Positions 1-64,000 of a DNA stretch of 64,000 bases are shown here, piece after piece; positions within the stretch are counted from its first letter, which is position 1; each line of letters begins with the position of its first letter. The stretch lies in NCBI RefSeq assembly GCF_000426645.1, contig NZ_AUFT01000005.1, forward strand, positions 124,001 to 188,000. The letters run 5' to 3'. Source of the DNA: Nakamurella lactea DSM 19367 (GTDB lineage: Bacteria > Actinomycetota > Actinomycetes > Mycobacteriales > Nakamurellaceae). The position numbers and the translations under genes are program-made. The notes beneath the pieces were generated by a model that worked only from the letters and a program-made list of their open reading frames with translations, did no database searches and was not told the DNA's origin.

Positions 1-999
1 GACGCCAAGACCGACCTGTCCAGCCAGATCGAGGTGCTCAAGCCCGGCAGCTACCCGCTGGAGAAGGCGGCGCCGACTCCGGTCGCGGTCAACGGGCGGA
101 AGTTCGCCGGTTCGGAGACCGCGCGGGCCGGCATCAACGGCCTGGCCGTCGCCGAGGACGTCACCATCGTGATGGTGCCTGATCTGATCACCGCGGCCAC
201 CAAGGAGGACGGCAGCGTCGATCTGGGCCTGTGGAAGGCAGTTCAGACGTCGTTGATCAGTCACTGCGAACAGCACGGGAATCGGATGGCGTTGTTGGAC
301 GCTCCTCCCGGGATGTCGCCGCAGCAGATCAAGGAGTGGCGATCGGATGTCGCGATGTACGACTCCGGCTACGCAACCCTGTACTACCCGTGGATCAAGG
401 TGGAGAACCCGATCGGCACCAACGGCGATGCCGAGGTGTTCATTCCGCCGAGCGGCCACATCGCCGGAGTCTGGGCCCGCACCGACGAGTCCCGTGGGGT
501 GTGGAAGGCACCGGCGAACGACACGCTGCGCGGGTGCCTCGACGTCGAGTACGCGATCACCCAGAACGAACAGGCCATCCTCAACCCGATCGGCATCAAC
601 TGCATTCGGCCGTTCGGCACCAGAGGAATCCGGATCTGGGGCGCGCGCACCCTGTCCAGCGATTCCGACTGGCGATACATCAACGTGCGCAGGCTGTTCA
701 ACATGGTCGAGAGCACCATCGCCGAAGGCACCCAGTGGGCCGTCTTCGAGCCGAACGACGTCGCGCTCTGGGAAGGCATCAAGCGCACCCTCAACGCCTT
801 CCTCAAGGGCTTGTGGAGCGCGGGCGCTCTGTTCGGGCAGTCGGTGGACCAGGCGTTCTACGTCAAGTGCGACGCCGAGACCAATCCACCCGAGTCGATC
901 GATCAGGGTCTGCTGATCGTCGAGGTCGGCATCGCCCCGGTCAAACCGGCCGAGTTCGTCGTCTTCCGGATCGCCCAGCACAAGCAGGTGGCGAACTGA
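1..999 (+). CDS. Contractile tail sheath protein (C-terminal part, cut by left edge)
   Basis: The reading frame is open from the first base, so the 5' end lies outside the window; a GTG at 34 is internal. The residues match the C-terminal half of Pvc2/Afp2-type and myophage tail sheath proteins: a segment with ALLDAPPG, then YYPWIKV, IPPSGHIAGVWARTD, a stretch ending NPIGINCIRPFGTRGIRIWGART, and the C-terminal domain with YINVRRLFNMVE and QSVDQAFYVKCDAETN. In this family the C-terminal domain carries the strands that interlock neighbouring subunits. The gene opens the visible + strand CIS operon; the tube gene follows after 46 bases with a clear ribosome site (AAGGAG near 1033). Family assignment is firm; whether further sheath genes lie upstream cannot be seen. 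Confidence 0.93.
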   Translation, partial: DAKTDLSSQIEVLKPGSYPLEKAAPTPVAVNGRKFAGSETARAGINGLAVAEDVTIVMVPDLITAATKEDGSVDLGLWKAVQTSLISHCEQHGNRMALLDAPPGMSPQQIKEWRSDVAMYDSGYATLYYPWIKVENPIGTNGDAEVFIPPSGHIAGVWARTDESRGVWKAPANDTLRGCLDVEYAITQNEQAILNPIGINCIRPFGTRGIRIWGARTLSSDSDWRYINVRRLFNMVESTIAEGTQWAVFEPNDVALWEGIKRTLNAFLKGLWSAGALFGQSVDQAFYVKCDAETNPPESIDQGLLIVEVGIAPVKPAEFVVFRIAQHKQVAN

Positions 1000-1045
1000 T
1001 GTGTCCGTTGCCCCCATCGACGTCTATTCCTAAGGAGCGTCAGCA

Positions 1046-1525
1046 ATGCCCAACGAGCTGATCGACAACGACCCGATCATCGCCCAGAACTTCTTCCTCG
1101 AGATCGACGGGGAGGTTGTCACCATTCTCGCGTCGGTGTCCGGCCTCGACGTCGAGATGGAGGTCGCGACCATGCAGCAGGTCGGGAAGGACGGAAAGAG
1201 CCAGGTCGTCAAGACTCTTGCCGGCCGCAACAAGGCGCCGGATCTCAGCCTGGTCCGGATGGCGCCGCCGGACTCGACCCAGGACAAGATGTGGGGATGG
1301 TTCAACGACATCGAGTCCAAGGGCATCCTGCTGTCCGACCGGACGAACAACCGTAAGAACGGTTCGATCGTGTTGTACGACTCCACTCATGCGGAGGTCG
1401 CCCGGTTCAACTTCACCAACGGCTGGCCGAGCAAGATCTCGACCGACCAGCTCTCGGTCGATTCCAACGACCCGGTGAAGGAAACGATCACCCTCACGAT
1501 CGAGTCGCTCGCGCGAGTCAAATGA
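1046..1525 (+). CDS. CIS inner tube protein (gp19/Hcp-like), first copy
   Basis: The 159-residue protein has the length and fold signature of T4 gp19-like tube proteins of eCIS loci (Afp1/Pvc1): an N-terminal FFLEIDGE strand, VSGLDVEMEV, a central LVRMAPPDSTQDKMWGWFND segment, and a C-terminal VKETITLTIESLARVK strand. Tube proteins stack as hexamers inside the sheath to form the channel. The ATG at 1046 is preceded by AAGGAG at a good distance. The gene overlaps the next start (GTCAAATGAG), so expression is coupled. A second, diverged tube gene is at 2201, as is usual in eCIS clusters. Confidence 0.9.
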   Translation: MPNELIDNDPIIAQNFFLEIDGEVVTILASVSGLDVEMEVATMQQVGKDGKSQVVKTLAGRNKAPDLSLVRMAPPDSTQDKMWGWFNDIESKGILLSDRTNNRKNGSIVLYDSTHAEVARFNFTNGWPSKISTDQLSVDSNDPVKETITLTIESLARVK

Positions 1526-2034
1526 GCCTGGTCACCTCGTACGAGTTCACCCTGCCCCGGGGATACGTTGATCCCCAGGGCGGGGTGCACCGCGTCGGCA
1601 CCATGCGGCTGGCGACGGCCCGCGACGAGCTCGAGCCGCTGCGCGACCCGACCGTCTCCGGTGCCGACGACCCACGGCTGACGGTGCTCATCCTGGCCAG
1701 AGTGGTGCAGAAGCTCGGCACCCTCGACCAGGTGACGCCGCACGAGATCGAGGGGCTGTTCGCCGCGGATCTGGCCTTCCTGCAGGACTTCTACGGCGTC
1801 ATCAACTTCGGCAATCAGCAGGAGTACGAGGCGTTGTTGGCCGCGCAGGCCCAGTCGCCGCCGTTGACCGGAGCGGGGCCGACGCCGGCACCGAGCGGCC
1901 CGACGGACGTGCCGGCCGGCACCGACCCGGTCAACGGCAGCGCCACCGGTACTGCCGACGCCGACGCTGCGGTCGCTCCCGAAGTGGGGCGGCCGAGGCC
2001 GCGGGTCGAGGAGATCCCGCGGCAGCAGGGGTGA
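1522..2034 (+). CDS. CIS-associated protein resembling a phage tail assembly protein
   Basis: 170 residues, starting with an ATG that overlaps the stop of the first tube gene. The first 115 residues are ordered and resemble small tail-assembly (gp41-like) proteins: LPRGYVDPQGGVHRVGTMRLATARDELEPL, written here in outline only, followed by LTVLILARVVQKLG, and an LFAADLAFLQDFYGVIN helix. The last ~50 residues are Ala/Pro/Thr-rich and probably disordered. The position between two tube genes is typical for a tube chaperone or assembly factor in eCIS loci. The exact role is inferred from family and position; no catalytic motif is visible. Confidence 0.7.
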   Translation: MSLVTSYEFTLPRGYVDPQGGVHRVGTMRLATARDELEPLRDPTVSGADDPRLTVLILARVVQKLGTLDQVTPHEIEGLFAADLAFLQDFYGVINFGNQQEYEALLAAQAQSPPLTGAGPTPAPSGPTDVPAGTDPVNGSATGTADADAAVAPEVGRPRPRVEEIPRQQG

Positions 2035-2040
2035 CGTTCC

Positions 2041-2214
2041 GTGCTCCGATACCCGTCCGATGCGCTGTGGCAGGAGATCACCTACCTTGCCTATCACCTG
2101 CACTGGCCACTGGACGATCTGCTGGATCTGGAACACATGGACCGGGTTCGGATGGTCCGGGCCGTCGCGAAACTGAACGAACGCGCCTGGGAGGTGGCCC
2201 GTGAGTATGCCTGA
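2041..2214 (+). CDS. Small CIS protein, DUF6760-like (57 aa)
   Basis: A short gene with a GTG start at 2041 and a TGA at 2212-2214, reading LRYPSDALWQEITYLAYHLH, then WPLDDLLDLEHMDRV and a C-terminal charged helix with AKLNERAWEVA. This pattern (YPSDALxEE, AYHxHW, LLDLEHxxR) is what I know from the tiny DUF6760 proteins found in eCIS clusters, so it is very probably a real conserved gene despite its size. Its stop overlaps the second tube gene by 14 bases, implying coupling. Function unknown; an adaptor role in tube or baseplate assembly is plausible from position only. Confidence 0.75.
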   Translation: MLRYPSDALWQEITYLAYHLHWPLDDLLDLEHMDRVRMVRAVAKLNERAWEVAREYA

Positions 2215-2683
2215 TTCCCAGGAGCCACTCGGTGGCGAGGCGCCGCTGTCGTCGAGGTTCGTCTTCGAGGTCGACGGCGTCGAGATCGGTGTGTTCACCG
2301 CCGTGCAGGGGCTGTCGGTGCACTCCCGCACCGAGGATCTGCATGAGGGCGGGCAGAACGGGTACACCCATAAGCTGCCGGGTCCGCTCGAGTGGCCGAA
2401 CATCGTCTTCACCCACGGGCTGACCCAGTCGGATGCCTTGTTCGACTGGATGAATCGCACCGCCGGCGAGGGATTCGCGGCGGCCGGCAACAAGCTGACC
2501 CGATCGACCGGGGCGATCACCGCGATCAGCAATGACGGGGTCCGGTCACGGTCGTGGTCGTTGGACGGCGTCTTCCCGGTCCGCTGGAAGGGGCCGGACT
2601 TCGACGGCACCGAGGAGTCCTTCCTCACCGAAGAACTCGAAGTGACCCATCACGGGTTCCGCGCCTCGAACGTCGGGGGATGA
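2201..2683 (+). CDS. CIS inner tube protein (gp19/Hcp-like), second copy
   Basis: 160 residues, gp19-like: SSRFVFEVDGVEIGVFTAVQG strand pair (outline), EDLHEGGQNGYTHKLPGPLEW, ALFDWMN, and a C-terminal SFLTEELEVTHHGF segment. It is only distantly similar to the first tube protein, as expected for Afp5/Pvc5-type tube paralogues that often sit near the baseplate end. The start is GTG at 2201; an in-frame ATG at 2207 is a possible alternative. The stop overlaps the ATG of the 1,427-residue gene (ATGA at 2680). Confidence 0.87.
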   Translation: MSMPDSQEPLGGEAPLSSRFVFEVDGVEIGVFTAVQGLSVHSRTEDLHEGGQNGYTHKLPGPLEWPNIVFTHGLTQSDALFDWMNRTAGEGFAAAGNKLTRSTGAITAISNDGVRSRSWSLDGVFPVRWKGPDFDGTEESFLTEELEVTHHGFRASNVGG

Positions 2684-5600
2684 CCGTGAGCGGGCCGGGC
2701 GAGGGGGGCGGGCAGGTGCCGGTAGCCGGAGTGTCGGACGCAGCCGCGGCATCCCGACTGGGTCGCGCCGCTGTCCGGCGCTGGGGCCGGCCGGGTCCGC
2801 CGGGACGCCGGCGACCCGCGCCGCTGGGCAGTCTTGCCGCTTCCTCGCTGCGGTTCGCGGCCGCGGTGGCGCGGCCACCGGAACTCCGACGGCAGTTGGC
2901 CGGACCCGGCGAGTTGCGACCGGCCGCGGTGGTCGAACTGGTGCGGCCGCCGCGCTGGTGGCATCCGGCCGAGACCATAGATGTCACCGGCGATCCGCTC
3001 AGTAGCCCGCGATCGTTGCCGATGTTGCCGGCCCGTGGCTTGCGACGCTCGATCGGAACGATCCCGACCGAGCAGACCCACGGCCCGGGGGCGATGAGCT
3101 CTTCGATGGCCGGCCAGGTGGTGAAGGTCCAGCGGCATCCCGAGGTGCGGGCGGCCGGCGTGATGACCACCGGCCCGACCCGGTTGCACCGTCCGCAGAC
3201 ACCCGGCCGCCAGGACCCCGGCGGCGCTGCTCCGCCGGGGCGGGCCGCGGGGGACGGTACCGCGCACCGGCCGGTGGCCGGCGCCGTTCCCCCTGCAGCG
3301 CGCAGCAGCCGGCACCGAACTCCGGCGTCACCCTCGGCATCGCGGTCGGCACAGCCCGCCCCGCTCGGGCCGGCGAACGTGGCGCGACAGCCTGTGCAGC
3401 AACCGATCTCGATGTCGGCACGGGTGCGGGCGTCACCCCTGGGGCGGGTGGGCTCGCCGGCGTCCGCTGGCAGTGGTGCCAGGCTGCTGTCGAGCGTTCC
3501 AGCGATGGCCGCTGTTGCGCTGCGTCGTGCCTGGGCCGGCCCAGGTGCGTCCTTCGGCGACCGTCCACGCGGAGTCGTCCCATCGGCCGCCCGCCTGTCG
3601 AGTGGCTCGGTGCTGTCGAGTCACCAGACGCCGCCGACCGGCACGGTGCCGCCGACTGGCATGGTGTCGTCGACCGGGACGGTGCCGCCGACCGGCATGG
3701 TGTCGTCGACCGGGACGGTGCCGCCGACCGGCATGGTGTCGTCGACCGGGACGGTGCCGGCGAGCCGCCCGGTGCCGGCGACAGACACGGGTGCGCCCGG
3801 CGCCCCTGCGGCGACGGCGACGGTTGAACCGAACGTCCCGTCGGCGGTCACCGCTGTTCGGGCTCCGTCGCCGGCGGTGCGGCCGGGCGCGCCCGCCGCC
3901 GAGTTGCGACGGTCATCCTCCGAAACCGGGCCGGAGCTGCCTGGGGTGTCCACGCCGGGGGCATCCACGCCGGCGCTGTCCACGCCCGCGACGCCGCAGC
4001 CGCCGGGCTCGTCCGACGTTGGGTCGCCGGTTGCCCCACCGGACGCACCGGTCGCGAGCTCGATTCCGGCAGCGTTCCAACAGGTTTCCCCGGCCGGGCC
4101 GGGCGGCGCAGGGCTGACGGAGCGAGCGGCGGGACTGACGCCGGCCATTGAGGGCGTGGGCACTGCTCGCCCACCGGGTCATCTCTCCGCCGTGCTGCGG
4201 CGATCGACCGGTGTCCGCCTGGGGCGGGCGCTCGGTCCGCTGCCCGGTCCCGATGCTTGGTCGGGCCTGCCACCGGTGGTGAGCGCCCCGGCACCGATCC
4301 GGCCGGCCGGAACGCCGGGTGCTGCGGCTCCGGTCGGTGCAACGTCACCGGCGTCCGCCGGGCTGCGACGGTTGCTGGGGGCCGGCGCGGCCCAGGCTCC
4401 AACTGCTCGTGAAACCCGAGGTGTCCGCGGCCCGGCCGTTCGCACCGGCGCGACGGCCCCGTCACCCGGCGGCCGGCACAGTGCCCGACCCGATTCGTCG
4501 GCACCCTTGCGTCCGACCGGAGCGGAACGCGGGGATACACCCGCTGTGCCGAGAGCCGCCGGCGGAGCGGCCGCTGGTGGAACCGCGACCCGTGGAGCGG
4601 CGACCGGTGAAACGGCCACGGGCGGAACAGTTTCCAGCGCCGCGGCGGCCGCGGCAGCCGCCGGTCACGCCTCCGGCGACCCGATGCTCGGGTCCGCGAC
4701 ACTGCGGCGCAGTGTTGCCGATCCGAGCAAACAGGCCAGGCCGGCGACCCCGGCTCCCAGGCGCTCGGCGGCAGCCGTGGCCACGGCGTTGTTCGCCGGC
4801 GCCTTGCGGGCGTCGTCCAAGGACTCGGCTCGAGCCGGCAGTGTCGGCCCCTCGGGTACAACAGCGGCGGCATCGGTCGGTCCAGCGCGATCAGCCGGGC
4901 TGACGTCATCGGCCGGCACGGCAGCATCGGCCGGCACGGCAGTATCGGCCGGCAGGGCAGCATCGGTCGGCACGGCAGCGCCGGTAGGTGCGATGTCTAC
5001 CGCCGACCCGGGGTCCCACCTCGGCCTTGCGTCCCACCTTGTTCCGGCGGCGTCGGTCGGTCCGGCGGCACCGGTCGGTCCGGCGCCATCGTCCGGGACG
5101 GCCGCCGTCGATACCGCAGTGCCCGGTTCGGTCGATGCACTCCGCCGGACGCTCGGACGTCGTCCGGGTTCGGCCGTCCCCTGGCACCAGTGGCCCCAAG
5201 CCGGGTCGATGGCGAGCCGGAGCTTGGTCCGTCGGTCCACCGGACCGGTGGTGCTGCGCGGTCTGGGCCGGTCGTTGAGCGCGGACCCGGCCGGCCTGTT
5301 CGGAGCCGTCGCGCCCGGCATCGACGCCTCGGTGCGGCGGGTTCCGGAACAGCCGGCGCCGTCGACAGGTGGGGCGAAAGCCGGTCCGCTGCCGGTGATC
5401 CGGCGCGTCCCGGCGACGCATCTGAGCGAGGCGGCCCCGGCCTTGTCGGCCCGACCTGCGGCAGCAGGGCACCCGACGTCCGGTCACCTGGCCCTTCGTC
5501 CCGGCAGACCGGTCCGGCGTAGTGAGCGCGGGGGACTCGCGGCGTCACCGTCGGTCCCGTCCGGGCACAGCCCGCCGACCGGCGCGTTTCCGGTGCACCC

Positions 5601-6963
5601 GCCGGTGATCCGTCGATCGGCGATGGTCGGGACCCGGCAGCGGACGACCGGTGCCGACTCGTTGAGCGCCGACCCGTTGCGTCCGGGCGCCATGGTCCGC
5701 GCGGTCGTGTCGCTGGCCCGATCCGGTCAGCAGCCGGCCGCCCCGGCGATCGGGTCCCGGATCGTCCGCTCGCTCGGCACCGCCCCTGTACGCCGCAGTC
5801 CCGAGTCGGTGGCCGTGCCACTGCGTCGGCGCTGGCATCCAACCGAGCCTGCGCAGCCGATGGCGGTCGGGCCGGGCGCGCCCGGACCGGCGGTCGTCGG
5901 ATCGTCGGTGGGCGCGTCGATGCCGACCGGCTCGCGGTCGACCGGGTCGGTGTGGTCCGGGTCGGTGCCCACCGGCTCGCAACCGACCGGCTTGCAATCG
6001 ACCGGGTCGGTGCTGCCCGGGTCGGTGTTGTCCGGGTCGATGCTGACCGGCTCGCGATTGTCCGGCTCGGTGTTGTCAGGTGCTGCGTTGGCCGGAACGG
6101 CGGTGTCCGGCACGGTGATGTCCCGATCGGCAGGATCGCCGTCCGTCCTGTTGAGGACTGCTTCGTTCTCGCCGGGTTTCTCCACCCTCGCAACGTCGTT
6201 GGTCAGCTCTGGACAACGAAGCGCGAACCGGCCGGGGGCGGCAGCATCCCCCGGACCGATCGGACCGGCGCTGTCCGGGACGCAGGGACCGGGGGCCGAA
6301 TCCGGCGGCCGGCCCGGCGTCGGCCGACGATCTCCGGCCGAGCAGGGCATCGTGCGTCGCGCGTTGATCGGAACCCACCGCCGAAATGGCTACACCACAG
6401 ACATTCTGCCGGTCACGACCGGGCTGATGTCGCTTCCGACGGTCGCGCCGCCGCGCGGTGTTCCCGGAGGCTCCGTGGATGTCCCGGCGACGGCCGGGGC
6501 GGGGCCGGCTCCGGGCAGCAGTCAGCCGCCGCACCGTCCGAACCGATCCGGACCCACCATCGGCGCCGCCCGCCGCCCAGCGCCGTCCGCTGTCGCGGCG
6601 GTGCTCGCCGGCCCCGCCGCGACCGCCCTCGACGACCGTCTGGGTGGTGAGGTTCCGGGCCGTTCCGGGCACGGACGCTCACGGCTTCCGGCGCCGCCGT
6701 TAGGCGGCCTCTTGCCACAGCGAATCACCGGCCGCCGGCCCTCGGCCACCGTCGACATGGGAGGCATCAGACCAGTGATGGACGTGGAACCGGTACGCAG
6801 CGGGGCGGTGGATGCTCCGACTTCCGGCACGATGTCGGTCGCCGAGTCGCTGACCCACCGGGAGTGGGACGAGCTGGTGGATGTCGTTGTGGACCGGATC
6901 GAGCGCCGGGTGCTGGACGAACTGGACCGGCGTGGCCGGCGTTTTCTCCCGGAGGTGTTCTGA
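2680..6963 (+). CDS. Giant low-complexity CIS protein with conserved C-terminal helix (1,427 aa)
   Basis: The ATG at 2680 overlaps the previous stop (ATGA), which fixes the start; the frame stays open for 4.3 kb. Almost the whole protein is Ala/Pro/Gly/Ser/Thr/Arg-rich and looks intrinsically disordered. It carries tandem repeats (3649-3756, and looser ones near 4900-4990 and 5930-6110). A short basic motif of the form [L/V/I]RRS or LRR followed by small residues recurs more than fifteen times along the chain. Only the last ~45 residues look folded: SVAESLTHREWDELVDVVVD, then RIERRVLDELDRRGRR, predicted helix or coiled coil. It sits between the tube and LysM genes in the CIS operon, so it is probably a structural or scaffolding component docked by its C-terminal helix. 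No enzymatic motif is visible; an effector or tape-measure role cannot be excluded. Confidence 0.72.
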   Translation: MTVSGPGEGGGQVPVAGVSDAAAASRLGRAAVRRWGRPGPPGRRRPAPLGSLAASSLRFAAAVARPPELRRQLAGPGELRPAAVVELVRPPRWWHPAETIDVTGDPLSSPRSLPMLPARGLRRSIGTIPTEQTHGPGAMSSSMAGQVVKVQRHPEVRAAGVMTTGPTRLHRPQTPGRQDPGGAAPPGRAAGDGTAHRPVAGAVPPAARSSRHRTPASPSASRSAQPAPLGPANVARQPVQQPISMSARVRASPLGRVGSPASAGSGARLLSSVPAMAAVALRRAWAGPGASFGDRPRGVVPSAARLSSGSVLSSHQTPPTGTVPPTGMVSSTGTVPPTGMVSSTGTVPPTGMVSSTGTVPASRPVPATDTGAPGAPAATATVEPNVPSAVTAVRAPSPAVRPGAPAAELRRSSSETGPELPGVSTPGASTPALSTPATPQPPGSSDVGSPVAPPDAPVASSIPAAFQQVSPAGPGGAGLTERAAGLTPAIEGVGTARPPGHLSAVLRRSTGVRLGRALGPLPGPDAWSGLPPVVSAPAPIRPAGTPGAAAPVGATSPASAGLRRLLGAGAAQAPTARETRGVRGPAVRTGATAPSPGGRHSARPDSSAPLRPTGAERGDTPAVPRAAGGAAAGGTATRGAATGETATGGTVSSAAAAAAAAGHASGDPMLGSATLRRSVADPSKQARPATPAPRRSAAAVATALFAGALRASSKDSARAGSVGPSGTTAAASVGPARSAGLTSSAGTAASAGTAVSAGRAASVGTAAPVGAMSTADPGSHLGLASHLVPAASVGPAAPVGPAPSSGTAAVDTAVPGSVDALRRTLGRRPGSAVPWHQWPQAGSMASRSLVRRSTGPVVLRGLGRSLSADPAGLFGAVAPGIDASVRRVPEQPAPSTGGAKAGPLPVIRRVPATHLSEAAPALSARPAAAGHPTSGHLALRPGRPVRRSERGGLAASPSVPSGHSPPTGAFPVHPPVIRRSAMVGTRQRTTGADSLSADPLRPGAMVRAVVSLARSGQQPAAPAIGSRIVRSLGTAPVRRSPESVAVPLRRRWHPTEPAQPMAVGPGAPGPAVVGSSVGASMPTGSRSTGSVWSGSVPTGSQPTGLQSTGSVLPGSVLSGSMLTGSRLSGSVLSGAALAGTAVSGTVMSRSAGSPSVLLRTASFSPGFSTLATSLVSSGQRSANRPGAAASPGPIGPALSGTQGPGAESGGRPGVGRRSPAEQGIVRRALIGTHRRNGYTTDILPVTTGLMSLPTVAPPRGVPGGSVDVPATAGAGPAPGSSQPPHRPNRSGPTIGAARRPAPSAVAAVLAGPAATALDDRLGGEVPGRSGHGRSRLPAPPLGGLLPQRITGRRPSATVDMGGIRPVMDVEPVRSGAVDAPTSGTMSVAESLTHREWDELVDVVVDRIERRVLDELDRRGRRFLPEVF
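3649..3756 (+). repeat. Three 36-bp tandem repeats in the low-complexity CIS gene
   Basis: Units at 3649-3684, 3685-3720 and 3721-3756 each encode PPTGMVSSTGTV and are nearly identical in DNA, one early base differing in the first unit. A partial unit precedes them. Near-identity at the DNA level suggests recent expansion by slippage or recombination within the disordered region. Confidence 0.9.
4903..4988 (+). repeat. Short tandem repeats (SAGTA-type) in the low-complexity CIS gene
   Basis: About four consecutive 18-24 bp units built on GCATCGGCCGGCACGGCA encode ASAGTA/VSAGRA/ASVGTA-like steps. The units drift more than the 36-bp repeats at 3649. Confidence 0.7.
5929..6110 (+). repeat. Degenerate GSxxTGS repeats in the low-complexity CIS gene
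   Basis: A run of 15-18 bp units alternating ACCGGCTCG and TCCGGGTCGGTG encodes a Gly-Ser/Thr-Gly array (TGSRSTGSVWSGSVPTGS and onward). This is a third independent repeat family within the same gene. Confidence 0.7.
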
Positions 6964-7006
6964 TGGACGCATCGGTCGCCGTGCCGGCCACGGACAGGGG
7001 TGTCGA

Positions 7007-7666
7007 ATGCCATTGACGGAGAAGGCCTTCCTGGAGATCGAGGGCAACAGCGCGACCGTGCCGTGCATGTTCAACCCGGCGGAGTTCTCGGTGAGCCGGT
7101 CGAATTCCTGGTACGGCGAATCGTTGGCCGGACAAGGCGTTCCGAGCCTGCAGTACCGCGGCGCGCAGTCCGGTTCGATGAACGTGAGCCTGACCTTCGA
7201 CACCACCGACACCGGCGACCCGGTCACCAAGCACACCGGTCGGATCCTCACCTTGATGGACATCGATCCGTCGCTGCCGGGCACAGATGCGCAGAGCAAC
7301 AACGCCCGGCCGCCCTACGTGATCTTCCACTGGGGGAACATGCATTCGTTCAAGGCCGTGGTGTCCGCCCTCAACCTGCAGTTCGTCTACTTCTCCTCGA
7401 CGGGCGTCCCGTTGCGCGCCAGGGTTGACCTCAGCCTTACCCAGTTCGAGGAATCCAACGCGTTCGGCCCACAGAACCCGACGTCCGGGACGCCACAGCC
7501 GCACCGGGTGCACCGGGTGCAGCCGGGGGAGACCCTGGACCGGATCGCCGCCAAGTATTACGGCGATCCCACCCGCTGGCGGCAGATCGCCGCGGCGAAC
7601 GGCATCGTCGATCCGCTCGCGCTGCGCAACGGTTCTCTGCTGTCGGTCCCGAGGTTGGGCTCATGA
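7007..7666 (+). CDS. CIS tube-baseplate adaptor with C-terminal LysM domain (Afp7-like)
   Basis: 219 residues from the ATG at 7007. The N-terminal ~150 residues resemble CIS tube-type adaptors: FLEIEGNSATVPCMFNPAEF, a strand with MNVSLTFDTTDTG, then FHWGNMHSFKAVVSALNLQF. A LysM domain occupies roughly residues 165-216 (HRVQPGETLDRIAAKYYGDP, then WRQIAAANGI and LLSVP). In Afp7/Pvc7 proteins this joins the tube to the spike complex; the LysM here is an internal protein-protein element, not a cell-wall anchor. The stop overlaps the spike gene start (ATGA at 7663). The start is chosen because homology begins there and nothing recognisable lies upstream. Confidence 0.88.
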   Translation: MPLTEKAFLEIEGNSATVPCMFNPAEFSVSRSNSWYGESLAGQGVPSLQYRGAQSGSMNVSLTFDTTDTGDPVTKHTGRILTLMDIDPSLPGTDAQSNNARPPYVIFHWGNMHSFKAVVSALNLQFVYFSSTGVPLRARVDLSLTQFEESNAFGPQNPTSGTPQPHRVHRVQPGETLDRIAAKYYGDPTRWRQIAAANGIVDPLALRNGSLLSVPRLGS

Positions 7667-9417
7667 GTCCGCTGCCGACCACCGCGCTGATCGCACCGCA
7701 GGTCACGGTGAACGGCCTCCAGCTGTCCCAGCTGGACCTGGGTCGGTTGTCGGGGATGAAGATCAGCAGCGGACTGCGACTGCCGGCCAGGGCCGTGTTG
7801 CGGTTCGCCGACGAGGGTTACCTGCTCAGTGCCGGCGAGACCTACAAACTGGCGAACGCGGTGCGCATCACCATGGCCGACGGCACGCTGCTGTTCGGCG
7901 GCGAGATCACCGGGGTCGACCTGCGTCTGGAGCGCGGGGGACCTGAGCTGATCGTGACGGCCGACGACCTGGCGTACAAGCTGGCACTGGGCAGTCGGGT
8001 ACGGACGTTCACCCAGCAGACCTTCTCCGAGGTGGTGACGACGATCGCCCAGGAGGCCGGCCTGTCAGCCGACATCGCCTCGACCAGCACCCGCCACGAC
8101 TACCTGTTGCAGACCGGGTCGGATCTGGCCTTCGTCACCGAGCTGGCCGACCGGGTGGGATATGACTGGTATGTGAATGACCGGACACTGGTCTTCAAAC
8201 CGCCGCCGACGGCGGCGACCGGTCCGACGCTGACCTTCGGGAAGGAACTGAGCGAATTCTCGTTGCGGGCAAGCGGTCTGCATCCGGGCGCTGTCACGGT
8301 GAACGGGTGGTCGCAGGTGCAGAAGCAGTCGGTGCAGGGAACGGCCACCACGGCCTCCGGCCTGCCGACCCCGGCGATGCTCGCGCCGTACCTGAGGGTC
8401 GGGTCTGCGGCGAACCAGAAGATGGTCGGCGCCGCCGAGAGTCCGGCCACCGTTGATGAAGGCCAGCAACTCGCGGAACGACTGCTGCAGGCCTGGGCTG
8501 CCGGCGCGGTGACCGCGACCGGCGTCTGCTACGTCGAACCGACGCTGCGGCCCGGTGTCTCGGTGACGGTGCAGGACGCCGGCCCGGCCAGCGGCAGCTA
8601 CCCGGTGACCGAGGTCGAACACAGCTACTCCGTCCGCGGATTCGAAACCCGCTTCACCGCAGGCGATCGCAGTCCGACGTCGCTGGCCGACTCGCTGGGC
8701 CGCAACGGTTCCTCCAACTTCCGACATTCCGGCATGGTGGTCGGCGTCGTCACCGACGTCGGCAGCAAGAGCGATGCGAACCTGGTGGTCAAGGTCAAGT
8801 TCCCGACCCTCGGTGACGGCATCGAGAGCCACTTCGCCCGGGTGGTGGCGCTCGGCGCCGGTAGTCGGCGCGGCATGACGTTCCTGCCCGAGATCAACGA
8901 CGAGGTGCTGATCGGGTTCGAGAACGGCGACATCCGACGGCCGGTGGTTCTCGGCGGCCTGTACAACGGTAAGGATCTGGCTACCGAATACGGGGTGGCG
9001 AACCGACAGGTCGACAAGCGCCGGATCACTTCGCGGCTCGGCCATTTCATCGAACTGGCCGACGGCTCCGCACCGGCCGACCAGGCGGTGAACATCATCC
9101 TTGCCGGTGAGAAGCACCTGCTGCATCTGGGAAAGGACGCCATCAACGTAACAGCACCGGCGGGGGTGCCGATCAGTCTCAAGGCCGGGTCGGCCGAGAT
9201 CTCCATCTCGGACGCCGGTGACATCGTGATCAAGGGTAAGAGCGTAAAAATAGATGCACAGACCGACGTGCAGACTCACGGGCTCAATGTCAAGACGAAG
9301 GCGGACGTCGGGTTCGAGGTAGAGGGGACATCCACCACGTTGAAAGCGAAGGCACAGGCCGAGATCTCCTCGGGCGGTGTGGTGATGGTCAAGGGCGCAA
9401 TGGTGAAGATCAACTGA
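7663..9417 (+). CDS. CIS spike protein, VgrG/gpD-gp5-like (Afp8-like)
   Basis: 584 residues. The N-terminal ~370 residues resemble phage late control D/gp27-like proteins (GLRLPARAVLRFADEGYLL, LIVTADDLAYKLALGSRVRT, LAFVTELADRVGYDWYVND). An OB-fold follows around residues 355-430 (GVVTDVGSKSDANLVVKVKF, then HFARVVALGAGSRRGMTFLP and EVLIGFENGDIRRPVVLGGLYNG). The C-terminal ~120 residues are short beta repeats of a spike needle (ISISDAGDIVIKGKSVKIDA). The gene overlaps its neighbours at both ends (ATGA, TGATG). No separate PAAR tip gene follows, so the needle may be self-capped or tipped by a protein encoded elsewhere. Confidence 0.92.
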   Translation: MSPLPTTALIAPQVTVNGLQLSQLDLGRLSGMKISSGLRLPARAVLRFADEGYLLSAGETYKLANAVRITMADGTLLFGGEITGVDLRLERGGPELIVTADDLAYKLALGSRVRTFTQQTFSEVVTTIAQEAGLSADIASTSTRHDYLLQTGSDLAFVTELADRVGYDWYVNDRTLVFKPPPTAATGPTLTFGKELSEFSLRASGLHPGAVTVNGWSQVQKQSVQGTATTASGLPTPAMLAPYLRVGSAANQKMVGAAESPATVDEGQQLAERLLQAWAAGAVTATGVCYVEPTLRPGVSVTVQDAGPASGSYPVTEVEHSYSVRGFETRFTAGDRSPTSLADSLGRNGSSNFRHSGMVVGVVTDVGSKSDANLVVKVKFPTLGDGIESHFARVVALGAGSRRGMTFLPEINDEVLIGFENGDIRRPVVLGGLYNGKDLATEYGVANRQVDKRRITSRLGHFIELADGSAPADQAVNIILAGEKHLLHLGKDAINVTAPAGVPISLKAGSAEISISDAGDIVIKGKSVKIDAQTDVQTHGLNVKTKADVGFEVEGTSTTLKAKAQAEISSGGVVMVKGAMVKIN

Positions 9418-9866
9418 TGGACGAGATCCGGGTACCGGCCACCGGCGCCACCGAGGCGCCGCACTACGACGCGAGCTTCGTCGGGCGCGGCTTCTACTGG
9501 CCACTGCAGATCGACCACACCGGGTCGATGCGGATGACAGACGGTGCTGCCGATCTGGACCGGTCGATGGCGATGGTGCTGGCGACCGCGCCCGGCGAGC
9601 GGGTGATGCGGCCGGAGTTCGGCTGCCGGATCTGGGAGCTGCTGTTCGAGCCGGTCACCGCCAACCTCATCGGCTTGATGGCCCAGGCCGTTCGCGATGC
9701 CCTCGCGCAATGGGAGCCGCGGGTGGAGATCGACGACGTGGACCCGATAGCAGATCCGAACGACCCGGCGCTGATCAACATCTCGGTGACCTACCGGGTC
9801 AAGTCCACGAACGACCGGCGCAATCTGGTGTTCCCGTTCTATGTGATTCCCCACGAGGAGGGATGA
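9417..9866 (+). CDS. Baseplate wedge protein, gp25/lysozyme-like fold (Afp9-like)
   Basis: 149 residues with the gp25 signature: LDRSMAMVLATAPGERVMRP, EFGCRIWELLFEP, and a DALAQWEPRVEIDDV helix-strand followed by ISVTYRVKSTNDRRNLVFPF. gp25 binds sheath and wedge and nucleates sheath assembly. The start shares its A with the previous stop (TGATGG), and its stop lies inside the next start (GGATGATG), so it is fully embedded in the baseplate operon. Confidence 0.93.
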   Translation: MDEIRVPATGATEAPHYDASFVGRGFYWPLQIDHTGSMRMTDGAADLDRSMAMVLATAPGERVMRPEFGCRIWELLFEPVTANLIGLMAQAVRDALAQWEPRVEIDDVDPIADPNDPALINISVTYRVKSTNDRRNLVFPFYVIPHEEG

Positions 9867-11824
9867 TGACGATCCCGGCACCCGATCTCGACGACCGGAC
9901 CTTCCAGGACATCGTCGACGAGGCGAAGCGGTTGATCCCCCGGTACACCCCGGAGTGGACGAACCACAATCTCTCCGACCCCGGCGTCGCACTGATCGAG
10001 CTGTTCGCCTGGATGAGCGAAATGGTGCTGTTCCGGGTCAACCAGGTACCCGACCGGTTGTTCGTCCACTTCCTGAACCTGGTCGGGATCACGCCCTTCC
10101 CGCCATCGGTGGCCAGGGCCGACCTGACCTTCTGGTTGTCCGCGGTGCAGGACAGCCCGGTGAGTGTCCCGGCGGGTCTGCAGGTCACCACCGTGGCCGA
10201 TGCCAGCGGTGACCCGGTGGTCTTCACCACCAACTCGGAACTGCTGATCACCCAGCCGACGCTGCGGGCCGCCCTCACCACGGACGCCGAGGCCGATCAG
10301 CTGGTCGATGTGTACGACGATCTCCGATTCCCCGGCGCTTCCGTGGTGTGCTTCACCTCGGTGGGCGAACGCGGGCACCTGATCCCGGGCGATTGCCTGA
10401 TCCTCGGGTTCGCCGAAAGTCTTGCCGGGATGGCCCTTCGGTTGTCCTTCGCGGCCACCGCCCGCGGTATCGGCGTTGATCCGGCCCGGCCGCCGCTGGC
10501 CTGGGAGGTATGGAACGGCGAGGCTTGGATCGCCACCGATGTGTTCTCCGACAGCACGGGTGGGCTCAACCGGGCGGGCGAGGTGGTGCTGATGGTCGGC
10601 CCCGAGCACGAACTGCTGACCCTGGGCCGGACCGCGGCGTATTGGTTGCGGGTGCGCTTGCTGCAGCCCGCGCCCGGCCAGCCGACCTACCAGGAGTCGC
10701 CCCGGATCGAGGATCTCGCGGTGGCCGCGCTCGGGGCGACGGTGGCGGCGGAACATTCGTCGACGGCGGTCCGCGAGGTGCTCGGTCGCTCCGACGGCAG
10801 CCCTGGCCAGGAGTTCGTCGTCGGCTTCCCGCCGGTGCTGCCGCGGCGGGCCGGCGAGACCGTGGTGGTGACCGACGCCGGGAATCCGGTGGAATGGACC
10901 GAAGTGGAGGACTTCTCCCGGTCGACGGCAACCGACCCGCACTTCGTCTGGGAGTCAACCAGCGGGGTGGTCCGGTTCGGCCCCCGGCTGCGCTATCCCG
11001 ACGGCTCGGTCCGCCAGCACGGCCGGATCCCGCGCGACGGCACCGAGATCGCGGTGTCGGGTTACCGGCACGGTGGCGGTTCGGCCGGCAACGTCGGGTC
11101 GCGAACGTTGACGGTGATGCGGTCGGCGGTGCCGTACGTCTCCGGGGTGGTGAACCTGCGCGGCGCGGTCGGTGGGGTGGACGGCGAATCCGTTGCCGAG
11201 GCGAAGATCAGGGGACCGCTGACGCTGCGGACCGGTCAGCGGGCCGTGACGGCTGGGGACTTCGAACGGCTGACCCTCGAGTCGTCGATCGAGGTGGCAA
11301 GGGCCAGGTGTCTGCCGTCGGCGACACCGGGCGGTCCGGTCCGGCTGCTGGTGGTTCCCGCGGTCCGCACGGATCCGGCGACCCATCAGCTCGACGATTT
11401 CGCGCTCAGCGCGCCGCTGTTACGCCGGATCACCGAACACCTCGACGCCCATCGGATCGTCGGGACTGCGGTCGAGGTGGGAACGCCGTTCTACCAAGGT
11501 GTCTCGATCGCCGCGTTGGTCCACGCCCCGGCCGGGCGGCCGATGGCGCTGGTCCGGCAGCGGGCGATGGCGGCATTGACCCGCTACATCCATCCGCTCA
11601 CCGGCGGCGCCGACGCTGCCGGCTGGCTGTTCGACGCGGACCTGAACGCGGCGGCACTGGCCCAGCTGCTGGAGAGCGTGGAAGGCATCGACCGGGTCGA
11701 CGAGGTGCAACTGTTCGAGTACGACCTGCGCACCGGGCGGCGGATCGGTGCCGGCCGGGACATGATCCGGCTGGACCGGCACTCGCTGTTCCTGTCGGGG
11801 CCGCATCGGGTCGTGGTGCGATGA
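9863..11824 (+). CDS. Baseplate wedge protein, gp6/J-like (Afp11-like)
   Basis: 653 residues from ATG 9863 (MMTIPAPDLDDRTFQDIVDE); a second in-frame ATG at 9866 is possible, and GAGGAG at 9854-9859 serves either. The N-terminus has the gp6/J-like signature IPRYTPEWTNHNLSDPGVAL and LFAWMSEMVLFRVNQVPDR. The middle carries TVVVTDAGNPVEWTEVEDFS and WESTSGVVRFG, and the later part has the J-like AVTAGDFERLTLESS motif. These proteins form the wedge ring around the spike. The following junction holds a 38-codon mini-ORF rather than tail protein I directly. Confidence 0.92.
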   Translation: MMTIPAPDLDDRTFQDIVDEAKRLIPRYTPEWTNHNLSDPGVALIELFAWMSEMVLFRVNQVPDRLFVHFLNLVGITPFPPSVARADLTFWLSAVQDSPVSVPAGLQVTTVADASGDPVVFTTNSELLITQPTLRAALTTDAEADQLVDVYDDLRFPGASVVCFTSVGERGHLIPGDCLILGFAESLAGMALRLSFAATARGIGVDPARPPLAWEVWNGEAWIATDVFSDSTGGLNRAGEVVLMVGPEHELLTLGRTAAYWLRVRLLQPAPGQPTYQESPRIEDLAVAALGATVAAEHSSTAVREVLGRSDGSPGQEFVVGFPPVLPRRAGETVVVTDAGNPVEWTEVEDFSRSTATDPHFVWESTSGVVRFGPRLRYPDGSVRQHGRIPRDGTEIAVSGYRHGGGSAGNVGSRTLTVMRSAVPYVSGVVNLRGAVGGVDGESVAEAKIRGPLTLRTGQRAVTAGDFERLTLESSIEVARARCLPSATPGGPVRLLVVPAVRTDPATHQLDDFALSAPLLRRITEHLDAHRIVGTAVEVGTPFYQGVSIAALVHAPAGRPMALVRQRAMAALTRYIHPLTGGADAAGWLFDADLNAAALAQLLESVEGIDRVDEVQLFEYDLRTGRRIGAGRDMIRLDRHSLFLSGPHRVVVR

Positions 11825-11937
11825 GTGGGCGCGTAGGCCCACACGACGTGGGACGAAGCCGAACGTCGTTGGGACGAACGAATAATGTTGCCGGTCGGGG
11901 TGCCTGCGCGAGGGACGAGCGGCAGGGGCCACGATGA
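11821..11937 (+). other. Mini-ORF / dispersed repeat at gene junction (38 codons)
   Basis: An ATG at 11821 overlaps the baseplate gene's stop (ATGA) and the frame ends in TGA at 11935-11937, overlapping the ATG of tail protein I. The peptide begins MSGRVGPHDVGRSRTS and ends GRGACARDERQGPR. Its last 45 bases match the 3' part of the mini-ORF at 52276-52353 at about 39 of 45 positions by hand count. It is therefore a member of the junction repeat family, not a CIS gene. Whether it is translated is unknown; both overlaps would allow coupled re-initiation. Confidence 0.6.
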
Positions 11938-12662
11938 GCGACGACCAGTGGGCCGAGCCGCCGCCTGCAGAACCGCCGGCGGCGGAGGCCGGTCCCGGCC
12001 ATGATCTGGTCGAACCCGTTGCCGGGGCAGAGATTCTGACCAGGCCCGCACCGGGTGCGACCCTGCCCACCGACGCGGCCGGCTGGCCGGCGGTGACGGC
12101 ACCGCGCCGCGACGCCCGGGTCGGGGCGCCACCGCGTCATCAGCAATGGCTCGTCAACCAGCTGCCGGTGGGCATGCTGCAGACCGACTTCTTCGTCCGC
12201 TTCGTCTCGATCTTCCAAGAACTCGGCGAAACTCTCATGCAGGACGCGGATCTGCTCGAGCACGTCCCTGATCTCACCGTATCGCCGACACCGATGCTGT
12301 CGGCGTTGGCCGGCTGGATCGGCGTCGATGCGGTCGATCAGTCGCTGCCCGACCATCTGCAGCGACTGATCCTGGCCAGCTCCGCGCGCGCCCTGGCGCG
12401 CCGCGGCACCGCTAGGGGCCTGCGCGAGTATCTGGCCATGCTGTCCGGTGCCCCCGCCGAGGTGACGGACGGCGGTGGCATCTGGGCCGAGGGCGAGGCC
12501 CCCGCCGATGTCGGCTGGCTGCGGATGAATATCCAGGGCACCGGGCACCTTTCCGAGGACGAATTCGTCGCGATGATCCGCGACGAGATTCCCGCGCACG
12601 TTCGTGCCGAGCTGTGGATCGGCGACCGCAGGGTGCTGAATACCGCCGAGGAGGACCGATGA
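11934..12662 (+). CDS. CIS baseplate tail protein I (gp7/Afp12-like)
   Basis: 242 residues. After ~60 Ala/Pro-rich residues the protein matches the phage tail protein I family: WLVNQLPVGMLQTDFFVRFV, FQELGETLMQDADLLEHVPD, SALAGWIGVDAVDQSLPDHL, LARRGTARGLREYLAMLSG, and a C-terminal IRDEIPAHVRAELWIGDRR. In eCIS it links the wedge to the fibre/cage periphery and is smaller than T4 gp7. The stop overlaps the zinc-ribbon gene's ATG (ATGA at 12659). Confidence 0.87.
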   Translation: MSDDQWAEPPPAEPPAAEAGPGHDLVEPVAGAEILTRPAPGATLPTDAAGWPAVTAPRRDARVGAPPRHQQWLVNQLPVGMLQTDFFVRFVSIFQELGETLMQDADLLEHVPDLTVSPTPMLSALAGWIGVDAVDQSLPDHLQRLILASSARALARRGTARGLREYLAMLSGAPAEVTDGGGIWAEGEAPADVGWLRMNIQGTGHLSEDEFVAMIRDEIPAHVRAELWIGDRRVLNTAEEDR

Positions 12663-13258
12663 CGAACCCGAGACCTGTGGTGCCGGAGGATCTACCGGTG
12701 GAGCTGCCACCGCTGCATCCGCTGCCCCCGCTGCATCCGTTGCCGCCGCTCGGATCGGGGTCTGCGGCCACCCTGCTGACAGCTGCGGTCGCCACCGCGA
12801 CCGACGATGCCGAACTCGGCAACGAGGAACTGATCACCTGTCCGGAGTGCGGCGAGATGGCCACGGTCGACACGGCGCGCCGTCGTGCCGACGACTTCTG
12901 CCGGAACTGTGACTACCCGCTGTTCTGGGCGCGCAGCGCGGTGATCCTGCCCAGCGGCCAGGAGACGGGAGCCTCGCTGCGCCGGTTGCCGGGCACCGTC
13001 GGGCGGGCCGCGACGGCCGCCCTCAACTGCCCGCACTGCAACGAACCCAACTCGCCGATCGCCCTGGTCTGCATCCGCTGCGGCGGCGACATGCACCCGG
13101 TGGCGCCACCGGAGCCCGAACCGGTACCGGAGCCGGTATTCGTTCCGGCGCCGCTGCCCGAGCCGGAGGTCGTCCAGGACCGGTTCTGGTGGATCCTGGC
13201 GTCCGCCCTGGCGCTGTTGCTGGTGATCGCCGCCATCGTCTGGATCCTGCAGGCCTGA
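12659..13258 (+). CDS. Zinc-ribbon protein with C-terminal membrane anchor
   Basis: 199 residues; the ATG overlaps the stop of tail protein I. The first 35 residues are Pro/Leu/His-rich with a PLHPLPPLHPLPPL repeat. Two zinc ribbons follow: Cys 61, 64, 81, 84 (CPECGE and CRNC) and Cys 124, 127, 138, 141 (CPHC and CIRCGGDM). A PEPEPVPEPV linker leads to one hydrophobic span at about 176-198 that ends the protein (ILASALALLLVIAAIVWIL). With no signal sequence this predicts a tail-anchored inner-membrane protein with cytoplasmic zinc ribbons. Co-transcription with the baseplate genes suggests a membrane-docking or assembly role for the CIS; this is inference. Confidence 0.8.
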   Translation: MTNPRPVVPEDLPVELPPLHPLPPLHPLPPLGSGSAATLLTAAVATATDDAELGNEELITCPECGEMATVDTARRRADDFCRNCDYPLFWARSAVILPSGQETGASLRRLPGTVGRAATAALNCPHCNEPNSPIALVCIRCGGDMHPVAPPEPEPVPEPVFVPAPLPEPEVVQDRFWWILASALALLLVIAAIVWILQA

Positions 13259-13277
13259 TCGGCCGGTCGATTCCGCG

Positions 13278-13348
13278 GCCGGGACAACCCTGCTACGCGT
13301 GCGGGAGCGGGCTTGTCTCACAGGTCGGCCGGGACAACCCCGCTACGC
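13278..13348. repeat. Direct repeat pair between convergent CIS operons
   Basis: The 21-base sequence starting GCCGGGACAACCC and ending GCTACGC occurs at 13278-13298 and again at 13328-13348, with one base different and a 50-bp period. It lies in the 125-bp gap where the two CIS operons converge. No strong stem-loop is evident, so its part in termination is unclear. Confidence 0.6.
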
Positions 13349-13383
13349 CTGAGGTCGGCTGCAGCTCACGGGCCGGCCGGGAC

Positions 13384-16300
13384 CTAGGTCATCGGTACCT
13401 CCTTCACGCCGTTGATGCCGGCCGTCGCCGTCACCGTTGCCGTTCCGGTGTAGTCCTTCCCGGCGCTCGTCCAGGCCAGCTTGTAGGTGTGGGCACCGGT
13501 GGCTGCACTCAACTCCAGATAGAGACCGGTGAGCCTGGTGACCGTGATGGCGGTCGCTCCCTCGGTGACCGTGATGCCGGTGAAGACCTTCTGAGTTCCG
13601 GACGTCGGTTGCAGCAGGACTGTCGCGGCAGTCGCGGTGGTCTGGGCGACCGCGGTGGGGGTGAGTACCGTCAGCCCGGCGTTCACCGACTGGCCGGCCG
13701 CCACGACCGAATAGACCGTGCCGCCCACCGAACCGCTCACCGCGACGTGGTAGTTGGGAGTCGGGGAGAGCCCGGTGAACATGGCATTACCGTGCGAGTC
13801 AACGGTTTTCGTTGAACCCGCCGACCCGTTGTCCGGCAGCAGCGTCACCGTACTGCCGGCCGGCAGCGGTGCGCCGTTGCCGACCGGGCGGACGATCACG
13901 GTGCCGGTGGTGGTCGCCGTCAGGGTGGCCGACAACGCCTGCGGCGGTCCGGCCGTGAGCACCTGATCCTCCAGGACGTCCAGGTAGGAAGTGCCGCCGC
14001 TGGTGCGGCTCACCGCAATGTCGTAGGTGCCGGGGGTGATGCCGGTGAGCAGGACGGTGCCGTCGGACCGGACCGTCGGCAGCGTCGGGTTGGCCGGGTC
14101 GGCCGGGATGAGCCGGACGGTGGCTCCGGTGACGGCGGCCGCCGGACCGTCGACGGTCAGCGCTATCGTGGCGGTGGTCGTTGCGTCCAGTACCACCGGG
14201 ATGTCCGCCGAGATGCCCGCCGGGAACACGTGATCGGGCAACACCTTTTGGTAGTATGTGCCGCCGGACTGCCAGTGCACGATGATCGCCCGGGTACCCG
14301 GGGTGACGTCGGACAGCACGACCGCGCCGTTGGCAGCGACGGTCGGCCAACTGGCGTGATTCGGATCGGCCGGGAACAGCTCGACGGTGGCACCGGCCGG
14401 AAGGTTGCCGGAGACCGCGACGCTGGTGGTCAACCTCAGGGTGGACGCGGTGTAGCCGAAGGATCCGGTGATCGTGTGGTTGGTCGAGCCGTCGGCGATG
14501 GTGAGGCTGCCGGCGGTCGCGGCGGCGGCGAAGACGTCGCCGGCGACCGGGTTGGTGGCGGCCAGCGAGTAGGCACCCGTCGGGACGATCTGGGTGGTCC
14601 CGTTGGCCGCCGACTGACCACTGGGGATGGTGACCGACCCGGCGAAAACAGTTGTCCCACCGCTCGTCACGGTGACCGACATGGCCCGAGCGACCGAGTC
14701 CGGGGCACGGTTGGCCACATCCGCAAGCGCGACCCGCGGGATCAACGAGTAACCGGTGAAGGCCACCGTGTTGTTCTTGGTGGCGTCGAGCGTCACCGAC
14801 TCGTCGTCTAGATGGGCGTTGGCACCGGCCAGCCTGAATTTCCAGGCTCCCGGGCTCAGGCAGGTCGGGGTGCCAACGGACAAGGTCGGGTCGGTCGGGC
14901 CGGGAGCCGCTCCCTGGAAGGCCCTTACCGATCCGCTACCGGGACTGCCGTCGAGGGTCAGCGTCGCGGTAACCGCCGCCGCCGTGAACCCGAGCGTGCC
15001 GGACACCGCCTTCGGGTCGACGGAACCGGCGGCCGCGCCGTTCGGGACGGCGATGGTGAAACCGGGGAAGCCACCGGACGGTGCCGTCCAACCGTCGCCG
15101 AGGCCGGTCAGATCCGGCGCCCAGCTGTAGGTTCCGGCCGGCAGCAACACGTTCGCCGTCGCGCTGTTTCCGCTGACCGTCGCCTGGACAGTGACCGAGG
15201 CGTTGGTGCCGTCGGTGCGGGTCACCGTGATCGGCAGGGTCCCGTTGATCGGCGACTGGTCCGTGCAGTCGGTCTTGTTCCACGACGCCGTCAGTGTCGC
15301 CAACCCCTGGTGGAGCAGCGTCGTCTGGCTCTGGGTCGTGCCGCCGGTGGTGGCAGTGACGGTGAACGTGCTGCCGGTGGCCCGGAATCGAGCGGGTAGT
15401 GCGCCGTCGATGCCGGTCTGTTTCGTGGTGGTCGGCTGCCAATCCCCGGTGGCCAGCGGTTGGTTCAAGGAGGCGGTGAACGGCCCGGCCGGCGCCCCGG
15501 CCACCGGAATACCGGTCAGCGGATCCACCGGCTGGCCGACCGCTGCCGCGGTTTGCGTCAGGGTCAGTTCGGTGCCGGCCAGATTCGCCGTGGTCGCACC
15601 GGCCGGCCCCTTGGCGGTGGTCTGCACGGTCAGGTCGACGGTCCGGGCGGCGCGGGTGAGGTTCGCCGTCACCAGCGACGGTGCCGGGTTGGCCGCCCGG
15701 ATCAGGGTGATCTGCGGACTGACGAAGGTGTCGTAACCGGCCGCCGTCACCTGGACGTAGTACAAGCCGTCGGGAATGCCGGTGAATTGCAGTTCGGTCG
15801 CCGGGCCGGCCGGCGGCCAGTTCAGTTCCAGCGGATCACCGCCGAAGTCCTTGGCGATCACGAACAATCCGTTGACGTCGTACTGCATCAGGTCGACGGT
15901 GGCCGCCCCCGTCAGCGGCACACCGCCCGGCCCGTTCACCACCACCCGCTGGTTGTTCGTCTTCAACTGCAGGAACAGCTGCACCAGCAACGGAGTGGTC
16001 TGCCCTTCTCGCACCTCGATCTGGGTGCTCACCGGGTTGAACAGTGGAAGGTCCGGTTGCGGTGCCACCTGTACCTGGTAGGTGCCTGGATTCACCGCCG
16101 GGAAGTCGATGGCCGCGTCGTCACCCTCCGTCGCGCAGCTGGGTAGCTGGCCCTTCTGGTAGTTGCAGGTGTAGGTGCCGTTGGGACCGGAGAGGGTCGC
16201 CGTCATCGGTTGCATGATGGGTGTCTTGGTCGGGTCGTCGACGGACGCGAGCACGATCTGCACCGGTACCGGGTTGATCGGCAGGGTGACCTGCAGTGCC

Positions 16301-19300
16301 CCGCCGGTGATGGTCAGGTCGCCGGTGGCGTCCGACAGGCCGTAGGTCCCGCCCGGATTGCCCGACAGCAGCACCGTGCCGGTCGCCGTCCCGTGGCCAG
16401 ATCTCGTTGCCGTCACCAGGTATCGGCCGGCGAGCAGCCCCTCGTCGACCTTGGTCCCGGTCAGTACGAGGCCACCGAAAGCATTCGTCACGCCGCTGAA
16501 CGTCGGCGAGCCGGCCACCGGATTGCCGTCGGCGTCCGCCGCCCGGAGCGCCACCGCGACGGACCCGAGCGCGTTCGTGAAGGGAGCCTGGCCCGGCGGC
16601 GTGACCGACTCGACGGTGGCGAAGCTGATCGAGCCGATCGCGGTGAGCCGCACGGTGCAGGTGGTGGTGCCGCCGGGGTGCGGGATCAGCCCGGTGCTGC
16701 CGGCGGCATCGCACTGCACGGCAGGGGAGTTGCGGTCGTAGTCGACGTCGAACTTGTAGCCGGCGGCCTGGGTGTGCAGCAGATAGGTCGCGGTCGGCAG
16801 CGCGACCATTCCCTTGATGGTGACGGTGTTCCCGATCGCGGTGGTGCTGGCCTTCGCCGGGGCAGTCAGCGTGTTGCCGGTCAGCGTGACCAGGACGTCG
16901 GGAACCGGATTGCCGGCGGAATTGATGAAGTCGAACTTCAGGTCGGTGCGCTGGGTCATCTCGACGTGCGGGTCGCACGTCGAGCTGTCGCCCCCGCAGA
17001 CAAAGGTGGCGCCAGAGGATTGGTCGAAGCCGGCGAGGATGGCCGAGACGCGGTACGTGCCCGGACGGATCACGTTGGGCGGGAGGTCATCCTGTTTCCA
17101 GCTGAGCGCGGCGGTGGTCGGGTCGACGCCGACGTCGACCGAACCGCCGTCCGGCGGGATGACGTTGACCTTCGTCGCGCCGGCCGGAAGTCCGGCCGGA
17201 TTGGTGCTGACGGTCGCTCCCGCCGCCAGCCGGGGGAAGGGCTTGAGGGTGCGGTTGACCGGGTCGCAGCCGGCCACGAAGTCGGCGCCGCACTTGATCG
17301 TGACGGTGGCTCCGGCGTAGCCGTTCAGATTGAACTGGAAGGTGTAGCTCCCCTGGGCCGCCAGGCCATCCCTTGGCTGGGCGTCGTCCCGGAAGTTGAA
17401 GGCGTAGGTATAGGCGACGATCGCGTCGCCGTCTCCACGGACGGCGTTCGGATCGCCGACCGAGACCGTGATGGCGCCGACGCCGGTGGCTGTGGTGCTG
17501 ACGAACGTCGTCAGCAGGTCGTTGGAATCGACTCCGCTGGGCAGCGGCGCCGGGACCCGGAGCGTGCCGCTGATCTTCGCCAGCTGCCGCAGCCGGAGCG
17601 GGCCGGGCGTCGAGGTGCCGGTGGCGACCATCACGCAGGTCTTTCCCAACGCGCACAACAGGTCTGCGTCACCGCTGACGAAGCCGGTCTGTTCGACATG
17701 CAGCGAGTAGCGGCCCGGAACGGCCTGACCCGGAGCGGCGAGGGAGGCGTCGGTGAAGGTCAGGTTGCCGCCGCTGTCGCTGCGCACCGTGACTGCCCCG
17801 GCGCCGGCCGGCGCCCGGGTGACGGTGACCTTGGCATCGAGCATCGAGACCAGCGGGTCGCCTTCCGGCAACTCCTGCCTGATGGCCTGGGAGCCGACCG
17901 GTGACGGGCTGGCGTCCACGATCACCACCGGCAGGTTCTTCACCGGACCGCTGCCGCCGACCAGCGTCGCGGTCGCCTGGTACTCCTTGGTTCTGGTGTC
18001 CGCGGCCGCGACGCCCACGGTCACCGGCAGCACCACCAGGGAGGCCGGTGTGCCGTCCGGATCCGACATCACCGCGGTCGCCGATCTGGGCACCGAGGGA
18101 CAGTCGGGGCTGGTCAACGCCGGGCCGCCGGTGGCCGGCCAGTTAGCCGGCAGGATTGCGAAACATCCGTTGCCTGCGGTGGTGACCGTGCCCGCGCCGG
18201 TGACCGGGGTCTGCCCGTCGAACCCGACGACGCCGCTGACGGTGACCTTCGCGCCGCCGACGCTCACGGTTCGTCCGTCCACCGATGTGGTCACCCGGCC
18301 GACAACGGCCCCGATCGGTGAGGTCAACACCATGGTGACCGACTCGGTCTGGTTGAGCCCGACCGGCAGGCTGATCCGGGCGCTGCCACCGGCTTTCGCG
18401 GTCACCGTGTAGGTACCGTTCAACCCGCCCACCTGCAGCGTGCCGGCCGGCCCGGTGGTCCCCGCCCGTCCGATGGCGAACGGCGGCGGTGCCTGCCCGG
18501 TGGGGGTGAAGGTGACGGCGGCACCGGGTTGCGGGGTCAGGGCGACCGTCTTCAGGTCCGGCGTCAACACGGTGACGGTGGCCCGACCCAGCCGGTCGAG
18601 CACGGCGTCGTACCGGGCGTCGCCGCCCAGTTGCAGTTGCACGGTGGAGGTGGCCACCGGCAGGAACTCCCGGTCGGTGGTCAACACCCCGACCTGGTAG
18701 CTGCCATGCAGCAGCCCGACGATCTGATAGCTGCCGTCCTTGGCCGCGACCAGGGAACAGCGCACCGGCGCGCCGCCCGGGACGCTGCAGGACTTGCCGC
18801 TCGGCGTGCACGATGTCGGAGCCTTGGTGCCGGCCGGAACGGCGATCACGCAGCTCGGTGAGGACGGCGAGCCGACGTGGGTGGTGATCGTGCCGGATAT
18901 CAGACCCAATGGCTGCAACCGTATCTGCGGTGCGACGGTGATCTGGTTCTCGGCCACCTGGACCTGGGTGGTGGTCGTTTCGTAGCCGGGCGCCGAGATC
19001 GTCAACGTGTACAGCCCGGCCACCAGGCCGCGGTGCTTCGGGTCGTTCTTGGCCGGGATGACGTAGTCCTCGGCGGGTCCGGCGGTCGTGGGTACCACGT
19101 CCCGTTTGCCGTTGTCGTCGGCCGGATCAACCGGGACCGGCACCGTGACCTTGACCCGACACTCGACATCCGGCACCGGTGAACGGTCACAGGTGAGTGC
19201 GCTGTCGGTCGAGGCGTCGACGACCCGACCCTGGATGTGCGCGGTGGCCGCCAGTTCGATCGCCGCGTCGGCGGGCAGTCGCAGATCGGCCTGCGCCGTC

Positions 19301-21522
19301 CCGGCGGCGGTCACCGTGACGGTGGTGGAGGCCGGCGCCCGGCCGAAGGTCGAGGCGCTGAGCAGGTAGGTGCCGGGGGCCACGCCGGAGAACCGGAACC
19401 GCCCGGCCGGGGCCGAGGTGCTCATCGTCTTGTACGACACGGTGTCCCCGGTCAAGGTCAGACCGACCCCTTCGAGGCCGCCGCCGTCGTCGCCGACCGT
19501 CGATCCGGTCACGACGCCGGCCGCCGCCGCCAGGGACACGTCGACCCGTACCTGCCCGGTGTCCGGCGGGATGGTGACGGTCCTGACCTGATCGGTGAAG
19601 CCGGCGCCGGAGATCGTCATCGTGTACTCGCCGGGCGCCGGGAGGTCGGGCAGGACGAAGGCGCCGACCGGACCGGTGGTGACGGTTGTCGCGGTGCGGG
19701 TGATGCCGCCGTTGGTGATGGTGATGCCGATGCCGCCGAGTCCACCGACCCGGCCCAGTTCGTCGCGACCCGAAACCGTGCCGGTAACGGCGGCAACACC
19801 CGGTTTCATTGTCAGGTCGACCTTGCCCGCGCCGCCCGCGGTCAGCGTCACCAGGTGCGAGGTGGTGCCGAACCCGGGTGCGGACGCGGTGACCAGATAG
19901 GTGCCCGGTGTCGAAAGCCCGTCCGCAGTCCAGGTTCCCGGGGCGCCGGCGGCGGCGCCCCGGGTCGTTCCGGTCGGCGGCGACACGGTCGAGGTGGCCA
20001 GCGACACCGTCCCGTCGGTGATGCTGATCTCGGCCGCGCCGACCGGACCGTCCGGCCCGGTGACGGTTCCGGTGAGGCGTCCGGGGCCGGCGACCATGGC
20101 GACGTCCAACGGCACCCCGGCGGCCAGCGTTGCGGAGTTGATGATGAAACGCTGGGTCTGGAATCCGGCCTTCGCTAGGGTCAGCAGGTAGTAGCCAGGT
20201 CCGGTGATGCCGCCGATGGCGAAGGTGCCATCGGCGTCGGTCTCGGTGGACTGGGCCCCGTCGGGTCCCTCCGGCGCCAGCCGGACCGCCTCGGCGGGGA
20301 TCTTGCCGAAGGCCCCGGAGCCGGCCCGGAGCATGTCCGCAGTGGCCGTGTCGCCCGGTGCCGGGGCGGCCTGGACGTCGGCCGCCTCGATCAGGCTGGT
20401 CGGGCGCAGGCCGACCTGGACACCGGCCGGCGCGGCACCGGACACCGTGCCGGACAACGTGGTTCCGGGTTTGCTGCCGCCGCCCTTGCCGCCGTCGTTG
20501 CCGCCGGACTTGTCGCCGCCCGCGGTGCCGGCACCGGACTGCCCGGTGGTCGGTGCTGCACCCGCGCCACTCCCGGCGCCGCCGGCACCGGTGGTGGCCT
20601 CGGCGCCCGACCCGGAGGTGCCGGCGCCGGTGGTGCCACCGGTGCCCGAACCGCCGGTGCCGGTGCCGGGGGCGGTCGCGCCGGAGGTGGCGTTGGGCAC
20701 CGTGTTGCGGGCGGTGAACTGGTCGGAGAGCTTGGGAATGAACAGCAGCGCGGCGGCCGCCCAGACGGCCAGCACCAATGCGACCGCGGCGATCTTCATC
20801 GCCGCGCCGCGGATCAGCGGCCGGGCGTTGAGCGTGCCGTCGACCCGCTCGGGGGCGCCGTCGCCGCGGGCGGTGAGGGCGAAACTGTGCACCCCACCAT
20901 CGGTCAGCAGCCGCGGCCGGCGGACCCGGACACGGGCCTGCACGCTGACCGTGCGTCCGGCCGGGGCGAGGACCGTGTCGTCCTGCAGGTGCACCCACAC
21001 GCCGTGCGCAGCCTCGGCGGACAGGGACAGCGAGCGATCGCGGCGGCCGGGATTGGTGATGTGCAGCTGGACTTTCCGGCTGTTGACCGCCTCGGAGGTG
21101 GACGGGTCGATGGCCAGCGTCACCCTTTCCCGACCGTCGACCGCGAGGGTCGACTCGGCGATCCCCAGTACCGGGGCCGAGCCGGCGCCCGGCGGCGGCG
21201 TGGTCCCGCCGGGGCGGATCGGGGTGATCTCGGCGGCGATCACGAACGGGTACAGCGCGCTGAGCGATCCGCGTTCCGGGCTGACGGCGATGGCCAACTG
21301 GACGGATTCGCCCGGCTGCAACGGCCCGATCCGGATCGGCTCGGCGACCCAGCTGCTGTCCAGCCCGAGAACGGTGACCGTGAGCATGGCCGGGGTGAAC
21401 CCGCGGTGGCGGACACCGACATCGACCATGCTGGTCCGACCGGCCGAGCAGGCGATCTGCGGCGCGACCCGGACCTCAGGGGCGTCGGCTCGGGACGTCG
21501 GGCGCGAGGAAGGGCCGGTCAC
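13384..21522 (-). CDS. Giant bitopic membrane protein with CPD-repeat array (2,712 aa)
   Basis: The GTG at 21522 overlaps the stop of the preceding - strand gene (GTGA). Residues ~15-235 form two Ig-like beta domains with no signal peptide (APEVRVAPQIACSAGRTSMV, VQLHITNPGRRDRSLSLSAE). A single span follows at about 242-262 (IAAVALVLAVWAAAALLFIP) preceded by Arg/Lys, so the N-terminus is predicted inside. A Gly/Thr/Ser linker (~270-350) leads to more than 2,300 residues of repeated carboxypeptidase-regulatory-like domains, each ~80-100 residues with a core such as G-x-[FYW]-x-[FLI]-x-x-[LV]-x-P-G-x-Y-x-[LV]-x-[VA]. Later repeats near 1,100-1,700 contain scattered Cys (CSVPGG, CGADFVAGC). It is the last gene of the DUF4255-led operon. 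It is probably a long extracytoplasmic stalk tethered to the CIS side of the membrane. Confidence 0.83.
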   Translation of the reverse strand: MTGPSSRPTSRADAPEVRVAPQIACSAGRTSMVDVGVRHRGFTPAMLTVTVLGLDSSWVAEPIRIGPLQPGESVQLAIAVSPERGSLSALYPFVIAAEITPIRPGGTTPPPGAGSAPVLGIAESTLAVDGRERVTLAIDPSTSEAVNSRKVQLHITNPGRRDRSLSLSAEAAHGVWVHLQDDTVLAPAGRTVSVQARVRVRRPRLLTDGGVHSFALTARGDGAPERVDGTLNARPLIRGAAMKIAAVALVLAVWAAAALLFIPKLSDQFTARNTVPNATSGATAPGTGTGGSGTGGTTGAGTSGSGAEATTGAGGAGSGAGAAPTTGQSGAGTAGGDKSGGNDGGKGGGSKPGTTLSGTVSGAAPAGVQVGLRPTSLIEAADVQAAPAPGDTATADMLRAGSGAFGKIPAEAVRLAPEGPDGAQSTETDADGTFAIGGITGPGYYLLTLAKAGFQTQRFIINSATLAAGVPLDVAMVAGPGRLTGTVTGPDGPVGAAEISITDGTVSLATSTVSPPTGTTRGAAAGAPGTWTADGLSTPGTYLVTASAPGFGTTSHLVTLTAGGAGKVDLTMKPGVAAVTGTVSGRDELGRVGGLGGIGITITNGGITRTATTVTTGPVGAFVLPDLPAPGEYTMTISGAGFTDQVRTVTIPPDTGQVRVDVSLAAAAGVVTGSTVGDDGGGLEGVGLTLTGDTVSYKTMSTSAPAGRFRFSGVAPGTYLLSASTFGRAPASTTVTVTAAGTAQADLRLPADAAIELAATAHIQGRVVDASTDSALTCDRSPVPDVECRVKVTVPVPVDPADDNGKRDVVPTTAGPAEDYVIPAKNDPKHRGLVAGLYTLTISAPGYETTTTQVQVAENQITVAPQIRLQPLGLISGTITTHVGSPSSPSCVIAVPAGTKAPTSCTPSGKSCSVPGGAPVRCSLVAAKDGSYQIVGLLHGSYQVGVLTTDREFLPVATSTVQLQLGGDARYDAVLDRLGRATVTVLTPDLKTVALTPQPGAAVTFTPTGQAPPPFAIGRAGTTGPAGTLQVGGLNGTYTVTAKAGGSARISLPVGLNQTESVTMVLTSPIGAVVGRVTTSVDGRTVSVGGAKVTVSGVVGFDGQTPVTGAGTVTTAGNGCFAILPANWPATGGPALTSPDCPSVPRSATAVMSDPDGTPASLVVLPVTVGVAAADTRTKEYQATATLVGGSGPVKNLPVVIVDASPSPVGSQAIRQELPEGDPLVSMLDAKVTVTRAPAGAGAVTVRSDSGGNLTFTDASLAAPGQAVPGRYSLHVEQTGFVSGDADLLCALGKTCVMVATGTSTPGPLRLRQLAKISGTLRVPAPLPSGVDSNDLLTTFVSTTATGVGAITVSVGDPNAVRGDGDAIVAYTYAFNFRDDAQPRDGLAAQGSYTFQFNLNGYAGATVTIKCGADFVAGCDPVNRTLKPFPRLAAGATVSTNPAGLPAGATKVNVIPPDGGSVDVGVDPTTAALSWKQDDLPPNVIRPGTYRVSAILAGFDQSSGATFVCGGDSSTCDPHVEMTQRTDLKFDFINSAGNPVPDVLVTLTGNTLTAPAKASTTAIGNTVTIKGMVALPTATYLLHTQAAGYKFDVDYDRNSPAVQCDAAGSTGLIPHPGGTTTCTVRLTAIGSISFATVESVTPPGQAPFTNALGSVAVALRAADADGNPVAGSPTFSGVTNAFGGLVLTGTKVDEGLLAGRYLVTATRSGHGTATGTVLLSGNPGGTYGLSDATGDLTITGGALQVTLPINPVPVQIVLASVDDPTKTPIMQPMTATLSGPNGTYTCNYQKGQLPSCATEGDDAAIDFPAVNPGTYQVQVAPQPDLPLFNPVSTQIEVREGQTTPLLVQLFLQLKTNNQRVVVNGPGGVPLTGAATVDLMQYDVNGLFVIAKDFGGDPLELNWPPAGPATELQFTGIPDGLYYVQVTAAGYDTFVSPQITLIRAANPAPSLVTANLTRAARTVDLTVQTTAKGPAGATTANLAGTELTLTQTAAAVGQPVDPLTGIPVAGAPAGPFTASLNQPLATGDWQPTTTKQTGIDGALPARFRATGSTFTVTATTGGTTQSQTTLLHQGLATLTASWNKTDCTDQSPINGTLPITVTRTDGTNASVTVQATVSGNSATANVLLPAGTYSWAPDLTGLGDGWTAPSGGFPGFTIAVPNGAAAGSVDPKAVSGTLGFTAAAVTATLTLDGSPGSGSVRAFQGAAPGPTDPTLSVGTPTCLSPGAWKFRLAGANAHLDDESVTLDATKNNTVAFTGYSLIPRVALADVANRAPDSVARAMSVTVTSGGTTVFAGSVTIPSGQSAANGTTQIVPTGAYSLAATNPVAGDVFAAAATAGSLTIADGSTNHTITGSFGYTASTLRLTTSVAVSGNLPAGATVELFPADPNHASWPTVAANGAVVLSDVTPGTRAIIVHWQSGGTYYQKVLPDHVFPAGISADIPVVLDATTTATIALTVDGPAAAVTGATVRLIPADPANPTLPTVRSDGTVLLTGITPGTYDIAVSRTSGGTSYLDVLEDQVLTAGPPQALSATLTATTTGTVIVRPVGNGAPLPAGSTVTLLPDNGSAGSTKTVDSHGNAMFTGLSPTPNYHVAVSGSVGGTVYSVVAAGQSVNAGLTVLTPTAVAQTTATAATVLLQPTSGTQKVFTGITVTEGATAITVTRLTGLYLELSAATGAHTYKLAWTSAGKDYTGTATVTATAGINGVKEVPMT

Positions 21523-24125
21523 GGTGTCCCTCCGGTGCTGCCGGCCGTTCCGGTGGCGGCCGGTGGCGGGATTGCGGTGGTCGGGGAGACGTTGCCGTCG
21601 CCGACGGACGTGGTCGACTCGACGGTCAGGTTCAGCACGCCGGCCTTGCTGGCCGGCAGCACCAGGGTGGCCGATCCCAGCGCGCCGGCGGTCGCCGACC
21701 TGACCTGCACGACGTAGGCCTGCGGTGCGTCGACGTTCTCGAACACGTAGTCGCCCTTGGCATCGGTCACCGTGCTCCGGTAGACCTGCGCCGGGTACTG
21801 CGACGATTCGAACAGGTCCACCTGCAAACCGGCGACAGAGCCGCCGGTCCGATCGGTGATCCGGCCGGAGATCCCAGCACCCGGTACCAGCACCGGGTCG
21901 TAGGTGAGACTCTGTCCGGCGATCAGCGTGATCGTCACCGTCGTCGGGCTGGTGCCACGCCGGCTGGCGGACAGCGTGTAGGTGCCGGGCTTCACGCCGG
22001 CGATCAGGTACTTGCCGGCGCCAGCGGCTGGGACGGAGGCACTGGAAACGGTGTAGGTGTCGGTACCGGAGGACAGCGTGATGACGGCCTCGCCGCCCGG
22101 TGACGATCCACCCGCTGCGTTGCGTTGACTGACCGTGCCGGACACCACCGCGAACGCCGACGTCATCCCGACGGTGATGCCGCCGGCACCTGTGCTGGGA
22201 TTGCCGTTGCGGTCCAGTGCCACCGAAACGGTCTGGGACTGCAGATCATCCCGGGAGAAGGTCACGGTGTAGGTGCCAGGCAGCGGGAGACCGGCCACCA
22301 TCCAGGCGCCGACGTCGCCGGTCGACTGGGTCACCGTCGTCACCGTGGTGTCGCCGGAGGTGAGCGTCACGCCGACCCCGCCGGCCGGCGCCTGGTCGGC
22401 GAGCGTGTTGACGTGGCCGGACAGGGTGCCGGCCGAATGGCTCAGGGTGAACCGGACGTCGGTGAGCTTCTGACCGGCGGCCAGGGTCAGGGTCGAGGTC
22501 TGCGTGCCGAAGCCCGGCGCCGTCACCGTCACCGTGTACGTGGCAGGTGTCACCAGGCCGCGGACGGTGAACGTGCCCTTCTTGCCCTGGGTCAGGGTCA
22601 GCGTCTGGACGGTGGTCGACCCCGTGGTGGCGGTGACCAGGGCCTTGACCACCGGCCCGTCCGGCCCGATCACACTCCCGGTGATCAGACCGTCGCCGGT
22701 GCGCAACCGCAGCTGCAAATCGGATCTGGTCTCGCCGCCGGCCAGATCGATCCGCTGGGTCTCGGGGGCGAAGCCGGCCTTGGTCACCACCAGCTCGTAC
22801 ACCGCCGGAGAGGCGATGTCGGACAACGAGAACCGGCCGTCGGAGGCGACCGGGATCGAGTCGACCAGTGCGCCCGGCGCGGCCGCCTTGGAGCCGGCAA
22901 CGGCCGGCAACCGATCGGCCGGCACCTGGATGCTGACCACCGCGCCGGCGACGTCGTCGCCGAGCACCTCACCGGAGACGGTGGCCGGCAGCCCGCCGAG
23001 CGAGACCGACAGATCCGGCGACTTCTCCCCGGTCTGCACGTCGATCTCCTTCGCCTCGGCGCCGGTGAGCGCGCCGGGATACCAGACCTCGGCCAGACCG
23101 GCGCCCCTGAACCGCACCTTGTAGGCGCCGGCGGGCAGCGAAGCGACGGTGAAACTGCCGTCGTCGGCAGTGGCCGTGCTGGCGACAGGTTGGGTCAGCG
23201 AGGCTGCGGAGAACACCTCCACGGCGACGCCGGCCGCCGGTGCACCGGTGAGAAGCGTGATGGTGCCGCCGATCTCCGAGCTCCCGGCGCCGCTGCCGAC
23301 GTTGTCGGCGGCGGCGGCGACCTGCAGCGCCAGATCGCGATCGGCCGCCGAGACGCCGACCAGCCGGGACAGCGCGATGGTGATCACGGTGGCGAACACG
23401 CTGACCGCCACCAGCAGGCTGAGCATCGACAGCACGCCGCGACCGATCCTCGGCTTCTGCATCATGGTGCCGTTGGCCAGCGGTTCCACCGGCACCGCAA
23501 CGGGTGTGCCGTCCGGCGCTGACGAAGGCCGGCCCGGTCGGGCCGGCGCGGCGGCGACGCCGAACGGGCGGACCACCGGTGTGCCCAGCCAACGCCGCCG
23601 GGCCGATGCCCGCAGGTCGGCGATGGCATGCTCGCCCGGCGCCAGGTGCAGCACCGGCGGGATCACTTCGAACTGGATCTTGTCTTCCGGGTCGAGCCCG
23701 ACCACCGAGGTCGCGATGGTGGTGTTGCCGGTGTTCTCCGCGACCAGGCCGAAGTGGCCGGTGTGCCCGCAGATCACCGTCATTGGTGACAGCGAGAGCC
23801 GCAGCGCCTCCTGGGCGGGCACGGCCAGCTCGATCTCGGCAACCGCGATCGCCTGCGGCGGAGTGAGTTCGCGCACCTGAACGGCGATCCGCCGGTCACC
23901 GGCCCCGATCCCGTTCGGGATCTCGATCCTGGCGGTCACCGTCTGGGAGGTGTCCGGGAACAGCGACAGGTTCTCGGCCTCCAGGGTGACCCAGCCCGGG
24001 TCGGCGCCGAGCACCCGCAGGTGGTAGCCGCCGATGATGTCGGCGGTGTTGGTCACCGTGACACTGATCTCGAACGGAATCCCGGCAACGAGTTCGACTC
24101 GCTCCGGATCGACCTGCACCCGCAT
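21519..24125 (-). CDS. Bitopic membrane protein with six CPD-like repeats (868 aa)
   Basis: The ATG lies two bases past the stop of the preceding gene. Residues 1-~190 are two Ig-like domains (MRVQVDPERVELVAGIPFEI, LSPMTVICGHTGHFGLVAEN). A Pro-rich linker and a basic KPRIGRG precede the single span at about 230-252 (VLSMLSLLVAVSVFATVITI), giving N-in orientation. About six CPD-type beta-sandwich repeats follow (DGSFTVASLPAGAYKVRF, KGTFTVRGLVTPATYTVTV, KGDYVFENVDAPQAYVVQV). The head is a clear paralogue of the 804-residue neighbour: both begin MRV and share an NTxxIIxG/NTGQVIDG strand and an LFPDS/T turn. Tandem duplication is therefore likely. Membrane-anchoring of the CIS is inferred from operon membership. 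Confidence 0.83.
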   Translation of the reverse strand: MRVQVDPERVELVAGIPFEISVTVTNTADIIGGYHLRVLGADPGWVTLEAENLSLFPDTSQTVTARIEIPNGIGAGDRRIAVQVRELTPPQAIAVAEIELAVPAQEALRLSLSPMTVICGHTGHFGLVAENTGNTTIATSVVGLDPEDKIQFEVIPPVLHLAPGEHAIADLRASARRRWLGTPVVRPFGVAAAPARPGRPSSAPDGTPVAVPVEPLANGTMMQKPRIGRGVLSMLSLLVAVSVFATVITIALSRLVGVSAADRDLALQVAAAADNVGSGAGSSEIGGTITLLTGAPAAGVAVEVFSAASLTQPVASTATADDGSFTVASLPAGAYKVRFRGAGLAEVWYPGALTGAEAKEIDVQTGEKSPDLSVSLGGLPATVSGEVLGDDVAGAVVSIQVPADRLPAVAGSKAAAPGALVDSIPVASDGRFSLSDIASPAVYELVVTKAGFAPETQRIDLAGGETRSDLQLRLRTGDGLITGSVIGPDGPVVKALVTATTGSTTVQTLTLTQGKKGTFTVRGLVTPATYTVTVTAPGFGTQTSTLTLAAGQKLTDVRFTLSHSAGTLSGHVNTLADQAPAGGVGVTLTSGDTTVTTVTQSTGDVGAWMVAGLPLPGTYTVTFSRDDLQSQTVSVALDRNGNPSTGAGGITVGMTSAFAVVSGTVSQRNAAGGSSPGGEAVITLSSGTDTYTVSSASVPAAGAGKYLIAGVKPGTYTLSASRRGTSPTTVTITLIAGQSLTYDPVLVPGAGISGRITDRTGGSVAGLQVDLFESSQYPAQVYRSTVTDAKGDYVFENVDAPQAYVVQVRSATAGALGSATLVLPASKAGVLNLTVESTTSVGDGNVSPTTAIPPPAATGTAGSTGGTP

Positions 24126-24127
24126 GA

Positions 24128-26542
24128 TCAGCCACCACCGTTGCTGACGGCGAAGTCCTGCGTCGCACTGCTTCCGGCGGCGACGGTGACCAGCGCGGTG
24201 TGCGGCTCGCCGTCGGGTCCGGTCGCGGTCACCGTGTAGGTGCCGGCGGCGAGCCCGCTGATCACGTAGCCGCCGGCCGGGACCACTCCGGCGCTGGCCG
24301 CGGAGGTGACCGGCCAGGTTCGGATCCCGTCGGTCGCCACCACCGTGGCGTCGGCGACCGGGGCGCCGCCCGGACCCAGTATCCGGCCGGTGATCCGGCC
24401 CATCGAGCTGGTCATGGTGACAGTGAGCGGATCGATCGCCTTCGCACCGTCCAGGGTCACCGGCACGGTCGTGTCCAGGTATCCGGCCAACGTGAAGGTG
24501 AGTGTGTAGGAGCCCGGATTCGGCAGCTTGTCGAGGGCGAAGGACCCGACCTCGCCGGACGTCAGGGTGGTCGTCCCTGGGAGGTCGGCGCCGCCGCCGA
24601 CGGTCACCGTCGCTCCGCCCAGACCGGTGCCGTCTGCAGCGACCAGCCGGCCGCTGACCTGGCCGGTGCCCTTCACCAATTCGACCTTCTGCCCGGTCAG
24701 CTTCTGGCCTGGCCCGAGATCGACGACGACGCTGCTCGGCGCGTAGCCCTCGGCGGTCACCGTCAGCACGTAGGTGGCCGGGGTCGGCAGATCACCGATC
24801 ACGAATTGGCCGGGGGTGCCGGTGGTCGGGGTGCCGGTGGTGACGTCGACCCCCCGGACCGTGGTGCTGACGGTCGCCTGGCCGACGCCGCCAGAGGCGT
24901 CGGTGACCGTCCCGGAGATCTCGCCGAGGCCCGAGTTGAGTACCACATTCGGCTGGATCCGGTTGGCCCCGCCGTCCACGGTGACCTGGGCGCTCGACGC
25001 CTGATAACCCTTGGTGGTGAACGACAGTTCGTAGGTTGCCGGCGCCGGGAGCTTCTTCAGGGTGTATTTGCCGGCGGCATCGGTCTTCGCCGTCGCCACC
25101 GGCTTGCTGGTCGAGGCGGCGCCGATCGGCCGGGCCGACACCACGGTCACCCGCCGTTCAACGGTGTCGCCGGGGTCGACCGTCCCGCTGATGGTGGCCG
25201 GCTTTCCGCTCAGCACCATGTCCGTTCCGGTGATCACCGATCCGGTGCCGACCTGTAGTTGCTTCGCCTTACCGGCGGAGGCGGTGCCCGGGAAGTACAC
25301 CGGGGTGAATCCGTCCGCCGAGAACCGCAGCAGATACGGGCCGGGGAACAGTCCGGAGATCTCGTAACTGCCGTCGGCCTGGGATGCCGCCGAGCTGGCC
25401 ACCACCAGCTTGCCGGTACTGGTCGGGCGCACCGCCTCCACCAGGATCCGGGCGATGCCAGCGCCGTCGGCCTTGGCGGTGATCGTCCCGCCGATGCCGC
25501 CGGCGGTCCCCGGCGGCAGGCTGCCGTCCTTCGGCAGCGCGTCTGCCGGGGCCTCGGCGCGGACCGGACCCGCTGCCGCCGCAGCGGTTCCCGCGCCCCT
25601 CCCGGCAGCGGCCGGCGCCGCGGCCGCCGCACCGTCGGACGGGTTCTGCTGGGCGGCCAGCGCCGGCGCCGGAGCGACGAAGTACGACGGGGGTGCGGAC
25701 TTGGTCAACGGGTCGCCCCCGAAGACCTGTCCGATGCCGAACAGGAAGACCGCCGCCCAGACGGCGATGATGGCCAGCAGGATCAAGGCGGTCATCAGCC
25801 CACGGGTCAGCCAGGGCCGCTGCCGCACCGTCAGCGGCCGGCCCGCGGTCAGCGGTTCGGCGTCCGATCCGGTTCCGGAATCGGCGGGCTCGGGCAACGG
25901 GTCCAGCGGGGCACCTACCGGAACCGGAAGCCGCGGGGCACGCCCGGGGGCGACGACATGACCGGTTGCGGTGACGTTGATCGGCCGGTCAAGTTCGCTG
26001 CCGAGCAGCATCCGCGGAGCACGGGCACTGATCACCACGTCCACCGCGCCGCCGGCCGGGACCGTCGCCGCCGACGGCTCGGTCCGGCAGTCGACGGCCC
26101 GTTCCGGATCGGTCGCCTGCAGGGACACGTCAAGGGTCACGTTGCCGCGGTTGTGCACCGTCAGCACGAACCGCGCGGTCCGGTGGGTGCGGACCACCTG
26201 CGGCCGGCAGGTCAGTTCCATCGCGGCCGACTGTGGGACCTTGAGGTCCAGGTCGAGGTAGCTGGGCGCGGTATCGCTCTGCCGGGAGCGGACTTCCACC
26301 GTTACCGGATGCACGCCGGCCGGGAACTCGTTCGGAACCCCGACCACCAGCGTCATCCGACCGGCGGAGTCGGGGAACAGTGGGAGCACCGCCGGTCGGG
26401 TACTGACGTGCCGATCGGGCAGCCCGACGATCCGCGCCGTGACACCGTCGATCACCTGCCCGGTGTTGACCACGTCGAGACCGACCTCGGCGGTGCCGCC
26501 GGGCTTGAGGTCGATCAGATCTGTGTCCGCGCTGACCCGCAT
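24128..26542 (-). CDS. Bitopic membrane protein with five CPD-like repeats (804 aa)
   Basis: The ATG at 26542 follows the DUF4255 stop by two bases. Residues 1-~195 form two Ig-like/COG1470-like domains (DLIDLKPGGTAEVGLDVVNT, RFVLTVHNRGNVTLDVSLQA). A Pro-rich linker and RQRPWLTRG lead into one span at ~249-271 (LMTALILLAIIAVWAAVFLF), predicted N-in. After an Ala/Pro linker come five CPD-type repeats (DGSYEISGLFPGPYLLRFSA, AGKYTLKKLPAPATYELSF, GGYVISGLAAGTYTVTA). Proteins with this head-span-beta-array plan occur in actinobacterial CIS loci; the reported Streptomyces membrane partner CisA (from memory) is a bitopic protein of this general sort. A docking role for the contractile particle is inference. 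Confidence 0.83.
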   Translation of the reverse strand: MRVSADTDLIDLKPGGTAEVGLDVVNTGQVIDGVTARIVGLPDRHVSTRPAVLPLFPDSAGRMTLVVGVPNEFPAGVHPVTVEVRSRQSDTAPSYLDLDLKVPQSAAMELTCRPQVVRTHRTARFVLTVHNRGNVTLDVSLQATDPERAVDCRTEPSAATVPAGGAVDVVISARAPRMLLGSELDRPINVTATGHVVAPGRAPRLPVPVGAPLDPLPEPADSGTGSDAEPLTAGRPLTVRQRPWLTRGLMTALILLAIIAVWAAVFLFGIGQVFGGDPLTKSAPPSYFVAPAPALAAQQNPSDGAAAAAPAAAGRGAGTAAAAAGPVRAEAPADALPKDGSLPPGTAGGIGGTITAKADGAGIARILVEAVRPTSTGKLVVASSAASQADGSYEISGLFPGPYLLRFSADGFTPVYFPGTASAGKAKQLQVGTGSVITGTDMVLSGKPATISGTVDPGDTVERRVTVVSARPIGAASTSKPVATAKTDAAGKYTLKKLPAPATYELSFTTKGYQASSAQVTVDGGANRIQPNVVLNSGLGEISGTVTDASGGVGQATVSTTVRGVDVTTGTPTTGTPGQFVIGDLPTPATYVLTVTAEGYAPSSVVVDLGPGQKLTGQKVELVKGTGQVSGRLVAADGTGLGGATVTVGGGADLPGTTTLTSGEVGSFALDKLPNPGSYTLTFTLAGYLDTTVPVTLDGAKAIDPLTVTMTSSMGRITGRILGPGGAPVADATVVATDGIRTWPVTSAASAGVVPAGGYVISGLAAGTYTVTATGPDGEPHTALVTVAAGSSATQDFAVSNGGG

Positions 26543-26544
26543 CG

Positions 26545-27129
26545 TCAGCCCCGGGACTCGGAGATGGGAACCGACGCCGGCTTGGGCGCGACCATCGCCT
26601 CGATCCGCTGGACCGGAGTGGCCAGACCCGCGAACGGCATGCCGTCGACGGCGGTCGTCACGACGAGTTCGAACGACGGTTTCAGGGTCCCGCCGATGGT
26701 CGACCAGACGTCCTTCGCCCGGTTGCTCTCCTGCGAGGCGATGGCCAGCTGTACCCGCGAATCGAGCTCGACCGGAAGGTGCTCGACCGGCATCACCTGG
26801 ATGCCCAACAGGCAGGTGAAGACGTCGCCGATCAATTGGTGCTCGTCGCGGATGCTGCCGGTCCAGGCACTGACCAGATAGTGCAGGTCCAGCATCGGCA
26901 GCGGCTGGCGTCGCTGGCGCTGCCCGTCGACGGTGCGTTCGGCAGGCGGACGCGGCTGCTGCGTCGATCGACCGATCCCGAACAGGAACAGGTTGACGGT
27001 GATCCGGCTCAGCTGCGCCGACCAGGTTCCGGACGGCGGGTCGAAGGAGACGTCGCCGACCGTGGACGGCAGCGGAAGGGCGGCCCGGACCAGGTTTTCC
27101 AGGGCCGAGTCGATCGTCGGGATGATCAC
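26545..27129 (-). CDS. DUF4255 CIS protein (Pvc16/Afp16 N-terminal-like tail terminator)
   Basis: 194 residues from a GTG at 27129 (VIIPTIDSALENLVRAALPL), which is where family similarity begins; the open frame extends upstream but that part has no family character. Features of DUF4255 are the N-terminal helix, VSFDPPSGTWSAQLSRITVN, LFLFGIGRST, LDLHYLVSAWTGSIRDEHQL, IGDVFTCLLGIQVMP, and a C-terminal domain with LKPSFELVVTTAVDG. Afp16-type proteins cap the distal end of sheath and tube and set tail termination. It heads the - strand operon with three giant membrane proteins, tying them to the CIS. Confidence 0.88.
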   Translation of the reverse strand: MIIPTIDSALENLVRAALPLPSTVGDVSFDPPSGTWSAQLSRITVNLFLFGIGRSTQQPRPPAERTVDGQRQRRQPLPMLDLHYLVSAWTGSIRDEHQLIGDVFTCLLGIQVMPVEHLPVELDSRVQLAIASQESNRAKDVWSTIGGTLKPSFELVVTTAVDGMPFAGLATPVQRIEAMVAPKPASVPISESRG

Positions 27130-27296
27130 TGCGCCCCCGGTTCCGGAATGCTGTGCTGACCTTGGGCCGTCGCCACAGCGCCGCGGCGGCACAACCGCTG
27201 CGTCCGCTGTGACATCGCCATCATTACCTCGCAACGCGGCGGGATCGAATGTCGAGGACGGAGATGGAAGACCGTTTCGACCGCTCGGATACTGCG

Positions 27297-27324
27297 AGAA
27301 TAGGGCAAAGCGCGCCAATGCGAA
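27297..27324 (-). promoter_or_regulatory. Weak candidate promoter for the DUF4255/CPD operon
   Basis: Read on the - strand, TTCGCA (27324-27319) and TATTCT (27302-27297) are separated by 16 bases in the most AT-rich part of the gap. This would give a 5' leader of roughly 160 bases. The match to consensus is modest. Confidence 0.3.
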
Positions 27325-27438
27325 ATGATCCACTCATTCGGCCCAAAGCGAGCAGATCGTTCGGGTGACGACGTGGCCCGAAAGGGGACCGACGGCGCGA
27401 ATTCCCGGTCCGCACACGGGTCTTCGGCGCATCCGGCG

Positions 27439-27444
27439 TAGTCT
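27439..27444 (+). promoter_or_regulatory. Leaderless-type -10 element for GPx
   Basis: TAGTCT ends six bases before the GTG start at 27451. This TANNNT-N6-start arrangement is typical of actinobacterial leaderless transcripts, and there is no clear ribosome site before the GTG. It supports that start. Confidence 0.5.
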
Positions 27445-27450
27445 TCGACG

Positions 27451-27951
27451 GTGAGCATCTATGCCCTCCCGCTGACGTCCCTGGCCGGCACGCCGACCTC
27501 CCTGCTGGACTACCGGGGGCGGAGCCTGCTGCTGGTGAACGTGGCATCGAAGTGTGGACTCACGCCGCAGTATGAGGGGCTGGAAGCACTGCAGAACGCA
27601 TACCAGGGCAAGGGTCTGACGGTCATCGGATTCCCGTGCAATCAGTTCGGCGGGCAGGAACCGGGCACCGCCGAGGAGATCGCGACCTTCTGCTCGGCAA
27701 CCTACGGCGTGACCTTCCCGATGATGCAGAAGATCGACGTGAACGGGCCCGACCGGCATCCGCTCTATCGCATCCTGACCGGAACGCCGGACGCCGAGGG
27801 CGAGGCCGGGGACGTCCGGTGGAACTTCGAGAAGTTCCTGGTCGACCCATCCGGTGAGGTGGTAGCCCGGTTCCGGCCGGCGACCGAACCCGATGCCCCC
27901 GAACTGATCTCGGCGATCGAGGCGTCGCTGGAGCGGATCGACGCAGGCTGA
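27451..27951 (+). CDS. Glutathione peroxidase family protein (thiol peroxidase)
   Basis: 166 residues, the usual length. The three GPx motifs are present: NVASKCGLTPQYEGLE with the peroxidatic Cys at 35, VIGFPCNQFGGQEPG with the Gln and a second Cys, and RWNFEKFLVD with the Trp-Asn pair. It is the Cys form, not selenocysteine. Bacterial Cys-GPx enzymes usually reduce hydroperoxides with thioredoxin, or another low-molecular-weight thiol system in actinobacteria, rather than glutathione. It stands alone, divergent from the CIS operon and ahead of the MFS/MarR operon. Confidence 0.93.
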   Translation: MSIYALPLTSLAGTPTSLLDYRGRSLLLVNVASKCGLTPQYEGLEALQNAYQGKGLTVIGFPCNQFGGQEPGTAEEIATFCSATYGVTFPMMQKIDVNGPDRHPLYRILTGTPDAEGEAGDVRWNFEKFLVDPSGEVVARFRPATEPDAPELISAIEASLERIDAG

Positions 27952-27989
27952 GGCGGCGGCGGCCGATCGGTGTGGGCGCCGGCGTAGGG

Positions 27990-28018
27990 TTGGTTAGTTA
28001 GCACATAGCAACTATCCG
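27990..28018 (+). promoter_or_regulatory. Promoter with candidate MarR operator upstream of MFS exporter
   Basis: TTGGTT (27990-27995) and TATCCG (28013-28018) are spaced 17 bases. The inverted repeat TAGTT/AACTA (27995-27999 and 28010-28014, 10-base spacer) lies across the spacer. A MarR-family gene two positions downstream in the operon makes autoregulation at this site plausible. Confidence 0.45.
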
Positions 28019-28035
28019 TCGCCGTCCGGAGTGTC

Positions 28036-29829
28036 GTGAGAACGCGTACGCCTTTCCTGTCGAAGGACCACCCGCATGACAAGTGGGTCGCCCTGAGCAA
28101 CACCACCCTCGGCATGCTGATGGCGACCATCAACGCGTCGATCGTGATCATCTCGCTGCCGGCCATCTTCAACGGGATCGGGCTGAACCCGCTGCAGCCG
28201 GGCAACGTGAGCTACCTGCTGTGGATCCTGATGGGCTACATGCTGATCACCGCCGTGCTGGTGGTCAGTTTCGGCCGGCTCGGCGACATCTACGGCCGGG
28301 TGAGGATCTACAACCTCGGCTTCGTGGTGTTCACCGTCGGGTCGATCGGATTGTCGCTGGATCCGTTCCGGGCCGGGGCGGGGGCGATGTGGCTGATCGT
28401 CTGGCGATTGGTGCAGGGCGTCGGGGGCGCCATGCTGTTCGCCAATTCCACCGCGATCCTCACCGATGCCTTTCCCGCCCACCGGCGGGGGATGGCCCTC
28501 GGGGTGAATCAGGTGGCGGCGATCGCCGGTAGCTTCATCGGCCTGATCGTCGGCGGGTTCCTGGCGGTGGTCGACTGGCGGGCGGTGTTCATCGTCAGCG
28601 TGCCGATCGGGATCCTGGGGACCGTCTGGTCGTACCGGTCGCTGCACGAGACCGGTACCCGTACCGGGGCGAAGCTGGACTGGCCCGGGAACCTTGCTTT
28701 CGCCGTCGGGCTGACGGCGGTGCTCACCGGGATCACCTACGGGATCCAGCCGTACGGCGGGCATTCCACCGGCTGGACCAGTCCGTGGGTGCTGGGTGCC
28801 ATCGTCGGTGGCGCGCTGGTGCTGGTCCTGTTCGTCGGCATCGAACTGCGTTCCCCGGCACCGATGCTGAACATGGCGCTGTTCCGGATCCGGGCGTTCA
28901 GCATGGGCAACCTGGCCGGGCTGCTGGCCGCCGTCGGCCGTGGCGGGCTGCAGTTCATGTTGATCATCTGGCTGCAGGGGATCTGGTTGCCGCTGCACGG
29001 TTACGCCTACCAGGACACCCCGCTGTGGGCCGGCATCTACATGTTGCCGATCACCATCGGGTTCCTGATCGCCGGCCCGGTGTCCGGCATGTTGTCGGAT
29101 CGGTTCGGGGCCCGCGGCTTCGCCAGCGTCGGGCTGCTGATCGTCAGCGGCACCTTCATTGCCTTGCTGCTGCTGCCGGTCGATTTCAGCTATTGGGAGT
29201 TCGCCCTGATCACCGGGTTGTCGGGGATCGGCTCCGGCATGTTCGGTGCGCCCAACCGATCGGCGATCATGAACAGCGTGCCGGCCGGCGAGCGAGGAGC
29301 GGCCTCCGGGGTGACCGGCACCGTGCAGAACGCGGGTTCGTCGCTGTCCATCGGTGTCTTCTTCTCGCTCTTGATCGTCGGCCTGGCCAGCGCACTGCCG
29401 GACGCGTTGCGCACCGGGCTGACGGACCATGGGATCTCCGCCGCCACCGCGGACCAGGTGGCCGGGCTGCCGCCGGTCGGCAGCCTGTTTGCCACCTTCC
29501 TGGGCTACAACCCGATGCAGAGCCTGCTCGGGCCGACCGGAGCGCTCGGCACCGTGTCGCCGGCGGACGCGGCGACGCTGACCGGCCAGGAGTTCTTCCC
29601 GCAGTTGGTGTCCGGGCCGTTCCACCACGGTCTGGTGGTGGTGTTCTCGGTGGCGGCGGCGATGTCACTGATCGGCGCCATCGCCTCGCTGAGTCGCGGC
29701 GGCCGGTATGTGCACGATGACACCCCGCACGATGACACCCGGCACGATGACACCCGGCACGATGGCACCCGGCGCGATGACACCACGGTGGTCCTGCCGA
29801 ACACCGTCAGCGGCGGAGGCGTCGGGTGA
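28036..29829 (+). CDS. MFS multidrug exporter, DHA2 (14-TM) type
   Basis: 597 residues with about 14 hydrophobic spans. Motif A ([15 protein letters not shown]) follows TM2, and a motif C-like stretch ([20 protein letters not shown], outline) is present, as in EmrB/QacA-type drug:proton antiporters. The last ~35 residues are cytoplasmic, hydrophilic and made of HDDTR-type tandem repeats (see 29713). The next gene, a MarR regulator, overlaps its stop (GTGA at 29826), the usual pairing for a drug-inducible efflux pump. The start is GTG 28036; the substrate cannot be inferred. Confidence 0.9.
29713..29787 (+). repeat. Five 15-bp tandem repeats in the MFS C-terminal tail
   Basis: Five consecutive units of CACGATGACACCCGG-type sequence encode [20 protein letters not shown] and RDDTT. 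Units two and three are identical. The repeat keeps frame, so copy-number change would alter tail length without truncation. Confidence 0.9.
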
Positions 29830-30341
29830 GCGAGGTGCTTCCGCCGCCCGAGGACGTCGCCGGACGGCTGGCCAGAGCGGTCGGACAGATCGCCAGGCGG
29901 ATTCGCCCGAGCAGCGGCGAGCTGTCGATGGGTCACTTCTCCACCCTGGCCAGTATCGAACGGCGGACCGGCTGCCGGCCGAGCGATCTGGCCAGGGTGG
30001 AGCGGGTTTCGCCGCCGACGATGACCAGGATCCTGGCCACCTTGGAGAGCCGCGGACTGATCGTCCGTCGGCCGAGCTCCGGCGATGCCAGGGCGCTGTC
30101 GGTGGAGCTGACCGGGCAGGGCCGGGCGGTCGTCCGGCAGACCCGCAGGGACCGGACCGCCACAGTGCGGGAACTGCTCGCGCGGTTGGATCCCGATCAA
30201 CGCCGGCGGCTGACCGACGCGCTGGAGGCGCTGGAGCAAGTGGCCGCCGCGGCCGCCGCGCCGGCCACCGAACAACGGCCCGGACCGGCGAATGCGGACG
30301 GCACCGGGAAAGATGACGCGAATGGCCGAACACCGCAGTGA
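29826..30341 (+). CDS. MarR-family transcriptional regulator
   Basis: 171 residues. The winged helix spans about residues 35-110: [40 protein letters not shown] (recognition helix), [20 protein letters not shown] (wing), then a dimerisation helix and an Ala/Pro-rich tail. The start overlaps the MFS stop (GTGA), so exporter and regulator are translationally coupled. The likely role is a ligand-responsive repressor of this operon through the palindrome near 28000. Its end overlaps the next gene by about 20 bases. Confidence 0.9.
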
Positions 30342-32037
30342 CCAGTGGTACGCCGGGACCGACCGGAACGCCTACATCCACCGGGCCTGGATGCGGCGCG
30401 GGCTGCCGTCCCATGCGTTCGACGGCCGGCCGCACATCGCGATCGCCAACACCGCCTCGGATCTGACGCCGTGCAACATGCACCTCGACGAGGTGGCCCG
30501 GAGTGTCAAGCAGGGGGTGTACGAGGCGGGTGGGATACCGTTGAACCTGCCGGTGGTCTCGTTGGGCGAAACCCTGGTCCGGCCGACAGCGATGCTCTGG
30601 CGCAACCTGGCCTCGATGGCAACGGAGGAGATGTTGCGGGCCAACCCGATCGACGGTGTCGTCCTGCTCGGCGGCTGCGACAAGACCATCCCGGCCTTGC
30701 TGATGGCGGCCGCCTCGGTCGACCTGCCGGCGGTGGTGATTCCCGGTGGCCCGATGCTGACCGGCACCTTCCGAGGGCAGCCGCTGGGTTGCGGCACGGA
30801 TGTCTGGCGGCTGTCCGAGGAAGTACGCGGGGGCGGATTGTCCGAGCAGGACTTCCTGAAGTCCGAATCGTCGATGATCCGCAGCAAGGGGCACTGCAAC
30901 ACCATGGGCACCGCGTCGACGATGGCGTTGATGGCCGAGTCGCTGGGGATGGTGCTGCCCGGCCTGGCCGGCACGCCGGCGGCCGACAGCCGGCTGCTGG
31001 AGCACTCACACGAGACCGGCCGGCTGATCGTCGAGATGGTCGAGAACGATCGCCGGCCGAGCTCCGTGCTCACCAGGGCGTCGTTCCTGAACGCGATCGT
31101 CACGCTTGCCGCGGTGGGCGGTTCGACCAACGCGGTGGTGCACCTGCTGGCCATCGCCGGCCGGCTCGGGGTGGATCTGACCCAGGACGATTTCGACCGG
31201 ACCGGGTCCGCCGTCCCGCTGTTGGTCGATCTGCAGCCGGCCGGTCGCTGGCTGATGGAGGACTTCCACCGGGCCGGCGGGCTGCTCGCGGTGCTGGCGG
31301 AGGTCAGGGACCTGCTCGACCCGCAGGCGTTGACGGTCACCGGACGCCCGCTCGTCGACTACCTGGACGAGGCCCGGATCTGGGATCGCGAGGTCATCAG
31401 TGCCCGGGCCGACCCGGTCCAGCCGGCCGCCGGAATTGCTGTGCTGCACGGCAATCTCGCCCCGTCCGGCGCGGTGATCAAGCCGGCCGCGGCGTCCGAA
31501 CACCTGCTCCGGCACCGGGGCCCCGCCGTGGTCTTCGACTCGATCGAGGACCTGCACGCCAGGATCGACGACCCAGAACTGGTGGTGGACGCCGACTCGG
31601 TGCTGATTCTGCGCGGCTGTGGACCAAGGGGGTACCCCGGGATGCCGGAGGTGGCGAACATGCCGCTGCCGGCCAAGCTGCTGCAGCAGGGGGTGCGCGA
31701 CATGGTGCGGATCTGCGACGGGCGGATGAGCGGTACCGCCTACGGCACCGTGGTGTTGCACGTCGCGCCGGAGGCGGCGGCCGGCGGTCCGCTGGCGCTG
31801 GTTCGCACCGGCGACATGATCGTCCTGGACGTACCGCAGCGGCGGCTGGACATCGACATCGACGACGACGAGCTGGCCCGGCGGACACCGTCAGCGACCG
31901 CGGCCGCCCGGTATGCCGAACCGCTGCGCGGTTGGGAACGGTTGTACGTCAGCACTGTCGGGCAGGCCGACACCGGCGCCGACCTGGATTTCCTGGTCGG
32001 CTCGACCGGCCATCAGGTGTCGCGGGAATCGCACTGA
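30322..32037 (+). CDS. IlvD/Edd-family dehydratase (probable sugar-acid dehydratase)
   Basis: 571 residues from ATG 30322 ([12 protein letters not shown]), placed 10 bases after GGGAAAG; ATG 30313 is the alternative. Iron-sulfur and active-site motifs are LTPCNMHLDEVARSVKQG, VLLGGCDKTIPALLMAA, SKGHCNTMGTASTMALMAE, GCGPRGYPGMPEVANMP, and DGRMSGTAYGTVVLHVAPEA. The last (RMSGTAYG rather than RFSGG) and overall length suit the arabinonate/xylonate/other sugar-acid dehydratase branch more than biosynthetic IlvD. The reaction would be dehydration of an aldonic acid to a 2-keto-3-deoxy acid. It overlaps marR but has no sugar pathway neighbours, so the substrate is open. Confidence 0.85.
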   Translation: MAEHRSDQWYAGTDRNAYIHRAWMRRGLPSHAFDGRPHIAIANTASDLTPCNMHLDEVARSVKQGVYEAGGIPLNLPVVSLGETLVRPTAMLWRNLASMATEEMLRANPIDGVVLLGGCDKTIPALLMAAASVDLPAVVIPGGPMLTGTFRGQPLGCGTDVWRLSEEVRGGGLSEQDFLKSESSMIRSKGHCNTMGTASTMALMAESLGMVLPGLAGTPAADSRLLEHSHETGRLIVEMVENDRRPSSVLTRASFLNAIVTLAAVGGSTNAVVHLLAIAGRLGVDLTQDDFDRTGSAVPLLVDLQPAGRWLMEDFHRAGGLLAVLAEVRDLLDPQALTVTGRPLVDYLDEARIWDREVISARADPVQPAAGIAVLHGNLAPSGAVIKPAAASEHLLRHRGPAVVFDSIEDLHARIDDPELVVDADSVLILRGCGPRGYPGMPEVANMPLPAKLLQQGVRDMVRICDGRMSGTAYGTVVLHVAPEAAAGGPLALVRTGDMIVLDVPQRRLDIDIDDDELARRTPSATAAARYAEPLRGWERLYVSTVGQADTGADLDFLVGSTGHQVSRESH

Positions 32038-32141
32038 CCGCTTCGACCAGCGAACTGACGGCCGGGAGCTGACGGCCGGGATCGTCGCCGGCCCGGTCGG
32101 ATCGGGCAGGCGGATCCGACCAACGGAGCAGACTCGACGGC

Positions 32142-32726
32142 ATGAACACGCCGACGTTGGTGTCCGCCGCGATCACCCCGGTGGCACTGTTCGGCGGCGC
32201 CGAGGTCGCGGTGTCCCGTCAGCCGGCCGGATACAGCTCGGTGCACAACAGCATCAGCGCGATGGCGGCCACCGGAGCCAACGACCGGTGGATCATGACG
32301 GCCGCCCTGGCGGTCGTCGGAACCGGTTACCTGCTGACGGCCGTCGGGCTGGCCGAGGCGCGCACCGTCAGCCGCGTGCTCCTGGGTCTCGGCGGCCTGG
32401 CGACGATCGTGGTCGCGGCGCTACCGCAACCGAACCCCGGGCATGTGCCGATGGCCGGCCTCGCGTTCGTGGCACTGGCGATCTGGCCGGCCGTTTCGGG
32501 CGTCCCGTCCTGGGTCGGCGGACTGCTGGCGACCGCGGTGCTGACCATCCTGTTGGCCTGGTTCGGTGTGCAGTTGGCCGGCGGGTGGCTCGGGCTCACC
32601 GAACGGCTGTTGGCCGGCGCCCAGGCATTGTGGCCGTTGGCCGTCGCCATCGTGCTCATCCGGCGGGATCGGCGCGGCCGTACCGGTCGGACGCTGCACC
32701 CGGGTGAACCGCGAGCGGTGAGCTAG
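32142..32726 (+). CDS. DUF998-like integral membrane protein
   Basis: 194 residues with about six hydrophobic spans and no large soluble domain. The N-terminal ITPVALFGGAEVAVSRQPAG followed by SSVHNSISAMAATGANDRWI resembles DUF998 proteins, in which a periplasmic loop of this kind follows TM1. The C-terminus is basic (RRDRRGRTGR). The function of DUF998 proteins is not established. The gene is isolated, just upstream of the tRNA on the opposite strand. Confidence 0.75.
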   Translation: MNTPTLVSAAITPVALFGGAEVAVSRQPAGYSSVHNSISAMAATGANDRWIMTAALAVVGTGYLLTAVGLAEARTVSRVLLGLGGLATIVVAALPQPNPGHVPMAGLAFVALAIWPAVSGVPSWVGGLLATAVLTILLAWFGVQLAGGWLGLTERLLAGAQALWPLAVAIVLIRRDRRGRTGRTLHPGEPRAVS

Positions 32727-32737
32727 AACGTCGTCGG

Positions 32738-32811
32738 TGCCCCCGGTGAGACTCGAACTCACACTGGACGGGTTTTGAATCCGTTGCCTCTGCCAATTGG
32801 GCTACGGGGGC
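32738..32811 (-). tRNA. tRNA with anticodon CAA (Leu by anticodon)
   Basis: 74 nt on the - strand. The acceptor stem GCCCCCG pairs with CGGGGGC, and the discriminator is A. The D arm reads GCCCAATTGGCAGAGGC. The anticodon arm is ACGGA-TTCAAAA-CCCGT, with C34-A35-A36. The T arm GTGAG-TTCGAGT-CTCAC is perfect. CCA is not encoded. The variable loop is only 5 nt (CCAGT), unlike the long arm of ordinary class II tRNA-Leu, and the innermost anticodon-stem pair is A-C. The position next to pdtaR is consistent with a conserved actinobacterial tRNA site. Confidence 0.85.
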
Positions 32812-33003
32812 CAGCCGCCCCCAGAAGGGCCGCGGTGATCATCGTACCGGGCAGCCGGAGTGCTCCGGGCCGGGCCCGGCAGCGTCATTCTTGCCACATC
32901 GCCAGACGCGGCGAATCACCCGGAACGACCCGTCCCGGCGTTTAGTCTGAAGCCTCGCCGTAGATCGAACACCCGAGTCGGGTCTGGGAAAGAGGTGTCG
33001 CCG

Positions 33004-33588
33004 ATGACTGCAGCCAAGCGGGTGCTGATCGCCGAGGACGAGGCATTGATCCGCCTTGATCTCAAAGAGATGCTGGCCGACGAGGGCTTCGAAGTGGTCG
33101 GCGAGGCCGCCGACGGCGTGCAGGCCGTTGCGCTCGCGAAGGAGCTCAAGCCCGACCTGGTCATCATGGACGTCAAGATGCCCAACATGGACGGCATCGA
33201 CGCGGCCGCCGAGATCGTCGCCGACCAGATCGCCCCGGTGGTGATGCTGACCGCGTTCTCCCAACGGGAGCTGATCGATCGGGCCAAGGACGCCGGCGCG
33301 ATGGCCTACCTGGTGAAGCCGTTCTCGCAGACCGACCTGGTGCCGGCCATCGAGTTGGCGGTCGCACGGCATCAGGAGCTGGTGACCCTGCGTGCCGAGT
33401 TCGCCGATGTCACCGAGCGTCTCGAGGCACGCAAGGTGATCGACCGGGCAAAGGGGCTGCTGATGACGGCGCAGAAGATGAGCGAGCCGGAGGCCTTCCG
33501 CTGGATCCAGCGCACGGCAATGGACCGGCGGACGTCCATGCAGGCCGTGGCACAGGCGGTAGTGGACGGTTTGTCCAAGAAGTCCTGA
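33004..33588 (+). CDS. pdtaR: ANTAR-domain response regulator (PdtaR-like)
   Basis: 194 residues from ATG 33004, eight bases after GAAAGAGG. The receiver domain (~1-120) has VLIAEDEALIRLDL, the phospho-acceptor in LVIMDVKMPNMDG, and the LTAFSQ and YLVKPF switch motifs. A coiled linker (LVTLRAEFADVTERLEARKV) leads into a C-terminal ANTAR domain (AKGLLMTAQKMSEPEAFRWI, then RTSMQAVAQAVVDG). The best relative is M. tuberculosis Rv1626/PdtaR, an RNA-binding antiterminator activated by the PdtaS kinase; no kinase is beside it. It lies upstream of livJ and polA as in other actinobacteria. Confidence 0.92.
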   Translation: MTAAKRVLIAEDEALIRLDLKEMLADEGFEVVGEAADGVQAVALAKELKPDLVIMDVKMPNMDGIDAAAEIVADQIAPVVMLTAFSQRELIDRAKDAGAMAYLVKPFSQTDLVPAIELAVARHQELVTLRAEFADVTERLEARKVIDRAKGLLMTAQKMSEPEAFRWIQRTAMDRRTSMQAVAQAVVDGLSKKS

Positions 33589-33687
33589 TCGGCTTTCGGG
33601 TGTCGGCCTTCGCAGTCTGGTCGCTATTTGGTCACGTGTCGTAGTGGCCTCTTCGAAAATGACCCTCCAGTGAGTTAAGTTCCGCGG

Positions 33688-33721
33688 GTCGGCGTCGCCG
33701 ACAGCCCCGGAACACCGGGGC
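33688..33721 (+). promoter_or_regulatory. Two consecutive hairpins in the livJ leader
   Basis: GTCGGCG-T-CGCCGAC (33688-33702) and GCCCCGG-AACA-CCGGGGC (33704-33721) stand 10-20 bases upstream of the ribosome site GGAGGT (33732-33737). They may terminate pdtaR transcription or modulate livJ expression. The loops are one and four bases, not the paired hexaloops recognised by ANTAR proteins. Confidence 0.55.
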
Positions 33722-33742
33722 CGGACTCATCGGAGGTGGCTC

Positions 33743-35053
33743 GTGCATCGTCTCTCGATGCGAGGCGCTCTCGTCGTGGTGGCTGTGGCCACCCTGGCGT
33801 TGGCTGCCTGTGGAAGCAAGAACAACACGGACACGACAGCGGGCGGGGGATCGGGGACAACGGCGGCGGGCAGCGAGACGTCCGGCGCGGGTGGCGAGTC
33901 GTCGGCTCCCGGCACCGAGTCGTCGGCCACGTCCGGCACGGGTGATGCCGGCGGGCTGAAGATCGTCCCGCAGCTGCAGATCGACAAGACCGGCAAGGAG
34001 GTACCGGCCGCCGCGGCCGCCGACGCCGCCGATCCGGCAGGTGACGGCAAGGCCAAGTGCTCCGGCATCAGCCTGGCGATGGCCGGTGCGCTCACCGGAC
34101 CGAATGCCGCGCTGGGCATCAACATCCTGAACGGCGCCAAGGTGGCGCTGGACAAGCACAACAAGGCCAATGCCGACTGCCAGGTCGAGATGAAGCCGTT
34201 CGACACCGAAGGTGATCCGCAGAAGGCGACCCAGGTGGCGCCGCAGATCGTCAACGAAAAGTCGGTGATCGGCCTGCTCGGGCCGGCGTTCTCCGGCGAG
34301 ACCAAGGCGACCGGTGGCACCTTCAACCAGGCCGGCCTGCTGGCGCTGACCGCCTCGGCCACCAACCCCGATCTGGCCAAGAACGGCTGGAAGACCTTCT
34401 TCCGCGGCCTGGCGAACGATGCGACCCAGGGTCCGGCCGTCGCCAAGTACATGGCGGAAACGCTCAAGTACAAGAAGGTCTGCGTGGTCCAGGACAACTC
34501 CGACTACGGCGTCGGCCTGGCCAAGGAGATCACCACCGGGCTCGGATCGGTGGCGGACTCGTCCTGCGCGGCCAAGGTGAAGACCGGTGACAAGGACTTC
34601 TCCGCGACCGTCAGCCTGATCACCGGCGCATCGCCGGACGCGGTCTTCTACTCGGGCTACTACGCCGAGGCGGCGCCGTTCGTCGCCCAGTTGCGCGATG
34701 GCGGCTTCACCGGAACCTTCGTCTCTGCCGATGGCACCAACGATCCGCAGTTCGTCGCCCAGGCCGGCGCGGCATCCAAGGACGCGATCCTGTCCTGCCC
34801 GTGCGGTCCGGCTCCGGAAGCGTTCGCCAAGGAGTACCAGACCCTTAATAACGCCGAACCCGGCGTGTACTCCGTCGAGGGTTACGACCTGACCACCATC
34901 ATGTTGAAGGCGATCGATTCCGGTGTGAAGGACCGCGCCGGGATGATCGACTTCGTCAAGAACTACAGCGGTCAGGGCCTGGCACGTGAATACAAGTGGG
35001 ACGCCACGGGTGAACTCGCCGCGGCGCTGATCTGGATCTACAAGGTCCAGTAA
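33743..35053 (+). CDS. livJ: Branched-chain amino-acid ABC transporter, substrate-binding lipoprotein
   Basis: 436 residues. The GTG at 33743 follows GGAGGT by five bases. The signal peptide ends in the lipobox LALAAC, with the lipidated Cys near residue 23, followed by a Ser/Thr/Gly-rich tether of ~50 residues. The body is a type I periplasmic-binding (LivJ-like) protein: AMAGALTGPNAALGINILNG, VIGLLGPAFSGETKA, CVVQDNSDYGVGLAKEI, DAVFYSGYYAEAAPFVAQLR, YSVEGYDLTTIMLKAID. It delivers ligand, probably leucine, isoleucine or valine, to LivHM. A 14-bp hairpin separates it from livH, which would favour its higher expression. Confidence 0.93.
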   Translation: MHRLSMRGALVVVAVATLALAACGSKNNTDTTAGGGSGTTAAGSETSGAGGESSAPGTESSATSGTGDAGGLKIVPQLQIDKTGKEVPAAAAADAADPAGDGKAKCSGISLAMAGALTGPNAALGINILNGAKVALDKHNKANADCQVEMKPFDTEGDPQKATQVAPQIVNEKSVIGLLGPAFSGETKATGGTFNQAGLLALTASATNPDLAKNGWKTFFRGLANDATQGPAVAKYMAETLKYKKVCVVQDNSDYGVGLAKEITTGLGSVADSSCAAKVKTGDKDFSATVSLITGASPDAVFYSGYYAEAAPFVAQLRDGGFTGTFVSADGTNDPQFVAQAGAASKDAILSCPCGPAPEAFAKEYQTLNNAEPGVYSVEGYDLTTIMLKAIDSGVKDRAGMIDFVKNYSGQGLAREYKWDATGELAAALIWIYKVQ

Positions 35054-35073
35054 CGCACCTGCACCAGGTGTGA

Positions 35074-35111
35074 CGGTCGGGGGCGCCGCCTTCACGGGGC
35101 GCCCCCGACCG
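35074..35111 (+). terminator. Strong hairpin between livJ and livH (partial terminator)
   Basis: CGGTCGGGGGCGCC (35074-35087) pairs perfectly with GGCGCCCCCGACCG (35098-35111) across a 10-base loop. There is no U tract. Inside a single operon this would act as a 3' stabiliser or leaky terminator, letting the binding protein be made in excess over the membrane components. Confidence 0.75.
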
Positions 35112-35160
35112 CCGCCCGTTCGAGGCGAATGTACGGGCAGTTCCGGCGCGAAGGAGAACG

Positions 35161-36201
35161 ATGACCGGCCCATGGGCAGCGAGTGTCTTTGCACTCGCGG
35201 ACAGCGACATCAACTTCAACATCAGCGCGTTGGGCCACAGTTTCTGGCAGTTGACCATCGACGGCCTCGCGTACGGCGCGATCTATGCCTTGGTCGCGGT
35301 CGGCTACACCTTGGTCTACGGCGTGCTCCGGCTGATCAACTTCGCGCACTCCGAGGTCTTCATGCTCGGCATGTTCGGCCAGTACGCGGCGCTGATGATA
35401 CTGGGGTTCTCGCCCAGCGGCAATGCGTATGCCGAGGGTGCGGTGATGACCATCGTTTTCCTCGGCATCGCCATGATCGTCGGGATGGCGGTATCCGGTG
35501 GGGTCGCCGTCGGGCTCGAGCGGGTCGCGTACCGACCGCTGCGCAAACGCAACGCCCCGTCGCTGGTCTTCCTGATCACCGCTATCGGCGCGTCGTTCGT
35601 GCTGCAGGAGTTCGTCCACTTCATCCTGCCCAAGCTCACCGGAGGCAAGCTGGGCGGCGTCAACGCCCAGCAGCCGATCCGGCTGGTGGAGTCGAAGCAG
35701 CAGTTCACCATCTTCGGCGGCTCGGTCACCAACATCACCCTGATCATCGTCATCTCGGCGCTGATCCTGGCGTTCGCCGCCGACGTGTTCATCAATCGCA
35801 CCAAGTTCGGTCGTGGCATCCGGGCAGTCGCCCAGGACCCGACCACCGCGACGCTGATGGGCGTATCGCGGGAGAAGGTCATCATGCTGACCTTCCTGAT
35901 CGGCGGCGTGCTGGCCGGCGCCGCTGCACTGCTGTACACGCTGCGGATCCCGAACGGCATCATCTACTCCGGCGGCTTCATCCTCGGCATCAAGGCGTTC
36001 TGCGCCGCGGTGCTCGGCGGTATCGGCAACCTGCGTGGCGCACTGCTCGGCGGGCTGCTGCTCGGCGTTCTGGAGAACTACGGGCAGATCGTCTTCGGGT
36101 CCGGGTGGCGTGACGTGGTTTCGTTCGTCGTGCTGATCCTGGTGCTGATGGTCCGGCCCACCGGCATTCTCGGTGAGACCCTGGGGAGGGCACGGGCATG
36201 A
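35161..36201 (+). CDS. livH: Branched-chain amino-acid ABC transporter permease LivH
   Basis: 346 residues, with AAGGAGAACG directly upstream of ATG 35161. Eight or more spans and the LivH signature are present: YGAIYALVAVGYTLVYGVLR, INFAHSEVFMLGMFG, RKRNAPSLVFLITAIGASFV, the EAA-like loop RAVAQDPTTATLMGVSREKV, and ILGIKAFCAAVLGGIGNLRG. Together with LivM it forms the translocation pore. The stop overlaps livM (ATGA). Confidence 0.94.
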   Translation: MTGPWAASVFALADSDINFNISALGHSFWQLTIDGLAYGAIYALVAVGYTLVYGVLRLINFAHSEVFMLGMFGQYAALMILGFSPSGNAYAEGAVMTIVFLGIAMIVGMAVSGGVAVGLERVAYRPLRKRNAPSLVFLITAIGASFVLQEFVHFILPKLTGGKLGGVNAQQPIRLVESKQQFTIFGGSVTNITLIIVISALILAFAADVFINRTKFGRGIRAVAQDPTTATLMGVSREKVIMLTFLIGGVLAGAAALLYTLRIPNGIIYSGGFILGIKAFCAAVLGGIGNLRGALLGGLLLGVLENYGQIVFGSGWRDVVSFVVLILVLMVRPTGILGETLGRARA

Positions 36202-37379
36202 GCACCTCGACGAGTGCCACCAGCGCGGCGGCGGCCAAGTCGCCGGGACCGGTCGGTGTCGGCGATCGGCTGCGGCTGTGGTGGAACCAACTGTCCCGCC
36301 CGGCCCAGTGGGGCGTGGGGCTGCCGATCATCCTGCTGATCGCCGCCATGCCGGTGATCCGGCCACCGCTGCTCACCACCCCGGACACCGATTTCGGCGC
36401 GGTGATGGCGCAGTTCGGCATGTATGCCCTGCTGGCCATCGGGCTGAACGTCGTGGTCGGTTCGGCCGGCCTGCTCGACCTCGGGTACGTCGGCTTCTAC
36501 GCCGTCGGTGCCTACACGGTCGGATTGCTGACCAGCCCGGACAGCCCGTGGAACAAGACCGGCGCGGACGGCTTCCTGTCCGACAAATGGGCCTGGCTCG
36601 CGGTGCTGCCGGTGGCCGTGGCAGTGACGGCGATCTCCGGGCTGATCCTCGGCTCGCCGACCCTGCGATTGCGTGGGGACTACCTGGCCATCGTCACCCT
36701 CGGTTTCGGTGAGATCGTCCGGTTGCTGGCCGACAACCTGGAGAACACCACCGGCGGCGGACAGGGCCTGTCCGGCATCGCCTACCCGCGGGTCGGCGTC
36801 ACCGAGGCGAATCCGTTCGGCATCTTCTCCATCGGCAACACGGCTGAGCCGTTCAACTCCGGCCTGTGGTGGTTCTGGCTGTCGATCGTGCTGATCATCG
36901 TCGTGCTGATGTTCGTCGGGAACCTGGAGCGCTCCAGGGTCGGCCGGGCCTGGGTGGCCATCAGGGAGGACGAGGACGCCGCCGAGATCATGGGCGTGCC
37001 GACCTTCAAATTCAAGCTGTGGGCATTCGTCATCGGTGCCTCGATCGGTGGACTGTCCGGTGCCCTGTATGCCGGTCAGGTGCAGTTCGTGGTGCCGACC
37101 AACTTCAACGTCATCAACTCGGTGCTGTTCCTGTGTGCTGTAGTGCTCGGCGGCCAGGGCAACAAGCTCGGGGTGATCCTCGGCGCCTTCATCATCGTGT
37201 ACCTGCCCAACCGGTTCCTGGGTATCGGCGATTACAAGTACCTGATCTTCGGCCTGGCGCTGATGATCATGATGGTGTTCCGGCCGCAGGGTCTGATTCC
37301 GGTGCGGCAGAAGCTGTTGGCGTACGGGCGCAAGATCTGGCAGGCAGCCGGCCGACGATCACGGGAGGAGCAATCGTGA
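36198..37379 (+). CDS. livM: Branched-chain amino-acid ABC transporter permease LivM
   Basis: 393 residues. The start overlaps the livH stop. A ~40-residue hydrophilic N-terminus precedes TM1. LivM motifs are LLAIGLNVVVGSAGLLDLGY, GFYAVGAYTVGLL, TLRLRGDYLAIVTLGFGEIV, RAWVAIREDEDAAEIMGVPT (EAA loop) and FLCAVVLGGQGNKLGVILGA. The gene ends with a basic tail, and its TGA lies inside GTGA, which opens a 24-codon mini-ORF before livG. Confidence 0.94.
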   Translation: MSTSTSATSAAAAKSPGPVGVGDRLRLWWNQLSRPAQWGVGLPIILLIAAMPVIRPPLLTTPDTDFGAVMAQFGMYALLAIGLNVVVGSAGLLDLGYVGFYAVGAYTVGLLTSPDSPWNKTGADGFLSDKWAWLAVLPVAVAVTAISGLILGSPTLRLRGDYLAIVTLGFGEIVRLLADNLENTTGGGQGLSGIAYPRVGVTEANPFGIFSIGNTAEPFNSGLWWFWLSIVLIIVVLMFVGNLERSRVGRAWVAIREDEDAAEIMGVPTFKFKLWAFVIGASIGGLSGALYAGQVQFVVPTNFNVINSVLFLCAVVLGGQGNKLGVILGAFIIVYLPNRFLGIGDYKYLIFGLALMIMMVFRPQGLIPVRQKLLAYGRKIWQAAGRRSREEQS

Positions 37380-37450
37380 GTGAGCTGGCGAACGAACCAT
37401 CGGCGCTGAACGAGGGCGGCCCCCGAGTGACGAGAGGGGTGCCGTCGTGA
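37376..37450 (+). other. Mini-ORF / dispersed repeat between livM and livG (24 codons)
   Basis: A GTG at 37376 overlaps the livM stop (GTGA) and the TGA at 37448-37450 lies within the livG start (GTGA). The peptide starts MSELANEPSALNE and ends PRVTRGVPS. It has the same length as the mini-ORF before polA (43655-43729), with 56 of 75 bases identical by hand count. It is interpreted as a junction repeat that keeps livM-livG translationally coupled. Confidence 0.65.
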
Positions 37451-38487
37451 GTGAGCGCGACAGGCCCGACCACGAGAATCCGGAGTTCGGCCAGGTCGAG
37501 CGCTCGGAATGGGACAGCGAGGAGGCCGGCACCGGCCGGTACGAGGCGCAGCAGGCGAGCGATGCCGACGAGGCGGTGGTCGAACTCGGCGAGTTCCCGC
37601 CCATCTCCGAACTCGAATCGGTCGACCTGTCCGACGTCGATCCCGCGCTGGGCGATCCCAAACTGGTAGCCGAAATGGTTGCTGCGCAACGGGAGACGCA
37701 TGTCGAGGTCGGCGAAGCGTTGATGCAGATGCGCGACGTCACGATGAAGTTCGGCGGGCTTGTCGCCCTCGACTCGGTGACCTTCGACATCCGTCGCGGC
37801 GAGATCCTCGGGCTGATCGGCCCGAACGGCGCCGGCAAGACCACCTGCTTCAATGCGATGACCGGCGTCTACCGACCGACGTCCGGGTCGGTGGCCTTCG
37901 ACGGCGTACCGCTCGGTCGGCTCAAGCGGAACCAGATCACCCGGCGCGGGATCGCCAGAACCTTTCAGAACATCAGGCTGTTCGGCGAGATGACGGCGCT
38001 GGAGAACGTCGCCGTCGGGACCGACGCCCGGCACCGGACCTCCGTGCCGGGGGCGCTGTTCCGGGTTCCCCGGCACTGGCGGGAGGAGCAGGACGCGCTG
38101 GAACGCGGGATGGCGCTGCTGGAGTTCGTCGGTATCGGACAGCGAGCCACCGAGAAGGCCCGGAACCTGCCCTACGGCGACCAGCGGCGGTTGGAGATCG
38201 CCCGCGCGCTGGCCACCGAGCCGAAGCTGCTCTGCCTGGACGAGCCGGCAGCTGGGTTCAACCCCAGCGAGAAGTCGGCGTTGATGGACCTGATCCGCAA
38301 GATCCGCGACGACGGCTACACCGTCCTGCTGATCGAACACGACATGCGGCTGGTGATGGGTGTGACGGACCGGATCGTGGTGCTGGAGTTCGGCAAGAAG
38401 ATCGCCGAGGGCCTGCCCGTCGACATCCGCAACAATCCCGCCGTGATCGCCGCCTACCTGGGAGTGCCGGACGATGCCACTGCTTGA
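37447..38487 (+). CDS. livG: Branched-chain amino-acid ABC transporter ATPase LivG
   Basis: 346 residues. The ABC domain begins near residue 95 (MRDVTMKFGGLVALDSVTF). Walker A is GPNGAGKTT (~125-133), the signature is LPYGDQRRLEIARAL, Walker B is LLCLDEPAAGFNP, and the switch is LLIEHDMRLVMGV; the C-terminal BCA_ABC tail is present. The first ~94 residues are an acidic, probably disordered extension rich in Glu/Asp (VERSEWDSEEAGTG, VVELGEFPPISELESVDLSD) that LivG proteins normally lack. If translation began nearer the domain the protein would have normal size, but GTG 37447 overlaps the preceding stop and suits coupling. It pairs with LivF. Confidence 0.92.
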   Translation: MSERDRPDHENPEFGQVERSEWDSEEAGTGRYEAQQASDADEAVVELGEFPPISELESVDLSDVDPALGDPKLVAEMVAAQRETHVEVGEALMQMRDVTMKFGGLVALDSVTFDIRRGEILGLIGPNGAGKTTCFNAMTGVYRPTSGSVAFDGVPLGRLKRNQITRRGIARTFQNIRLFGEMTALENVAVGTDARHRTSVPGALFRVPRHWREEQDALERGMALLEFVGIGQRATEKARNLPYGDQRRLEIARALATEPKLLCLDEPAAGFNPSEKSALMDLIRKIRDDGYTVLLIEHDMRLVMGVTDRIVVLEFGKKIAEGLPVDIRNNPAVIAAYLGVPDDATA

Positions 38488-39193
38488 GATCACCGACATG
38501 GTCGTGGGTTACGGCCGCATCGAGGCCCTGCACGGCATCTCGCTGACGGTGGAGGCGGGGGAGCTGGTGACGTTGATCGGCGCGAACGGCGCCGGCAAGA
38601 CCACCACCATGCGGGCCGTCTCCGGGATCCGTCCGCTGACCCGCGGCACCATCAAGTTTGATGGCCAGGACATCACCAAGATGAAGGCGCACCTGCGCGT
38701 GCTGGAGGGCATCGTGCAGGCCCCGGAAGGCCGCGGTGTCTTCCCCGGGATGACGGTGCAGGAGAACCTCGACATGGGGTGCTACACCCGCAAGTTCGCC
38801 ACCAAGGCTGAGTACCAGGCGACCCTGGACCACGTCTTCGAGTTGTTCCCGCGGTTGGCGGAGCGGCGCAGCCAGGTCGGCGGCACGATGTCCGGCGGCG
38901 AGCAGCAGATGGTGGCGATCGGCCGGGCCCTGATGGCCAGGCCGAAGCTGCTGCTGCTGGACGAGCCGTCGATGGGTTTGGCCCCGATGATCATCCAACA
39001 GATCTTCCGGATCGTCTCCGAGATCAACGCCGAGGGCACCACCATCTTGTTGGTGGAACAGAATGCGCAGCAGGCACTCTCACGCTCGCACCGGGCCTAC
39101 ATCCTGGAGACCGGCGAGGTGATCAAGACCGGCGGTGGCAAGGAGCTGCTGGCCGACCCGTCGGTCAAGGAGGCCTACCTCGGCGTCGCCTGA
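38474..39193 (+). CDS. livF: Branched-chain amino-acid ABC transporter ATPase LivF
   Basis: 239 residues, typical LivF. The N-terminus MPLLEITDMVVGYGRIEALHG leads to Walker A GANGAGKTT, the LivF hallmark GIVQAPEGRGVFPGMTVQEN, signature MSGGEQQMVAIGRAL, Walker B LLLLDEPSMGLAP and switch LLVEQNAQQAL. The start lies 14 bases inside livG. It is the last gene of the operon; a nuclease island lies directly downstream on the other strand. Confidence 0.95.
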   Translation: MPLLEITDMVVGYGRIEALHGISLTVEAGELVTLIGANGAGKTTTMRAVSGIRPLTRGTIKFDGQDITKMKAHLRVLEGIVQAPEGRGVFPGMTVQENLDMGCYTRKFATKAEYQATLDHVFELFPRLAERRSQVGGTMSGGEQQMVAIGRALMARPKLLLLDEPSMGLAPMIIQQIFRIVSEINAEGTTILLVEQNAQQALSRSHRAYILETGEVIKTGGGKELLADPSVKEAYLGVA

Positions 39194-39230
39194 CCGCCAG
39201 GTTGCACGCCCTGTTGCGCGTCTCGGTGCG

Positions 39231-40467
39231 CCCACCCCCCAGTGTTGATCATGGGCCCCTGCACGGCATATCGGACACCTGATCGGCGTGTTGCGGGCTG
39301 GGCGCCATGATCATCAGTGGAGTTGCGAGCCGGGCACCATGATCATCGGTGTCGTTCGTCACTCCGCGGACAATGGTGCACCACGGTCACCGCGGAGTGA
39401 GCTCTCCGTCCCAGCCCGCTGCTCTGAGCGCGCGTTCGACCTTCACCAGGAACTGCTGATGTTCGGTGTAGATGTCGCGGGCTGTCGGATAGAACATCGT
39501 CCAACGTTCGTCGGTGAGCCCGTTGTGACGGCGGCGGTCGCTGGCCATTCTCCCGTCCCCGGTGTGGAACTCCTCGCTCTCGTAGTCCAGCCCGAGTCGG
39601 TAGCGCCCCCAGCCCAGATCGAGGTACCTGTTGCCGCTCCGTGTGGCGACGAGGATCTGAGTTTCCGGCTCCGGTAGTCCGTACTCGAGGATGCGCGTCC
39701 GCGTTCTGGATTCCATGGCAGAGCCACTGTCGTGTGCCATGAAGCCGTGCCAGCGGCGAACCTGCAGCACCCCGCGCCGACGCCCGGCCAGCGACAATGA
39801 TCGCGAGACCTCCTCTGCGGTCACACCTTTCGCGGCCGCGGCGTCGAGCTGAGCGAGCACGTCGAGGCCGGTGACAGCGCGCGCACCGTCGACGGCCGCG
39901 TCCACCCGATCGATCACCCGGAAGTCCGGCCACTCCAGAATCGGCGAGCGCGGCGGGGCCTGGTGGACGACAACCCCCTGAGGCGCCGCCAGCGATCGGC
40001 CCGCCGCGGTGGTCACGTGCAGCTTGTTGTCGGTGACCACCCCGAACCCGTAGTAGTCGGCAGCGCTGAGTCCACAGAGGATCAGCGGCTCGGCGATCTG
40101 CGCCTGGGCGCGGGTGAATCGCGCCATCAGGTCGTGATCCGGATCGGGAAGCTGGAGCCAACCGCGTCCGAGCGAGGTCAAATGGCCCTGCCCGACCCAT
40201 TTCGAGATCCGTTCCCAGCGGTAGCCCTGCCGTAGTTGGGCCATCCGGATTACGCCGCCCTGACGGCGTGCGAGCTGCAACATTGCTGGGTCCATCCGCC
40301 GAGCGTGGTGTGCATTCGGCCGCATCAGACAATCTCGGCGTAATTCAGTGGACAACCGGTCGTGGGTGGACAACCCCGCAACGGTGATGATCATGGCGCG
40401 CAGCCCGCGACGCGCCGCTGCGATACCCGTTTTGCCGGGCAGTCGCCCATGATCAACACGGGGTGGG
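39231..40467. mobile_element. Single-gene island bounded by mirror-symmetric inverted repeats
   Basis: Five copies of an 11-base motif with core TGATCA are arranged symmetrically around one - strand gene. Left: GTTGATCATGG (39244), CCATGATCATC (39305) and CCATGATCATC (39337). Right: GATGATCATGG (40386) and CCATGATCAAC (40447). The outer pair extends to CCCACCCC...GTGTTGATCATGGGC against GCCCATGATCAACACGGGGTGGG in two parts (39231-39256, 40445-40467). The inner pair extends over ~26 bases with 24 matches (GCGGGCTG[G/C]GCGCC before the motif). No transposase is present; this suggests a non-autonomous or self-acting nuclease element. Confidence 0.6.
39387..40325 (-). CDS. AbiEi/DUF559-like protein with Vsr-type nuclease domain
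   Basis: About 312 residues from ATG 40325 (MRPNAHHARRMDPAMLQLAR); the frame is open further, to an ATG at 40394 inside the right-hand repeat. The N-terminal ~70 residues form an AbiEi-type winged helix (LARRQGGVIRMAQLRQGYRW, LGRGWLQLP). The C-terminal third has the PD-(D/E)XK pattern of DUF559/Vsr proteins: RYLDLGWGRYRLGLDYESEE followed by FHTGDGRMASDRRRHN and a final helix. This architecture is common in actinobacteria as lone genes of unknown function, often annotated as type IV antitoxin-like. No partner toxin is adjacent. The flanking mirror repeats suggest it moves or acts on these sites. Confidence 0.65.
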   Translation of the reverse strand: MRPNAHHARRMDPAMLQLARRQGGVIRMAQLRQGYRWERISKWVGQGHLTSLGRGWLQLPDPDHDLMARFTRAQAQIAEPLILCGLSAADYYGFGVVTDNKLHVTTAAGRSLAAPQGVVVHQAPPRSPILEWPDFRVIDRVDAAVDGARAVTGLDVLAQLDAAAAKGVTAEEVSRSLSLAGRRRGVLQVRRWHGFMAHDSGSAMESRTRTRILEYGLPEPETQILVATRSGNRYLDLGWGRYRLGLDYESEEFHTGDGRMASDRRRHNGLTDERWTMFYPTARDIYTEHQQFLVKVERALRAAGWDGELTPR

Positions 40468-40496
40468 AGGGGAGCCCGCCGGCTAGCGGGTGGCGG

Positions 40497-40985
40497 CTAG
40501 CCGGCGCAGGGGTCCGGGACGCTGCAGTCCGGCGCGTGATCCGGGGGAGTGGACGCGACGATCCGCTGGAGCAACTCGCGGAACTGCCGGGCCTCCGCGG
40601 CGGTCAGTTCGCCCAGCACCTCGCGTTCGACGTGTTGGAGGCGCCGGGTCGCCGCGTCGAAAGCCTTGCGGCCGTTGGCTGTCAGCAGGATCTGTCGGGC
40701 CCGGCGGTCGACCGGGTCCGGCCGGCGGACCACCAGGTCTGCCTTCTCCAGATCGTCGACCAGGTAGGTCATCACGGTGCGATCGAGGCCGAGCCTTTCG
40801 GCGATCTGGGCCTGGCTCTCGCAGCCACCGGCGGCCGAGATGGCCAACACCTGGAACCCGCGCGGGCCGCCGGGAAGCTCGGCGACCGCCTGGGTGGCGC
40901 CGGAATGGTAGCGACGCATCAGTGCGCCGAGGGCCAGCCCGAAGTCGACGGATGCCCGCGTCTGTGGGGTGCTGGTCCCGGCCAT
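40497..40985 (-). CDS. MarR-family transcriptional regulator
   Basis: 162 residues from the ATG at 40985. The winged helix spans ~45-115: GPRGFQVLAISAAGGCESQA, QIAERLGLDRTVMTYLVDDL (recognition helix), KADLVVRRPDPVDRRARQIL (wing with the conserved Asp-Arg-Arg). Dimerisation helices flank it, and the tail contains two Cys (CSVPDPCAG). It is divergent from an FMN azoreductase-like gene, a common pairing in which MarR represses the reductase in response to quinones or electrophiles. The shared 121-bp gap contains a palindrome over the reductase promoter. Confidence 0.9.
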   Translation of the reverse strand: MAGTSTPQTRASVDFGLALGALMRRYHSGATQAVAELPGGPRGFQVLAISAAGGCESQAQIAERLGLDRTVMTYLVDDLEKADLVVRRPDPVDRRARQILLTANGRKAFDAATRRLQHVEREVLGELTAAEARQFRELLQRIVASTPPDHAPDCSVPDPCAG

Positions 40986-41025
40986 CGGCCCAGTGTATCC
41001 GCGGTCGCCTGTGGCGACGGTCACG

Positions 41026-41069
41026 TTGTCAGATGTTCTGTAGCCAATATGATCGGTAGCGCAGATCAT
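41026..41069 (+). promoter_or_regulatory. Azoreductase promoter with overlapping palindromic operator
   Basis: TTGTCA (41026-41031) and TATGAT (41048-41053) are spaced 16 bases. ATGATC (41049-41054) and GATCAT (41064-41069) form a perfect inverted repeat with a 9-base spacer overlapping the -10 and start region. The divergent MarR gene is the obvious candidate to bind it. Confidence 0.5.
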
Positions 41070-41106
41070 CGACCAGCAGGGTTGGGATCGTGATGACGGG
41101 AGCGCC

Positions 41107-41778
41107 ATGTCCGGCAGCAACAGCAGCACCATCTTCCGACTGGACGCCAGCATCCGGATCGAGGGCTCGGTGACCAGGGCGGTGGCCGACACGCTGCAGG
41201 CCACCATCAGCGCTGAGCTGGGGAACCCGGCGGTGGTCCGCCGCGATGTCGGTAGCGTGCCGCTCGGCGGTGCGGTCTGGGCCGACGCCGCACTGTCCCG
41301 GCTGCTGCCGGCCGAACAGCGAACGGGCGAGCAGCGGTCCGCGATCGAGCTGGCCGGCGAGCTCGCCGACGAACTGGCTTCCGCAGACACGCTGGTCTTC
41401 GCCGTGCCGATGTACAACTTCGGCGTCTCGCAGCATTTCAAGACCTGGTACGACATCGTCTCCACCGACCCGCGGCTCGCTCCCGGTGCCGACGACATTG
41501 CCGGCCGGCCCGCTTTTCTGGTGACAGCCAGGGGCGGCGGCTACGGTCCCGGCACCCCGCGCGAGGGTTGGGACCACGCGACCGCCTGGATGCAGCGGGT
41601 GCTGGTCGATGTCTGGGGACTCGATCTCGAGACGATCGAGACCGAGCTGACGCTGGCAGAGGTGACGCCACAGATGGCGGAGTTGCGTGATCTGGCCAAG
41701 CAGCAGCTCGCCGCTTCGCACGACACTGCGCGGGTCGTCGGGCGATCGGTGACCCATCGCCTGTTGACCGCGTCCTGA
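41107..41778 (+). CDS. FMN-dependent NADH-azoreductase-like flavoprotein
   Basis: 223 residues with a flavodoxin-like fold. The N-terminal RLDASIRIEGSVTRAVADTL corresponds to the phosphate-binding region of AzoR. TLVFAVPMYNFGVSQHFKTW is the hallmark FMN-binding MYNFGxP/S loop, and FLVTARGGGYGPGTPREGWD is the second flavin loop. Family members reduce quinones and azo compounds by two electrons with NAD(P)H. The gene is expressed divergently from MarR and likely inducible by its substrates. Confidence 0.9.
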   Translation: MSGSNSSTIFRLDASIRIEGSVTRAVADTLQATISAELGNPAVVRRDVGSVPLGGAVWADAALSRLLPAEQRTGEQRSAIELAGELADELASADTLVFAVPMYNFGVSQHFKTWYDIVSTDPRLAPGADDIAGRPAFLVTARGGGYGPGTPREGWDHATAWMQRVLVDVWGLDLETIETELTLAEVTPQMAELRDLAKQQLAASHDTARVVGRSVTHRLLTAS

Positions 41779-41800
41779 CCGCGCTTCGCTTGTCCCGTTG

Positions 41801-43054
41801 TTACCACCGGCCGGCCAGCCACAGCGCCGTGGTCGCCGCCAGCAGCGTCGACGGGACGGTCAGCAGGCCGAGCCGGGTGAAGGTGGCCAGACTGGCAGAG
41901 TGCTCGTTGCGCACCAGGATCCGGCGCCACAATAGGGTGGCCAGTGATCCGGTGTAGGTGAGGTTCGGGCCGATGTTCACCCCGATCAGAATCGCCAGGA
42001 TCGCCGTCGGTGCCGCGGGCCCGGCGGCGGTGATGGCGCCGAGCAGCAGCAGGGTCGCCGGCAGGTTGTTCAGCAGATTGGCCAGTAGCGCTGCGATCCC
42101 GGCCAGTGTCAGCAGGGTGAGCCAGCTGTCGCCGGCCGGCAGTGCGGTCGAGATCGCCTGCTGCAGGCCGTGTCCGGTGACGCCGTCGACCACCACGCCG
42201 AGGGCGCCGACGAACAGGATGAACAGCGGGTTCGCCGCCATCAGGATCGCGCCCGGGGCTCGCTGGCCACGCACCATCGCCCGGACCGCCATCGCCGCGG
42301 CGCCGGCCGAGGCGACCACCCATGGCTGCACGGCGAACACCGGCGCGACCACGAACCCGGCCAGCACCAGTCCGATCAGTACCAGCGAGGTCAGCGGCGG
42401 CCGCACGGCGGCGCCGCGCACGACCTCGACCCGACCGCGCAGGTCGCCGGCGAAATAGCCACGGAAGACCAGGTACTCGACCGCCAGAGCGGCCAGCCAT
42501 GGCAACGTCATCAGAGCGGCGAAGTGCAGGAACGTCAGCCCGGATGCGTGGAATGCCAACAGGTTCGTCAGGTTCGAGATCGGTAGCAGTACCGACGCGG
42601 TGTTCGCCAGGTGCGCCGTCGCGTACAGATGCGGGGACGGCCGCACCGTCAGCCTGCGCACCGTTGCGAACACCACCGGCGTCAACAGCACCACGGTGGC
42701 ATCCAGGGACAGTACGGCCGTAGTGACCCCGGCGACGCCGAAAACCAACAGCAGCAATCGTTGCGCCGAGCCGCCGCTGCGGTGCGCCATCAGGTCGCCG
42801 ATCCAGCGGAACACCCCGTCGGCGGCGGCCAGCTGCGAGATCACCAGGATCGCTGCCAGGAACCCCAGGGTCGGGCCAAGTTCGGCGATCGTCCGCCAGG
42901 CCCGGGTCGGGGTGACGATGCCCAGCGCCAACAGCAGGCCGGCGGCCGGTACTGCCGCGACCGCCTCCGGCAGGTGCCGCGGGCGGATGACGGCGAACGC
43001 CAGCACCGCCATCAATGCCACGACGCCGATCGTGGTGGCCGCCGCAGCGGACAC
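41801..43054 (-). CDS. ArsB/NhaD-like (SLC13-type) permease
   Basis: 417 residues with 11-12 hydrophobic spans. Features of the ArsB/NhaD ion transporter superfamily are the internal duplication, the re-entrant TASVLLPISNLTNLLAFHAS and ANLLNNLPATLLLLGAITAA hairpins (NLTN and NNLP motifs), and the repeat-2 IGVNIGPNLTYTGSLATLLW loop. ArsB members export arsenite, while NhaD members exchange Na+/H+; no arsenic genes are nearby, so the substrate is open. The GTG start at 43054 is three bases after the thioesterase stop, indicating co-transcription. Confidence 0.83.
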   Translation of the reverse strand: MSAAAATTIGVVALMAVLAFAVIRPRHLPEAVAAVPAAGLLLALGIVTPTRAWRTIAELGPTLGFLAAILVISQLAAADGVFRWIGDLMAHRSGGSAQRLLLLVFGVAGVTTAVLSLDATVVLLTPVVFATVRRLTVRPSPHLYATAHLANTASVLLPISNLTNLLAFHASGLTFLHFAALMTLPWLAALAVEYLVFRGYFAGDLRGRVEVVRGAAVRPPLTSLVLIGLVLAGFVVAPVFAVQPWVVASAGAAAMAVRAMVRGQRAPGAILMAANPLFILFVGALGVVVDGVTGHGLQQAISTALPAGDSWLTLLTLAGIAALLANLLNNLPATLLLLGAITAAGPAAPTAILAILIGVNIGPNLTYTGSLATLLWRRILVRNEHSASLATFTRLGLLTVPSTLLAATTALWLAGRW

Positions 43055-43057
43055 CCG

Positions 43058-43591
43058 TCAGCCGCCGCGGACCAGGCAGGACAGCCGAGCGGTGCAGACC
43101 CGGGCGCCGTCCTCCCGGGAGATGACGATGTCGAACGTCATCATCGTCCGGCCGACGTGCACCGGTGTGGAGACGCCCGTTACCGATCCGGCGGTCATCG
43201 ATCGGTGATGGGTGCAGCTCAGTTCGACACCGACGGCGACCCGGCCGGGGCCGGCCAGCAGCGCGGCGTGGAAGGAGCCGAGCGCCTCGGCCAGCACCCC
43301 GTTCGCCCCGCCGTGCAACAGCCCGAAAGGCTGACGATTGCCGACCACTGGCATGCTGGCCGCCACCCGGTCGGGGCCGAACTCCTCGATCCGGATTCCC
43401 ATCATGGCGTTCAGCTCGCCGCCCACCCGGTTGGCCGCGGCCAGTACCGCCACCCGGTCGCCGCCGTCGGCGACGGCGGCAATTGCGGCGAACAACTCCC
43501 GCATTCCGGTCTCGATCTGCTCCGGCGGGTAGAAGGCGGGCAGCGGGCCGGGGCGCGCGGTCGGCTGGGTCGGGTCGGGCTGGTCGGTCAT
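43058..43591 (-). CDS. PaaI-like hotdog-fold thioesterase
   Basis: 177 residues from ATG 43591. The hotdog domain occupies the C-terminal ~125 residues: LNAMMGIRIEEFGPDRVAAS, MPVVGNRQPFGLLHGGANGV (with the HGG catalytic loop), LAEALGSFHAALLAGPGRVA, VGVELSCTHHRSMTAGSVTG. These enzymes hydrolyse acyl- or hydroxyphenylacetyl-CoA thioesters; in actinobacteria one often sits near polA. The N-terminal 50 residues are Pro-rich, then helical. The gene is divergent from polA and first in a two-gene operon with the permease. Confidence 0.88.
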   Translation of the reverse strand: MTDQPDPTQPTARPGPLPAFYPPEQIETGMRELFAAIAAVADGGDRVAVLAAANRVGGELNAMMGIRIEEFGPDRVAASMPVVGNRQPFGLLHGGANGVLAEALGSFHAALLAGPGRVAVGVELSCTHHRSMTAGSVTGVSTPVHVGRTMMTFDIVISREDGARVCTARLSCLVRGG

Positions 43592-43630
43592 CGCTGCGGC
43601 TCCTTGGTCACCGGGACGTGAGGGCTGTCG

Positions 43631-43654
43631 GAGTCTGAATCTAGACTCGGGCAC
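43631..43654 (+). promoter_or_regulatory. Leaderless-type promoter in a palindrome before the polA mini-ORF
   Basis: GAGTCT-GAATCT-AGACTC (43631-43648) is a perfect inverted repeat. TAGACT (43642-43647) inside it is a -10 element placed seven bases before the GTG of the mini-ORF at 43655. This suggests that transcription starts at the mini-ORF and that a dimeric regulator may bind over the -10. Confidence 0.45.
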
Positions 43655-43729
43655 GTGAACGAGCTTGCGAGTGAACCGTCGGCACCGAACGATGTCGACC
43701 CGCGAGGGACGAGCGGGGAGACACGGTGA
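43655..43729 (+). other. Mini-ORF / dispersed repeat immediately upstream of polA (24 codons)
   Basis: A GTG at 43655 begins MNELASEPSAPND, and the frame ends PRGTSGETR with TGA at 43727-43729 overlapping polA's GTG (GTGA). Length and sequence match the livM-livG mini-ORF (56 of 75 bases by hand count). Here nothing precedes it in the operon, but a -10 element lies seven bases upstream, so it could be translated as a leaderless leader peptide feeding polA by coupling. Confidence 0.6.
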
Positions 43730-46464
43730 CGGCGACGACCAGCGGGACCACGGCGGCAACGACCGAGGTGGCGGCGCCGGCCACCCCTGCAGGGGAACGG
43801 CCGACCCTGCTTCTGCTGGACGGCCATTCGCTGGCCTATCGGGCGTTCTACGCGCTGCCCGTGGAGAACTTCTCCACCACCACCGGGCAGCCGACCAACG
43901 CGGTGTACGGCTTCACCTCGATGCTGATCAACCTGTTGCGGGACGAGCGGCCGACCCACGTCGCGGTGGCCTTCGACCTGTCCCGGCAGACCTGGCGGAG
44001 TGAGGAGTTCGCTGCCTACAAGGCCAACCGATCCAGTTCACCGGAAGACTTCCGGGGCCAGGTCGAGCTGATCAAGCAGGTGCTGGAGGCCATGCGGATC
44101 CCGGCGCTGTCGGCGGAGAACTTCGAGGCCGACGATGTGATCGCCACCCTCACCGTTCGGGCCACCGGCGAAGGGATGGCCGTCCGGATCTGTACCGGCG
44201 ACCGCGACGCGCTGCAGCTGGTCTCCGACCAGGTCACCGTGCTCTACCCCAAGCGCGGGGTCTCCGAGCTCACCAGGTTCACTCCCGACGAGGTCGAGTC
44301 CAAATACGGGCTGACGCCGATCCAGTACCCCGACTTCGCCGCCCTGCGCGGCGATCCGTCGGACAACCTGCCCGGCATCCCGGGGGTGGGGGAGAAGACG
44401 GCGGCCAAGTGGATCCGCGAGTTCGGCTCGCTCACCGCCCTGGTCGACCGGGTCGACGAGGTCCCCGGCAAGACCGGGAACGCGTTGCGGGACAACCTGT
44501 CCAACGTGCTGCAGAATCGCCGGCTGACCGAACTGGTGCGGGACGTGCCGGTGGAGGCGGATCCGGCGAACGACCTGCAGGCGGTCCCGTACGACCGGGA
44601 GGCCGTGCACTCGATCTTCGACAACCTGCAGTTCCGGGTGCTCCGGGAGCGGCTGTTGGAGATCTTCGAACAGGCCGACGAGACCAGCGTCGAGGGCGGC
44701 TTCGACGTGAAGGGCGGCCGGTTGGAGCCGGGCGGCGTGCGGGCCTGGCTGGATGAGCACGGCGGCACCGGCCGGCTCGGCCTGGTGGTGCGCGGCGCGT
44801 TCGGCGCCGGCGCCGGCGACGTGCACACACTGTCTTTCGCCGCGCCCGACGGCGCGGCCGCCGTGGTCGACGTGTCGGCCATCGACCCGGACGACGACGC
44901 GGCGATCGGCGCCTTCCTGGCCGACGTGGCCCGGCCGAAGGTCGGCCACGACCTGAAGCCGGCGATCAATGCCCTGGTCGCCAGGGGCTGGCCGGTCGAC
45001 GGCATCGCCTGCGACACCGCGCTGGCCGCCTACCTGGTGCTACCCGGCCAGCGCTCATTCGACCTCGGCGACCTGGTGCAGCGCTACCTGCACCGCACAT
45101 TGCAGACCGAAGACGCGGCCGCGGGTGGCCAGCTCTCGCTGTTGGACGACGGCGTCGACGACACCGCGCTGATGGTCGAGGCCAGGGCAGTGCTGGATCT
45201 GGCCGAGGTACTGGCGGCGCAGCTGTCGGCCGGCGGTCAGCTCGATCTGCTCAACGACATCGAACTGCCGGTGATGACGGTGCTCGGGCAGATGGAGCGC
45301 ACCGGCATCGCCGTCGACGTCGACTACCTCGATGAGTTGCACAGCACCTTCTCCGCGGCCGCGACCGAGGCCGCGCAGGCGGCCTACGGGGTGATCGGCA
45401 AGGAGGTGAACCTCGGCTCGCCCAAGCAGTTGCAGGTGATCCTGTTCGACGAACTCGACATGCCGAAGACCAAACGCACGAAGACCGGATACACCACCGA
45501 CGCGGACGCGCTCACCGCCCTGTACGAGAAGACCGAACACCCGTTCCTGCAGCACCTGCTGCGGCACCGGGACGTCACCAAGCTGAAGACCACGGTCGAG
45601 GGGCTGCAGAAGTCCGTCGGCGACGACGCCCGGATCCACACCACCTACCTGCAGAACATCGCGGCCACCGGCCGGCTGTCCTCCACCGACCCGAATCTGC
45701 AGAACATTCCGGTGCGGACGGCGGAGGGTCGGCAGATTCGCAAGGCCTTCATCGCAGGACCGGGATTCGACGAGCTGCTGACGGCGGACTACTCGCAGAT
45801 CGAGATGCGGATCATGGCGCACCTGTCCCACGACGCCGGGCTGATCGAGGCGTTCCGGTCGGGTGAGGACCTGCACACCTTCGTCGCCATGCGGGCGTTC
45901 GGGGTGCCGCAGGAGGAGGTCACGCCGGAGATGCGCCGGCGGATCAAGGCGATGAGCTACGGGCTGGCGTACGGGCTGTCGGCGTTCGGCCTGTCCGGCC
46001 AGCTGAAGATCAGCGTCGAAGAGGCCAAGGAGCAGATGGATGCCTACTTCGACCGGTTCGGCGGAGTGCGCGACTTCCTCCGGGCCACCGTCGACCAGGC
46101 CAGGATGGACGGCTACACCGAGACGCTGCTGGGCCGCCGGCGATACCTGCCGGATCTGACCAGCGACGTCCGTCAGCGGCGTGAGCTGGCTGAGCGGGTG
46201 GCGCTGAACTCGCCGATCCAGGGATCGGCTGCCGACATCATCAAGGTCGCGATGGTCAGCGTGCAGCGCCGCCTCGAGACGGAAAAGCTCAGGTCACGGC
46301 TGCTGCTGCAGGTGCACGACGAACTGGTCTGCGAGGTCGCCGAGGGCGAGGCGGAGGCGGTGACCGCCGTGGTGCGCGAGGAGATGGCCGGCGCGTACCG
46401 GCTGGACGTGCCGATGGACGTCTCGGTCGGGCTCGGCGCCAATTGGGACGCCGCAGCGCACTAA
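43726..46464 (+). CDS. polA: DNA polymerase I
   Basis: 912 residues. The N-terminal 5' nuclease (~22-320) has LLLLDGHSLAYRAFYALPVE, FEADDVIATLTVRATGEG, CTGDRDALQLVSD and GDPSDNLPGIPGVGEKTA. The middle domain (~330-500) keeps the fold of a 3'-5' exonuclease but lacks the metal-binding acids: the expected FDTE position reads LGLVVRGAFG, and KVGHDLKPA has no partner Asp. Proofreading should be absent, as in other actinobacterial PolA. The polymerase domain carries motif A DYSQIEMRIMAHLSHD, motif B RRRIKAMSYGLAYG and motif C QVHDELV. The protein fills gaps in repair and Okazaki processing. The start overlaps the mini-ORF stop. Confidence 0.96.
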   Translation: MTATTSGTTAATTEVAAPATPAGERPTLLLLDGHSLAYRAFYALPVENFSTTTGQPTNAVYGFTSMLINLLRDERPTHVAVAFDLSRQTWRSEEFAAYKANRSSSPEDFRGQVELIKQVLEAMRIPALSAENFEADDVIATLTVRATGEGMAVRICTGDRDALQLVSDQVTVLYPKRGVSELTRFTPDEVESKYGLTPIQYPDFAALRGDPSDNLPGIPGVGEKTAAKWIREFGSLTALVDRVDEVPGKTGNALRDNLSNVLQNRRLTELVRDVPVEADPANDLQAVPYDREAVHSIFDNLQFRVLRERLLEIFEQADETSVEGGFDVKGGRLEPGGVRAWLDEHGGTGRLGLVVRGAFGAGAGDVHTLSFAAPDGAAAVVDVSAIDPDDDAAIGAFLADVARPKVGHDLKPAINALVARGWPVDGIACDTALAAYLVLPGQRSFDLGDLVQRYLHRTLQTEDAAAGGQLSLLDDGVDDTALMVEARAVLDLAEVLAAQLSAGGQLDLLNDIELPVMTVLGQMERTGIAVDVDYLDELHSTFSAAATEAAQAAYGVIGKEVNLGSPKQLQVILFDELDMPKTKRTKTGYTTDADALTALYEKTEHPFLQHLLRHRDVTKLKTTVEGLQKSVGDDARIHTTYLQNIAATGRLSSTDPNLQNIPVRTAEGRQIRKAFIAGPGFDELLTADYSQIEMRIMAHLSHDAGLIEAFRSGEDLHTFVAMRAFGVPQEEVTPEMRRRIKAMSYGLAYGLSAFGLSGQLKISVEEAKEQMDAYFDRFGGVRDFLRATVDQARMDGYTETLLGRRRYLPDLTSDVRQRRELAERVALNSPIQGSAADIIKVAMVSVQRRLETEKLRSRLLLQVHDELVCEVAEGEAEAVTAVVREEMAGAYRLDVPMDVSVGLGANWDAAAH

Positions 46465-46514
46465 CTAACGACCGTCGTGGGTGGCCACACACCCCAGAGG
46501 ACAAGGAAGCCAGG

Positions 46515-47126
46515 ATGTTGCTGCCGAAGCCGATCGCCGAGGGTGTCCGGGACGGCCGGATCACTCTCGCTTTCCGTCGCTGGGAGGCACCCAGGGTCAA
46601 GATCGGCTCCACCCAGTTGACGGCGGCCGGCATTGTCGGGTTCGACGCCGTCGACGAGATCGTCGATCTGGCAACGCTTTCCGACACCGACGCGCTGGCG
46701 GCCGGGCTGCCGGACGCGGAGACCCTGCGGAAGCGGTTGGCGCCGGGTGCCCCGGCCCGGAGTGGCCCCCGGAGCAGCAAGGGCGGCGACCGGGTCTATC
46801 GGGTTCGGATGCGTTACCTGGGGGAGGACCCGCGGCTGACGCTGCGGGAACAAGTCCCCGATGGCGCCGACCTTGCCGAGCTGACCGCAGCGGTGGCCAA
46901 GTTGGACGCCGGCAAGAAGACCGGACCGTGGACCCGCCCGATCCTGGAATGGATCGCGGCCAATCCCGGCGTCGTGTCCAAGGAACTGGCCGCGCTGCTG
47001 GACCGCGACCTGCTGCCGATGAAGGCCGACATCCGCAAACTCAAGGCCCTGGGTCTGACGATCAGCCTCGAGGTCGGATACCGGTTGTCTCCACGTGGCG
47101 CCGCCTACCTCGCGTCCCTGGGCTGA
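46515..47126 (+). CDS. ASCH-like domain protein downstream of polA
   Basis: 203 residues from ATG 46515, preceded by AAGGAAG. The N-terminal ~110 residues (PKPIAEGVRDGRITLAFRRW, then VKIGSTQLTAAGIVGFDAVD and RVYRVRMRYLGEDPRLTLRE) resemble ASCH/PUA-like beta barrels that bind nucleic acid. The C-terminal ~70 residues look like a winged helix (TRPILEWIAANPGVVSKELA, then MKADIRKLKALGLTISLEVG). An RNA- or DNA-associated regulator is suggested, but no function is established. It follows polA by 50 bases and may be co-transcribed. It converges on the response regulator with a nine-base gap. Confidence 0.75.
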   Translation: MLLPKPIAEGVRDGRITLAFRRWEAPRVKIGSTQLTAAGIVGFDAVDEIVDLATLSDTDALAAGLPDAETLRKRLAPGAPARSGPRSSKGGDRVYRVRMRYLGEDPRLTLREQVPDGADLAELTAAVAKLDAGKKTGPWTRPILEWIAANPGVVSKELAALLDRDLLPMKADIRKLKALGLTISLEVGYRLSPRGAAYLASLG

Positions 47127-47135
47127 CGCCTGGGC

Positions 47136-47879
47136 TCAGCGATGCGTCGTCTGCCCGGCCTGGTCGGCGTCGCCACGGGACAGCCAGCCGCGCCGCGCCG
47201 CCTTGGCCACCGCCTGTAGTTGCGAGCTGGTACCCAGCTTGCTGAGCAGGCTGCGGACATGGCTGCGAACGGTCGCCTCGGAGACCACCCAGTCGTCGGC
47301 GATCTCCCGGACGCTGCGGCCATCGCTCAACGCTTGCAGGGTTTCTCGCTCCCGCTCGGTGAGTCGGCGAAACGGCACCAGCTCGCGATCCCGGTCGGCC
47401 TGCAGCCTTTGTCCTTCCGCCCGCGCGTCAGCCAGTTCCCGCCGGAAGGTGGCATGCTGCACCGGGTCCAGCGGGCCCTCGGCCGTCATCGCACGGCCGG
47501 CCGCGTCGACCAGGGCGTCGAAACCGTCCGCCTTCGGCACGTAACCGAGCGCGCCGAGCCCCAGCGTCTCGGCGATCTGCAGCCGATCCTGGACCCCGGT
47601 GACCATCAGCACCCGGATACCGGCCGCGACCAGCGGAGCGATCAACGGGGTACTGCTGCCGGCCCCGCCGAGGTCGAGATCCAGCAACACCAGCTCAGGA
47701 CCGATCTGAAGGATCCGGGCCAGGGTGGATTCGACCGGGTCGGCGGTACCGGGGCCGGCACCGCCGGCCGGGACCCCGACCGGGGCGACGACGACCGCAT
47801 CGAAACCGTCGCGCCGCAAGGCCTCTCGGACGGTCTCCGCCAGCAATTGGTGGTCGTCGACGATCACGATGGACGGCAT
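47136..47879 (-). CDS. LuxR/NarL-type response regulator
   Basis: 247 residues. The receiver domain (~1-135) reads IVIVDDHQLLAETVREALRR with the acidic pocket, phospho-Asp in LVLLDLDLGG, VLMVTGVQD and GYVPKADGF. A helical linker of ~40 residues leads to a LuxR HTH (RLTERERETLQALSDGRSVR, EIADDWVVSEATVRSHVRSL, LSKLGTSSQLQAV). The start overlaps the kinase stop (ATGA), so the pair is coupled. The target may be the adjacent tasA/sipW-like genes or the tandem-repeat region upstream of the kinase; inference only. Confidence 0.9.
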   Translation of the reverse strand: MPSIVIVDDHQLLAETVREALRRDGFDAVVVAPVGVPAGGAGPGTADPVESTLARILQIGPELVLLDLDLGGAGSSTPLIAPLVAAGIRVLMVTGVQDRLQIAETLGLGALGYVPKADGFDALVDAAGRAMTAEGPLDPVQHATFRRELADARAEGQRLQADRDRELVPFRRLTERERETLQALSDGRSVREIADDWVVSEATVRSHVRSLLSKLGTSSQLQAVAKAARRGWLSRGDADQAGQTTHR

Positions 47880-49540
47880 CAGCCCACCCCGCGGAGCGGC
47901 CGGATCGCCGCGGCGGTCGTCTGTTGCGACAGCTGCTGGGGGATCGGCACGCCGGCGGCGGCCGCGCCCGTTGTTCCGGTGGCCAGCGCCGGCGCCTGCG
48001 GCTGGGCCGCCGGGAGCGTGATGGTGACCGTGGTTCCGCCGTCCGGGCCGCCGTCCAGTCGCAGGGTTCCTCCCTGGACGTGCATGGCCGCCTCGGCGGT
48101 GTACAGGCCGATGCCGGATCCCTCGCCGGCAGCGTCCTGGCCACGGACACCGCGCAGCAGCACGCGCTGCCGGTCGGCCGCCGCGATGCCCGGTCCGTCG
48201 TCCTCGATGGTCAGCTCGACGGTGTCGCCGCTGCGCCGGGACCGGATGAGGATCGGGCTACCTGCGGCATGCGTTCGGGCGTTGGACATGACGTTCGCCA
48301 CCGCCGTTGCGAAGGCCGGCGCGCGCCCGACCACCGCGGTGGAGCGCAGGTCCGTGGAGATCTCGGCGCCGGCGATCCGGTGGGCGAGGATCAACGGCTC
48401 CAACACGTCGGCGATGTCGAAGTCGGTGAGCGTGGTCTGCTGCTGCGGATCGAGGACTGCGCCGAGCCGGTGCAGTTCGGCGGTCATCATCCGGTGCAGC
48501 TGCGCCGGGTCGATGCCGCTGGACGGATCCGGTCGGCTGAGCAGTCGGGACGCGCCGAGCACACTGACCACTGCGGTCCGGGCATCATGCAGACGCTCGC
48601 GTTGATGCCGTTCGATCGACATCAGATCGGTTCGCACCAGTTCCAGATCGCCGGTCAGCCGCAGGGTCTTGGTGCCGTTGGCGGACAACAGCTCCCACAG
48701 GGTGGTGGTCGCGGAGGCCAGCAGCAACAGTGCTGCGATGGCTTGGGAGCCGGCGGCCAGGGTCCAGGACTGCAGCCCGAAAAGGCCGGTGGCGCGCAGC
48801 ATCTCGCTGACGGCCAGGACCGCGAAACCAATTCCGGCCCACTGCTGGGTGACCCGGCCCTGCTGCCGACCCTGCCACAGATGGTGACCGGCAAGTACGG
48901 CCCATAGGCCGGTGACCACCCACTCGGCCCCGCGGGCGAAGTCGTACATCGTCTCGGCGGGCAGCCAGCTGGTCGTGCGGTAGGCCAGCACCAGCGCCAA
49001 CGTCAGCGAGATCGCGATCAACATCACCAACGTCCGCAGCGGCCGCAATCCACCCTGGATCGGGGCCGAGAAGGCGCCGAACAGCAGGGCGAGGATGCCG
49101 ACGATGATCAACAATTGGCGGCCGGGGACCATGGCGAACGGGTTGCTCGCCGAGCCGAGGATGCCCAGGACCGACACGAACGACAGCGCGACACCGATCA
49201 CGATCAGACCAATCGCGTGCCAGGCCGGTTCGGCGACCCCGCTCAGCCGCCAGGCGGCCAACCGGAGACCCCCGGCGGCAAGCAACAGTGCGGCGGCCAG
49301 CGACCGGGCCAGCACCTTGAGCTGACTGCCGGCGCCGGCCGGATCGAACCGCCCGGCGAACAGCAATACGCTCCAGACGACCAGCCCGAGCAGTGAGGTC
49401 ACCAGCAGCACCAGCGAAATCCGGCGGTGCTCGCTCGGTGGAACCTGCGCCCGCCGGTCCGGCCCCCGGTACGGCGCCTGCCTGCCGGTTCTCGCGCCGT
49501 CCCACGATCTTTCGTTCGGCACCCCTTGCCCCACTTCCAT
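47879..49540 (-). CDS. Membrane sensor histidine kinase (NarL-family partner)
   Basis: 553 residues from ATG 49540 (a GTG one codon upstream is possible). A ~40-residue hydrophilic N-terminus precedes about eight spans (LVLLVTSLLGLVVWSVLLFA, LIVIGVALSFVSVLGILG, LLIIVGILALLFGAFSAPIQ and others) to residue ~290. The dimerisation region carries the likely phospho-His in RHQRERLHDARTAVVSVLGA. The ATPase domain has N-box AVANVMSNARTHAAG, G1 IEDDGPGIA and G2 GEGSGIGLYTAEAAM. It senses an unknown membrane-linked signal and phosphorylates the coupled LuxR regulator. Tandem 16-bp repeats lie upstream. Confidence 0.88.
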   Translation of the reverse strand: MEVGQGVPNERSWDGARTGRQAPYRGPDRRAQVPPSEHRRISLVLLVTSLLGLVVWSVLLFAGRFDPAGAGSQLKVLARSLAAALLLAAGGLRLAAWRLSGVAEPAWHAIGLIVIGVALSFVSVLGILGSASNPFAMVPGRQLLIIVGILALLFGAFSAPIQGGLRPLRTLVMLIAISLTLALVLAYRTTSWLPAETMYDFARGAEWVVTGLWAVLAGHHLWQGRQQGRVTQQWAGIGFAVLAVSEMLRATGLFGLQSWTLAAGSQAIAALLLLASATTTLWELLSANGTKTLRLTGDLELVRTDLMSIERHQRERLHDARTAVVSVLGASRLLSRPDPSSGIDPAQLHRMMTAELHRLGAVLDPQQQTTLTDFDIADVLEPLILAHRIAGAEISTDLRSTAVVGRAPAFATAVANVMSNARTHAAGSPILIRSRRSGDTVELTIEDDGPGIAAADRQRVLLRGVRGQDAAGEGSGIGLYTAEAAMHVQGGTLRLDGGPDGGTTVTITLPAAQPQAPALATGTTGAAAAGVPIPQQLSQQTTAAAIRPLRGVG

Positions 49541-49580
49541 CACACCCGACCGACCACCACACCCGACCGACCATCAGTCC

Positions 49581-49628
49581 CGACGACCGTCAATCACGAC
49601 GACCGTCAATCCCGACGACCGTCAACCC
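49581..49628. repeat. Three 16-bp direct repeats upstream of the sensor kinase
   Basis: CGACGACCGTCAATCA, CGACGACCGTCAATCC and CGACGACCGTCAACCC follow one another without gaps at 49581-49628. They are flanked by further ACCCGACCGACCA copies at ~49546, ~49560 and ~49625. They lie 40-90 bases upstream of the kinase start, where regulator-binding sites would be expected. The rest of the 280-bp gap shows no gene. Confidence 0.65.
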
Positions 49629-49822
49629 GACCGACCAGCACATCATCGGTGCCGGGTCCGACAGTGCCCGTCCGATCGGATCCGGTCGCCCGGCAGGTCG
49701 CACGGGCCGAAATACCGACCCGAACTGTTCGCCGGCGGGATCGCCCCGTCGATCCTGGAAACCGGCTGAAACGGATTCGGTTGTTTGGTGCTTGCTCGTT
49801 CATCTGAGTCTGGGACCGACGG

Positions 49823-50494
49823 TTACGAATTGTCCATCACGCTGGGCCGAATGCCCGGGAATCCACCTGAATGGACCAGCGAAAGGGTTGGGGTCCGGTA
49901 GTCGGCCGCCGGATCGGCGGCAGTGGGGGATGCAGCCACTGCGGGAACTGCCTTTGGCGCAATTCTGGCCGCGTTGGTCGACGGACCAGCCGGAGCGAAC
50001 AACGCGCTCGTTGTCGGCGCCGGTGGAAAGAACAAGCCCCACAACAGGTACGCCGCGATCGCGGCGACCAGCAGTGCGGCCAGCCCGGTCGGCTGCTGCA
50101 GGAAGACGACGACATAGCCCAGCCGCGGAATCGAGGTGGCGACGCTGCCGACGACCAGGCCCGGCCGGATCGTCCAGGAATCCGCCGTTCGGTTCGCGTC
50201 GCCCTTGGTGTGGATCGATCCGTTTGCTGTCACCTCGGTGACCCGATGCGTCACCAGGGCGTTCGGGTCCGCGGAGTACCGGAAGGTGATCACCTCGCCG
50301 ACCTGGTAGCTCCGAGCCGCCGGCCGGTCGATCACCAGATCACCGGGCCGGTAGGTCGGAGCCATCGATCCGGTGTGCACCACATACGGCCGGTAGCCGG
50401 CCTGCCAGAAGGCAAGGCCGGCTACCAACACCCCCAGGAAACCGAGAATGACGAAGGTCCAGGTGACGCGTCGGCCCCTGCGCTTGCGGTGCAC
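49823..50494 (-). CDS. SipW-like signal peptidase I
   Basis: 223 residues from GTG 50494, chosen because GGAAAGGAG lies five bases upstream. One N-terminal span (TWTFVILGFLGVLVAGLAFW), then the nucleophile motif HTGSMAPTYRPGDLVIDRP, VITFRYSADPNALVTHRVTE (His in place of the bacterial catalytic Lys, the ER/SipW type) and GSIHTKGDANRTADSW. A second span (AALLVAAIAAYLLWGLFF) and a Pro/Ala-rich tail follow. SipW enzymes process TasA-like substrates, and the gene immediately upstream in the operon encodes one. Confidence 0.9.
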   Translation of the reverse strand: MHRKRRGRRVTWTFVILGFLGVLVAGLAFWQAGYRPYVVHTGSMAPTYRPGDLVIDRPAARSYQVGEVITFRYSADPNALVTHRVTEVTANGSIHTKGDANRTADSWTIRPGLVVGSVATSIPRLGYVVVFLQQPTGLAALLVAAIAAYLLWGLFFPPAPTTSALFAPAGPSTNAARIAPKAVPAVAASPTAADPAADYRTPTLSLVHSGGFPGIRPSVMDNS

Positions 50495-50592
50495 CCGGAC
50501 TCCTTTCCTGTCAGGCCGGGCGGTGGGGCGGAATCGGGGCCGCACCCACCGTCCGGTAGCCGGTGGTTTGTCGACGTCAGAACATCATCGGA

Positions 50593-51315
50593 TCAGAAGT
50601 TGGCGGCGTCGGGGCGTATTCCCGGTTGGGTGGCGACGACCTTGAACGGGACGTCCACCATCACCTTGTTCTGGTCGGTCGCCTTTCCGGTCAGCCCGAA
50701 GGACACCTTTGCCCAGCTCGAGGTTCCGGCGGCGATGTTCGACCCGATCTGGATCGCTGCCGGCACACCACACTCGGGCGCCGCCTGGGTGGCGTTGTCC
50801 GGGCCCGTTGCCTTGTGGGTGTCACCGCCGGTCCCGTTCGCGTGAACGTGGCAGGTGCCGTTGTTGTAGGCGTTGGTCGCGGCCGAGTCCTGCTGCAGCT
50901 GCAGGTTGTAGGACTCGAAGCTCATACCTTGAGCGCTGGTGACCTTGAAGTGCCCGTAGCCACCCAGCCCGCCCCCGGTGTACCAGCCGTAACTCGTCGT
51001 CTTGACGCCGGTGAACTGTCCGTACGCCGGAGACTCCTTGTCGAACACCAACCACACATCGGCGCTGGTGGTCGAGTTCCCCTTGACCCGGAAGTTGATC
51101 GTCTGGTCCTTGTCCGAACCCGGGTTGAGGCCGGTGAAGTTGATGTTCTGACCGCTGGCGGTGATGTCCAGGACGCCGGAGGTCCCCGACAGGTTGCCGC
51201 CGACTTCGTCAGTGAAGTACGCCCCAGTGGTGCTGCTGGCCATCGCGACCAGGGCGCCGGAGATGCCCAGCGCCCCCACGAAGCCCGCCAGCCTGGCGAT
51301 CTTTCCCTTGTTCAT
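50593..51315 (-). CDS. TasA/camelysin-like secreted protein with SipW-type signal
   Basis: 240 residues from ATG 51315, preceded by AAGGAG (read on the - strand). The N-terminus MNKGKIARLAGFVGALGISG and the A-x-x-S-x-T-x-A-Y-F-T-D stretch (MASSTTGAYFTDE) are the alternate-type signal cleaved by SipW peptidases. The mature part is an all-beta domain (VLDITASGQNINFTGLNPGS, TINFRVKGNSTTSADVWLVF) with two Cys (GTCHVHANG, APECGVPA) that may form a disulfide. In Bacillus such proteins form extracellular fibres; in actinobacteria the role is less known. It is the first gene of an operon with the peptidase; the kinase/regulator pair follows. Confidence 0.85.
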   Translation of the reverse strand: MNKGKIARLAGFVGALGISGALVAMASSTTGAYFTDEVGGNLSGTSGVLDITASGQNINFTGLNPGSDKDQTINFRVKGNSTTSADVWLVFDKESPAYGQFTGVKTTSYGWYTGGGLGGYGHFKVTSAQGMSFESYNLQLQQDSAATNAYNNGTCHVHANGTGGDTHKATGPDNATQAAPECGVPAAIQIGSNIAAGTSSWAKVSFGLTGKATDQNKVMVDVPFKVVATQPGIRPDAANF

Positions 51316-51472
51316 GTACCGCTCCTTCGTCACCGACCCCCATCCCCACTCGGGTGCGACGCTCTGGGCCGCCGGGTCACTGCAAGCGTCGGCGAACCAC
51401 CCCGCCAGGCACATCGTCAAAATTGGGGAACTGGGGGAGTCGGACAGATCGGGAAGTGAGCAGCGAGCAGCG

Positions 51473-52279
51473 TCAGAACGGCTTGTGCGACACGAAGATC
51501 GCCGTGCCAGGGAACACCTGGCCGCGTTCGGGCGTCCACTGGCCCCAGGTGCCGGTGAAGTCCTCGGGCCACTCCGGCTCGATCACGTCGTCGAGGACGA
51601 ACCCGGCGCCGACCAGTTCGCGGATCCGATCGCCCATCGTGCGGTGGTGCTCGGCGTACGCGGGGACTCCGTCCTCGTCCACCTCGACGTAGGGGGAACG
51701 GTCGAAGTACGACTGGATCGCGGTCATGCCCACCTCGCCCGGCATGTCCGGGAAGATCCAGCGCATCGGGTGCGTCACCGAGAACACCCAGCGGCCGCCG
51801 GGCCGCAGCACCCGGAACACCTGGCGCATCGCGCCGGCCGAATCGGCGACGAACGGGATACCTCCGAAGGCAGCGAACGCCAGATCGAAACTACTTGCTG
51901 CGAACGGCATTTCGCAGACGTCCGCCTGCACCAGCGGAACACCGATGCCCGATCGGCGGGCGGCCGCGGTGCCGTGCGCGAGCATCCCGATCGACACGTC
52001 GAAGGCGACCGGGCGGGCACCCCGGCCGGCCAGCCAGCGCGAGCACGGGGCCGACCCGCAACCGACCTCCAGCACCCGCTTGCCGCTCACCTCACCCAAC
52101 AGCCGGGCGTCCTGCTCGCGGACGTTCTCCGGGCACCAGACGAAGTCGGCGTCGCCGAGGAAGGTGCCGTGCTCGAGGTGATACGCGTCCGCGTCGTGGT
52201 CCCACCAGCGTCGATTGGCGGAGCGGGAGGTGGGCTGGTCGGCGGGCATCACCTTCGGCCGGGTCGGCCCGAGATTCAT
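51473..52279 (-). CDS. Class I SAM-dependent methyltransferase
   Basis: 268 residues. Motif I is RVLEVGCGSAPCSRWLAGRG, motif II VAFDVSIGMLAHG, then PLVQADVCEMPFAASSFDLA and AFAAFGGIPFV, and motif III in VFRVLRPGGRWVFSVTHPMR. The N-terminal ~60 residues (RRWWDHDADAYHLEHGTFLG) resemble the lid of Methyltransf_11-type proteins of actinobacteria. The substrate is unknown. The start is coupled to a mini-ORF (ATGA at 52276-52279), which itself is coupled to the pirin gene, so pirin, mini-ORF and methyltransferase form one operon. Confidence 0.9.
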   Translation of the reverse strand: MNLGPTRPKVMPADQPTSRSANRRWWDHDADAYHLEHGTFLGDADFVWCPENVREQDARLLGEVSGKRVLEVGCGSAPCSRWLAGRGARPVAFDVSIGMLAHGTAAARRSGIGVPLVQADVCEMPFAASSFDLAFAAFGGIPFVADSAGAMRQVFRVLRPGGRWVFSVTHPMRWIFPDMPGEVGMTAIQSYFDRSPYVEVDEDGVPAYAEHHRTMGDRIRELVGAGFVLDDVIEPEWPEDFTGTWGQWTPERGQVFPGTAIFVSHKPF

Positions 52280-52353
52280 CGGGCCTCCTGCCGCTCGTTC
52301 CTCGCGCAGGTTCCCCGACCTGTGTCACTGTTCGCTCGCTGACCCTCGCTCAT
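52276..52353 (-). other. Mini-ORF / dispersed repeat between pirin and methyltransferase (25 codons)
   Basis: The ATG at 52353 overlaps the pirin stop (ATGA), and the TGA at 52276-52278 overlaps the methyltransferase ATG (ATGA). The peptide begins MSEGQRANSD and ends GRGTCARNERQEAR, closely matching the end of the CIS junction mini-ORF (GRGACARDERQGPR). It is a third instance of the repeat sitting exactly between two coupled genes. Confidence 0.62.
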
Positions 52354-53336
52354 CGGGGCCGCCGCGGCCGTAGTGGCGTTGCCGGCATCTCCGGAGCGGG
52401 CAGCCGATCGACGCCGCCGAGGTATCCGGGCACCGCACCGAACCGGCCCGACGCCGGATCCGGACCCGGATCGTTCCACTCGGCGCGAAAAGCGGCGATC
52501 TGCTCGGTGCTACGTCCGATGAAGTTCCACCACATGATCACCGGCTCGGTGAACGGCTCGCCGCCGAGCACCAGCACCCTGGCCGGGGCATCGCCGGTGT
52601 TGATGATCTCGACCGTATCGGCGCCGACGTCCCGGCAGCCGAGATCCCCTGGTGTCAAAGGGGTTCCATCGAAAGATACGACGCCGGTGTCGACCAGCAC
52701 CGCGTGCTCGTGGGTCGGGTCCACCGGTGCGCGCAGGGCCGCGCCCTGATCGATGGTGACCTCGGCGCCGAGCAGCTCGGTGGCGGTACGGACCGGCGAA
52801 CGACCGCCCGCCAGTTCGCCGATGAACACCCTGACGGTCGCCCCGGCGACCGTCACCGGCCTCGGTACGTAGTGCTGGAAGTCGCGGGCAGCATCGGCTT
52901 CGGCCGCGGGCAGCACCATCCACAACTGGGCGCCGTGCAGCACCGTGGTGGCCGGCGTTGACACCTCCGAATGGGCGATGCCGTGTCCGCCGGTCATCAG
53001 GTTCAGTTCGCCGGGCCGCACCATTGCGTGGTTGCCGGCGCTGTCGCGATGCTCGATCTCGCCGGAGAACAGCCAGCTGACTGTCTGCAGCCCGGTGTGC
53101 GGGTGCGGCGGTACGTCCATCCCGCCGCTGCGGGAGACATCATCCGGCCCATAGTGGTCGGCGAAACACCACGCCCCGACGAACGACCGGCTGCGGTGCG
53201 GCAGGGTGCGCCTGACCGTCATCGCCCGCGGGCCGCCGAGCGGAACCTCGCGCGGCTCGAGGACCTGAACGGTGCTCGTCGCCGCGCTCGCCGGATCGCA
53301 GGCGAGCAGCTGCGGGTGATCCTGGGTATTGCTCAT
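52350..53336 (-). CDS. Pirin family protein (bicupin)
   Basis: 328 residues from ATG 53336, with GAGGTG upstream. N-terminal pirin cupin: RRTLPHRSRSFVGAWCFADH, MDVPPHPHTGLQTVSWLFSG and EIEHRDSAGNHAMVRPGELN with the metal-binding His-His-His-Glu set, then GHGIAHSEVS. The C-terminal cupin (RVFIGELAGGRSPV, EHAVLVDTGVVSFDG, LVLGGEPFTEPVIMWWNFIG) is the Pirin_C domain. Pirins are iron proteins, some with quercetin 2,3-dioxygenase activity; the physiological role here is unknown. It is the first gene of the operon ending with the methyltransferase and is divergent from a GNAT gene. Confidence 0.92.
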   Translation of the reverse strand: MSNTQDHPQLLACDPASAATSTVQVLEPREVPLGGPRAMTVRRTLPHRSRSFVGAWCFADHYGPDDVSRSGGMDVPPHPHTGLQTVSWLFSGEIEHRDSAGNHAMVRPGELNLMTGGHGIAHSEVSTPATTVLHGAQLWMVLPAAEADAARDFQHYVPRPVTVAGATVRVFIGELAGGRSPVRTATELLGAEVTIDQGAALRAPVDPTHEHAVLVDTGVVSFDGTPLTPGDLGCRDVGADTVEIINTGDAPARVLVLGGEPFTEPVIMWWNFIGRSTEQIAAFRAEWNDPGPDPASGRFGAVPGYLGGVDRLPAPEMPATPLRPRRPR

Positions 53337-53440
53337 GGGGAGCACCTCGTTCCGGCGTGCGGTCTGGGGCCTGCGGTCCGGTCTCCAGCGTGGCACAGGC
53401 CGGGCGCCGCCGGGTGCACCCGCCGGCGCACACTGGGACG

Positions 53441-53734
53441 ATGAGCGACGTCGAGGTCACCGACAACTCAGAGCTGCATCGCTTCGAGGCGCGGCTGGAC
53501 GGTGCGCTGGCCGGGTTCGCCGTCTATCGGCGCGAGCCAGGTCGGATCGTCTTCGTGCACACCGAGGTGGACCCGGCGTTCGAGGGCCGGGGGATCGGTG
53601 GCGCGCTGGCCCGGCAGGCGCTGGACGGACTGCGGGACGACGGGACCGTGCAGGTGGTTGCCGAGTGCCCGTTCATTGCTGCCTGGATCCAGCGTCATCC
53701 CGATTACCAGGAGCTGCTGCGCCCCCGGCCCTGA
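53441..53734 (+). CDS. Small GNAT-type N-acetyltransferase (YjdJ-like)
   Basis: 97 residues from ATG 53441. It matches the short Gcn5-related family: HRFEARLDGALAGFAVYRRE, RIVFVHTEVDPAFEGRGIGG (acetyl-CoA motif A, RGxGG), ALARQALDGLRDDGTVQVVA, ECPFIAAWIQRHPDYQELL. The ECPFxxxWIxxHPxY end is the hallmark of this family. The substrate is unknown. The rpsA promoter starts seven bases after its stop. Confidence 0.88.
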   Translation: MSDVEVTDNSELHRFEARLDGALAGFAVYRREPGRIVFVHTEVDPAFEGRGIGGALARQALDGLRDDGTVQVVAECPFIAAWIQRHPDYQELLRPRP

Positions 53735-53740
53735 GCGGAA

Positions 53741-53769
53741 TTGGCGCTCACAGCGTGCTCGGGTAGCCT
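53741..53769 (+). promoter_or_regulatory. Likely rpsA promoter
   Basis: TTGGCG (53741-53746) and TAGCCT (53764-53769) are spaced exactly 17 bases. This is the best sigma-A type match in the 228-bp region before rpsA. It implies a 5' leader of about 185 bases. Confidence 0.55.
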
Positions 53770-53889
53770 GTTGAGTGCGTTGTGTGCTCGTGCTGCCTCG
53801 GAATGGAGCAGGCGGCGATTTTCGGGCGCATCTCGCAGGTCGTTCGTCAGGTGTTCAGGCACCCGTCGGCACGGCACCCACCAATACTT

Positions 53890-53935
53890 GTCCCAACGAC
53901 ACCGCGTCCCAACGACACCGCGTCCCAACGACAAC
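53890..53935. repeat. 16-bp tandem repeats in the rpsA leader
   Basis: GTCCCAACGACACCGC occurs at 53890-53905 and 53906-53921, followed by a third partial copy GTCCCAACGACAAC (53922-53935). They lie within the predicted 5' leader, about 30-70 bases before the rpsA start. The reverse complement GTCGTTGGGAC also occurs in the CIS junction repeat near 11866. Confidence 0.7.
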
Positions 53936-53962
53936 TGATCCGCCCACGGAGCAACCCACCAC

Positions 53963-55444
53963 ATGTCAGCCCCTACAGCCCCCACTTCCACCGCACCGCA
54001 GGTCGCCATCAACGACATCGGGTCGGAAGAGGATTTCCTCGCCGCCATCGACGCGACGATCAAGTACTTCAACGATGGCGACATCGTCGAGGGCACGATC
54101 GTCAAGGTCGACCGGGACGAGGTACTGCTCGACATCGGCTACAAGACCGAGGGTGTCATCCCCTCGCGTGAGCTTTCCATCAAGCACGATGTCGACCCCA
54201 ATGAGGTCGTCGAGATCGGCGAGCAGGTCGAGGCCCTTGTCCTGCAGAAGGAGGACAAGGAAGGCCGGCTGATCCTGTCCAAGAAGCGCGCGCAGTACGA
54301 GCGCGCCTGGGGCACGATCGAGGAGATCAAGGAAGCCGACGGCGTCGTCACCGGCACCGTCATCGAGGTCGTCAAAGGCGGCCTGATCCTGGACATCGGC
54401 CTCCGCGGCTTCCTGCCCGCCTCGCTGGTGGAGATGCGCCGCGTCCGCGACCTGCAGCCGTACGTCGGCCGTCAGCTGGACGCCAAGATCATCGAGCTGG
54501 ACAAGAACCGCAACAACGTGGTGCTGTCCCGCCGGCAGTGGCTGGAGCAGACCCAGTCCGAGGTGCGCAGCGAATTCCTCAATCAGCTGGGCAAGGGCCA
54601 GGTCCGCAAGGGCGTCGTCAGCTCCATCGTCAACTTCGGCGCGTTCGTCGATCTCGGTGGCGTCGACGGCCTGGTGCACGTCTCCGAGCTGTCCTGGAAG
54701 CACATCGACCACCCGAGCGAGGTCGTCGAGGTCGGCCAGGAGGTCACCGTCGAGGTGCTCGACGTCGACATGGACCGCGAGCGCGTCTCGCTGTCGCTCA
54801 AGGCCACCCAGGAAGATCCGTGGCGGCACTTCGCCCGCACCCACGCCATCGGCCAGGTCGTGCCGGGCCGGGTCACCAAGCTGGTGCCGTTCGGCGCGTT
54901 CGTCCGCGTCTACGACGGCATCGAGGGTCTGGTGCACATCTCCGAGCTGGCCGGTCGGCACGTGGAGATCCCGGAGCAGGTCGTCGGTGTCGAGGACGAG
55001 ATCTTCGTCCGCGTCATCGATATCGACCTGGAGCGTCGCCGGATCTCGCTGTCGCTGAAGCAGGCGAACGAGGGCATCACCACCGAGACCGAGTTCGATG
55101 AGGTGCGCGCCCAGTACGGCGTGGTCGACCACTACGACGAGCAGGGCAACTTCGTGCCGCCGGAGGGCTTCGACGTGGCCACCGGCGAATGGCTCGAGGG
55201 CTACGACACCCAGCGGGAGGCGTGGGAGAAGCAGTACGCCGACGCGCACGAGGTGTACGAGAAGCACCTCAAGCAGATCGCTGCTGCCCAGGCCGCCGAT
55301 GCGGAGGCCGCCGGCAACGGCGAAGGTGGCAATTACACCTCGGCGACCGAGCCGACCGAAACCGGTGCACCGGCCGAGGTGGCCGGGTCGCTGGTCAACG
55401 ACGAGCAGCTGGCCGCGCTGCGCGAGCGGCTCGCCGGCAACTGA
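53963..55444 (+). CDS. rpsA: 30S ribosomal protein S1
   Basis: 493 residues, the normal actinobacterial size. Four S1 domains lie at about 34-105 (GDIVEGTIVKVDRDEVLLDI), 122-190 (GVVTGTVIEVVKGGLILDIG), 208-280 (VRKGVVSSIVNFGAFVDLGG) and 295-367 (VVPGRVTKLVPFGAFVRVYD). A C-terminal ~120-residue region holds EQGNFVPPEGFDVATGEWLE and an acidic/Ala-rich end. S1 binds mRNA to the 30S subunit; in actinobacteria with many leaderless messages its importance differs from E. coli. A long hairpin terminator follows the stop. Confidence 0.97.
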   Translation: MSAPTAPTSTAPQVAINDIGSEEDFLAAIDATIKYFNDGDIVEGTIVKVDRDEVLLDIGYKTEGVIPSRELSIKHDVDPNEVVEIGEQVEALVLQKEDKEGRLILSKKRAQYERAWGTIEEIKEADGVVTGTVIEVVKGGLILDIGLRGFLPASLVEMRRVRDLQPYVGRQLDAKIIELDKNRNNVVLSRRQWLEQTQSEVRSEFLNQLGKGQVRKGVVSSIVNFGAFVDLGGVDGLVHVSELSWKHIDHPSEVVEVGQEVTVEVLDVDMDRERVSLSLKATQEDPWRHFARTHAIGQVVPGRVTKLVPFGAFVRVYDGIEGLVHISELAGRHVEIPEQVVGVEDEIFVRVIDIDLERRRISLSLKQANEGITTETEFDEVRAQYGVVDHYDEQGNFVPPEGFDVATGEWLEGYDTQREAWEKQYADAHEVYEKHLKQIAAAQAADAEAAGNGEGGNYTSATEPTETGAPAEVAGSLVNDEQLAALRERLAGN

Positions 55445-55472
55445 GTTCGGCTCGTTCCACAGCAGTCATGAG

Positions 55473-55512
55473 GCCGGGGCCGCCACCGAGATCTTTCGGT
55501 GGCGGTCCCGGC
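55473..55512 (+). terminator. rpsA terminator hairpin
   Basis: CCGCCACCGA (55480-55489), loop GATCTT, and TCGGTGGCGG (55496-55505) pair perfectly. The stem extends outward by seven more pairs, one a G-T wobble, to 55473-55512. It lies 29 bases after the rpsA stop and has no U tract, as usual for high-GC actinobacteria. Confidence 0.85.
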
Positions 55513-55610
55513 TTCTGCACGAGGTGGTTTTTCGGTGACGACGGACCTCGCGCCTGGTGCCTCGGCGGGTTGCCGGGGTCGCCAGGGTCGCTTTCAGTAC
55601 GGTGAAAGGC

Positions 55611-56417
55611 ATGCGACGTTCAGTTTCTGCCGTGCGGGTGTTCGTGCCCGCCCTCGTTCTCGGACTCATTCTCAGCGGTTGCGGTTCGAGCACCGGTGCC
55701 AAGCGCACGGTGACGCTGACCCAGACCTTCACCTCGTCCAGCGGAGCTGCCGGGACCAGCAGCCCGACCGGTTCCATCACGGTGGGAGCGCCCACCGCCT
55801 CCGGCAGTGCCGACGCCACCGGCAGCGGCGCGGTGAGCGGCAGCGGTACCCCGGCGGCCGGCAGCGCCACCGGAACGGCATCGAAGACCACGGCGGCCGC
55901 CAGCACGACCAAGGCCAAGCCGTCCACCTCCGCTGCTACCGCCAAGACCACGGCCAAGGTGGACCCGTTGACCGTGGACTGCAGTGCCCTGCTGTCCCCG
56001 AATGACGTCAAGAAGGTCACCGGCAACACCATCCCGGCGGCCGGCTCGCGGATCAAGGACGTGGCGAATCCCAAGATCGGCTCGACCGGCTCGATCCGGT
56101 GCCTGTACGGCGTCAAGGACGGTCAGCAGAAGGTCAGCCTGCGGCTGACGAAGTACGACTCGGCGGCGGACGCCGCCCAACAGGTCAAGGTGACCGTGCA
56201 GGCCGAGACGGATCTCGGTGCGAAGGCCTCGGAGACGACCGTCGGCGGCCAGCCGGCCCACGTGCTGCTCCGGGATGGTGGACTGATCCAGATGCAGTAC
56301 GGGGACTGGACCCTGGCCATTGCCGTCCCGGCCGGCTTCCTCGATGGTGACCAGCCGGCCCAGCTGACCAAACTCGCCGATCTCGCGCTGGCCAGGGTGC
56401 TCAAGAGCGCCAACTGA
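55611..56417 (+). CDS. Secreted lipoprotein, DUF3558-like
   Basis: 268 residues from ATG 55611. The signal peptide VRVFVPALVLGLILSGCGSS ends in the lipobox LSGC, with Cys near residue 24. A Ser/Thr/Ala/Gly-rich tether of ~90 residues follows. The folded domain (~118-268) begins DCSALLSPNDVKKVTGNTIP and has RCLYGVKDGQQKVSLRLTKY and GWLI-like VLLRDGGLIQMQYGDWTLAI; this Cys pair and layout resemble actinobacterial DUF3558-type lipoproteins of unknown function. It stands alone between the rpsA terminator and a dehydrogenase. Confidence 0.78.
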   Translation: MRRSVSAVRVFVPALVLGLILSGCGSSTGAKRTVTLTQTFTSSSGAAGTSSPTGSITVGAPTASGSADATGSGAVSGSGTPAAGSATGTASKTTAAASTTKAKPSTSAATAKTTAKVDPLTVDCSALLSPNDVKKVTGNTIPAAGSRIKDVANPKIGSTGSIRCLYGVKDGQQKVSLRLTKYDSAADAAQQVKVTVQAETDLGAKASETTVGGQPAHVLLRDGGLIQMQYGDWTLAIAVPAGFLDGDQPAQLTKLADLALARVLKSAN

Positions 56418-56451
56418 CCGGCCTGCCCGCGGCCGCACCCGACCCGGTCGA

Positions 56452-56457
56452 TAGGTT
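56452..56457 (+). promoter_or_regulatory. Leaderless-type -10 before the 2-hydroxyacid dehydrogenase
   Basis: TAGGTT ends six bases before the ATG at 56464. No ribosome site is visible, so a leaderless transcript is likely. Confidence 0.45.
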
Positions 56458-56463
56458 GCAGTC

Positions 56464-57393
56464 ATGGTCGTCGCCTCGATTCCGAAACAGACATGGGTCG
56501 ACGCGCTCGCCGACGTTCCCGGCCTGCGTCCGGTGCTGTGGGACCTCACCGGGACGCCGCCGGATCCGGATATCGAGATCGTCGTTCCGCCGTACATGGG
56601 TAGCTCGCAGCGGTTGACGGTGCTGGCCGAGCTGCCAGGACTGCGGGCCGTGCAACTGCTCACGGCGGGGTACGAGCAGGCCGTCGAGTATTTGCCGGCC
56701 GGCGTCCAGCTGGCCAACGGAGCCGGGGTGCACGACACCTCGACCGCCGAGCTGGCGCTCACCCTGACCCTCGCCGCGCTGCGCGGTGTGCCGGAGATGG
56801 TCAAGGGCCAGCTGGCCGGGAGTTGGCAGCGGCTGGCCGGCCGGCCGTCGCTGGCCGATCGTCGGGTGCTGCTGGTCGGCTACGGGGCGATCGGCCGGGC
56901 GGTGGCCCGGCGGCTGTCGACGTTCGAGGTCTCGCTCACTGCGGTGGCGAGTCGGCCACGGCACGGTGACGACCTCGTCAGCCGGGTGCACGGCATTGAC
57001 GATCTGCCCGAGCTGCTGCCGGAGCACGACGTGGTGATCCTCATTGTTCCGTTGACCGACAGCACCCGAAGGCTGGTCGACGGGCGCTTCCTCGGCGCGC
57101 TCCCCGAGGGTGCGCTGGTCGTCAATGTGGCCCGCGGTGCTGTGGTTGATACCGATGCCCTGCAACGGGAATGCGCCGCCGGTCGGCTGCTGGCCGCGCT
57201 GGACGTGACCGATCCCGAGCCGCTGCCGGACGGCCATCCGCTGTGGTCGACTCCCGGAGTGCTGATCAGCCCGCACGTGGGCGGAGCCAGTACTGCCTTC
57301 GAGCCCCGCGCCCTGGCGCTGCTACGCCGCGAACTCGCCGGCTACGCGGCCGGCGACGGGTTGAGCAATGTGGTGCTGACGGGTGGCGAATGA
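56464..57393 (+). CDS. D-2-hydroxyacid dehydrogenase family protein
   Basis: 309 residues. The NAD-binding Rossmann motif is RVLLVGYGAIGRAVARRLST (GxGxxG). The catalytic triad is present: Arg in VNVARGAVVDTDALQRECAA, Glu in DVTDPEPLPDGHPLWSTPGV and His in LISPHVGGAS. The N-terminal half has a short substrate domain (LPGLRAVQLLTAGYEQAVEY). Such enzymes reduce 2-keto acids (glyoxylate, hydroxypyruvate, phenylpyruvate) or oxidise the D-hydroxyacids; the substrate is not predictable here. It converges on the small - strand gene at 57400. Confidence 0.92.
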   Translation: MVVASIPKQTWVDALADVPGLRPVLWDLTGTPPDPDIEIVVPPYMGSSQRLTVLAELPGLRAVQLLTAGYEQAVEYLPAGVQLANGAGVHDTSTAELALTLTLAALRGVPEMVKGQLAGSWQRLAGRPSLADRRVLLVGYGAIGRAVARRLSTFEVSLTAVASRPRHGDDLVSRVHGIDDLPELLPEHDVVILIVPLTDSTRRLVDGRFLGALPEGALVVNVARGAVVDTDALQRECAAGRLLAALDVTDPEPLPDGHPLWSTPGVLISPHVGGASTAFEPRALALLRRELAGYAAGDGLSNVVLTGGE

Positions 57394-57399
57394 CCTGCG

Positions 57400-57597
57400 T
57401 CAGGCGGCGGCGGCCTGCAGGGCGGGTACCGCGCGATCCGTTGCTCCATCGACCAGGTGGTGACGGCCGGGGCGGGCGCCGAAGCCGAACAGCCGCGCGA
57501 AGAAGTTGCGCTGGGTGACCGTGACGAAATGCCGCACCGGAACCAGGCCCGGGAGGCCGAGCCGATGACGACCCTGGCCGAGAATGGTGCTGCGCAC
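57400..57597 (-). CDS. Possible small basic protein (65 aa), unrecognised
   Basis: A GTG at 57597 is preceded on the - strand by a perfect AGGAGG, four bases away, and by a promoter-like pair at 57626-57654. The peptide begins MRSTILGQGRHRLGLPGLVP and continues VRHFVTVTQRNFFARLFGFG, ending in QAAAA. It is Arg/His-rich with an amphipathic NFFARLFGFG segment. I do not recognise a family. The ribosome site and promoter make it more likely than chance, but homologues would be needed for certainty. Confidence 0.42.
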   Translation of the reverse strand: MRSTILGQGRHRLGLPGLVPVRHFVTVTQRNFFARLFGFGARPGRHHLVDGATDRAVPALQAAAA

Positions 57598-57625
57598 GGG
57601 TCCTCCTGGTGAGTGCGATGGTCCG

Positions 57626-57654
57626 ATAGTGACAACTACGACGCTAGGTGACAA
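57626..57654 (-). promoter_or_regulatory. Candidate promoter for the 65-aa gene
   Basis: On the - strand TTGTCA (57654-57649) and CACTAT (57631-57626) are spaced 17 bases. GTTGTCAC occurs twice, 19 bases apart start to start, covering both hexamers. The region lies between this gene and coaE. Confidence 0.35.
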
Positions 57655-57740
57655 CAGGCGGTGACCTGGGGAGGTGTATCGGTGTGTCGGAATCGACCTC
57701 GTGTGACGGAAGTGACTCGACCTCCTCGATCGGAGCCCCG

Positions 57741-58691
57741 GTGACGGCACTGATCGTCGCGGTGACCGGCGGCATCGGCGCCGGTAAGTCGACGGTGTCG
57801 GCCGGGTTGGCCGCCCGCGGCGGCGTGGTGATCGACGCCGACCGGCTGGCGCGCGACGTGGTGGCGCCCGGAACGACCGGGCTGACGGCGGTGACCGAGG
57901 CCTTCGGTCGCGGCGTACTGACCCCGGACGGGAGCCTGGATCGGGGCGCGCTGGGCCGGATCGTGTTCGCCGACCCGGCCGCGCTGGTCCGGCTCGAGGC
58001 GATCACCCATCCGCTGGTCAGGGCGCTGGCGGCCGAGCGGATCGCCGCGGTGCCGGCGGACGCGATCGCCGTCAACGACATCCCGCTGATCAGGGCGATG
58101 CCGGAGGCCGCCCGCTATCACCTGGTGATCGGCGTCGGTGTCGCGGACGAGGAGATCAGGGTGCGGCGGTTGATCGCCAGGGGGCACACCGAGCCGGACG
58201 CCAGGTCGCGGATCGCGGCACAGATCTCCGATGTCGAGCGGCGTCGGCTGGCGGACGTCTGGATCGACAACTCAGGGCCGGTGCAGGATCTGGAGCAGGC
58301 CATCGACGCGCTCTGGACCCGGGTGACGACCTTCGCCGCGCAGCGGCGGGCCGGAGCGCCGGCCGCGCATCGGACCAGCCCGGATGTCAGGGGCATGACC
58401 GAACTGGAGGCCACGGCGATGACGGCCGCCAGGGTGTCTGCGGCCTGCGGGGGACGGGCTCCCGAGCTGTCGACCGCGTCCGTCGACGGAGCACTGAGCA
58501 TGACGGTCTTGCTGGACGATCCGGCCGATCTCGACCGATTCCGCCCGGTGTTGGCCGACGCCGGCTTTCCGCCGATCGCGGCCGGCCACCAGGGGGCGGT
58601 GTGGCGCTTCGGCAGCGCCGACCCGGGGCGGAATCTTAACCTCTACTTGAGGGTGAGGGATCGATCGGCGGGGCGCGACCCGGGGGACTAG
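57741..58691 (+). CDS. coaE: Dephospho-CoA kinase with degenerate GrpB-like C-terminus
   Basis: 316 residues from GTG 57741, five bases after GGAG; a GTG at 57684 (MSESTSCDG) with GGAGG upstream would add 19 Ser-rich residues. The kinase domain (~1-200) has P-loop VTGGIGAGKSTVS, DADRLARDVVAPG, ITHPLVRALAAERI, NDIPLIRAMPEAA and RRLIARGHTEPDARSRIAAQ. It phosphorylates dephospho-CoA in the last step of CoA synthesis. The C-terminal ~100 residues (LSMTVLLDDPADLDRFRPVL, NLNLYLRVRDRSAGRDP) resemble the GrpB/UPF0157 domain fused to mycobacterial CoaE, but shortened. Confidence 0.95.
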   Translation: MTALIVAVTGGIGAGKSTVSAGLAARGGVVIDADRLARDVVAPGTTGLTAVTEAFGRGVLTPDGSLDRGALGRIVFADPAALVRLEAITHPLVRALAAERIAAVPADAIAVNDIPLIRAMPEAARYHLVIGVGVADEEIRVRRLIARGHTEPDARSRIAAQISDVERRRLADVWIDNSGPVQDLEQAIDALWTRVTTFAAQRRAGAPAAHRTSPDVRGMTELEATAMTAARVSAACGGRAPELSTASVDGALSMTVLLDDPADLDRFRPVLADAGFPPIAAGHQGAVWRFGSADPGRNLNLYLRVRDRSAGRDPGD

Positions 58692-58698
58692 TCGGTCG

Positions 58699-58735
58699 CT
58701 ACCACTGTGCCCCGCAGAGCGGGGCAGAGCGGTAG
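58699..58735. terminator. Hairpin terminator between coaE and dedA-like gene
   Basis: TGCCCCGC-AGA-GCGGGGCA (58708-58726) is a perfect 8-bp stem, enclosed by CTACC (58699-58703) and GGTAG (58731-58735). It starts eight bases after the coaE stop and lies between convergent genes, so it could serve both strands. Confidence 0.75.
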
Positions 58736-58813
58736 CGGCGGTGACGTGGCGAGCGGCAGCAGCAGAGCGCTGGAGGCTGGAGGGCTGGCGAGCGGTGGGT
58801 GGGTGACGGTCGC

Positions 58814-59437
58814 TCAGGCCGGTTGATCCAGGGCGCTGCCCCTTGACCGGCGCGCGATGATCGCGCCGACGCCGACCACCGCGACCGTCGTCACCGCCGA
58901 GATGGTGAGCGCCGCGGCCGGCCCACCGAGCACATGGTTGCCGGCCACCGCGCTGCCCAGCACACCGAGGGCCGTCATCCAGGCCGTCCAGACCGCGGCC
59001 ACCGGGACGGTGACGGCGAGCATCCTGGCCAGCCGGACCCGGCTGATCCCCGCTGCCAGCACACTCGTCAGCCGGCCGCCGGGCAGGAACCGTCCACCGG
59101 CCAGCACCGGCGTCGGGTGACGTCGCATCGCCGTCCTGGCCCGTAGCACCGGCCGGCGGAGGCGGCGCAGCCGGCGATGGGCCAGCAGTCGGGTCCCGTA
59201 GTGGCGGCCGAGGGCATGACCGATCAGGTCGCCGATCAGCGCACCGGCGAACGCCGTGACGGCCACCGCCGCTGTGGATCGCCAGTCGGGCGCGGTGGCC
59301 GCGGTGGCGGTCAGCAGGGTGGTGCCGCCCGGCAGTCCGGGCAGGAACGCCCCGCCGATCAGCACGGCGAGGACCACCACCAGCAGCCACGGAGAATGCA
59401 CGAAGCCGGTGACCGCGTCGATCACCCAGCCGTACAC
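58814..59437 (-). CDS. DedA-family membrane protein (VTT domain)
   Basis: 207 residues with about five to six spans. The VTT/SNARE-assoc layout is visible: AFLPGLPGGTTLLTATAATA (re-entrant Pro/Gly loop), GALIGDLIGHALGRHYGTRL, a basic loop, then GGRFLPGGRLTSVLAAGISR (the conserved GRFLPxGR motif) and VPVAAVWTAWMTALGVLGSA. DedA proteins act in membrane lipid transport or homeostasis. The start is GTG 59437. It is divergent from uvrB. Confidence 0.85.
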   Translation of the reverse strand: MYGWVIDAVTGFVHSPWLLVVVLAVLIGGAFLPGLPGGTTLLTATAATAPDWRSTAAVAVTAFAGALIGDLIGHALGRHYGTRLLAHRRLRRLRRPVLRARTAMRRHPTPVLAGGRFLPGGRLTSVLAAGISRVRLARMLAVTVPVAAVWTAWMTALGVLGSAVAGNHVLGGPAAALTISAVTTVAVVGVGAIIARRSRGSALDQPA

Positions 59438-59513
59438 CCGTCACCGCCCTTCTCGTCAGCCCCGAAGGCTACCGGCAGCCGGTCGCCGACGACCCTCTGT
59501 CGGTGCTCCGTCG

Positions 59514-59519
59514 TAGCCT
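59514..59519 (+). promoter_or_regulatory. Leaderless-type -10 before uvrB
   Basis: TAGCCT ends exactly six bases before the GTG at 59526, and there is no ribosome site. This supports GTG 59526 and a leaderless message. No actinobacterial SOS box is seen here. Confidence 0.5.
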
Positions 59520-59525
59520 TGATGG

Positions 59526-61709
59526 GTGGCCTTCGCAACCGAGCATCCCGTCATCGCCGTCTCCGAGCACCGGCCGGTCGGCGAGATCCCCCGTACCGGC
59601 GGCGCCTTCAAGGTGGTCAGCGACTACCAGCCGGCCGGCGACCAACCGCAGGCGATCGCCGAACTCGAACAACGGCTCGCCGAGGGCGAGCGCGATGTCG
59701 TGCTGTTGGGAGCGACCGGCACCGGTAAGTCTGCGACCACCGCCTGGTTGATCGAGAAGCTGCAACGACCCACCCTGGTGATGGCGCCGAACAAGACGCT
59801 GGCCGCCCAGTTGGCGAACGAGCTGCGCGAATTGTTCCCGGAGAACGCCGTCGAGTACTTCGTCTCGTACTACGATTACTACCAACCCGAGGCCTACGTC
59901 CCGCAGACGGATACCTACATCGAGAAGGACTCGTCGGTGAACAGCGACGTGGAGCGGCTCCGGCACTCCGCGACCATGTCGCTGCTCAGCCGCCGCGACG
60001 TGATCGTCGTCGCCTCGGTGTCCTGCATCTACGGCTTGGGCACCCCGCAGTCGTACCTGGACCGGTCCATCCCGGTGGCGGTCGGCGACCGGGTGGAGCG
60101 GGACCAGCTGCTCAGGGCGCTGGTCGACATCCAGTACTCGCGCAACGATCTGGCGTTCACCCGCGGCAGCTTCCGGGTGCGCGGCGACACCGTGGAGATC
60201 ATTCCGGCCTACGAGGAGCTCGCGGTCCGGATCGAGTTCTTCGGCGACGAGATCGAGAGCCTGTACTACCTGCATCCGCTCACCGGAGACATCGTCCGGC
60301 AGGTCGACGAGCTACGGATCTTCCCGGCGACCCATTACGTCGCCGGCCCGGGGCGGATGGAGAAGGCGATCTCCTCGATCGAGGCCGAGCTCCAGGAGCG
60401 GCTCGCCGAGCTGGACAAGCAGGGCAAGCTGCTGGAGTCGCAGCGACTGCGGATGCGGACCGCCTACGACATCGAGATGATGCGGCAGGTCGGCTTCTGC
60501 AACGGCATCGAGAATTACTCCCGGCACATCGACGACCGACCGGCTGGGTCGGCGCCGGCCACGCTGCTGGACTACTTCCCGGAAGACTTCCTGATCGTGC
60601 TGGACGAATCGCACGTCACCGTGCCGCAGATCGGCGCGATGCACGAGGGCGACGCCTCCCGCAAGCGCACCCTGGTGGAGCACGGCTTCCGGCTGCCGTC
60701 GGCGCTGGACAACCGCCCGCTGACCTGGGAGGAGTTCGACGCCCGGATCGGGCAGACCGTCTACCTTTCGGCAACGCCGGGCGACTACGAGATGGGCCGG
60801 ACGCACGGCGAGTTCGTCGAGCAGGTCATCCGGCCGACCGGCCTGGTCGATCCCGAAGTGGTGGTCAAGCCGACCAAGGGCCAGATCGACGACCTGCTCG
60901 GCGAGATCAGGGAGCGGGCCGATCGGGACGAACGGGTACTGGTCACCACGCTGACCAAGAAGATGGCCGAGGACCTCACCGACTACCTGCTGGAGCAGGG
61001 CATCAGGGTGCGCTACCTGCACTCCGAGGTCGACACCCTCCGCCGGGTGGAGTTGCTGCGGGAGCTGCGGCTCGGCGAGTACGACGTGCTGATCGGCATC
61101 AACCTGCTGCGGGAGGGGCTCGACCTGCCGGAGGTGTCGCTGGTGTCGATCCTGGACGCCGACAAGGAGGGCTTCCTGCGGTCGTCCCGGTCGCTGATCC
61201 AGACCATCGGCCGGGCCGCCCGCAACGTCAACGGGCAGGTGCACATGTACGCGGACCGGTTGACGCCGTCGATGCAACATGCGATCGAGGAGACCAACCG
61301 GCGGCGGGAGAAGCAGGTCGCCTACAACACCGAAAAGGGTGTCGACCCGCAGCCGCTGCGGAAGAAGGTCAACGACATCCTGGCGCGGGTCTACGCCGAG
61401 GCGGAGAACTCGCTCGAGGACGAGGCCGGCGGCAAGGTGGGGCCGGCCGGATCGGGCCGCTCGGCCTCCCGCGGCCGCCGCGCCCAAGGCGCGCCGGGAT
61501 CCAGCTCCGGGGTGTACGCCGGGCACTCGACCGTCGGCATGGCGCGTTCCGAGATGGCCGACCTGGTGCACCAACTCACCGAACAGATGATGAGTGCCGC
61601 CCGAGACCTGCAGTTCGAGCTGGCCGGCCGGCTCCGCGACGAGATCGCCGAGCTGAAGAAGGAGATCAGGCAGATGGACGCGGCCGGCGTCGAACGCTCC
61701 CCGGTCTGA
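59526..61709 (+). CDS. uvrB: Excinuclease ABC subunit B
   Basis: 727 residues. Walker A is [13 protein letters not shown], and the damage-probing beta-hairpin lies in [20 protein letters not shown]. Further motifs are [12 protein letters not shown], the DEAD-like [28 protein letters not shown]-equivalent [31 protein letters not shown], the helicase motif [18 protein letters not shown] and motif [11 protein letters not shown]. The C-terminal UVR domain ([20 protein letters not shown]) contacts UvrC. Before it lies an Ala/Gly/Ser/Arg-rich insert ([19 protein letters not shown]). The enzyme loads at DNA damage after UvrA in nucleotide excision repair. Confidence 0.97.
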
Positions 61710-61742
61710 CGCACTGTCGGCAGCCGTTCAGGGATCGGCTGC

Positions 61743-61758
61743 AACACGTCGACGTGTT
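61743..61758. promoter_or_regulatory. 16-bp perfect palindrome after uvrB
   Basis: AACACGTCGACGTGTT is perfectly self-complementary with no spacer. It lies between a GCAGCC/GGCTGC stem (from ~61721) and a GGGTG/CACCC stem (to ~61779), in the 72-bp gap where uvrB and the small membrane gene converge. It may be part of a bidirectional terminator or a protein-binding site. Confidence 0.5.
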
Positions 61759-61781
61759 CGGGTGTCGAGCGGGCACCCAAA

Positions 61782-61973
61782 TCAGCCACGGCGGCGTCGG
61801 GCGCCGAGAGCAAGAATCACCAGCCCGACCACGATGATGATCGGCCCGAGGATCGACCACAAGGTGGTGCCGGTCATCGGGCTGCCCTTCACCACACCGA
61901 CGCCCTGCAGGGTGAACAGCAGGCCGATCAACGCCACCAGCACGCCACCGACAACAAGCCACACGCTGCGCAT
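61782..61973 (-). CDS. Small two-span membrane protein (63 aa)
   Basis: Two hydrophobic spans, VWLVVGGVLVALIGLLFTLQ and ILGPIIIVVGLVILALGA, are separated by the loop GVVKGSPMTGTTLWS, with a basic end (ARRRRG). The VVGGxLxxxGxxFTLQGxGxxxGS...M pattern is widespread in small actinobacterial membrane proteins of unknown function. GGAGG precedes the ATG (read on the - strand). It follows the ABC permease gene by ~20 bases and is probably co-transcribed with it. Confidence 0.8.
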   Translation of the reverse strand: MRSVWLVVGGVLVALIGLLFTLQGVGVVKGSPMTGTTLWSILGPIIIVVGLVILALGARRRRG

Positions 61974-61996
61974 GGGGAACCTCCATCAGGTCGGGA

Positions 61997-62914
61997 TCAG
62001 CTGGTGATGTCCTTGCGGGAGAACCGCCAGAACGCCAGACCGGTGAACAGGACCGCGTAACACAGACTGGAGAACCCGCCGCGGACCATGTCGTCCCAGC
62101 GGATCGGGTCGACCATCGCCCCGGTCCAGGCGAACGAGTAGTGGGTCGGCAGCCAGTCGCGGATGCCGCCCAACGCGTCGATCTGGTCCAGGATCTGCGA
62201 CAGGATGGCCAGCAGTACAGCACCGCCGACCGCGCCGAGCGGCGCGTCGGTGGACACGCTGAGCAGAAAAGCCAGTCCGGCCACCCAGATCAGACTCACG
62301 GCCAGGTACAGCACGATGATGCCGAGCCGCCCGATGGCGCCCCAGCCGGTGAACGATTCGCCGGTCGGGGTGGACACCGATCCGGTGCCGTACAGCACGG
62401 CGCCGAGAATCCAGGCCGCGGCGGTCAGCACCACCAGCGCGAGCAGCGACATCAACCCCGCCACCACGAACTTCTGCCGCAGCAACCTGATCCGCGGGAC
62501 CGGCATTGCCAGCAGGTAGCGCAGCGACGACCACGACGCCTCGCTGGCCACGGTGTCGCCGAAGAACAGCGACACCACCACGACCAGCAGGAAGGTGGCA
62601 GAGAAGAACTGGGTGGTGAGGGCGAAATTGGTGGCGCTGTGCTGCGCCATGTCGACGAACGAGGTCCCGCCATCGTCACCCGTGTCGAATGCGAAGGCGA
62701 TCGCCAGGATGATCGGCAGCGCCACCATGAATCCGAGCACCAGCTGGGTCCGCCGGCGACCGAACTGCCGGCCCAGCTCGACCCGTACCGGCAGCGTCCG
62801 GGACGCGTTGAATCCCGGGGGCAGGCCGCTGTCGGTCACCGGCTTCGGTGGCGGCAGGCTCCGCATCACCTGTACCGCGGCGTCGGCCGATTGGTCGTGG
62901 TGTACCGGACTCAT
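61997..62914 (-). CDS. ABC transporter permease (ABC-2 type)
   Basis: 305 residues from ATG 62914, which overlaps the stop of the ATPase gene (ATGA). A ~50-residue hydrophilic N-terminus precedes six spans: QLVLGFMVALPIILAIAFAF, FALTTQFFSATFLLVVVVSL, LMSLLALVVLTAAAWILGAV, LGIIVLYLAVSLIWVAGLAF, AVGGAVLLAILSQILDQIDA and a last one near 280. The loop FFGDTVASEASWSSLRYLLA is typical for ABC-2 permeases. The substrate is unknown; drug, lipid or antibiotic export is usual for this class. Confidence 0.88.
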   Translation of the reverse strand: MSPVHHDQSADAAVQVMRSLPPPKPVTDSGLPPGFNASRTLPVRVELGRQFGRRRTQLVLGFMVALPIILAIAFAFDTGDDGGTSFVDMAQHSATNFALTTQFFSATFLLVVVVSLFFGDTVASEASWSSLRYLLAMPVPRIRLLRQKFVVAGLMSLLALVVLTAAAWILGAVLYGTGSVSTPTGESFTGWGAIGRLGIIVLYLAVSLIWVAGLAFLLSVSTDAPLGAVGGAVLLAILSQILDQIDALGGIRDWLPTHYSFAWTGAMVDPIRWDDMVRGGFSSLCYAVLFTGLAFWRFSRKDITS

Positions 62915-64000
62915 GCTGGATCTCCTTGCTGCGGGCCGGTTCCGGTCGCGCCGACCAGGTCGAGGAAGACGTCCTCGAGGCGGTTCCGCGGGGCGGCAGA
63001 CGACACCGCGATGTTCGCCGCGACCAAGGCGGCGATCGCCGCGGCCGGACTGGTCCGGCCGAGATCGACCTGCAGGGTGTCGCCGAGCACTTCGATCTCG
63101 CCGACGCCGTCGATCGCCGTCAGCACGGCGGCCGCGGCCGGCGGATCGTCGACGGTGAAGGACATCTCGCCCGAGGTGGCAATCAGTTCCGACACCCGGC
63201 CGGCGGCAATGGTCCGGCCCTGATTGATCACCACCACGTGGCTGCAGGTCTGCTCCACCTCGGACAACAGGTGACTGGACACCAGCACGGTCCGGCCGGT
63301 GCCCGCGTACCGTCGCAGGACCTCCCGCATCGCGTGGATCTGCGGTGGGTCGAGTCCGTTGGTCGGCTCGTCGAGCAACAGCAGATCGGGCAGGCCCAGC
63401 ATCGCCTGGGCGATCGCCAACCGCTGCCGCATCCCCTGGGAATAGGTCTTCACCCGACGGCGGACCGCGGTGCCGAGTCCGGCGATGGCCAGTACGTCGT
63501 CCAGGTGCGCATCGGCCATCGGCCGGCCGGTCGCCCGCCAATAGTTCAGCAGGTTCGCCGTCCCTGACAGGTGCGGCAGGAAGCCCGAGCCCTCGACGAA
63601 ACTGCCGATCCTGGACAGGATCTCGGCGCCGGGTCCGACGTTGGTGCCGAACACCGCGATCTCCCCGCTGCTCGGCCGGATCAGCCCCATCACCATGCGC
63701 AGGGTGGTGGTCTTGCCGGCGCCGTTCGGGCCGAGCAGACCGAGTACCTGTCCCGGCCGAACCTCGAAGGACACGTCCTGGACGGCGTGCACGCCGCCGG
63801 GGTAGCTCTTCGACAGGTTCCGGATGGTCAGCGGCAGCACCGGTGCATCCAACTCGGCTGGGTCCGGTGTCCCGTCCGCCGCGGCATCCGGTCCGCCATC
63901 CGGTCCGGCCTCGCCCGAGGCAGCCGCGGCCTGCGGCGCCGGCCGCGGGCGGTGCCGGAGCCGGCCGGCGATCCACAGCCCGACCGTGGCCAGCACCGCC
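62911..64000 (-). CDS. ABC transporter ATP-binding protein (5' end beyond right edge)
   Basis: The frame stays open to the last base, so the start lies at or just outside the window; a GTG at 63996 is possible. The visible N-terminus is a hydrophobic stretch (VLATVGLWIAGRL) and an Ala/Pro/Asp-rich linker, unusual for an ATPase and perhaps a membrane tether. The ABC domain has Walker A LLGPNGAGKTT, Q-loop GSFVEGSGFLPHLSG, signature TYSQGMRQRLAIAQAM, Walker B DLLLLDEPTNGLDP and the switch His in VLVSSHLLSEVEQ. It resembles ABC-2 drug/bacitracin-type exporters and is coupled to the permease by ATGA. Confidence 0.9.
   Translation of the reverse strand, partial: AVLATVGLWIAGRLRHRPRPAPQAAAASGEAGPDGGPDAAADGTPDPAELDAPVLPLTIRNLSKSYPGGVHAVQDVSFEVRPGQVLGLLGPNGAGKTTTLRMVMGLIRPSSGEIAVFGTNVGPGAEILSRIGSFVEGSGFLPHLSGTANLLNYWRATGRPMADAHLDDVLAIAGLGTAVRRRVKTYSQGMRQRLAIAQAMLGLPDLLLLDEPTNGLDPPQIHAMREVLRRYAGTGRTVLVSSHLLSEVEQTCSHVVVINQGRTIAAGRVSELIATSGEMSFTVDDPPAAAAVLTAIDGVGEIEVLGDTLQVDLGRTSPAAAIAALVAANIAVSSAAPRNRLEDVFLDLVGATGTGPQQGDPA

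What the first reader, a model, noticed from the sequence alone, without database searches (positions are those of the whole stretch)
13384..27129. Three giant bitopic CPD-repeat proteins in one operon with a CIS tail-terminator gene
Seen: a DUF4255 gene is followed without gaps by genes for 804, 868 and 2,712 residues. Each has an N-terminal Ig-like pair, one span with basic residues on the N side, then 5, 6 and more than 20 beta-sandwich repeats. Known: Streptomyces CIS particles are cytoplasmic and depend on a bitopic membrane partner (CisA, from memory). Inference: this organism expanded such a partner into three paralogous anchors whose outer stalks could cross the cell wall, a membrane-docked firing platform with graded lengths. 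The 2,712-residue member is far beyond what I know for this role.
Basis: partly seen in the sequence, partly recalled or inferred. Interest (0 to 1): 0.78.

Follow-up and report, generated by a model that had tools for sequence, protein, structure and literature searches.

The report
Membrane stalk trio beside injection machine
Next to the genes for a phage-tail-like injection machine, this soil bacterium carries three related membrane proteins with a small head inside the cell and a stalk outside of 5, 6 or many domains; the trio and its 5-and-6 domain counts are shared across the actinobacterial phylum, which suggests that the machine works together with a measured scaffold in the cell envelope.

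Summary
Behind a DUF4255/Pvc16 gene lie three abutting genes (804, 868, 2,712 aa), each with two Ig-like domains, one membrane span with basic residues on its N side, and CPD-type beta-sandwich repeats: exactly 5, exactly 6, and at least 15 (room for about 25).

The three are not an expanded CisA. Their heads match the Streptomyces CIS-linked family that includes Sco4256-4258 (hhalign E 3e-16) and show no similarity to CisA. A separate zinc-ribbon/membrane-span gene (12659-13258) occupies the CisA position and resembles it. Nor did this organism invent the trio: DUF4255-A-B-C is conserved in Nakamurella, in at least five other families of its class and in five genomes of other classes. A has 5 repeats, B 6, and C is giant (up to 3,916 aa).

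No signal peptide, basic residues on the N side and strictly paired tail cysteines (27 of 27 tails even) place heads inside and stalks outside. In 297 genomes the head is confined to CIS-positive ones (40 of 48 versus 0 of 249).

Best reading: membrane-resident partners of an intracellular CIS, with wall-spanning stalks. Docking is inferred; published work calls the Streptomyces relatives effectors. New variant of a known kind.

The parts
26545..27129 (-). DUF4255/Pvc16-type gene (CIS tail terminator family), first gene of the four-gene block; the longest ORF runs to 27333
   Evidence: Pfam Pvc16_N E 3.5e-29; only copy in the genome
24128..26542 (-). Protein A, 804 aa: head 25790-26542, membrane span 25733-25789, five CPD repeats 24170-25495
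   Evidence: orthologues with five repeats in all triads
21519..24125 (-). Protein B, 868 aa: head 23427-24125, membrane span 23370-23426, six CPD repeats 21645-23273
   Evidence: head structure model pLDDT 89
13384..21522 (-). Protein C, 2,712 aa: head 20794-21522, membrane span 20737-20793, outer tail 13387-20736 with at least 15 CPD-type repeats between 15688 and 20334 and one further near 2453-2516 aa, 20 paired cysteines
   Evidence: head homologous to B head by profile comparison
12659..13258 (+). CisA-like protein: Pro-rich N part, two zinc ribbons with RLPGT motif, C-terminal membrane span, no outer domain
   Evidence: Pfam zinc ribbons, span, conserved in all triad clusters, finds CisA-like proteins of Streptomyces clusters
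34..999 (+). Sheath protein, part inside the window (gene begins upstream)
   Evidence: Phage_sheath_1 and 1C
1046..2683 (+). Tube 1 (1046-1525), tail-assembly-chaperone-like gene (1522-2034), tube 2 (2201-2683)
   Evidence: Phage_T4_gp19 E 2e-24 and 3e-27; phrog_508 E 3e-7
6986..9866 (+). CIS_tube/LysM protein (6986-7666), VgrG-like spike (7663-9417), gp25 baseplate wedge (9417-9866)
   Evidence: Pfam
9863..12662 (+). Baseplate J (9863-11824) and Tail_P2_I (11934-12662)
   Evidence: Pfam

Best explanation
A, B and C are three ancient paralogues of the actinobacterial CIS-linked membrane-protein family that includes Sco4256-4258. Each is a type II single-pass protein: a cytosolic head of two PapD/ASH-like Ig domains, one span, and an extracytoplasmic stalk of 5, 6 or many beta-sandwich domains. 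They are the envelope-side partners of a CIS kept inside the cell, working beside a separate zinc-ribbon/TM protein that resembles CisA. The heads would face the particle, the two short stalks would be about as long as the cell wall is thick, and the long one would reach beyond it. Most likely they hold or receive the particle at the membrane and couple it to the wall when it fires. Shown here: family, topology signals, operon, fixed repeat counts, restriction to CIS genomes. Inferred: contact with the particle, docking, stalk length.
For: Heads homologous to Streptomyces CIS-linked heads and all three to each other. Head restricted to DUF4255-positive genomes and physically linked. Type II topology: no signal peptide, positive N flank, paired even cysteines only in tails. 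Fixed 5 and 6 repeats across families and classes. Relatives' tails carry wall- or surface-type domains: ricin lectin, ChW, Invasin_D3/Big_1. Genes abut DUF4255 and in four genomes of other classes follow baseplate and CisA-like genes on one strand. In S. coelicolor, deletion of sco4256-4258 abolishes CIS-dependent death while particles still assemble (PMC10066040).
Against: No interaction with any CIS component was tested. In S. coelicolor the triple mutant has mostly empty tubes and Sco4256 was found in particle preparations (PMC10066040, PMC10020575), which fits cargo. The operon partner is the tail terminator, at the end away from the baseplate, not an obvious docking element. Topology evidence is from sequence only.
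Confidence: 0.55

Rival explanations
1. They are CIS effectors: cargo loaded into or onto the particle and released on firing, the head being a loading domain and the span and tail the acting part. This is the published proposal for Sco4256-4258.
For: Published for the Streptomyces relatives: toxic in E. coli, empty lumens and no stress death in the triple mutant (PMC10066040); Sco4256 detected in purified particles (PMC10020575). Variable tails on a conserved head resemble effector families.
Against: No toxin or enzyme domain in any tail. Tails are disulfide-paired stalks and lectins that fit export by the cell. Fixed 5 and 6 repeats across classes are unlike fast-changing cargo. A different loaded cargo, Sle1, is reported for S. 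lividans (PMC13277306). Toxicity in E. coli is also reported for CisA (PMC12237407), so it does not mark cargo.
Confidence: 0.28
2. They are surface stalks or adhesins that share regulation with the CIS but do not touch it, for example for cell-cell contact or wall anchoring during development.
For: CPD repeats, ricin, ChW and Invasin_D3 domains are common in surface proteins.
Against: Strong heads are confined to CIS genomes, sit next to CIS genes, and have a conserved cytosolic pair of domains that an adhesin would not need.
Confidence: 0.12
3. One reading: three expanded copies of CisA made by this organism.
For: Same general layout (cytosolic N part, one span, outer C part) and the same cluster.
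Against: No sequence similarity to CisA-like proteins (hhalign 0.2%); ordered Ig head versus the largely unstructured CisA N part (PMC12237407); a separate CisA-like gene in the same cluster; phylum-wide distribution.
Confidence: 0.03

Closest known systems
Sco4256-Sco4258 family of Streptomyces class IId CIS (putative CIS effectors; PMC10066040, PMC10020575)
   Same: Homologous N-terminal head, one membrane span, variable C part, gene next to sheath and DUF4255 genes, restricted to CIS genomes
   Different: Streptomyces tails are about 190-235 aa with ricin or ChW domains; here they are 5, 6 or many CPD repeats, 530 to 2,450 aa, in a fixed trio of orthologous groups
CisA / Sco4242 (PMC12237407)
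   Same: Bitopic CIS-linked membrane protein with cytosolic N part
   Different: CisA has zinc ribbons, a disordered N part and a small outer domain; no similarity to the heads. Its likely counterpart here is 12659-13258, which lacks the outer domain
PapD-like / ASH / MSP Ig domains (pilus chaperones, CEP192, VAP-A) and WxLIP
   Same: Fold of the head domains
   Different: Fold only; no shared function shown
T6SS trans-envelope complex
   Same: A membrane partner for an intracellular contractile machine (analogy only)
   Different: No T6SS membrane-complex family appeared among the window proteins scanned; the architecture is unrelated

Membership tests
Sco4256-4258 family | Homologous conserved N-terminal head domain | tested here: met
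   hhalign 98.7%, E 3e-16 against Streptomyces heads; HMMs of A, B or C heads alone hit them at 1e-8 to 1e-25. S. coelicolor's own genes were not fetched; named loci of the genus were
Sco4256-4258 family | Single membrane span after the head | tested here: met
Sco4256-4258 family | Encoded in the CIS cluster and rare elsewhere | tested here: met
Sco4256-4258 family | C-terminal ricin-type domain (two of the three S. coelicolor members) | tested here: not met
   Tails are CPD repeats. The published family description has a variable C part that many homologues lack, so this does not define membership
Sco4256-4258 family | Toxic on expression; needed for CIS-dependent death | not testable with these tools
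   Needs expression and gene removal
CisA (Sco4242) family, for A, B and C | Sequence similarity to CisA | tested here: not met
   hhalign probability 0.2%
CisA (Sco4242) family, for 12659-13258 | Cys-rich zinc-binding region before the span, gene after the baseplate genes | tested here: met
   hhalign 79.6%, E 1.5e-5 over 51 columns of the second ribbon
CisA (Sco4242) family, for 12659-13258 | Conserved C-terminal outer domain of about 150 residues | tested here: not met
   The protein ends 2-4 residues after the span in all nine orthologues; so it is CisA-like, not filed as CisA
Contractile injection system cluster | Sheath, tube, spike, gp25, baseplate J and Pvc16 genes together | tested here: met
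Contractile injection system kept in the cytoplasm (Streptomyces type) | Particles not released; fire inside the producing cell | not testable with these tools
   Inferred from the CisA-like gene and the kinship of the heads only

The most novel reading that the evidence does not exclude
Actinobacteria share an undescribed CIS-linked envelope scaffold: three type II membrane proteins whose outer stalks have a fixed 5, 6 and many domains and act as graded rods across the cell wall, with cytosolic heads that receive the particle. The Streptomyces 'effectors' would then be short-tailed members of a docking or coupling family, not cargo.
Probability: 0.35. Interest if true: 0.8.

Novelty: new variant of a known kind. 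Interest (0 to 1): 0.6.

Why it matters
How a CIS kept inside a Gram-positive cell meets the envelope is open, and only CisA is known as a membrane partner. A phylum-wide operon that joins CIS genes to membrane proteins with invariant 5 and 6 repeat stalks gives concrete candidates. It also questions whether Sco4256-4258 are cargo. N. multipartita and S. coelicolor make it testable by gene removal and cryo-tomography.

Tried and rejected
CisA expansion: rejected. Chance repeats or a mis-called ORF: rejected by orthologues and Cys pairing. Heads in genomes without a CIS: only weak partial hits (best E 2.6e-9 and 4e-8) in about ten DUF4255-negative genomes. Structure of the last 768 residues of C from one sequence: pLDDT 37, uninformative. 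Toxin domains: none in Pfam or NCBIfam for A, B or C, none in the C-terminal part. PHROGs: nothing for the heads, DUF4255 or the zinc-ribbon protein. Fold comparison lists many PapD/ASH/MSP-like Ig proteins and WxLIP: a common fold, no function inferred. Literature: no held paper names Nakamurella together with a CIS, and none found describes this trio; only open-licence papers are held. Row L020 in alignment A2 was on the wrong strand and was dropped before any use. Two fragment coordinates were out of frame and were corrected.

Full report
WHAT IS THERE. The window is from a Nakamurella species: relative G002 in the same genus has a 6,060,298-bp chromosome, the exact size of N. multipartita Y-104T (PMC3035273). 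The plus strand carries a CIS core: sheath, two tubes, a tail-assembly-chaperone-like gene, LysM/CIS_tube, VgrG-like spike, gp25, baseplate J, Tail_P2_I, then a 200-214 aa zinc-ribbon protein with a C-terminal span. Converging on it from the minus strand are DUF4255/Pvc16 and three abutting genes A (804 aa), B (868 aa) and C (2,712 aa), with 2-nt gaps or a 4-nt overlap. Housekeeping genes flank the whole. The genome has one sheath and one DUF4255 gene.

ARCHITECTURE. Each protein has two Ig-like domains, one strong span and beta-sandwich repeats. The head of B folds confidently (mean pLDDT 89) as two Ig domains, a linker and a helix at 229-255. A and B heads are 29% identical (E 1e-28). The C head is remote by BLAST but aligns over 227 columns, span included, at profile level (E 1e-12). 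Repeats by an iterated profile: A 5, B 6, C 15.

TOPOLOGY. No hydrophobic stretch precedes the head. The N flank of the span carries about 3 K/R and almost no acid; the C flank 1.9 K/R and 1.3 acid (27 proteins). In 27 different tails with cysteines the number is always even. In C tails the gap within successive pairs has a median of 11 residues (90% at most 25), against 108 between pairs; heads often hold 1 or 3. This is what disulfides outside the membrane and reduced heads inside would give. It is indirect evidence, since these proteins are related. One C orthologue of 3,916 aa ends in 12 Invasin_D3/Big_1 domains and fn3.

CONSERVATION. DUF4255-A-B-C is present in nine genomes, eight of this genus and one of another family, though one contig ends inside C. 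It is also present in families f25, f28, f34 and f41 of the class and in five genomes of other classes. A has 5 and B has 6 repeats throughout in complete proteins (one B counts 7 in the last profile round); C has 4 to 18 detected, where low values include a short 848-aa C and a C cut by a contig end. In four genomes of other classes the genes run baseplate, zinc-ribbon/TM, DUF4255, A, B, C on one strand, so the inverted block in Nakamurella is probably derived (inference). A head tree gives separate A, B and C groups that each span the classes, with Streptomyces heads in a group of their own; only the long-branched G453_C falls outside the C group, and the deepest forks are weakly supported. 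The trio is therefore old, or moves as a unit.

LINK TO CIS. Among 61 relatives, all 16 head-positive genomes have DUF4255 and none of 39 DUF4255-negative genomes has a head (Fisher 4e-10). Among 297 genomes of the class, 40 have strong heads (E<1e-10, my threshold), all of them DUF4255-positive; 8 DUF4255-positive genomes lack one and 249 negatives have none (Fisher 6e-42). Genomes are not independent samples, so the p-values overstate. At the tool's looser threshold about ten DUF4255-negative genomes show weak partial hits.

WHICH FAMILY. HMMs built only from window-type A, B or C heads find them, and hhalign gives 98.7%, E 3e-16. This matches the description of Sco4256-4258: one span, a conserved chaperone-like N domain, a variable C domain with ricin in two (PMC10066040, PMC10020575). 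The heads share nothing with CisA. The zinc-ribbon/TM protein, in contrast, sits where CisA sits and finds the CisA-like proteins of two Streptomyces clusters, but has no outer domain. So here the outer mass sits on A, B and C rather than on the CisA-like protein.

HOW IT PROBABLY WORKS. Shown: family, topology signals, operon, fixed counts, restriction to CIS genomes. Inferred: the particle stays inside; the heads face it; at about 4 nm per domain (general knowledge) the stalks of A and B would be about 20-25 nm, close to a Gram-positive wall, and C would be 60-100 nm. The best-supported role is a membrane-resident partner that holds or receives the particle and ties it to the wall at firing. 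The published view of the Streptomyces relatives is that they are effectors: the triple mutant is death-deficient, its lumens look empty, and the proteins are toxic in E. coli. Against that stand the envelope-type tails, the report that CisA is toxic in E. coli too, and the finding of a different loaded cargo, Sle1, in S. lividans (PMC13277306). I cannot decide between the two from sequence.

VERDICT. Observation confirmed; interpretation partly supported; new variant of a known kind. The fixed 5/6/many stalks across the phylum are the notable part.

Noticed in passing
window 2680-6963 (+): A ~1,400-aa Ala/Pro/Ser-rich protein lies between tube 2 and the LysM gene, where Streptomyces clusters carry tape-measure-like genes; only its ends are conserved in relatives and no informative family matches.
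   Followed up: no
window 12659-13258 (+) and orthologues (L040, L041, L048, L193, L092, L101, L099, L100): Zinc-ribbon/TM protein with an invariant RLPGT motif and two CxxC pairs, conserved in all triad clusters; CisA-like without the outer domain.
   Followed up: partly
L053 13432-16266, L054 9925-12207, L051 12120-15053: Genomes G001, G002 and G012 hold a second, different CIS cluster whose head-type gene has several head domains in tandem and no clear membrane span.
   Followed up: no
L207 8108-19858 (+): A 3,916-aa C orthologue in another class ends in 12 Invasin_D3/Big_1 domains plus fn3, an adhesin-like extension.
   Followed up: partly
L041 9527-12073 (-): The C orthologue of G007 is only 848 aa, against 1,900-3,200 aa in its relatives; truncation, frameshift or assembly error not resolved.
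   Followed up: no
L211 8092-11823 (-), L212 10054-13770 (+): B orthologues with six CPD repeats and about 400 further tail residues of unknown type, containing two Cys in the tail.
   Followed up: no

Follow-up and report, generated by a model that had tools for sequence, protein, structure and literature searches.

The locus considered here raises the question of why a single nuclease gene should lie enclosed between mirror-image copies of a repeated sequence. It occurs within the window (the whole stretch of 64,000 nucleotides analysed, from Nakamurella lactea DSM 19367; co-ordinates given without a contig refer to it), and a preliminary description had drawn attention to motifs with a TGATCA core on either side of the gene, those on the left being exact inverts of those on the right. 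A scan of the window sequence places five such cores at 39246, 39308, 39340, 40388 and 40450, and the mirror symmetry is indeed exact for both the outer and the inner pairs of motifs; the longer, imperfect arms that had also been described were recovered in a repeat search of the window as inverted arms of 82 nt (39235-39316 and 40385-40466) that are 80% complementary. Each side of the gene carries one complete palindrome-ended element, its two outer TGATCA cores spanning 68 nt. Both elements start and finish with an inverted TGATCATGG-type motif, and the two copies are mutually inverted across the gene, the one on the right lying immediately 5' of it and covering the first codons of the longest ORF. 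The features are as follows (the alignments A1 and A3 and the repeat model R1 are described below; G000 is the genome to which the window belongs).

39240 to 39319, plus strand: left dispersed palindrome-ended element (REPIN-like), 3' of the gene; a seed row of A1 and the best R1 match (80.9 bits), with inverted arm 39235-39316.
39320 to 39353 (about 39320-39349), plus strand: partial third copy, equivalent to the right half of the element; a 32-nt direct repeat of 39290-39321 (81%), and also a partial R1 match (G000:C3:163320-163349, E 0.128).
39387 to 40394, minus strand: the single nuclease gene, a 335-aa ORF whose true start is likely to lie near 40295 (Met34).
39411 to 39728, minus strand: nuclease domain of EDxHD/Vsr type, residues 223-328; structure matches to 3r3p and 1cw0, and conservation in A3.
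39735 to 40298, minus strand: AbiEi-like module (winged helix plus AbiEi core), residues 33-220; structure match to 6y8q, and PADLOC AbiEi.
40382 to 40461, minus strand: right dispersed palindrome-ended element, in the opposite orientation to the left one; a seed row of A1 and an R1 match (75.6 bits), with arm 40385-40466.

The TGATCA core itself, which the preliminary description had used as the marker, proved a poor guide: the 6-mer occurs 40 times in the window as against 9.7 expected from dinucleotide shuffles, making it about four times commoner, so that it is the element of roughly 80 bp rather than the 6-mer that carries the signal. CCATGATCA alone was likewise rejected as a marker, having 97 sites in the genome, of which the contexts that were read are mostly unrelated sequence and about ten have a partner; a reversed-pattern control for this motif gave 0, but as the reversed pattern contains CTAG, which is a rare word, this is not a fair control. 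Perfect 11-bp inverted repeats are also present at 39359-39400, covering the gene's 3' end, and at 40477-40506, close to that of the MarR gene, and are possible terminators.

As regards the enclosed gene, the ORF at 39387-40394 on the minus strand is the only long one between the arms with matches to known domains. AbiEi models match it with E 1.2e-10 (PADLOC), there are weak Pfam matches to AbiEi and MTES_1575, and NCBIfam gave no match above cut-off. In an AlphaFold2 model built on a 30-sequence alignment (A3; mean pLDDT 85.4, pTM 0.81), residues 33-220 resemble the AbiEi antitoxin 6y8q of S. agalactiae (Z 10.5, rmsd 6.2; Foldseek E 6.3e-6), while residues 225-328 match the EDxHD homing endonuclease I-Bth0305I, 3r3p (Z 11.4, rmsd 2.5, 96 residues) and also Vsr, 1cw0 (Z 9.0). 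At the level of this predicted structure the identity of the domains is clear, and the earlier reading of the product as an AbiEi-like module joined to a Vsr-type nuclease is borne out by PADLOC, by the weak Pfam matches and by the model alike. Across the 30 sequences of A3, E228 and H277 show no variation and D259 and D286 hardly any, giving an E-D-H-D pattern that is consistent with an EDxHD active site, taking the residue-to-residue mapping as presumptive. Pfam matches among these 30 family members comprise MTES_1575 (27/30), DUF559 (17/30), AbiEi_4 (14/30) and AbiEi_1 (13/30). The ATG lying within the right-hand motif, which had been put forward as a possible start, is probably not the true one; Met34 (at about 40295) is the better candidate, because the domain begins at around residues 33-37 in the family alignment and residues 1-25 of the model have pLDDT below 50. 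Beside the gene in the window lie livF and a MarR-type gene, neither of which is an AbiEii partner, and no AbiEii product is annotated beside three annotated relatives.

In the genome as a whole the flanking elements are far from alone. When the 5.82 Mb were searched by pattern for pairs of inverted motifs separated by 40-68 nt, eight places came to light, and R1, a sequence-only model made from an alignment (A1) of eight seeds, finds 17 at E < 1e-8, namely the eight seeds and nine new ones. The gene, in contrast to its elements, is single-copy in G000 (the next-best protein matches are 23-33% identical), and to judge from their co-ordinates the other 15 element places all lie more than 10 kb from the paralogues found by protein searches of this genome. 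With 17 full copies in 5.82 Mb, and with the same layout recurring around relatives, the flanking arrangement is beyond chance. The proposal of a minimal element enclosed by its own motifs thus stands in so far as the motifs do bracket the gene, but with 17 dispersed copies they are not only its own ends. Six of the eight family genes in G000 in the protein-search set have flank repeats, whose sequences differ among the genes, the two without being the short ORFs L004 and L007.

The presence of two among 17 elements within 1.2 kb is, for one genome taken alone, only mildly unlikely (estimated at about 5%), and it might be supposed that something else moves the repeats, such as a Y1/HUH transposase or host repair, with the nuclease gene merely hosting two copies. 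There is in fact one match to Y1_Tnp (IS200-type) in G000, at G000:C9:135685-135969 (L290). However, this has an internal stop, leaving no intact Y1 transposase match in G000, and none of any kind was found in two other genomes that carry the elements, G009 (100% complete, in one contig) and G015; moreover, homologues of the nuclease gene are repeatedly flanked by repeats of their own. We therefore regard another mover as very unlikely.

A further association of gene with repeat comes from a comparison of 17 genomes of the same genus, in eight of which a homologue was found at E ≤ 1e-15. R1 has matches in four of the 17 (17 places in G000, 11 in G009, 7 in G015 and one weak match, E 1.9e-4, in G013) and none in the other 13. 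G009 contains the closest homologue of the window protein, 40% identical over the best segment, and has the same 59-nt motif spacing; its R1 matches are weak (E about 1e-5 to 7e-4), so that to speak of the “same family” across genomes means a family resemblance. G015 is the awkward case, having 7 elements (at L157, L160, L162, L164, L166, L169 and L170) and no detected homologue of the window-gene clade: its best match to the family alignment A2 scores 106 bits, as against more than 430 for cognate genes, and the flanks of that match are without a repeat. These elements are possibly orphans with no cognate gene, but in an assembly that is 88% complete and in 400 contigs, loss of the gene is indistinguishable from its absence from the assembly.

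A second gene/repeat pair behaves in an all-or-nothing manner. TCGACCGGAATGAKA occurs in exactly two of the 17 genomes, G010 (10 matches) and G013 (23 matches), which are the two whose gene is flanked by it, while its reversed control gave 0 matches. The variable base of this motif is T in all the G010 matches and G in all those of G013, and the inner stem also differs between the two genomes, with compensatory changes on both arms; in ten aligned elements (of 22 found) there is a 22-pair palindrome, with changes on both sides preserving pairing at four pairs. Covariation judged in this way gives the same signal for a single-stranded hairpin as for a symmetric double-stranded dimer site. The fixed base and the matched changes in the palindrome imply that gene-flanking and dispersed copies evolve together within each genome. 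Dispersed doublets amount in all to 17, 11, 7 and 15 elements in four genomes.

When the flanking motifs were sought around relatives, as the preliminary description had suggested, repeats were found to recur there, each with its own gene-specific sequence. Of the eight genus homologue loci other than the window's own, six were examined and five have repeats on both flanks, the sixth (L095) having a palindrome on one side; the sequences of these repeats differ between gene lineages. That description had also allowed that motifs without an adjacent DUF559 gene would count against it. Taken literally, this is just what the dispersed copies are, yet across genomes the repeats track the gene family, for which mobilisation in trans is a better fit than homing of a single cassette.

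Beyond the genus, a scan of named genome contigs with the single protein found no relative, whereas an alignment-based scan (A2) of the same contigs gave 55 loci, mostly in Nocardioides, Williamsia, Gordonia and their relatives; the family is a common one among actinobacteria. Many of the flanks at these loci are tandem arrays, with units in one direction 5' of the gene and in the opposite direction 3' of it and almost none in the wrong orientation; the period is 21 bp in Gordonia and Williamsia, 22 bp in Nocardioides and 25-44 bp in a few. The two forms are not wholly separate, since at G000:C17:82389-82465 (L041 990-1066) five tandem 17-bp units with CCATGATCA abut a full element, an arrangement intermediate between hairpin and array. 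Mirrored arrays with a GTGATCATG core were also noted in the distant relatives L135, L138 (Streptomyces sp. NP160), L131 and L105 (Kineosporia), from which it appears that a TGATCATG-type motif recurs with the protein family outside the genus.

In order to put numbers to this, each gene was given a flank score, defined as the local alignment of its two flanks, with cut-offs at 50 and 45. The gene set was made non-redundant by dropping the duplicate L227 and merging members more than 80% identical (121 to 106 clusters), and two with too little flank were removed, leaving 104. Scores of at least 50 were reached by 70 of these 104 actinobacterial genes as against 1 of 101 control ORFs (Fisher p 1.9e-27), and at the cut-off of 45 by 74 genes as against one control ORF. 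Among these 74 positives 44 are inverted-only (mostly arrays), 25 are of the hairpin type and five are other; the hairpin form is 55-80 bp long, while the mirrored tandem arrays are mostly of 21-22-bp units. The 30 members scoring below 45 include some short or broken ORFs and others that are intact. A first gene-anchored control had given 3 of 43 at 50 or above, but two of these came from L201 (the G009 homologue itself and the next ORF), and since L201 holds that homologue it was left out of the second control, whose sole positive is L207. The ORF adjoining the G009 homologue (L201 9365-11141) has strongly repeated flanks, with a score of 129. At 342 random positions the maximum inverted score was 44.

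Actinobacterial intergenic DNA is rich in hairpins and TGATCA is common in the window, and it is therefore natural to ask whether chance, or ordinary terminator hairpins in intergenic DNA, might account for all of this. As a general explanation that is refuted by the 70 of 104 genes against 1 of 101 controls and by flanks in which both sides carry the same sequence, differing from gene to gene; the all-or-nothing co-occurrence of TCGACCGGAATGAKA also speaks against it, and we give it negligible weight.

A further test used named records that were chosen regardless of their flanks, comprising six family members from a protein search of a plasmid collection together with Nonomuraea (seven of the 17 records matched). 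Five of these seven independent loci passed the flank-repeat test, one was borderline (42) and one failed; at the Nonomuraea locus (L317) no flank repeats were found. The five hairpins were then sought in 72,556 records and occurred at 20 places in 8 records, 12 in 9, 39 in 2, 11 in 2 and 6 in 1, every one of the five being dispersed only in the strain that carries its gene. Among the best places listed for these hairpins most have no annotated feature beneath them, the gene table being an incomplete one. In each of Tsukamurella tyrosinosolvens NCTC 13231 and Arthrobacter StoSoilB13 two genes were tested and each has its own hairpin, which shows that such genes can occur together in a single genome, two or more at a time, with a separate repeat family for each. 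The plasmid labels call for some caution: the Tsukamurella and Arthrobacter “plasmids” inspected hold usually chromosomal genes such as purB and pstB, and the plasmid-labelled Tsukamurella records L311, L314 and L315 (NZ_LR1344xx) resemble pieces of chromosome. The protein of L128 matched 17 plasmid records and one phage record.

At L311 (match H17), as in the window, the upstream element abuts the start codon, and AbiEi antitoxins are DNA-binding regulators. These two points together suggest a different reading, in which the repeats are operators of the AbiEi-like module, serving autoregulation and a regulon, while the nuclease has some other role and the spread of the repeats has another cause. 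Such a reading leaves the downstream copy, the genome-specific turnover of sequence and the conservation of the catalytic residues unexplained, and we think it distinctly unlikely.

Copies of the repeat turn over between related genomes. None of 13 dispersed copies in G013 has flanks in common with any of the five dispersed copies in G010, whereas at the gene locus the flanks of the two genomes align at 85-93%. A search with joined flanks found one G013 element site that is without the element in G010; about 115 bp are absent there from the interval separating a stop codon from the conserved gene that follows, which is more than the element, so that the junction is inexact. Another two G013 elements (L297 and L287) are absent from G010, in intergenic DNA too diverged for junctions to be read, and no target-site duplication or clean junction was seen in these diverged filled/empty pairs.

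The cassette of gene and flanking repeats has itself moved on occasion. It is inverted in place, with the same neighbours on both sides, between L108 and L109 and between L111 and L132; it lies on opposite sides of a two-gene block in L127 and L134; and it separates two neighbours in L098 that are 191 bp apart in L145. Sites without the gene were sought near livF, as had been proposed, and were found: in G001 and G015 no homologue separates livF from the thioesterase gene and polA beside it. In G009 the homologue is present and adjoins the same thioesterase gene. Synteny around livF in G006, G007 and G008 gave no clean empty site. In the window itself, the MarR-type gene and two more genes (40497-43054) lie between the cassette and the thioesterase/polA pair.

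One may therefore consider whether what lies here is a minimal mobile cassette, with the mirrored repeats as its two ends and the nuclease moving or inverting the whole, the dispersed hairpins being solo ends or relics. The inversions, the relocation and the filled and empty pair L098/L145 would all agree with this, as would the resemblance of the strictly oriented mirror arrays to multi-site transposon ends. However, the cassette gene usually occurs once and the short elements many times; elsewhere its location is often conserved between species (in a strict tblastx comparison of neighbours); ordinary recombination between inverted repeats can invert a cassette; and the gene that L145 does have is without a flank repeat (score 25). 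On balance the cassette reading is unlikely.

What the observations most resemble is a REPIN and its enzyme. REPINs are among the common bacterial repeats, and the enzymes so far linked with them are, to our knowledge, tyrosine transposases. As set out in the available part of PMC3116915, REPINs are inverted REP doublets, one of them with 71 bp between 16-mers, and the available descriptions of REPIN/RAYT systems (TnpA-REP, REPtron) share with the present one a single-copy gene flanked by doublets, and elements that are hairpin-capable, genome-specific, dispersed and of similar size; REPIN doublets lie in extragenic DNA. The RAYT gene is rarely or never found on plasmids according to the part of PMC8049555 available to us, and the window protein likewise had no match in the plasmid collection. 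The main difference lies in the enzyme, which in REPIN/RAYT systems is an HUH/Y1 tyrosine transposase and here, from Pfam, PADLOC and the predicted structure, an AbiEi-like module with an EDxHD/Vsr nuclease. In addition, mirrored tandem arrays replace hairpins in many members, the hairpin form being a minority family-wide (25/74) although inverted doublets do flank the gene as in a REPtron, and no GTAG tag was seen at the element ends when the alignments were read by eye. It is because the defining enzyme of the REPtron was looked for and not found that the system is set apart here as a kind of its own; weighing anatomy over enzyme, it could be called a REPtron variant.

Other comparisons are less close. 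CGTC-tagged REPs and TIRtrons also involve palindromic repeats, but their tag motif was not seen here and TIRtrons carry tyrosine transposases; a term search for actinobacteria in the available part of the paper describing them found none. MITEs and insertion sequences have terminal inverted repeats with a target-site duplication; the present elements have palindromic ends, and filled/empty pairs as diverged as these resolved no target-site duplication. I-Bth0305I, which dimerises on a target of nearly 60 bp according to the accessible part of PMC3943268, shares the EDxHD nuclease fold (Z 11.4) and a dimer target close in size to the element, but differs in that the present gene is not intronic and its putative site is a many-copy repeat beside the gene itself rather than one empty allele. 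MTES_1575/DUF559 proteins are described as having the Vsr REase fold in PMC3710099, where, in the part available, they appear in large fusions with HEPN and helicase domains, whereas here the genes are solitary and have flanking repeats. The N-terminal two thirds resemble the S. agalactiae AbiEi (Z 10.5) of the AbiE type IV toxin–antitoxin system, from which the present gene differs in having no adjoining AbiEii gene and a fused nuclease. In the open-access literature no description was found of a DUF559/AbiEi nuclease with flanking or dispersed repeats.

Gene-specific flank repeats, several families of dispersed repeats, co-occurrence of gene and repeat, and lineage-specific turnover of copies are thus matters of observation, and from them we infer that the protein binds and cuts the repeat and that the repeat spreads as a result. 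The substrate would be the palindrome-ended element (about 60-80 bp) that brackets the gene and is scattered through the genome. A pair of protomers might occupy one element, each on one of its inverted half-sites, or in the array form might bind 21-22-bp units that follow one another, a proposal prompted by the I-Bth0305I dimer target of nearly 60 bp (PMC3943268, available part), which is near to the 59-68-bp spacing seen here. The nuclease domain would nick or cut at the element, and repair of that cut would then copy or move the element to other intergenic sites in trans. The gene itself would remain single-copy, as a rule passing down at a fixed position and now and then being inverted or relocated together with the repeats beside it. 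Counted against this scheme are the seven elements of G015 without a cognate, the 30 of 104 genes that score below 45 and the 44 of 74 positives that are inverted-only. Even so, we consider a REPIN-like system in two parts fairly likely, in which this gene supplies the enzyme and its own repeat is recognised and spread in trans.

The nuclease, then, is probably the enzyme by which a hitherto undescribed kind of genomic repeat is recognised and spread. Taken more broadly, there is a slightly better than even chance that actinobacteria contain a second, independent REPIN-like class, whose dispersed hairpin or array repeats are recognised and propagated by a hydrolytic EDxHD nuclease bearing an AbiEi-like module rather than by a tyrosine transposase, and which is made up of many orthogonal pairs, sometimes several per genome. 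Such pairs amount to a collection, already at hand, of sequence-specific nucleases whose candidate targets are known, which makes the claim directly testable. If it is true, systems of a repeat and a single-copy enzyme would have evolved at least twice in bacteria, once by way of a non-homologous nuclease; the widespread “DUF559” family would gain a function, and hairpin families in actinobacterial genomes that have no transposase would be accounted for.
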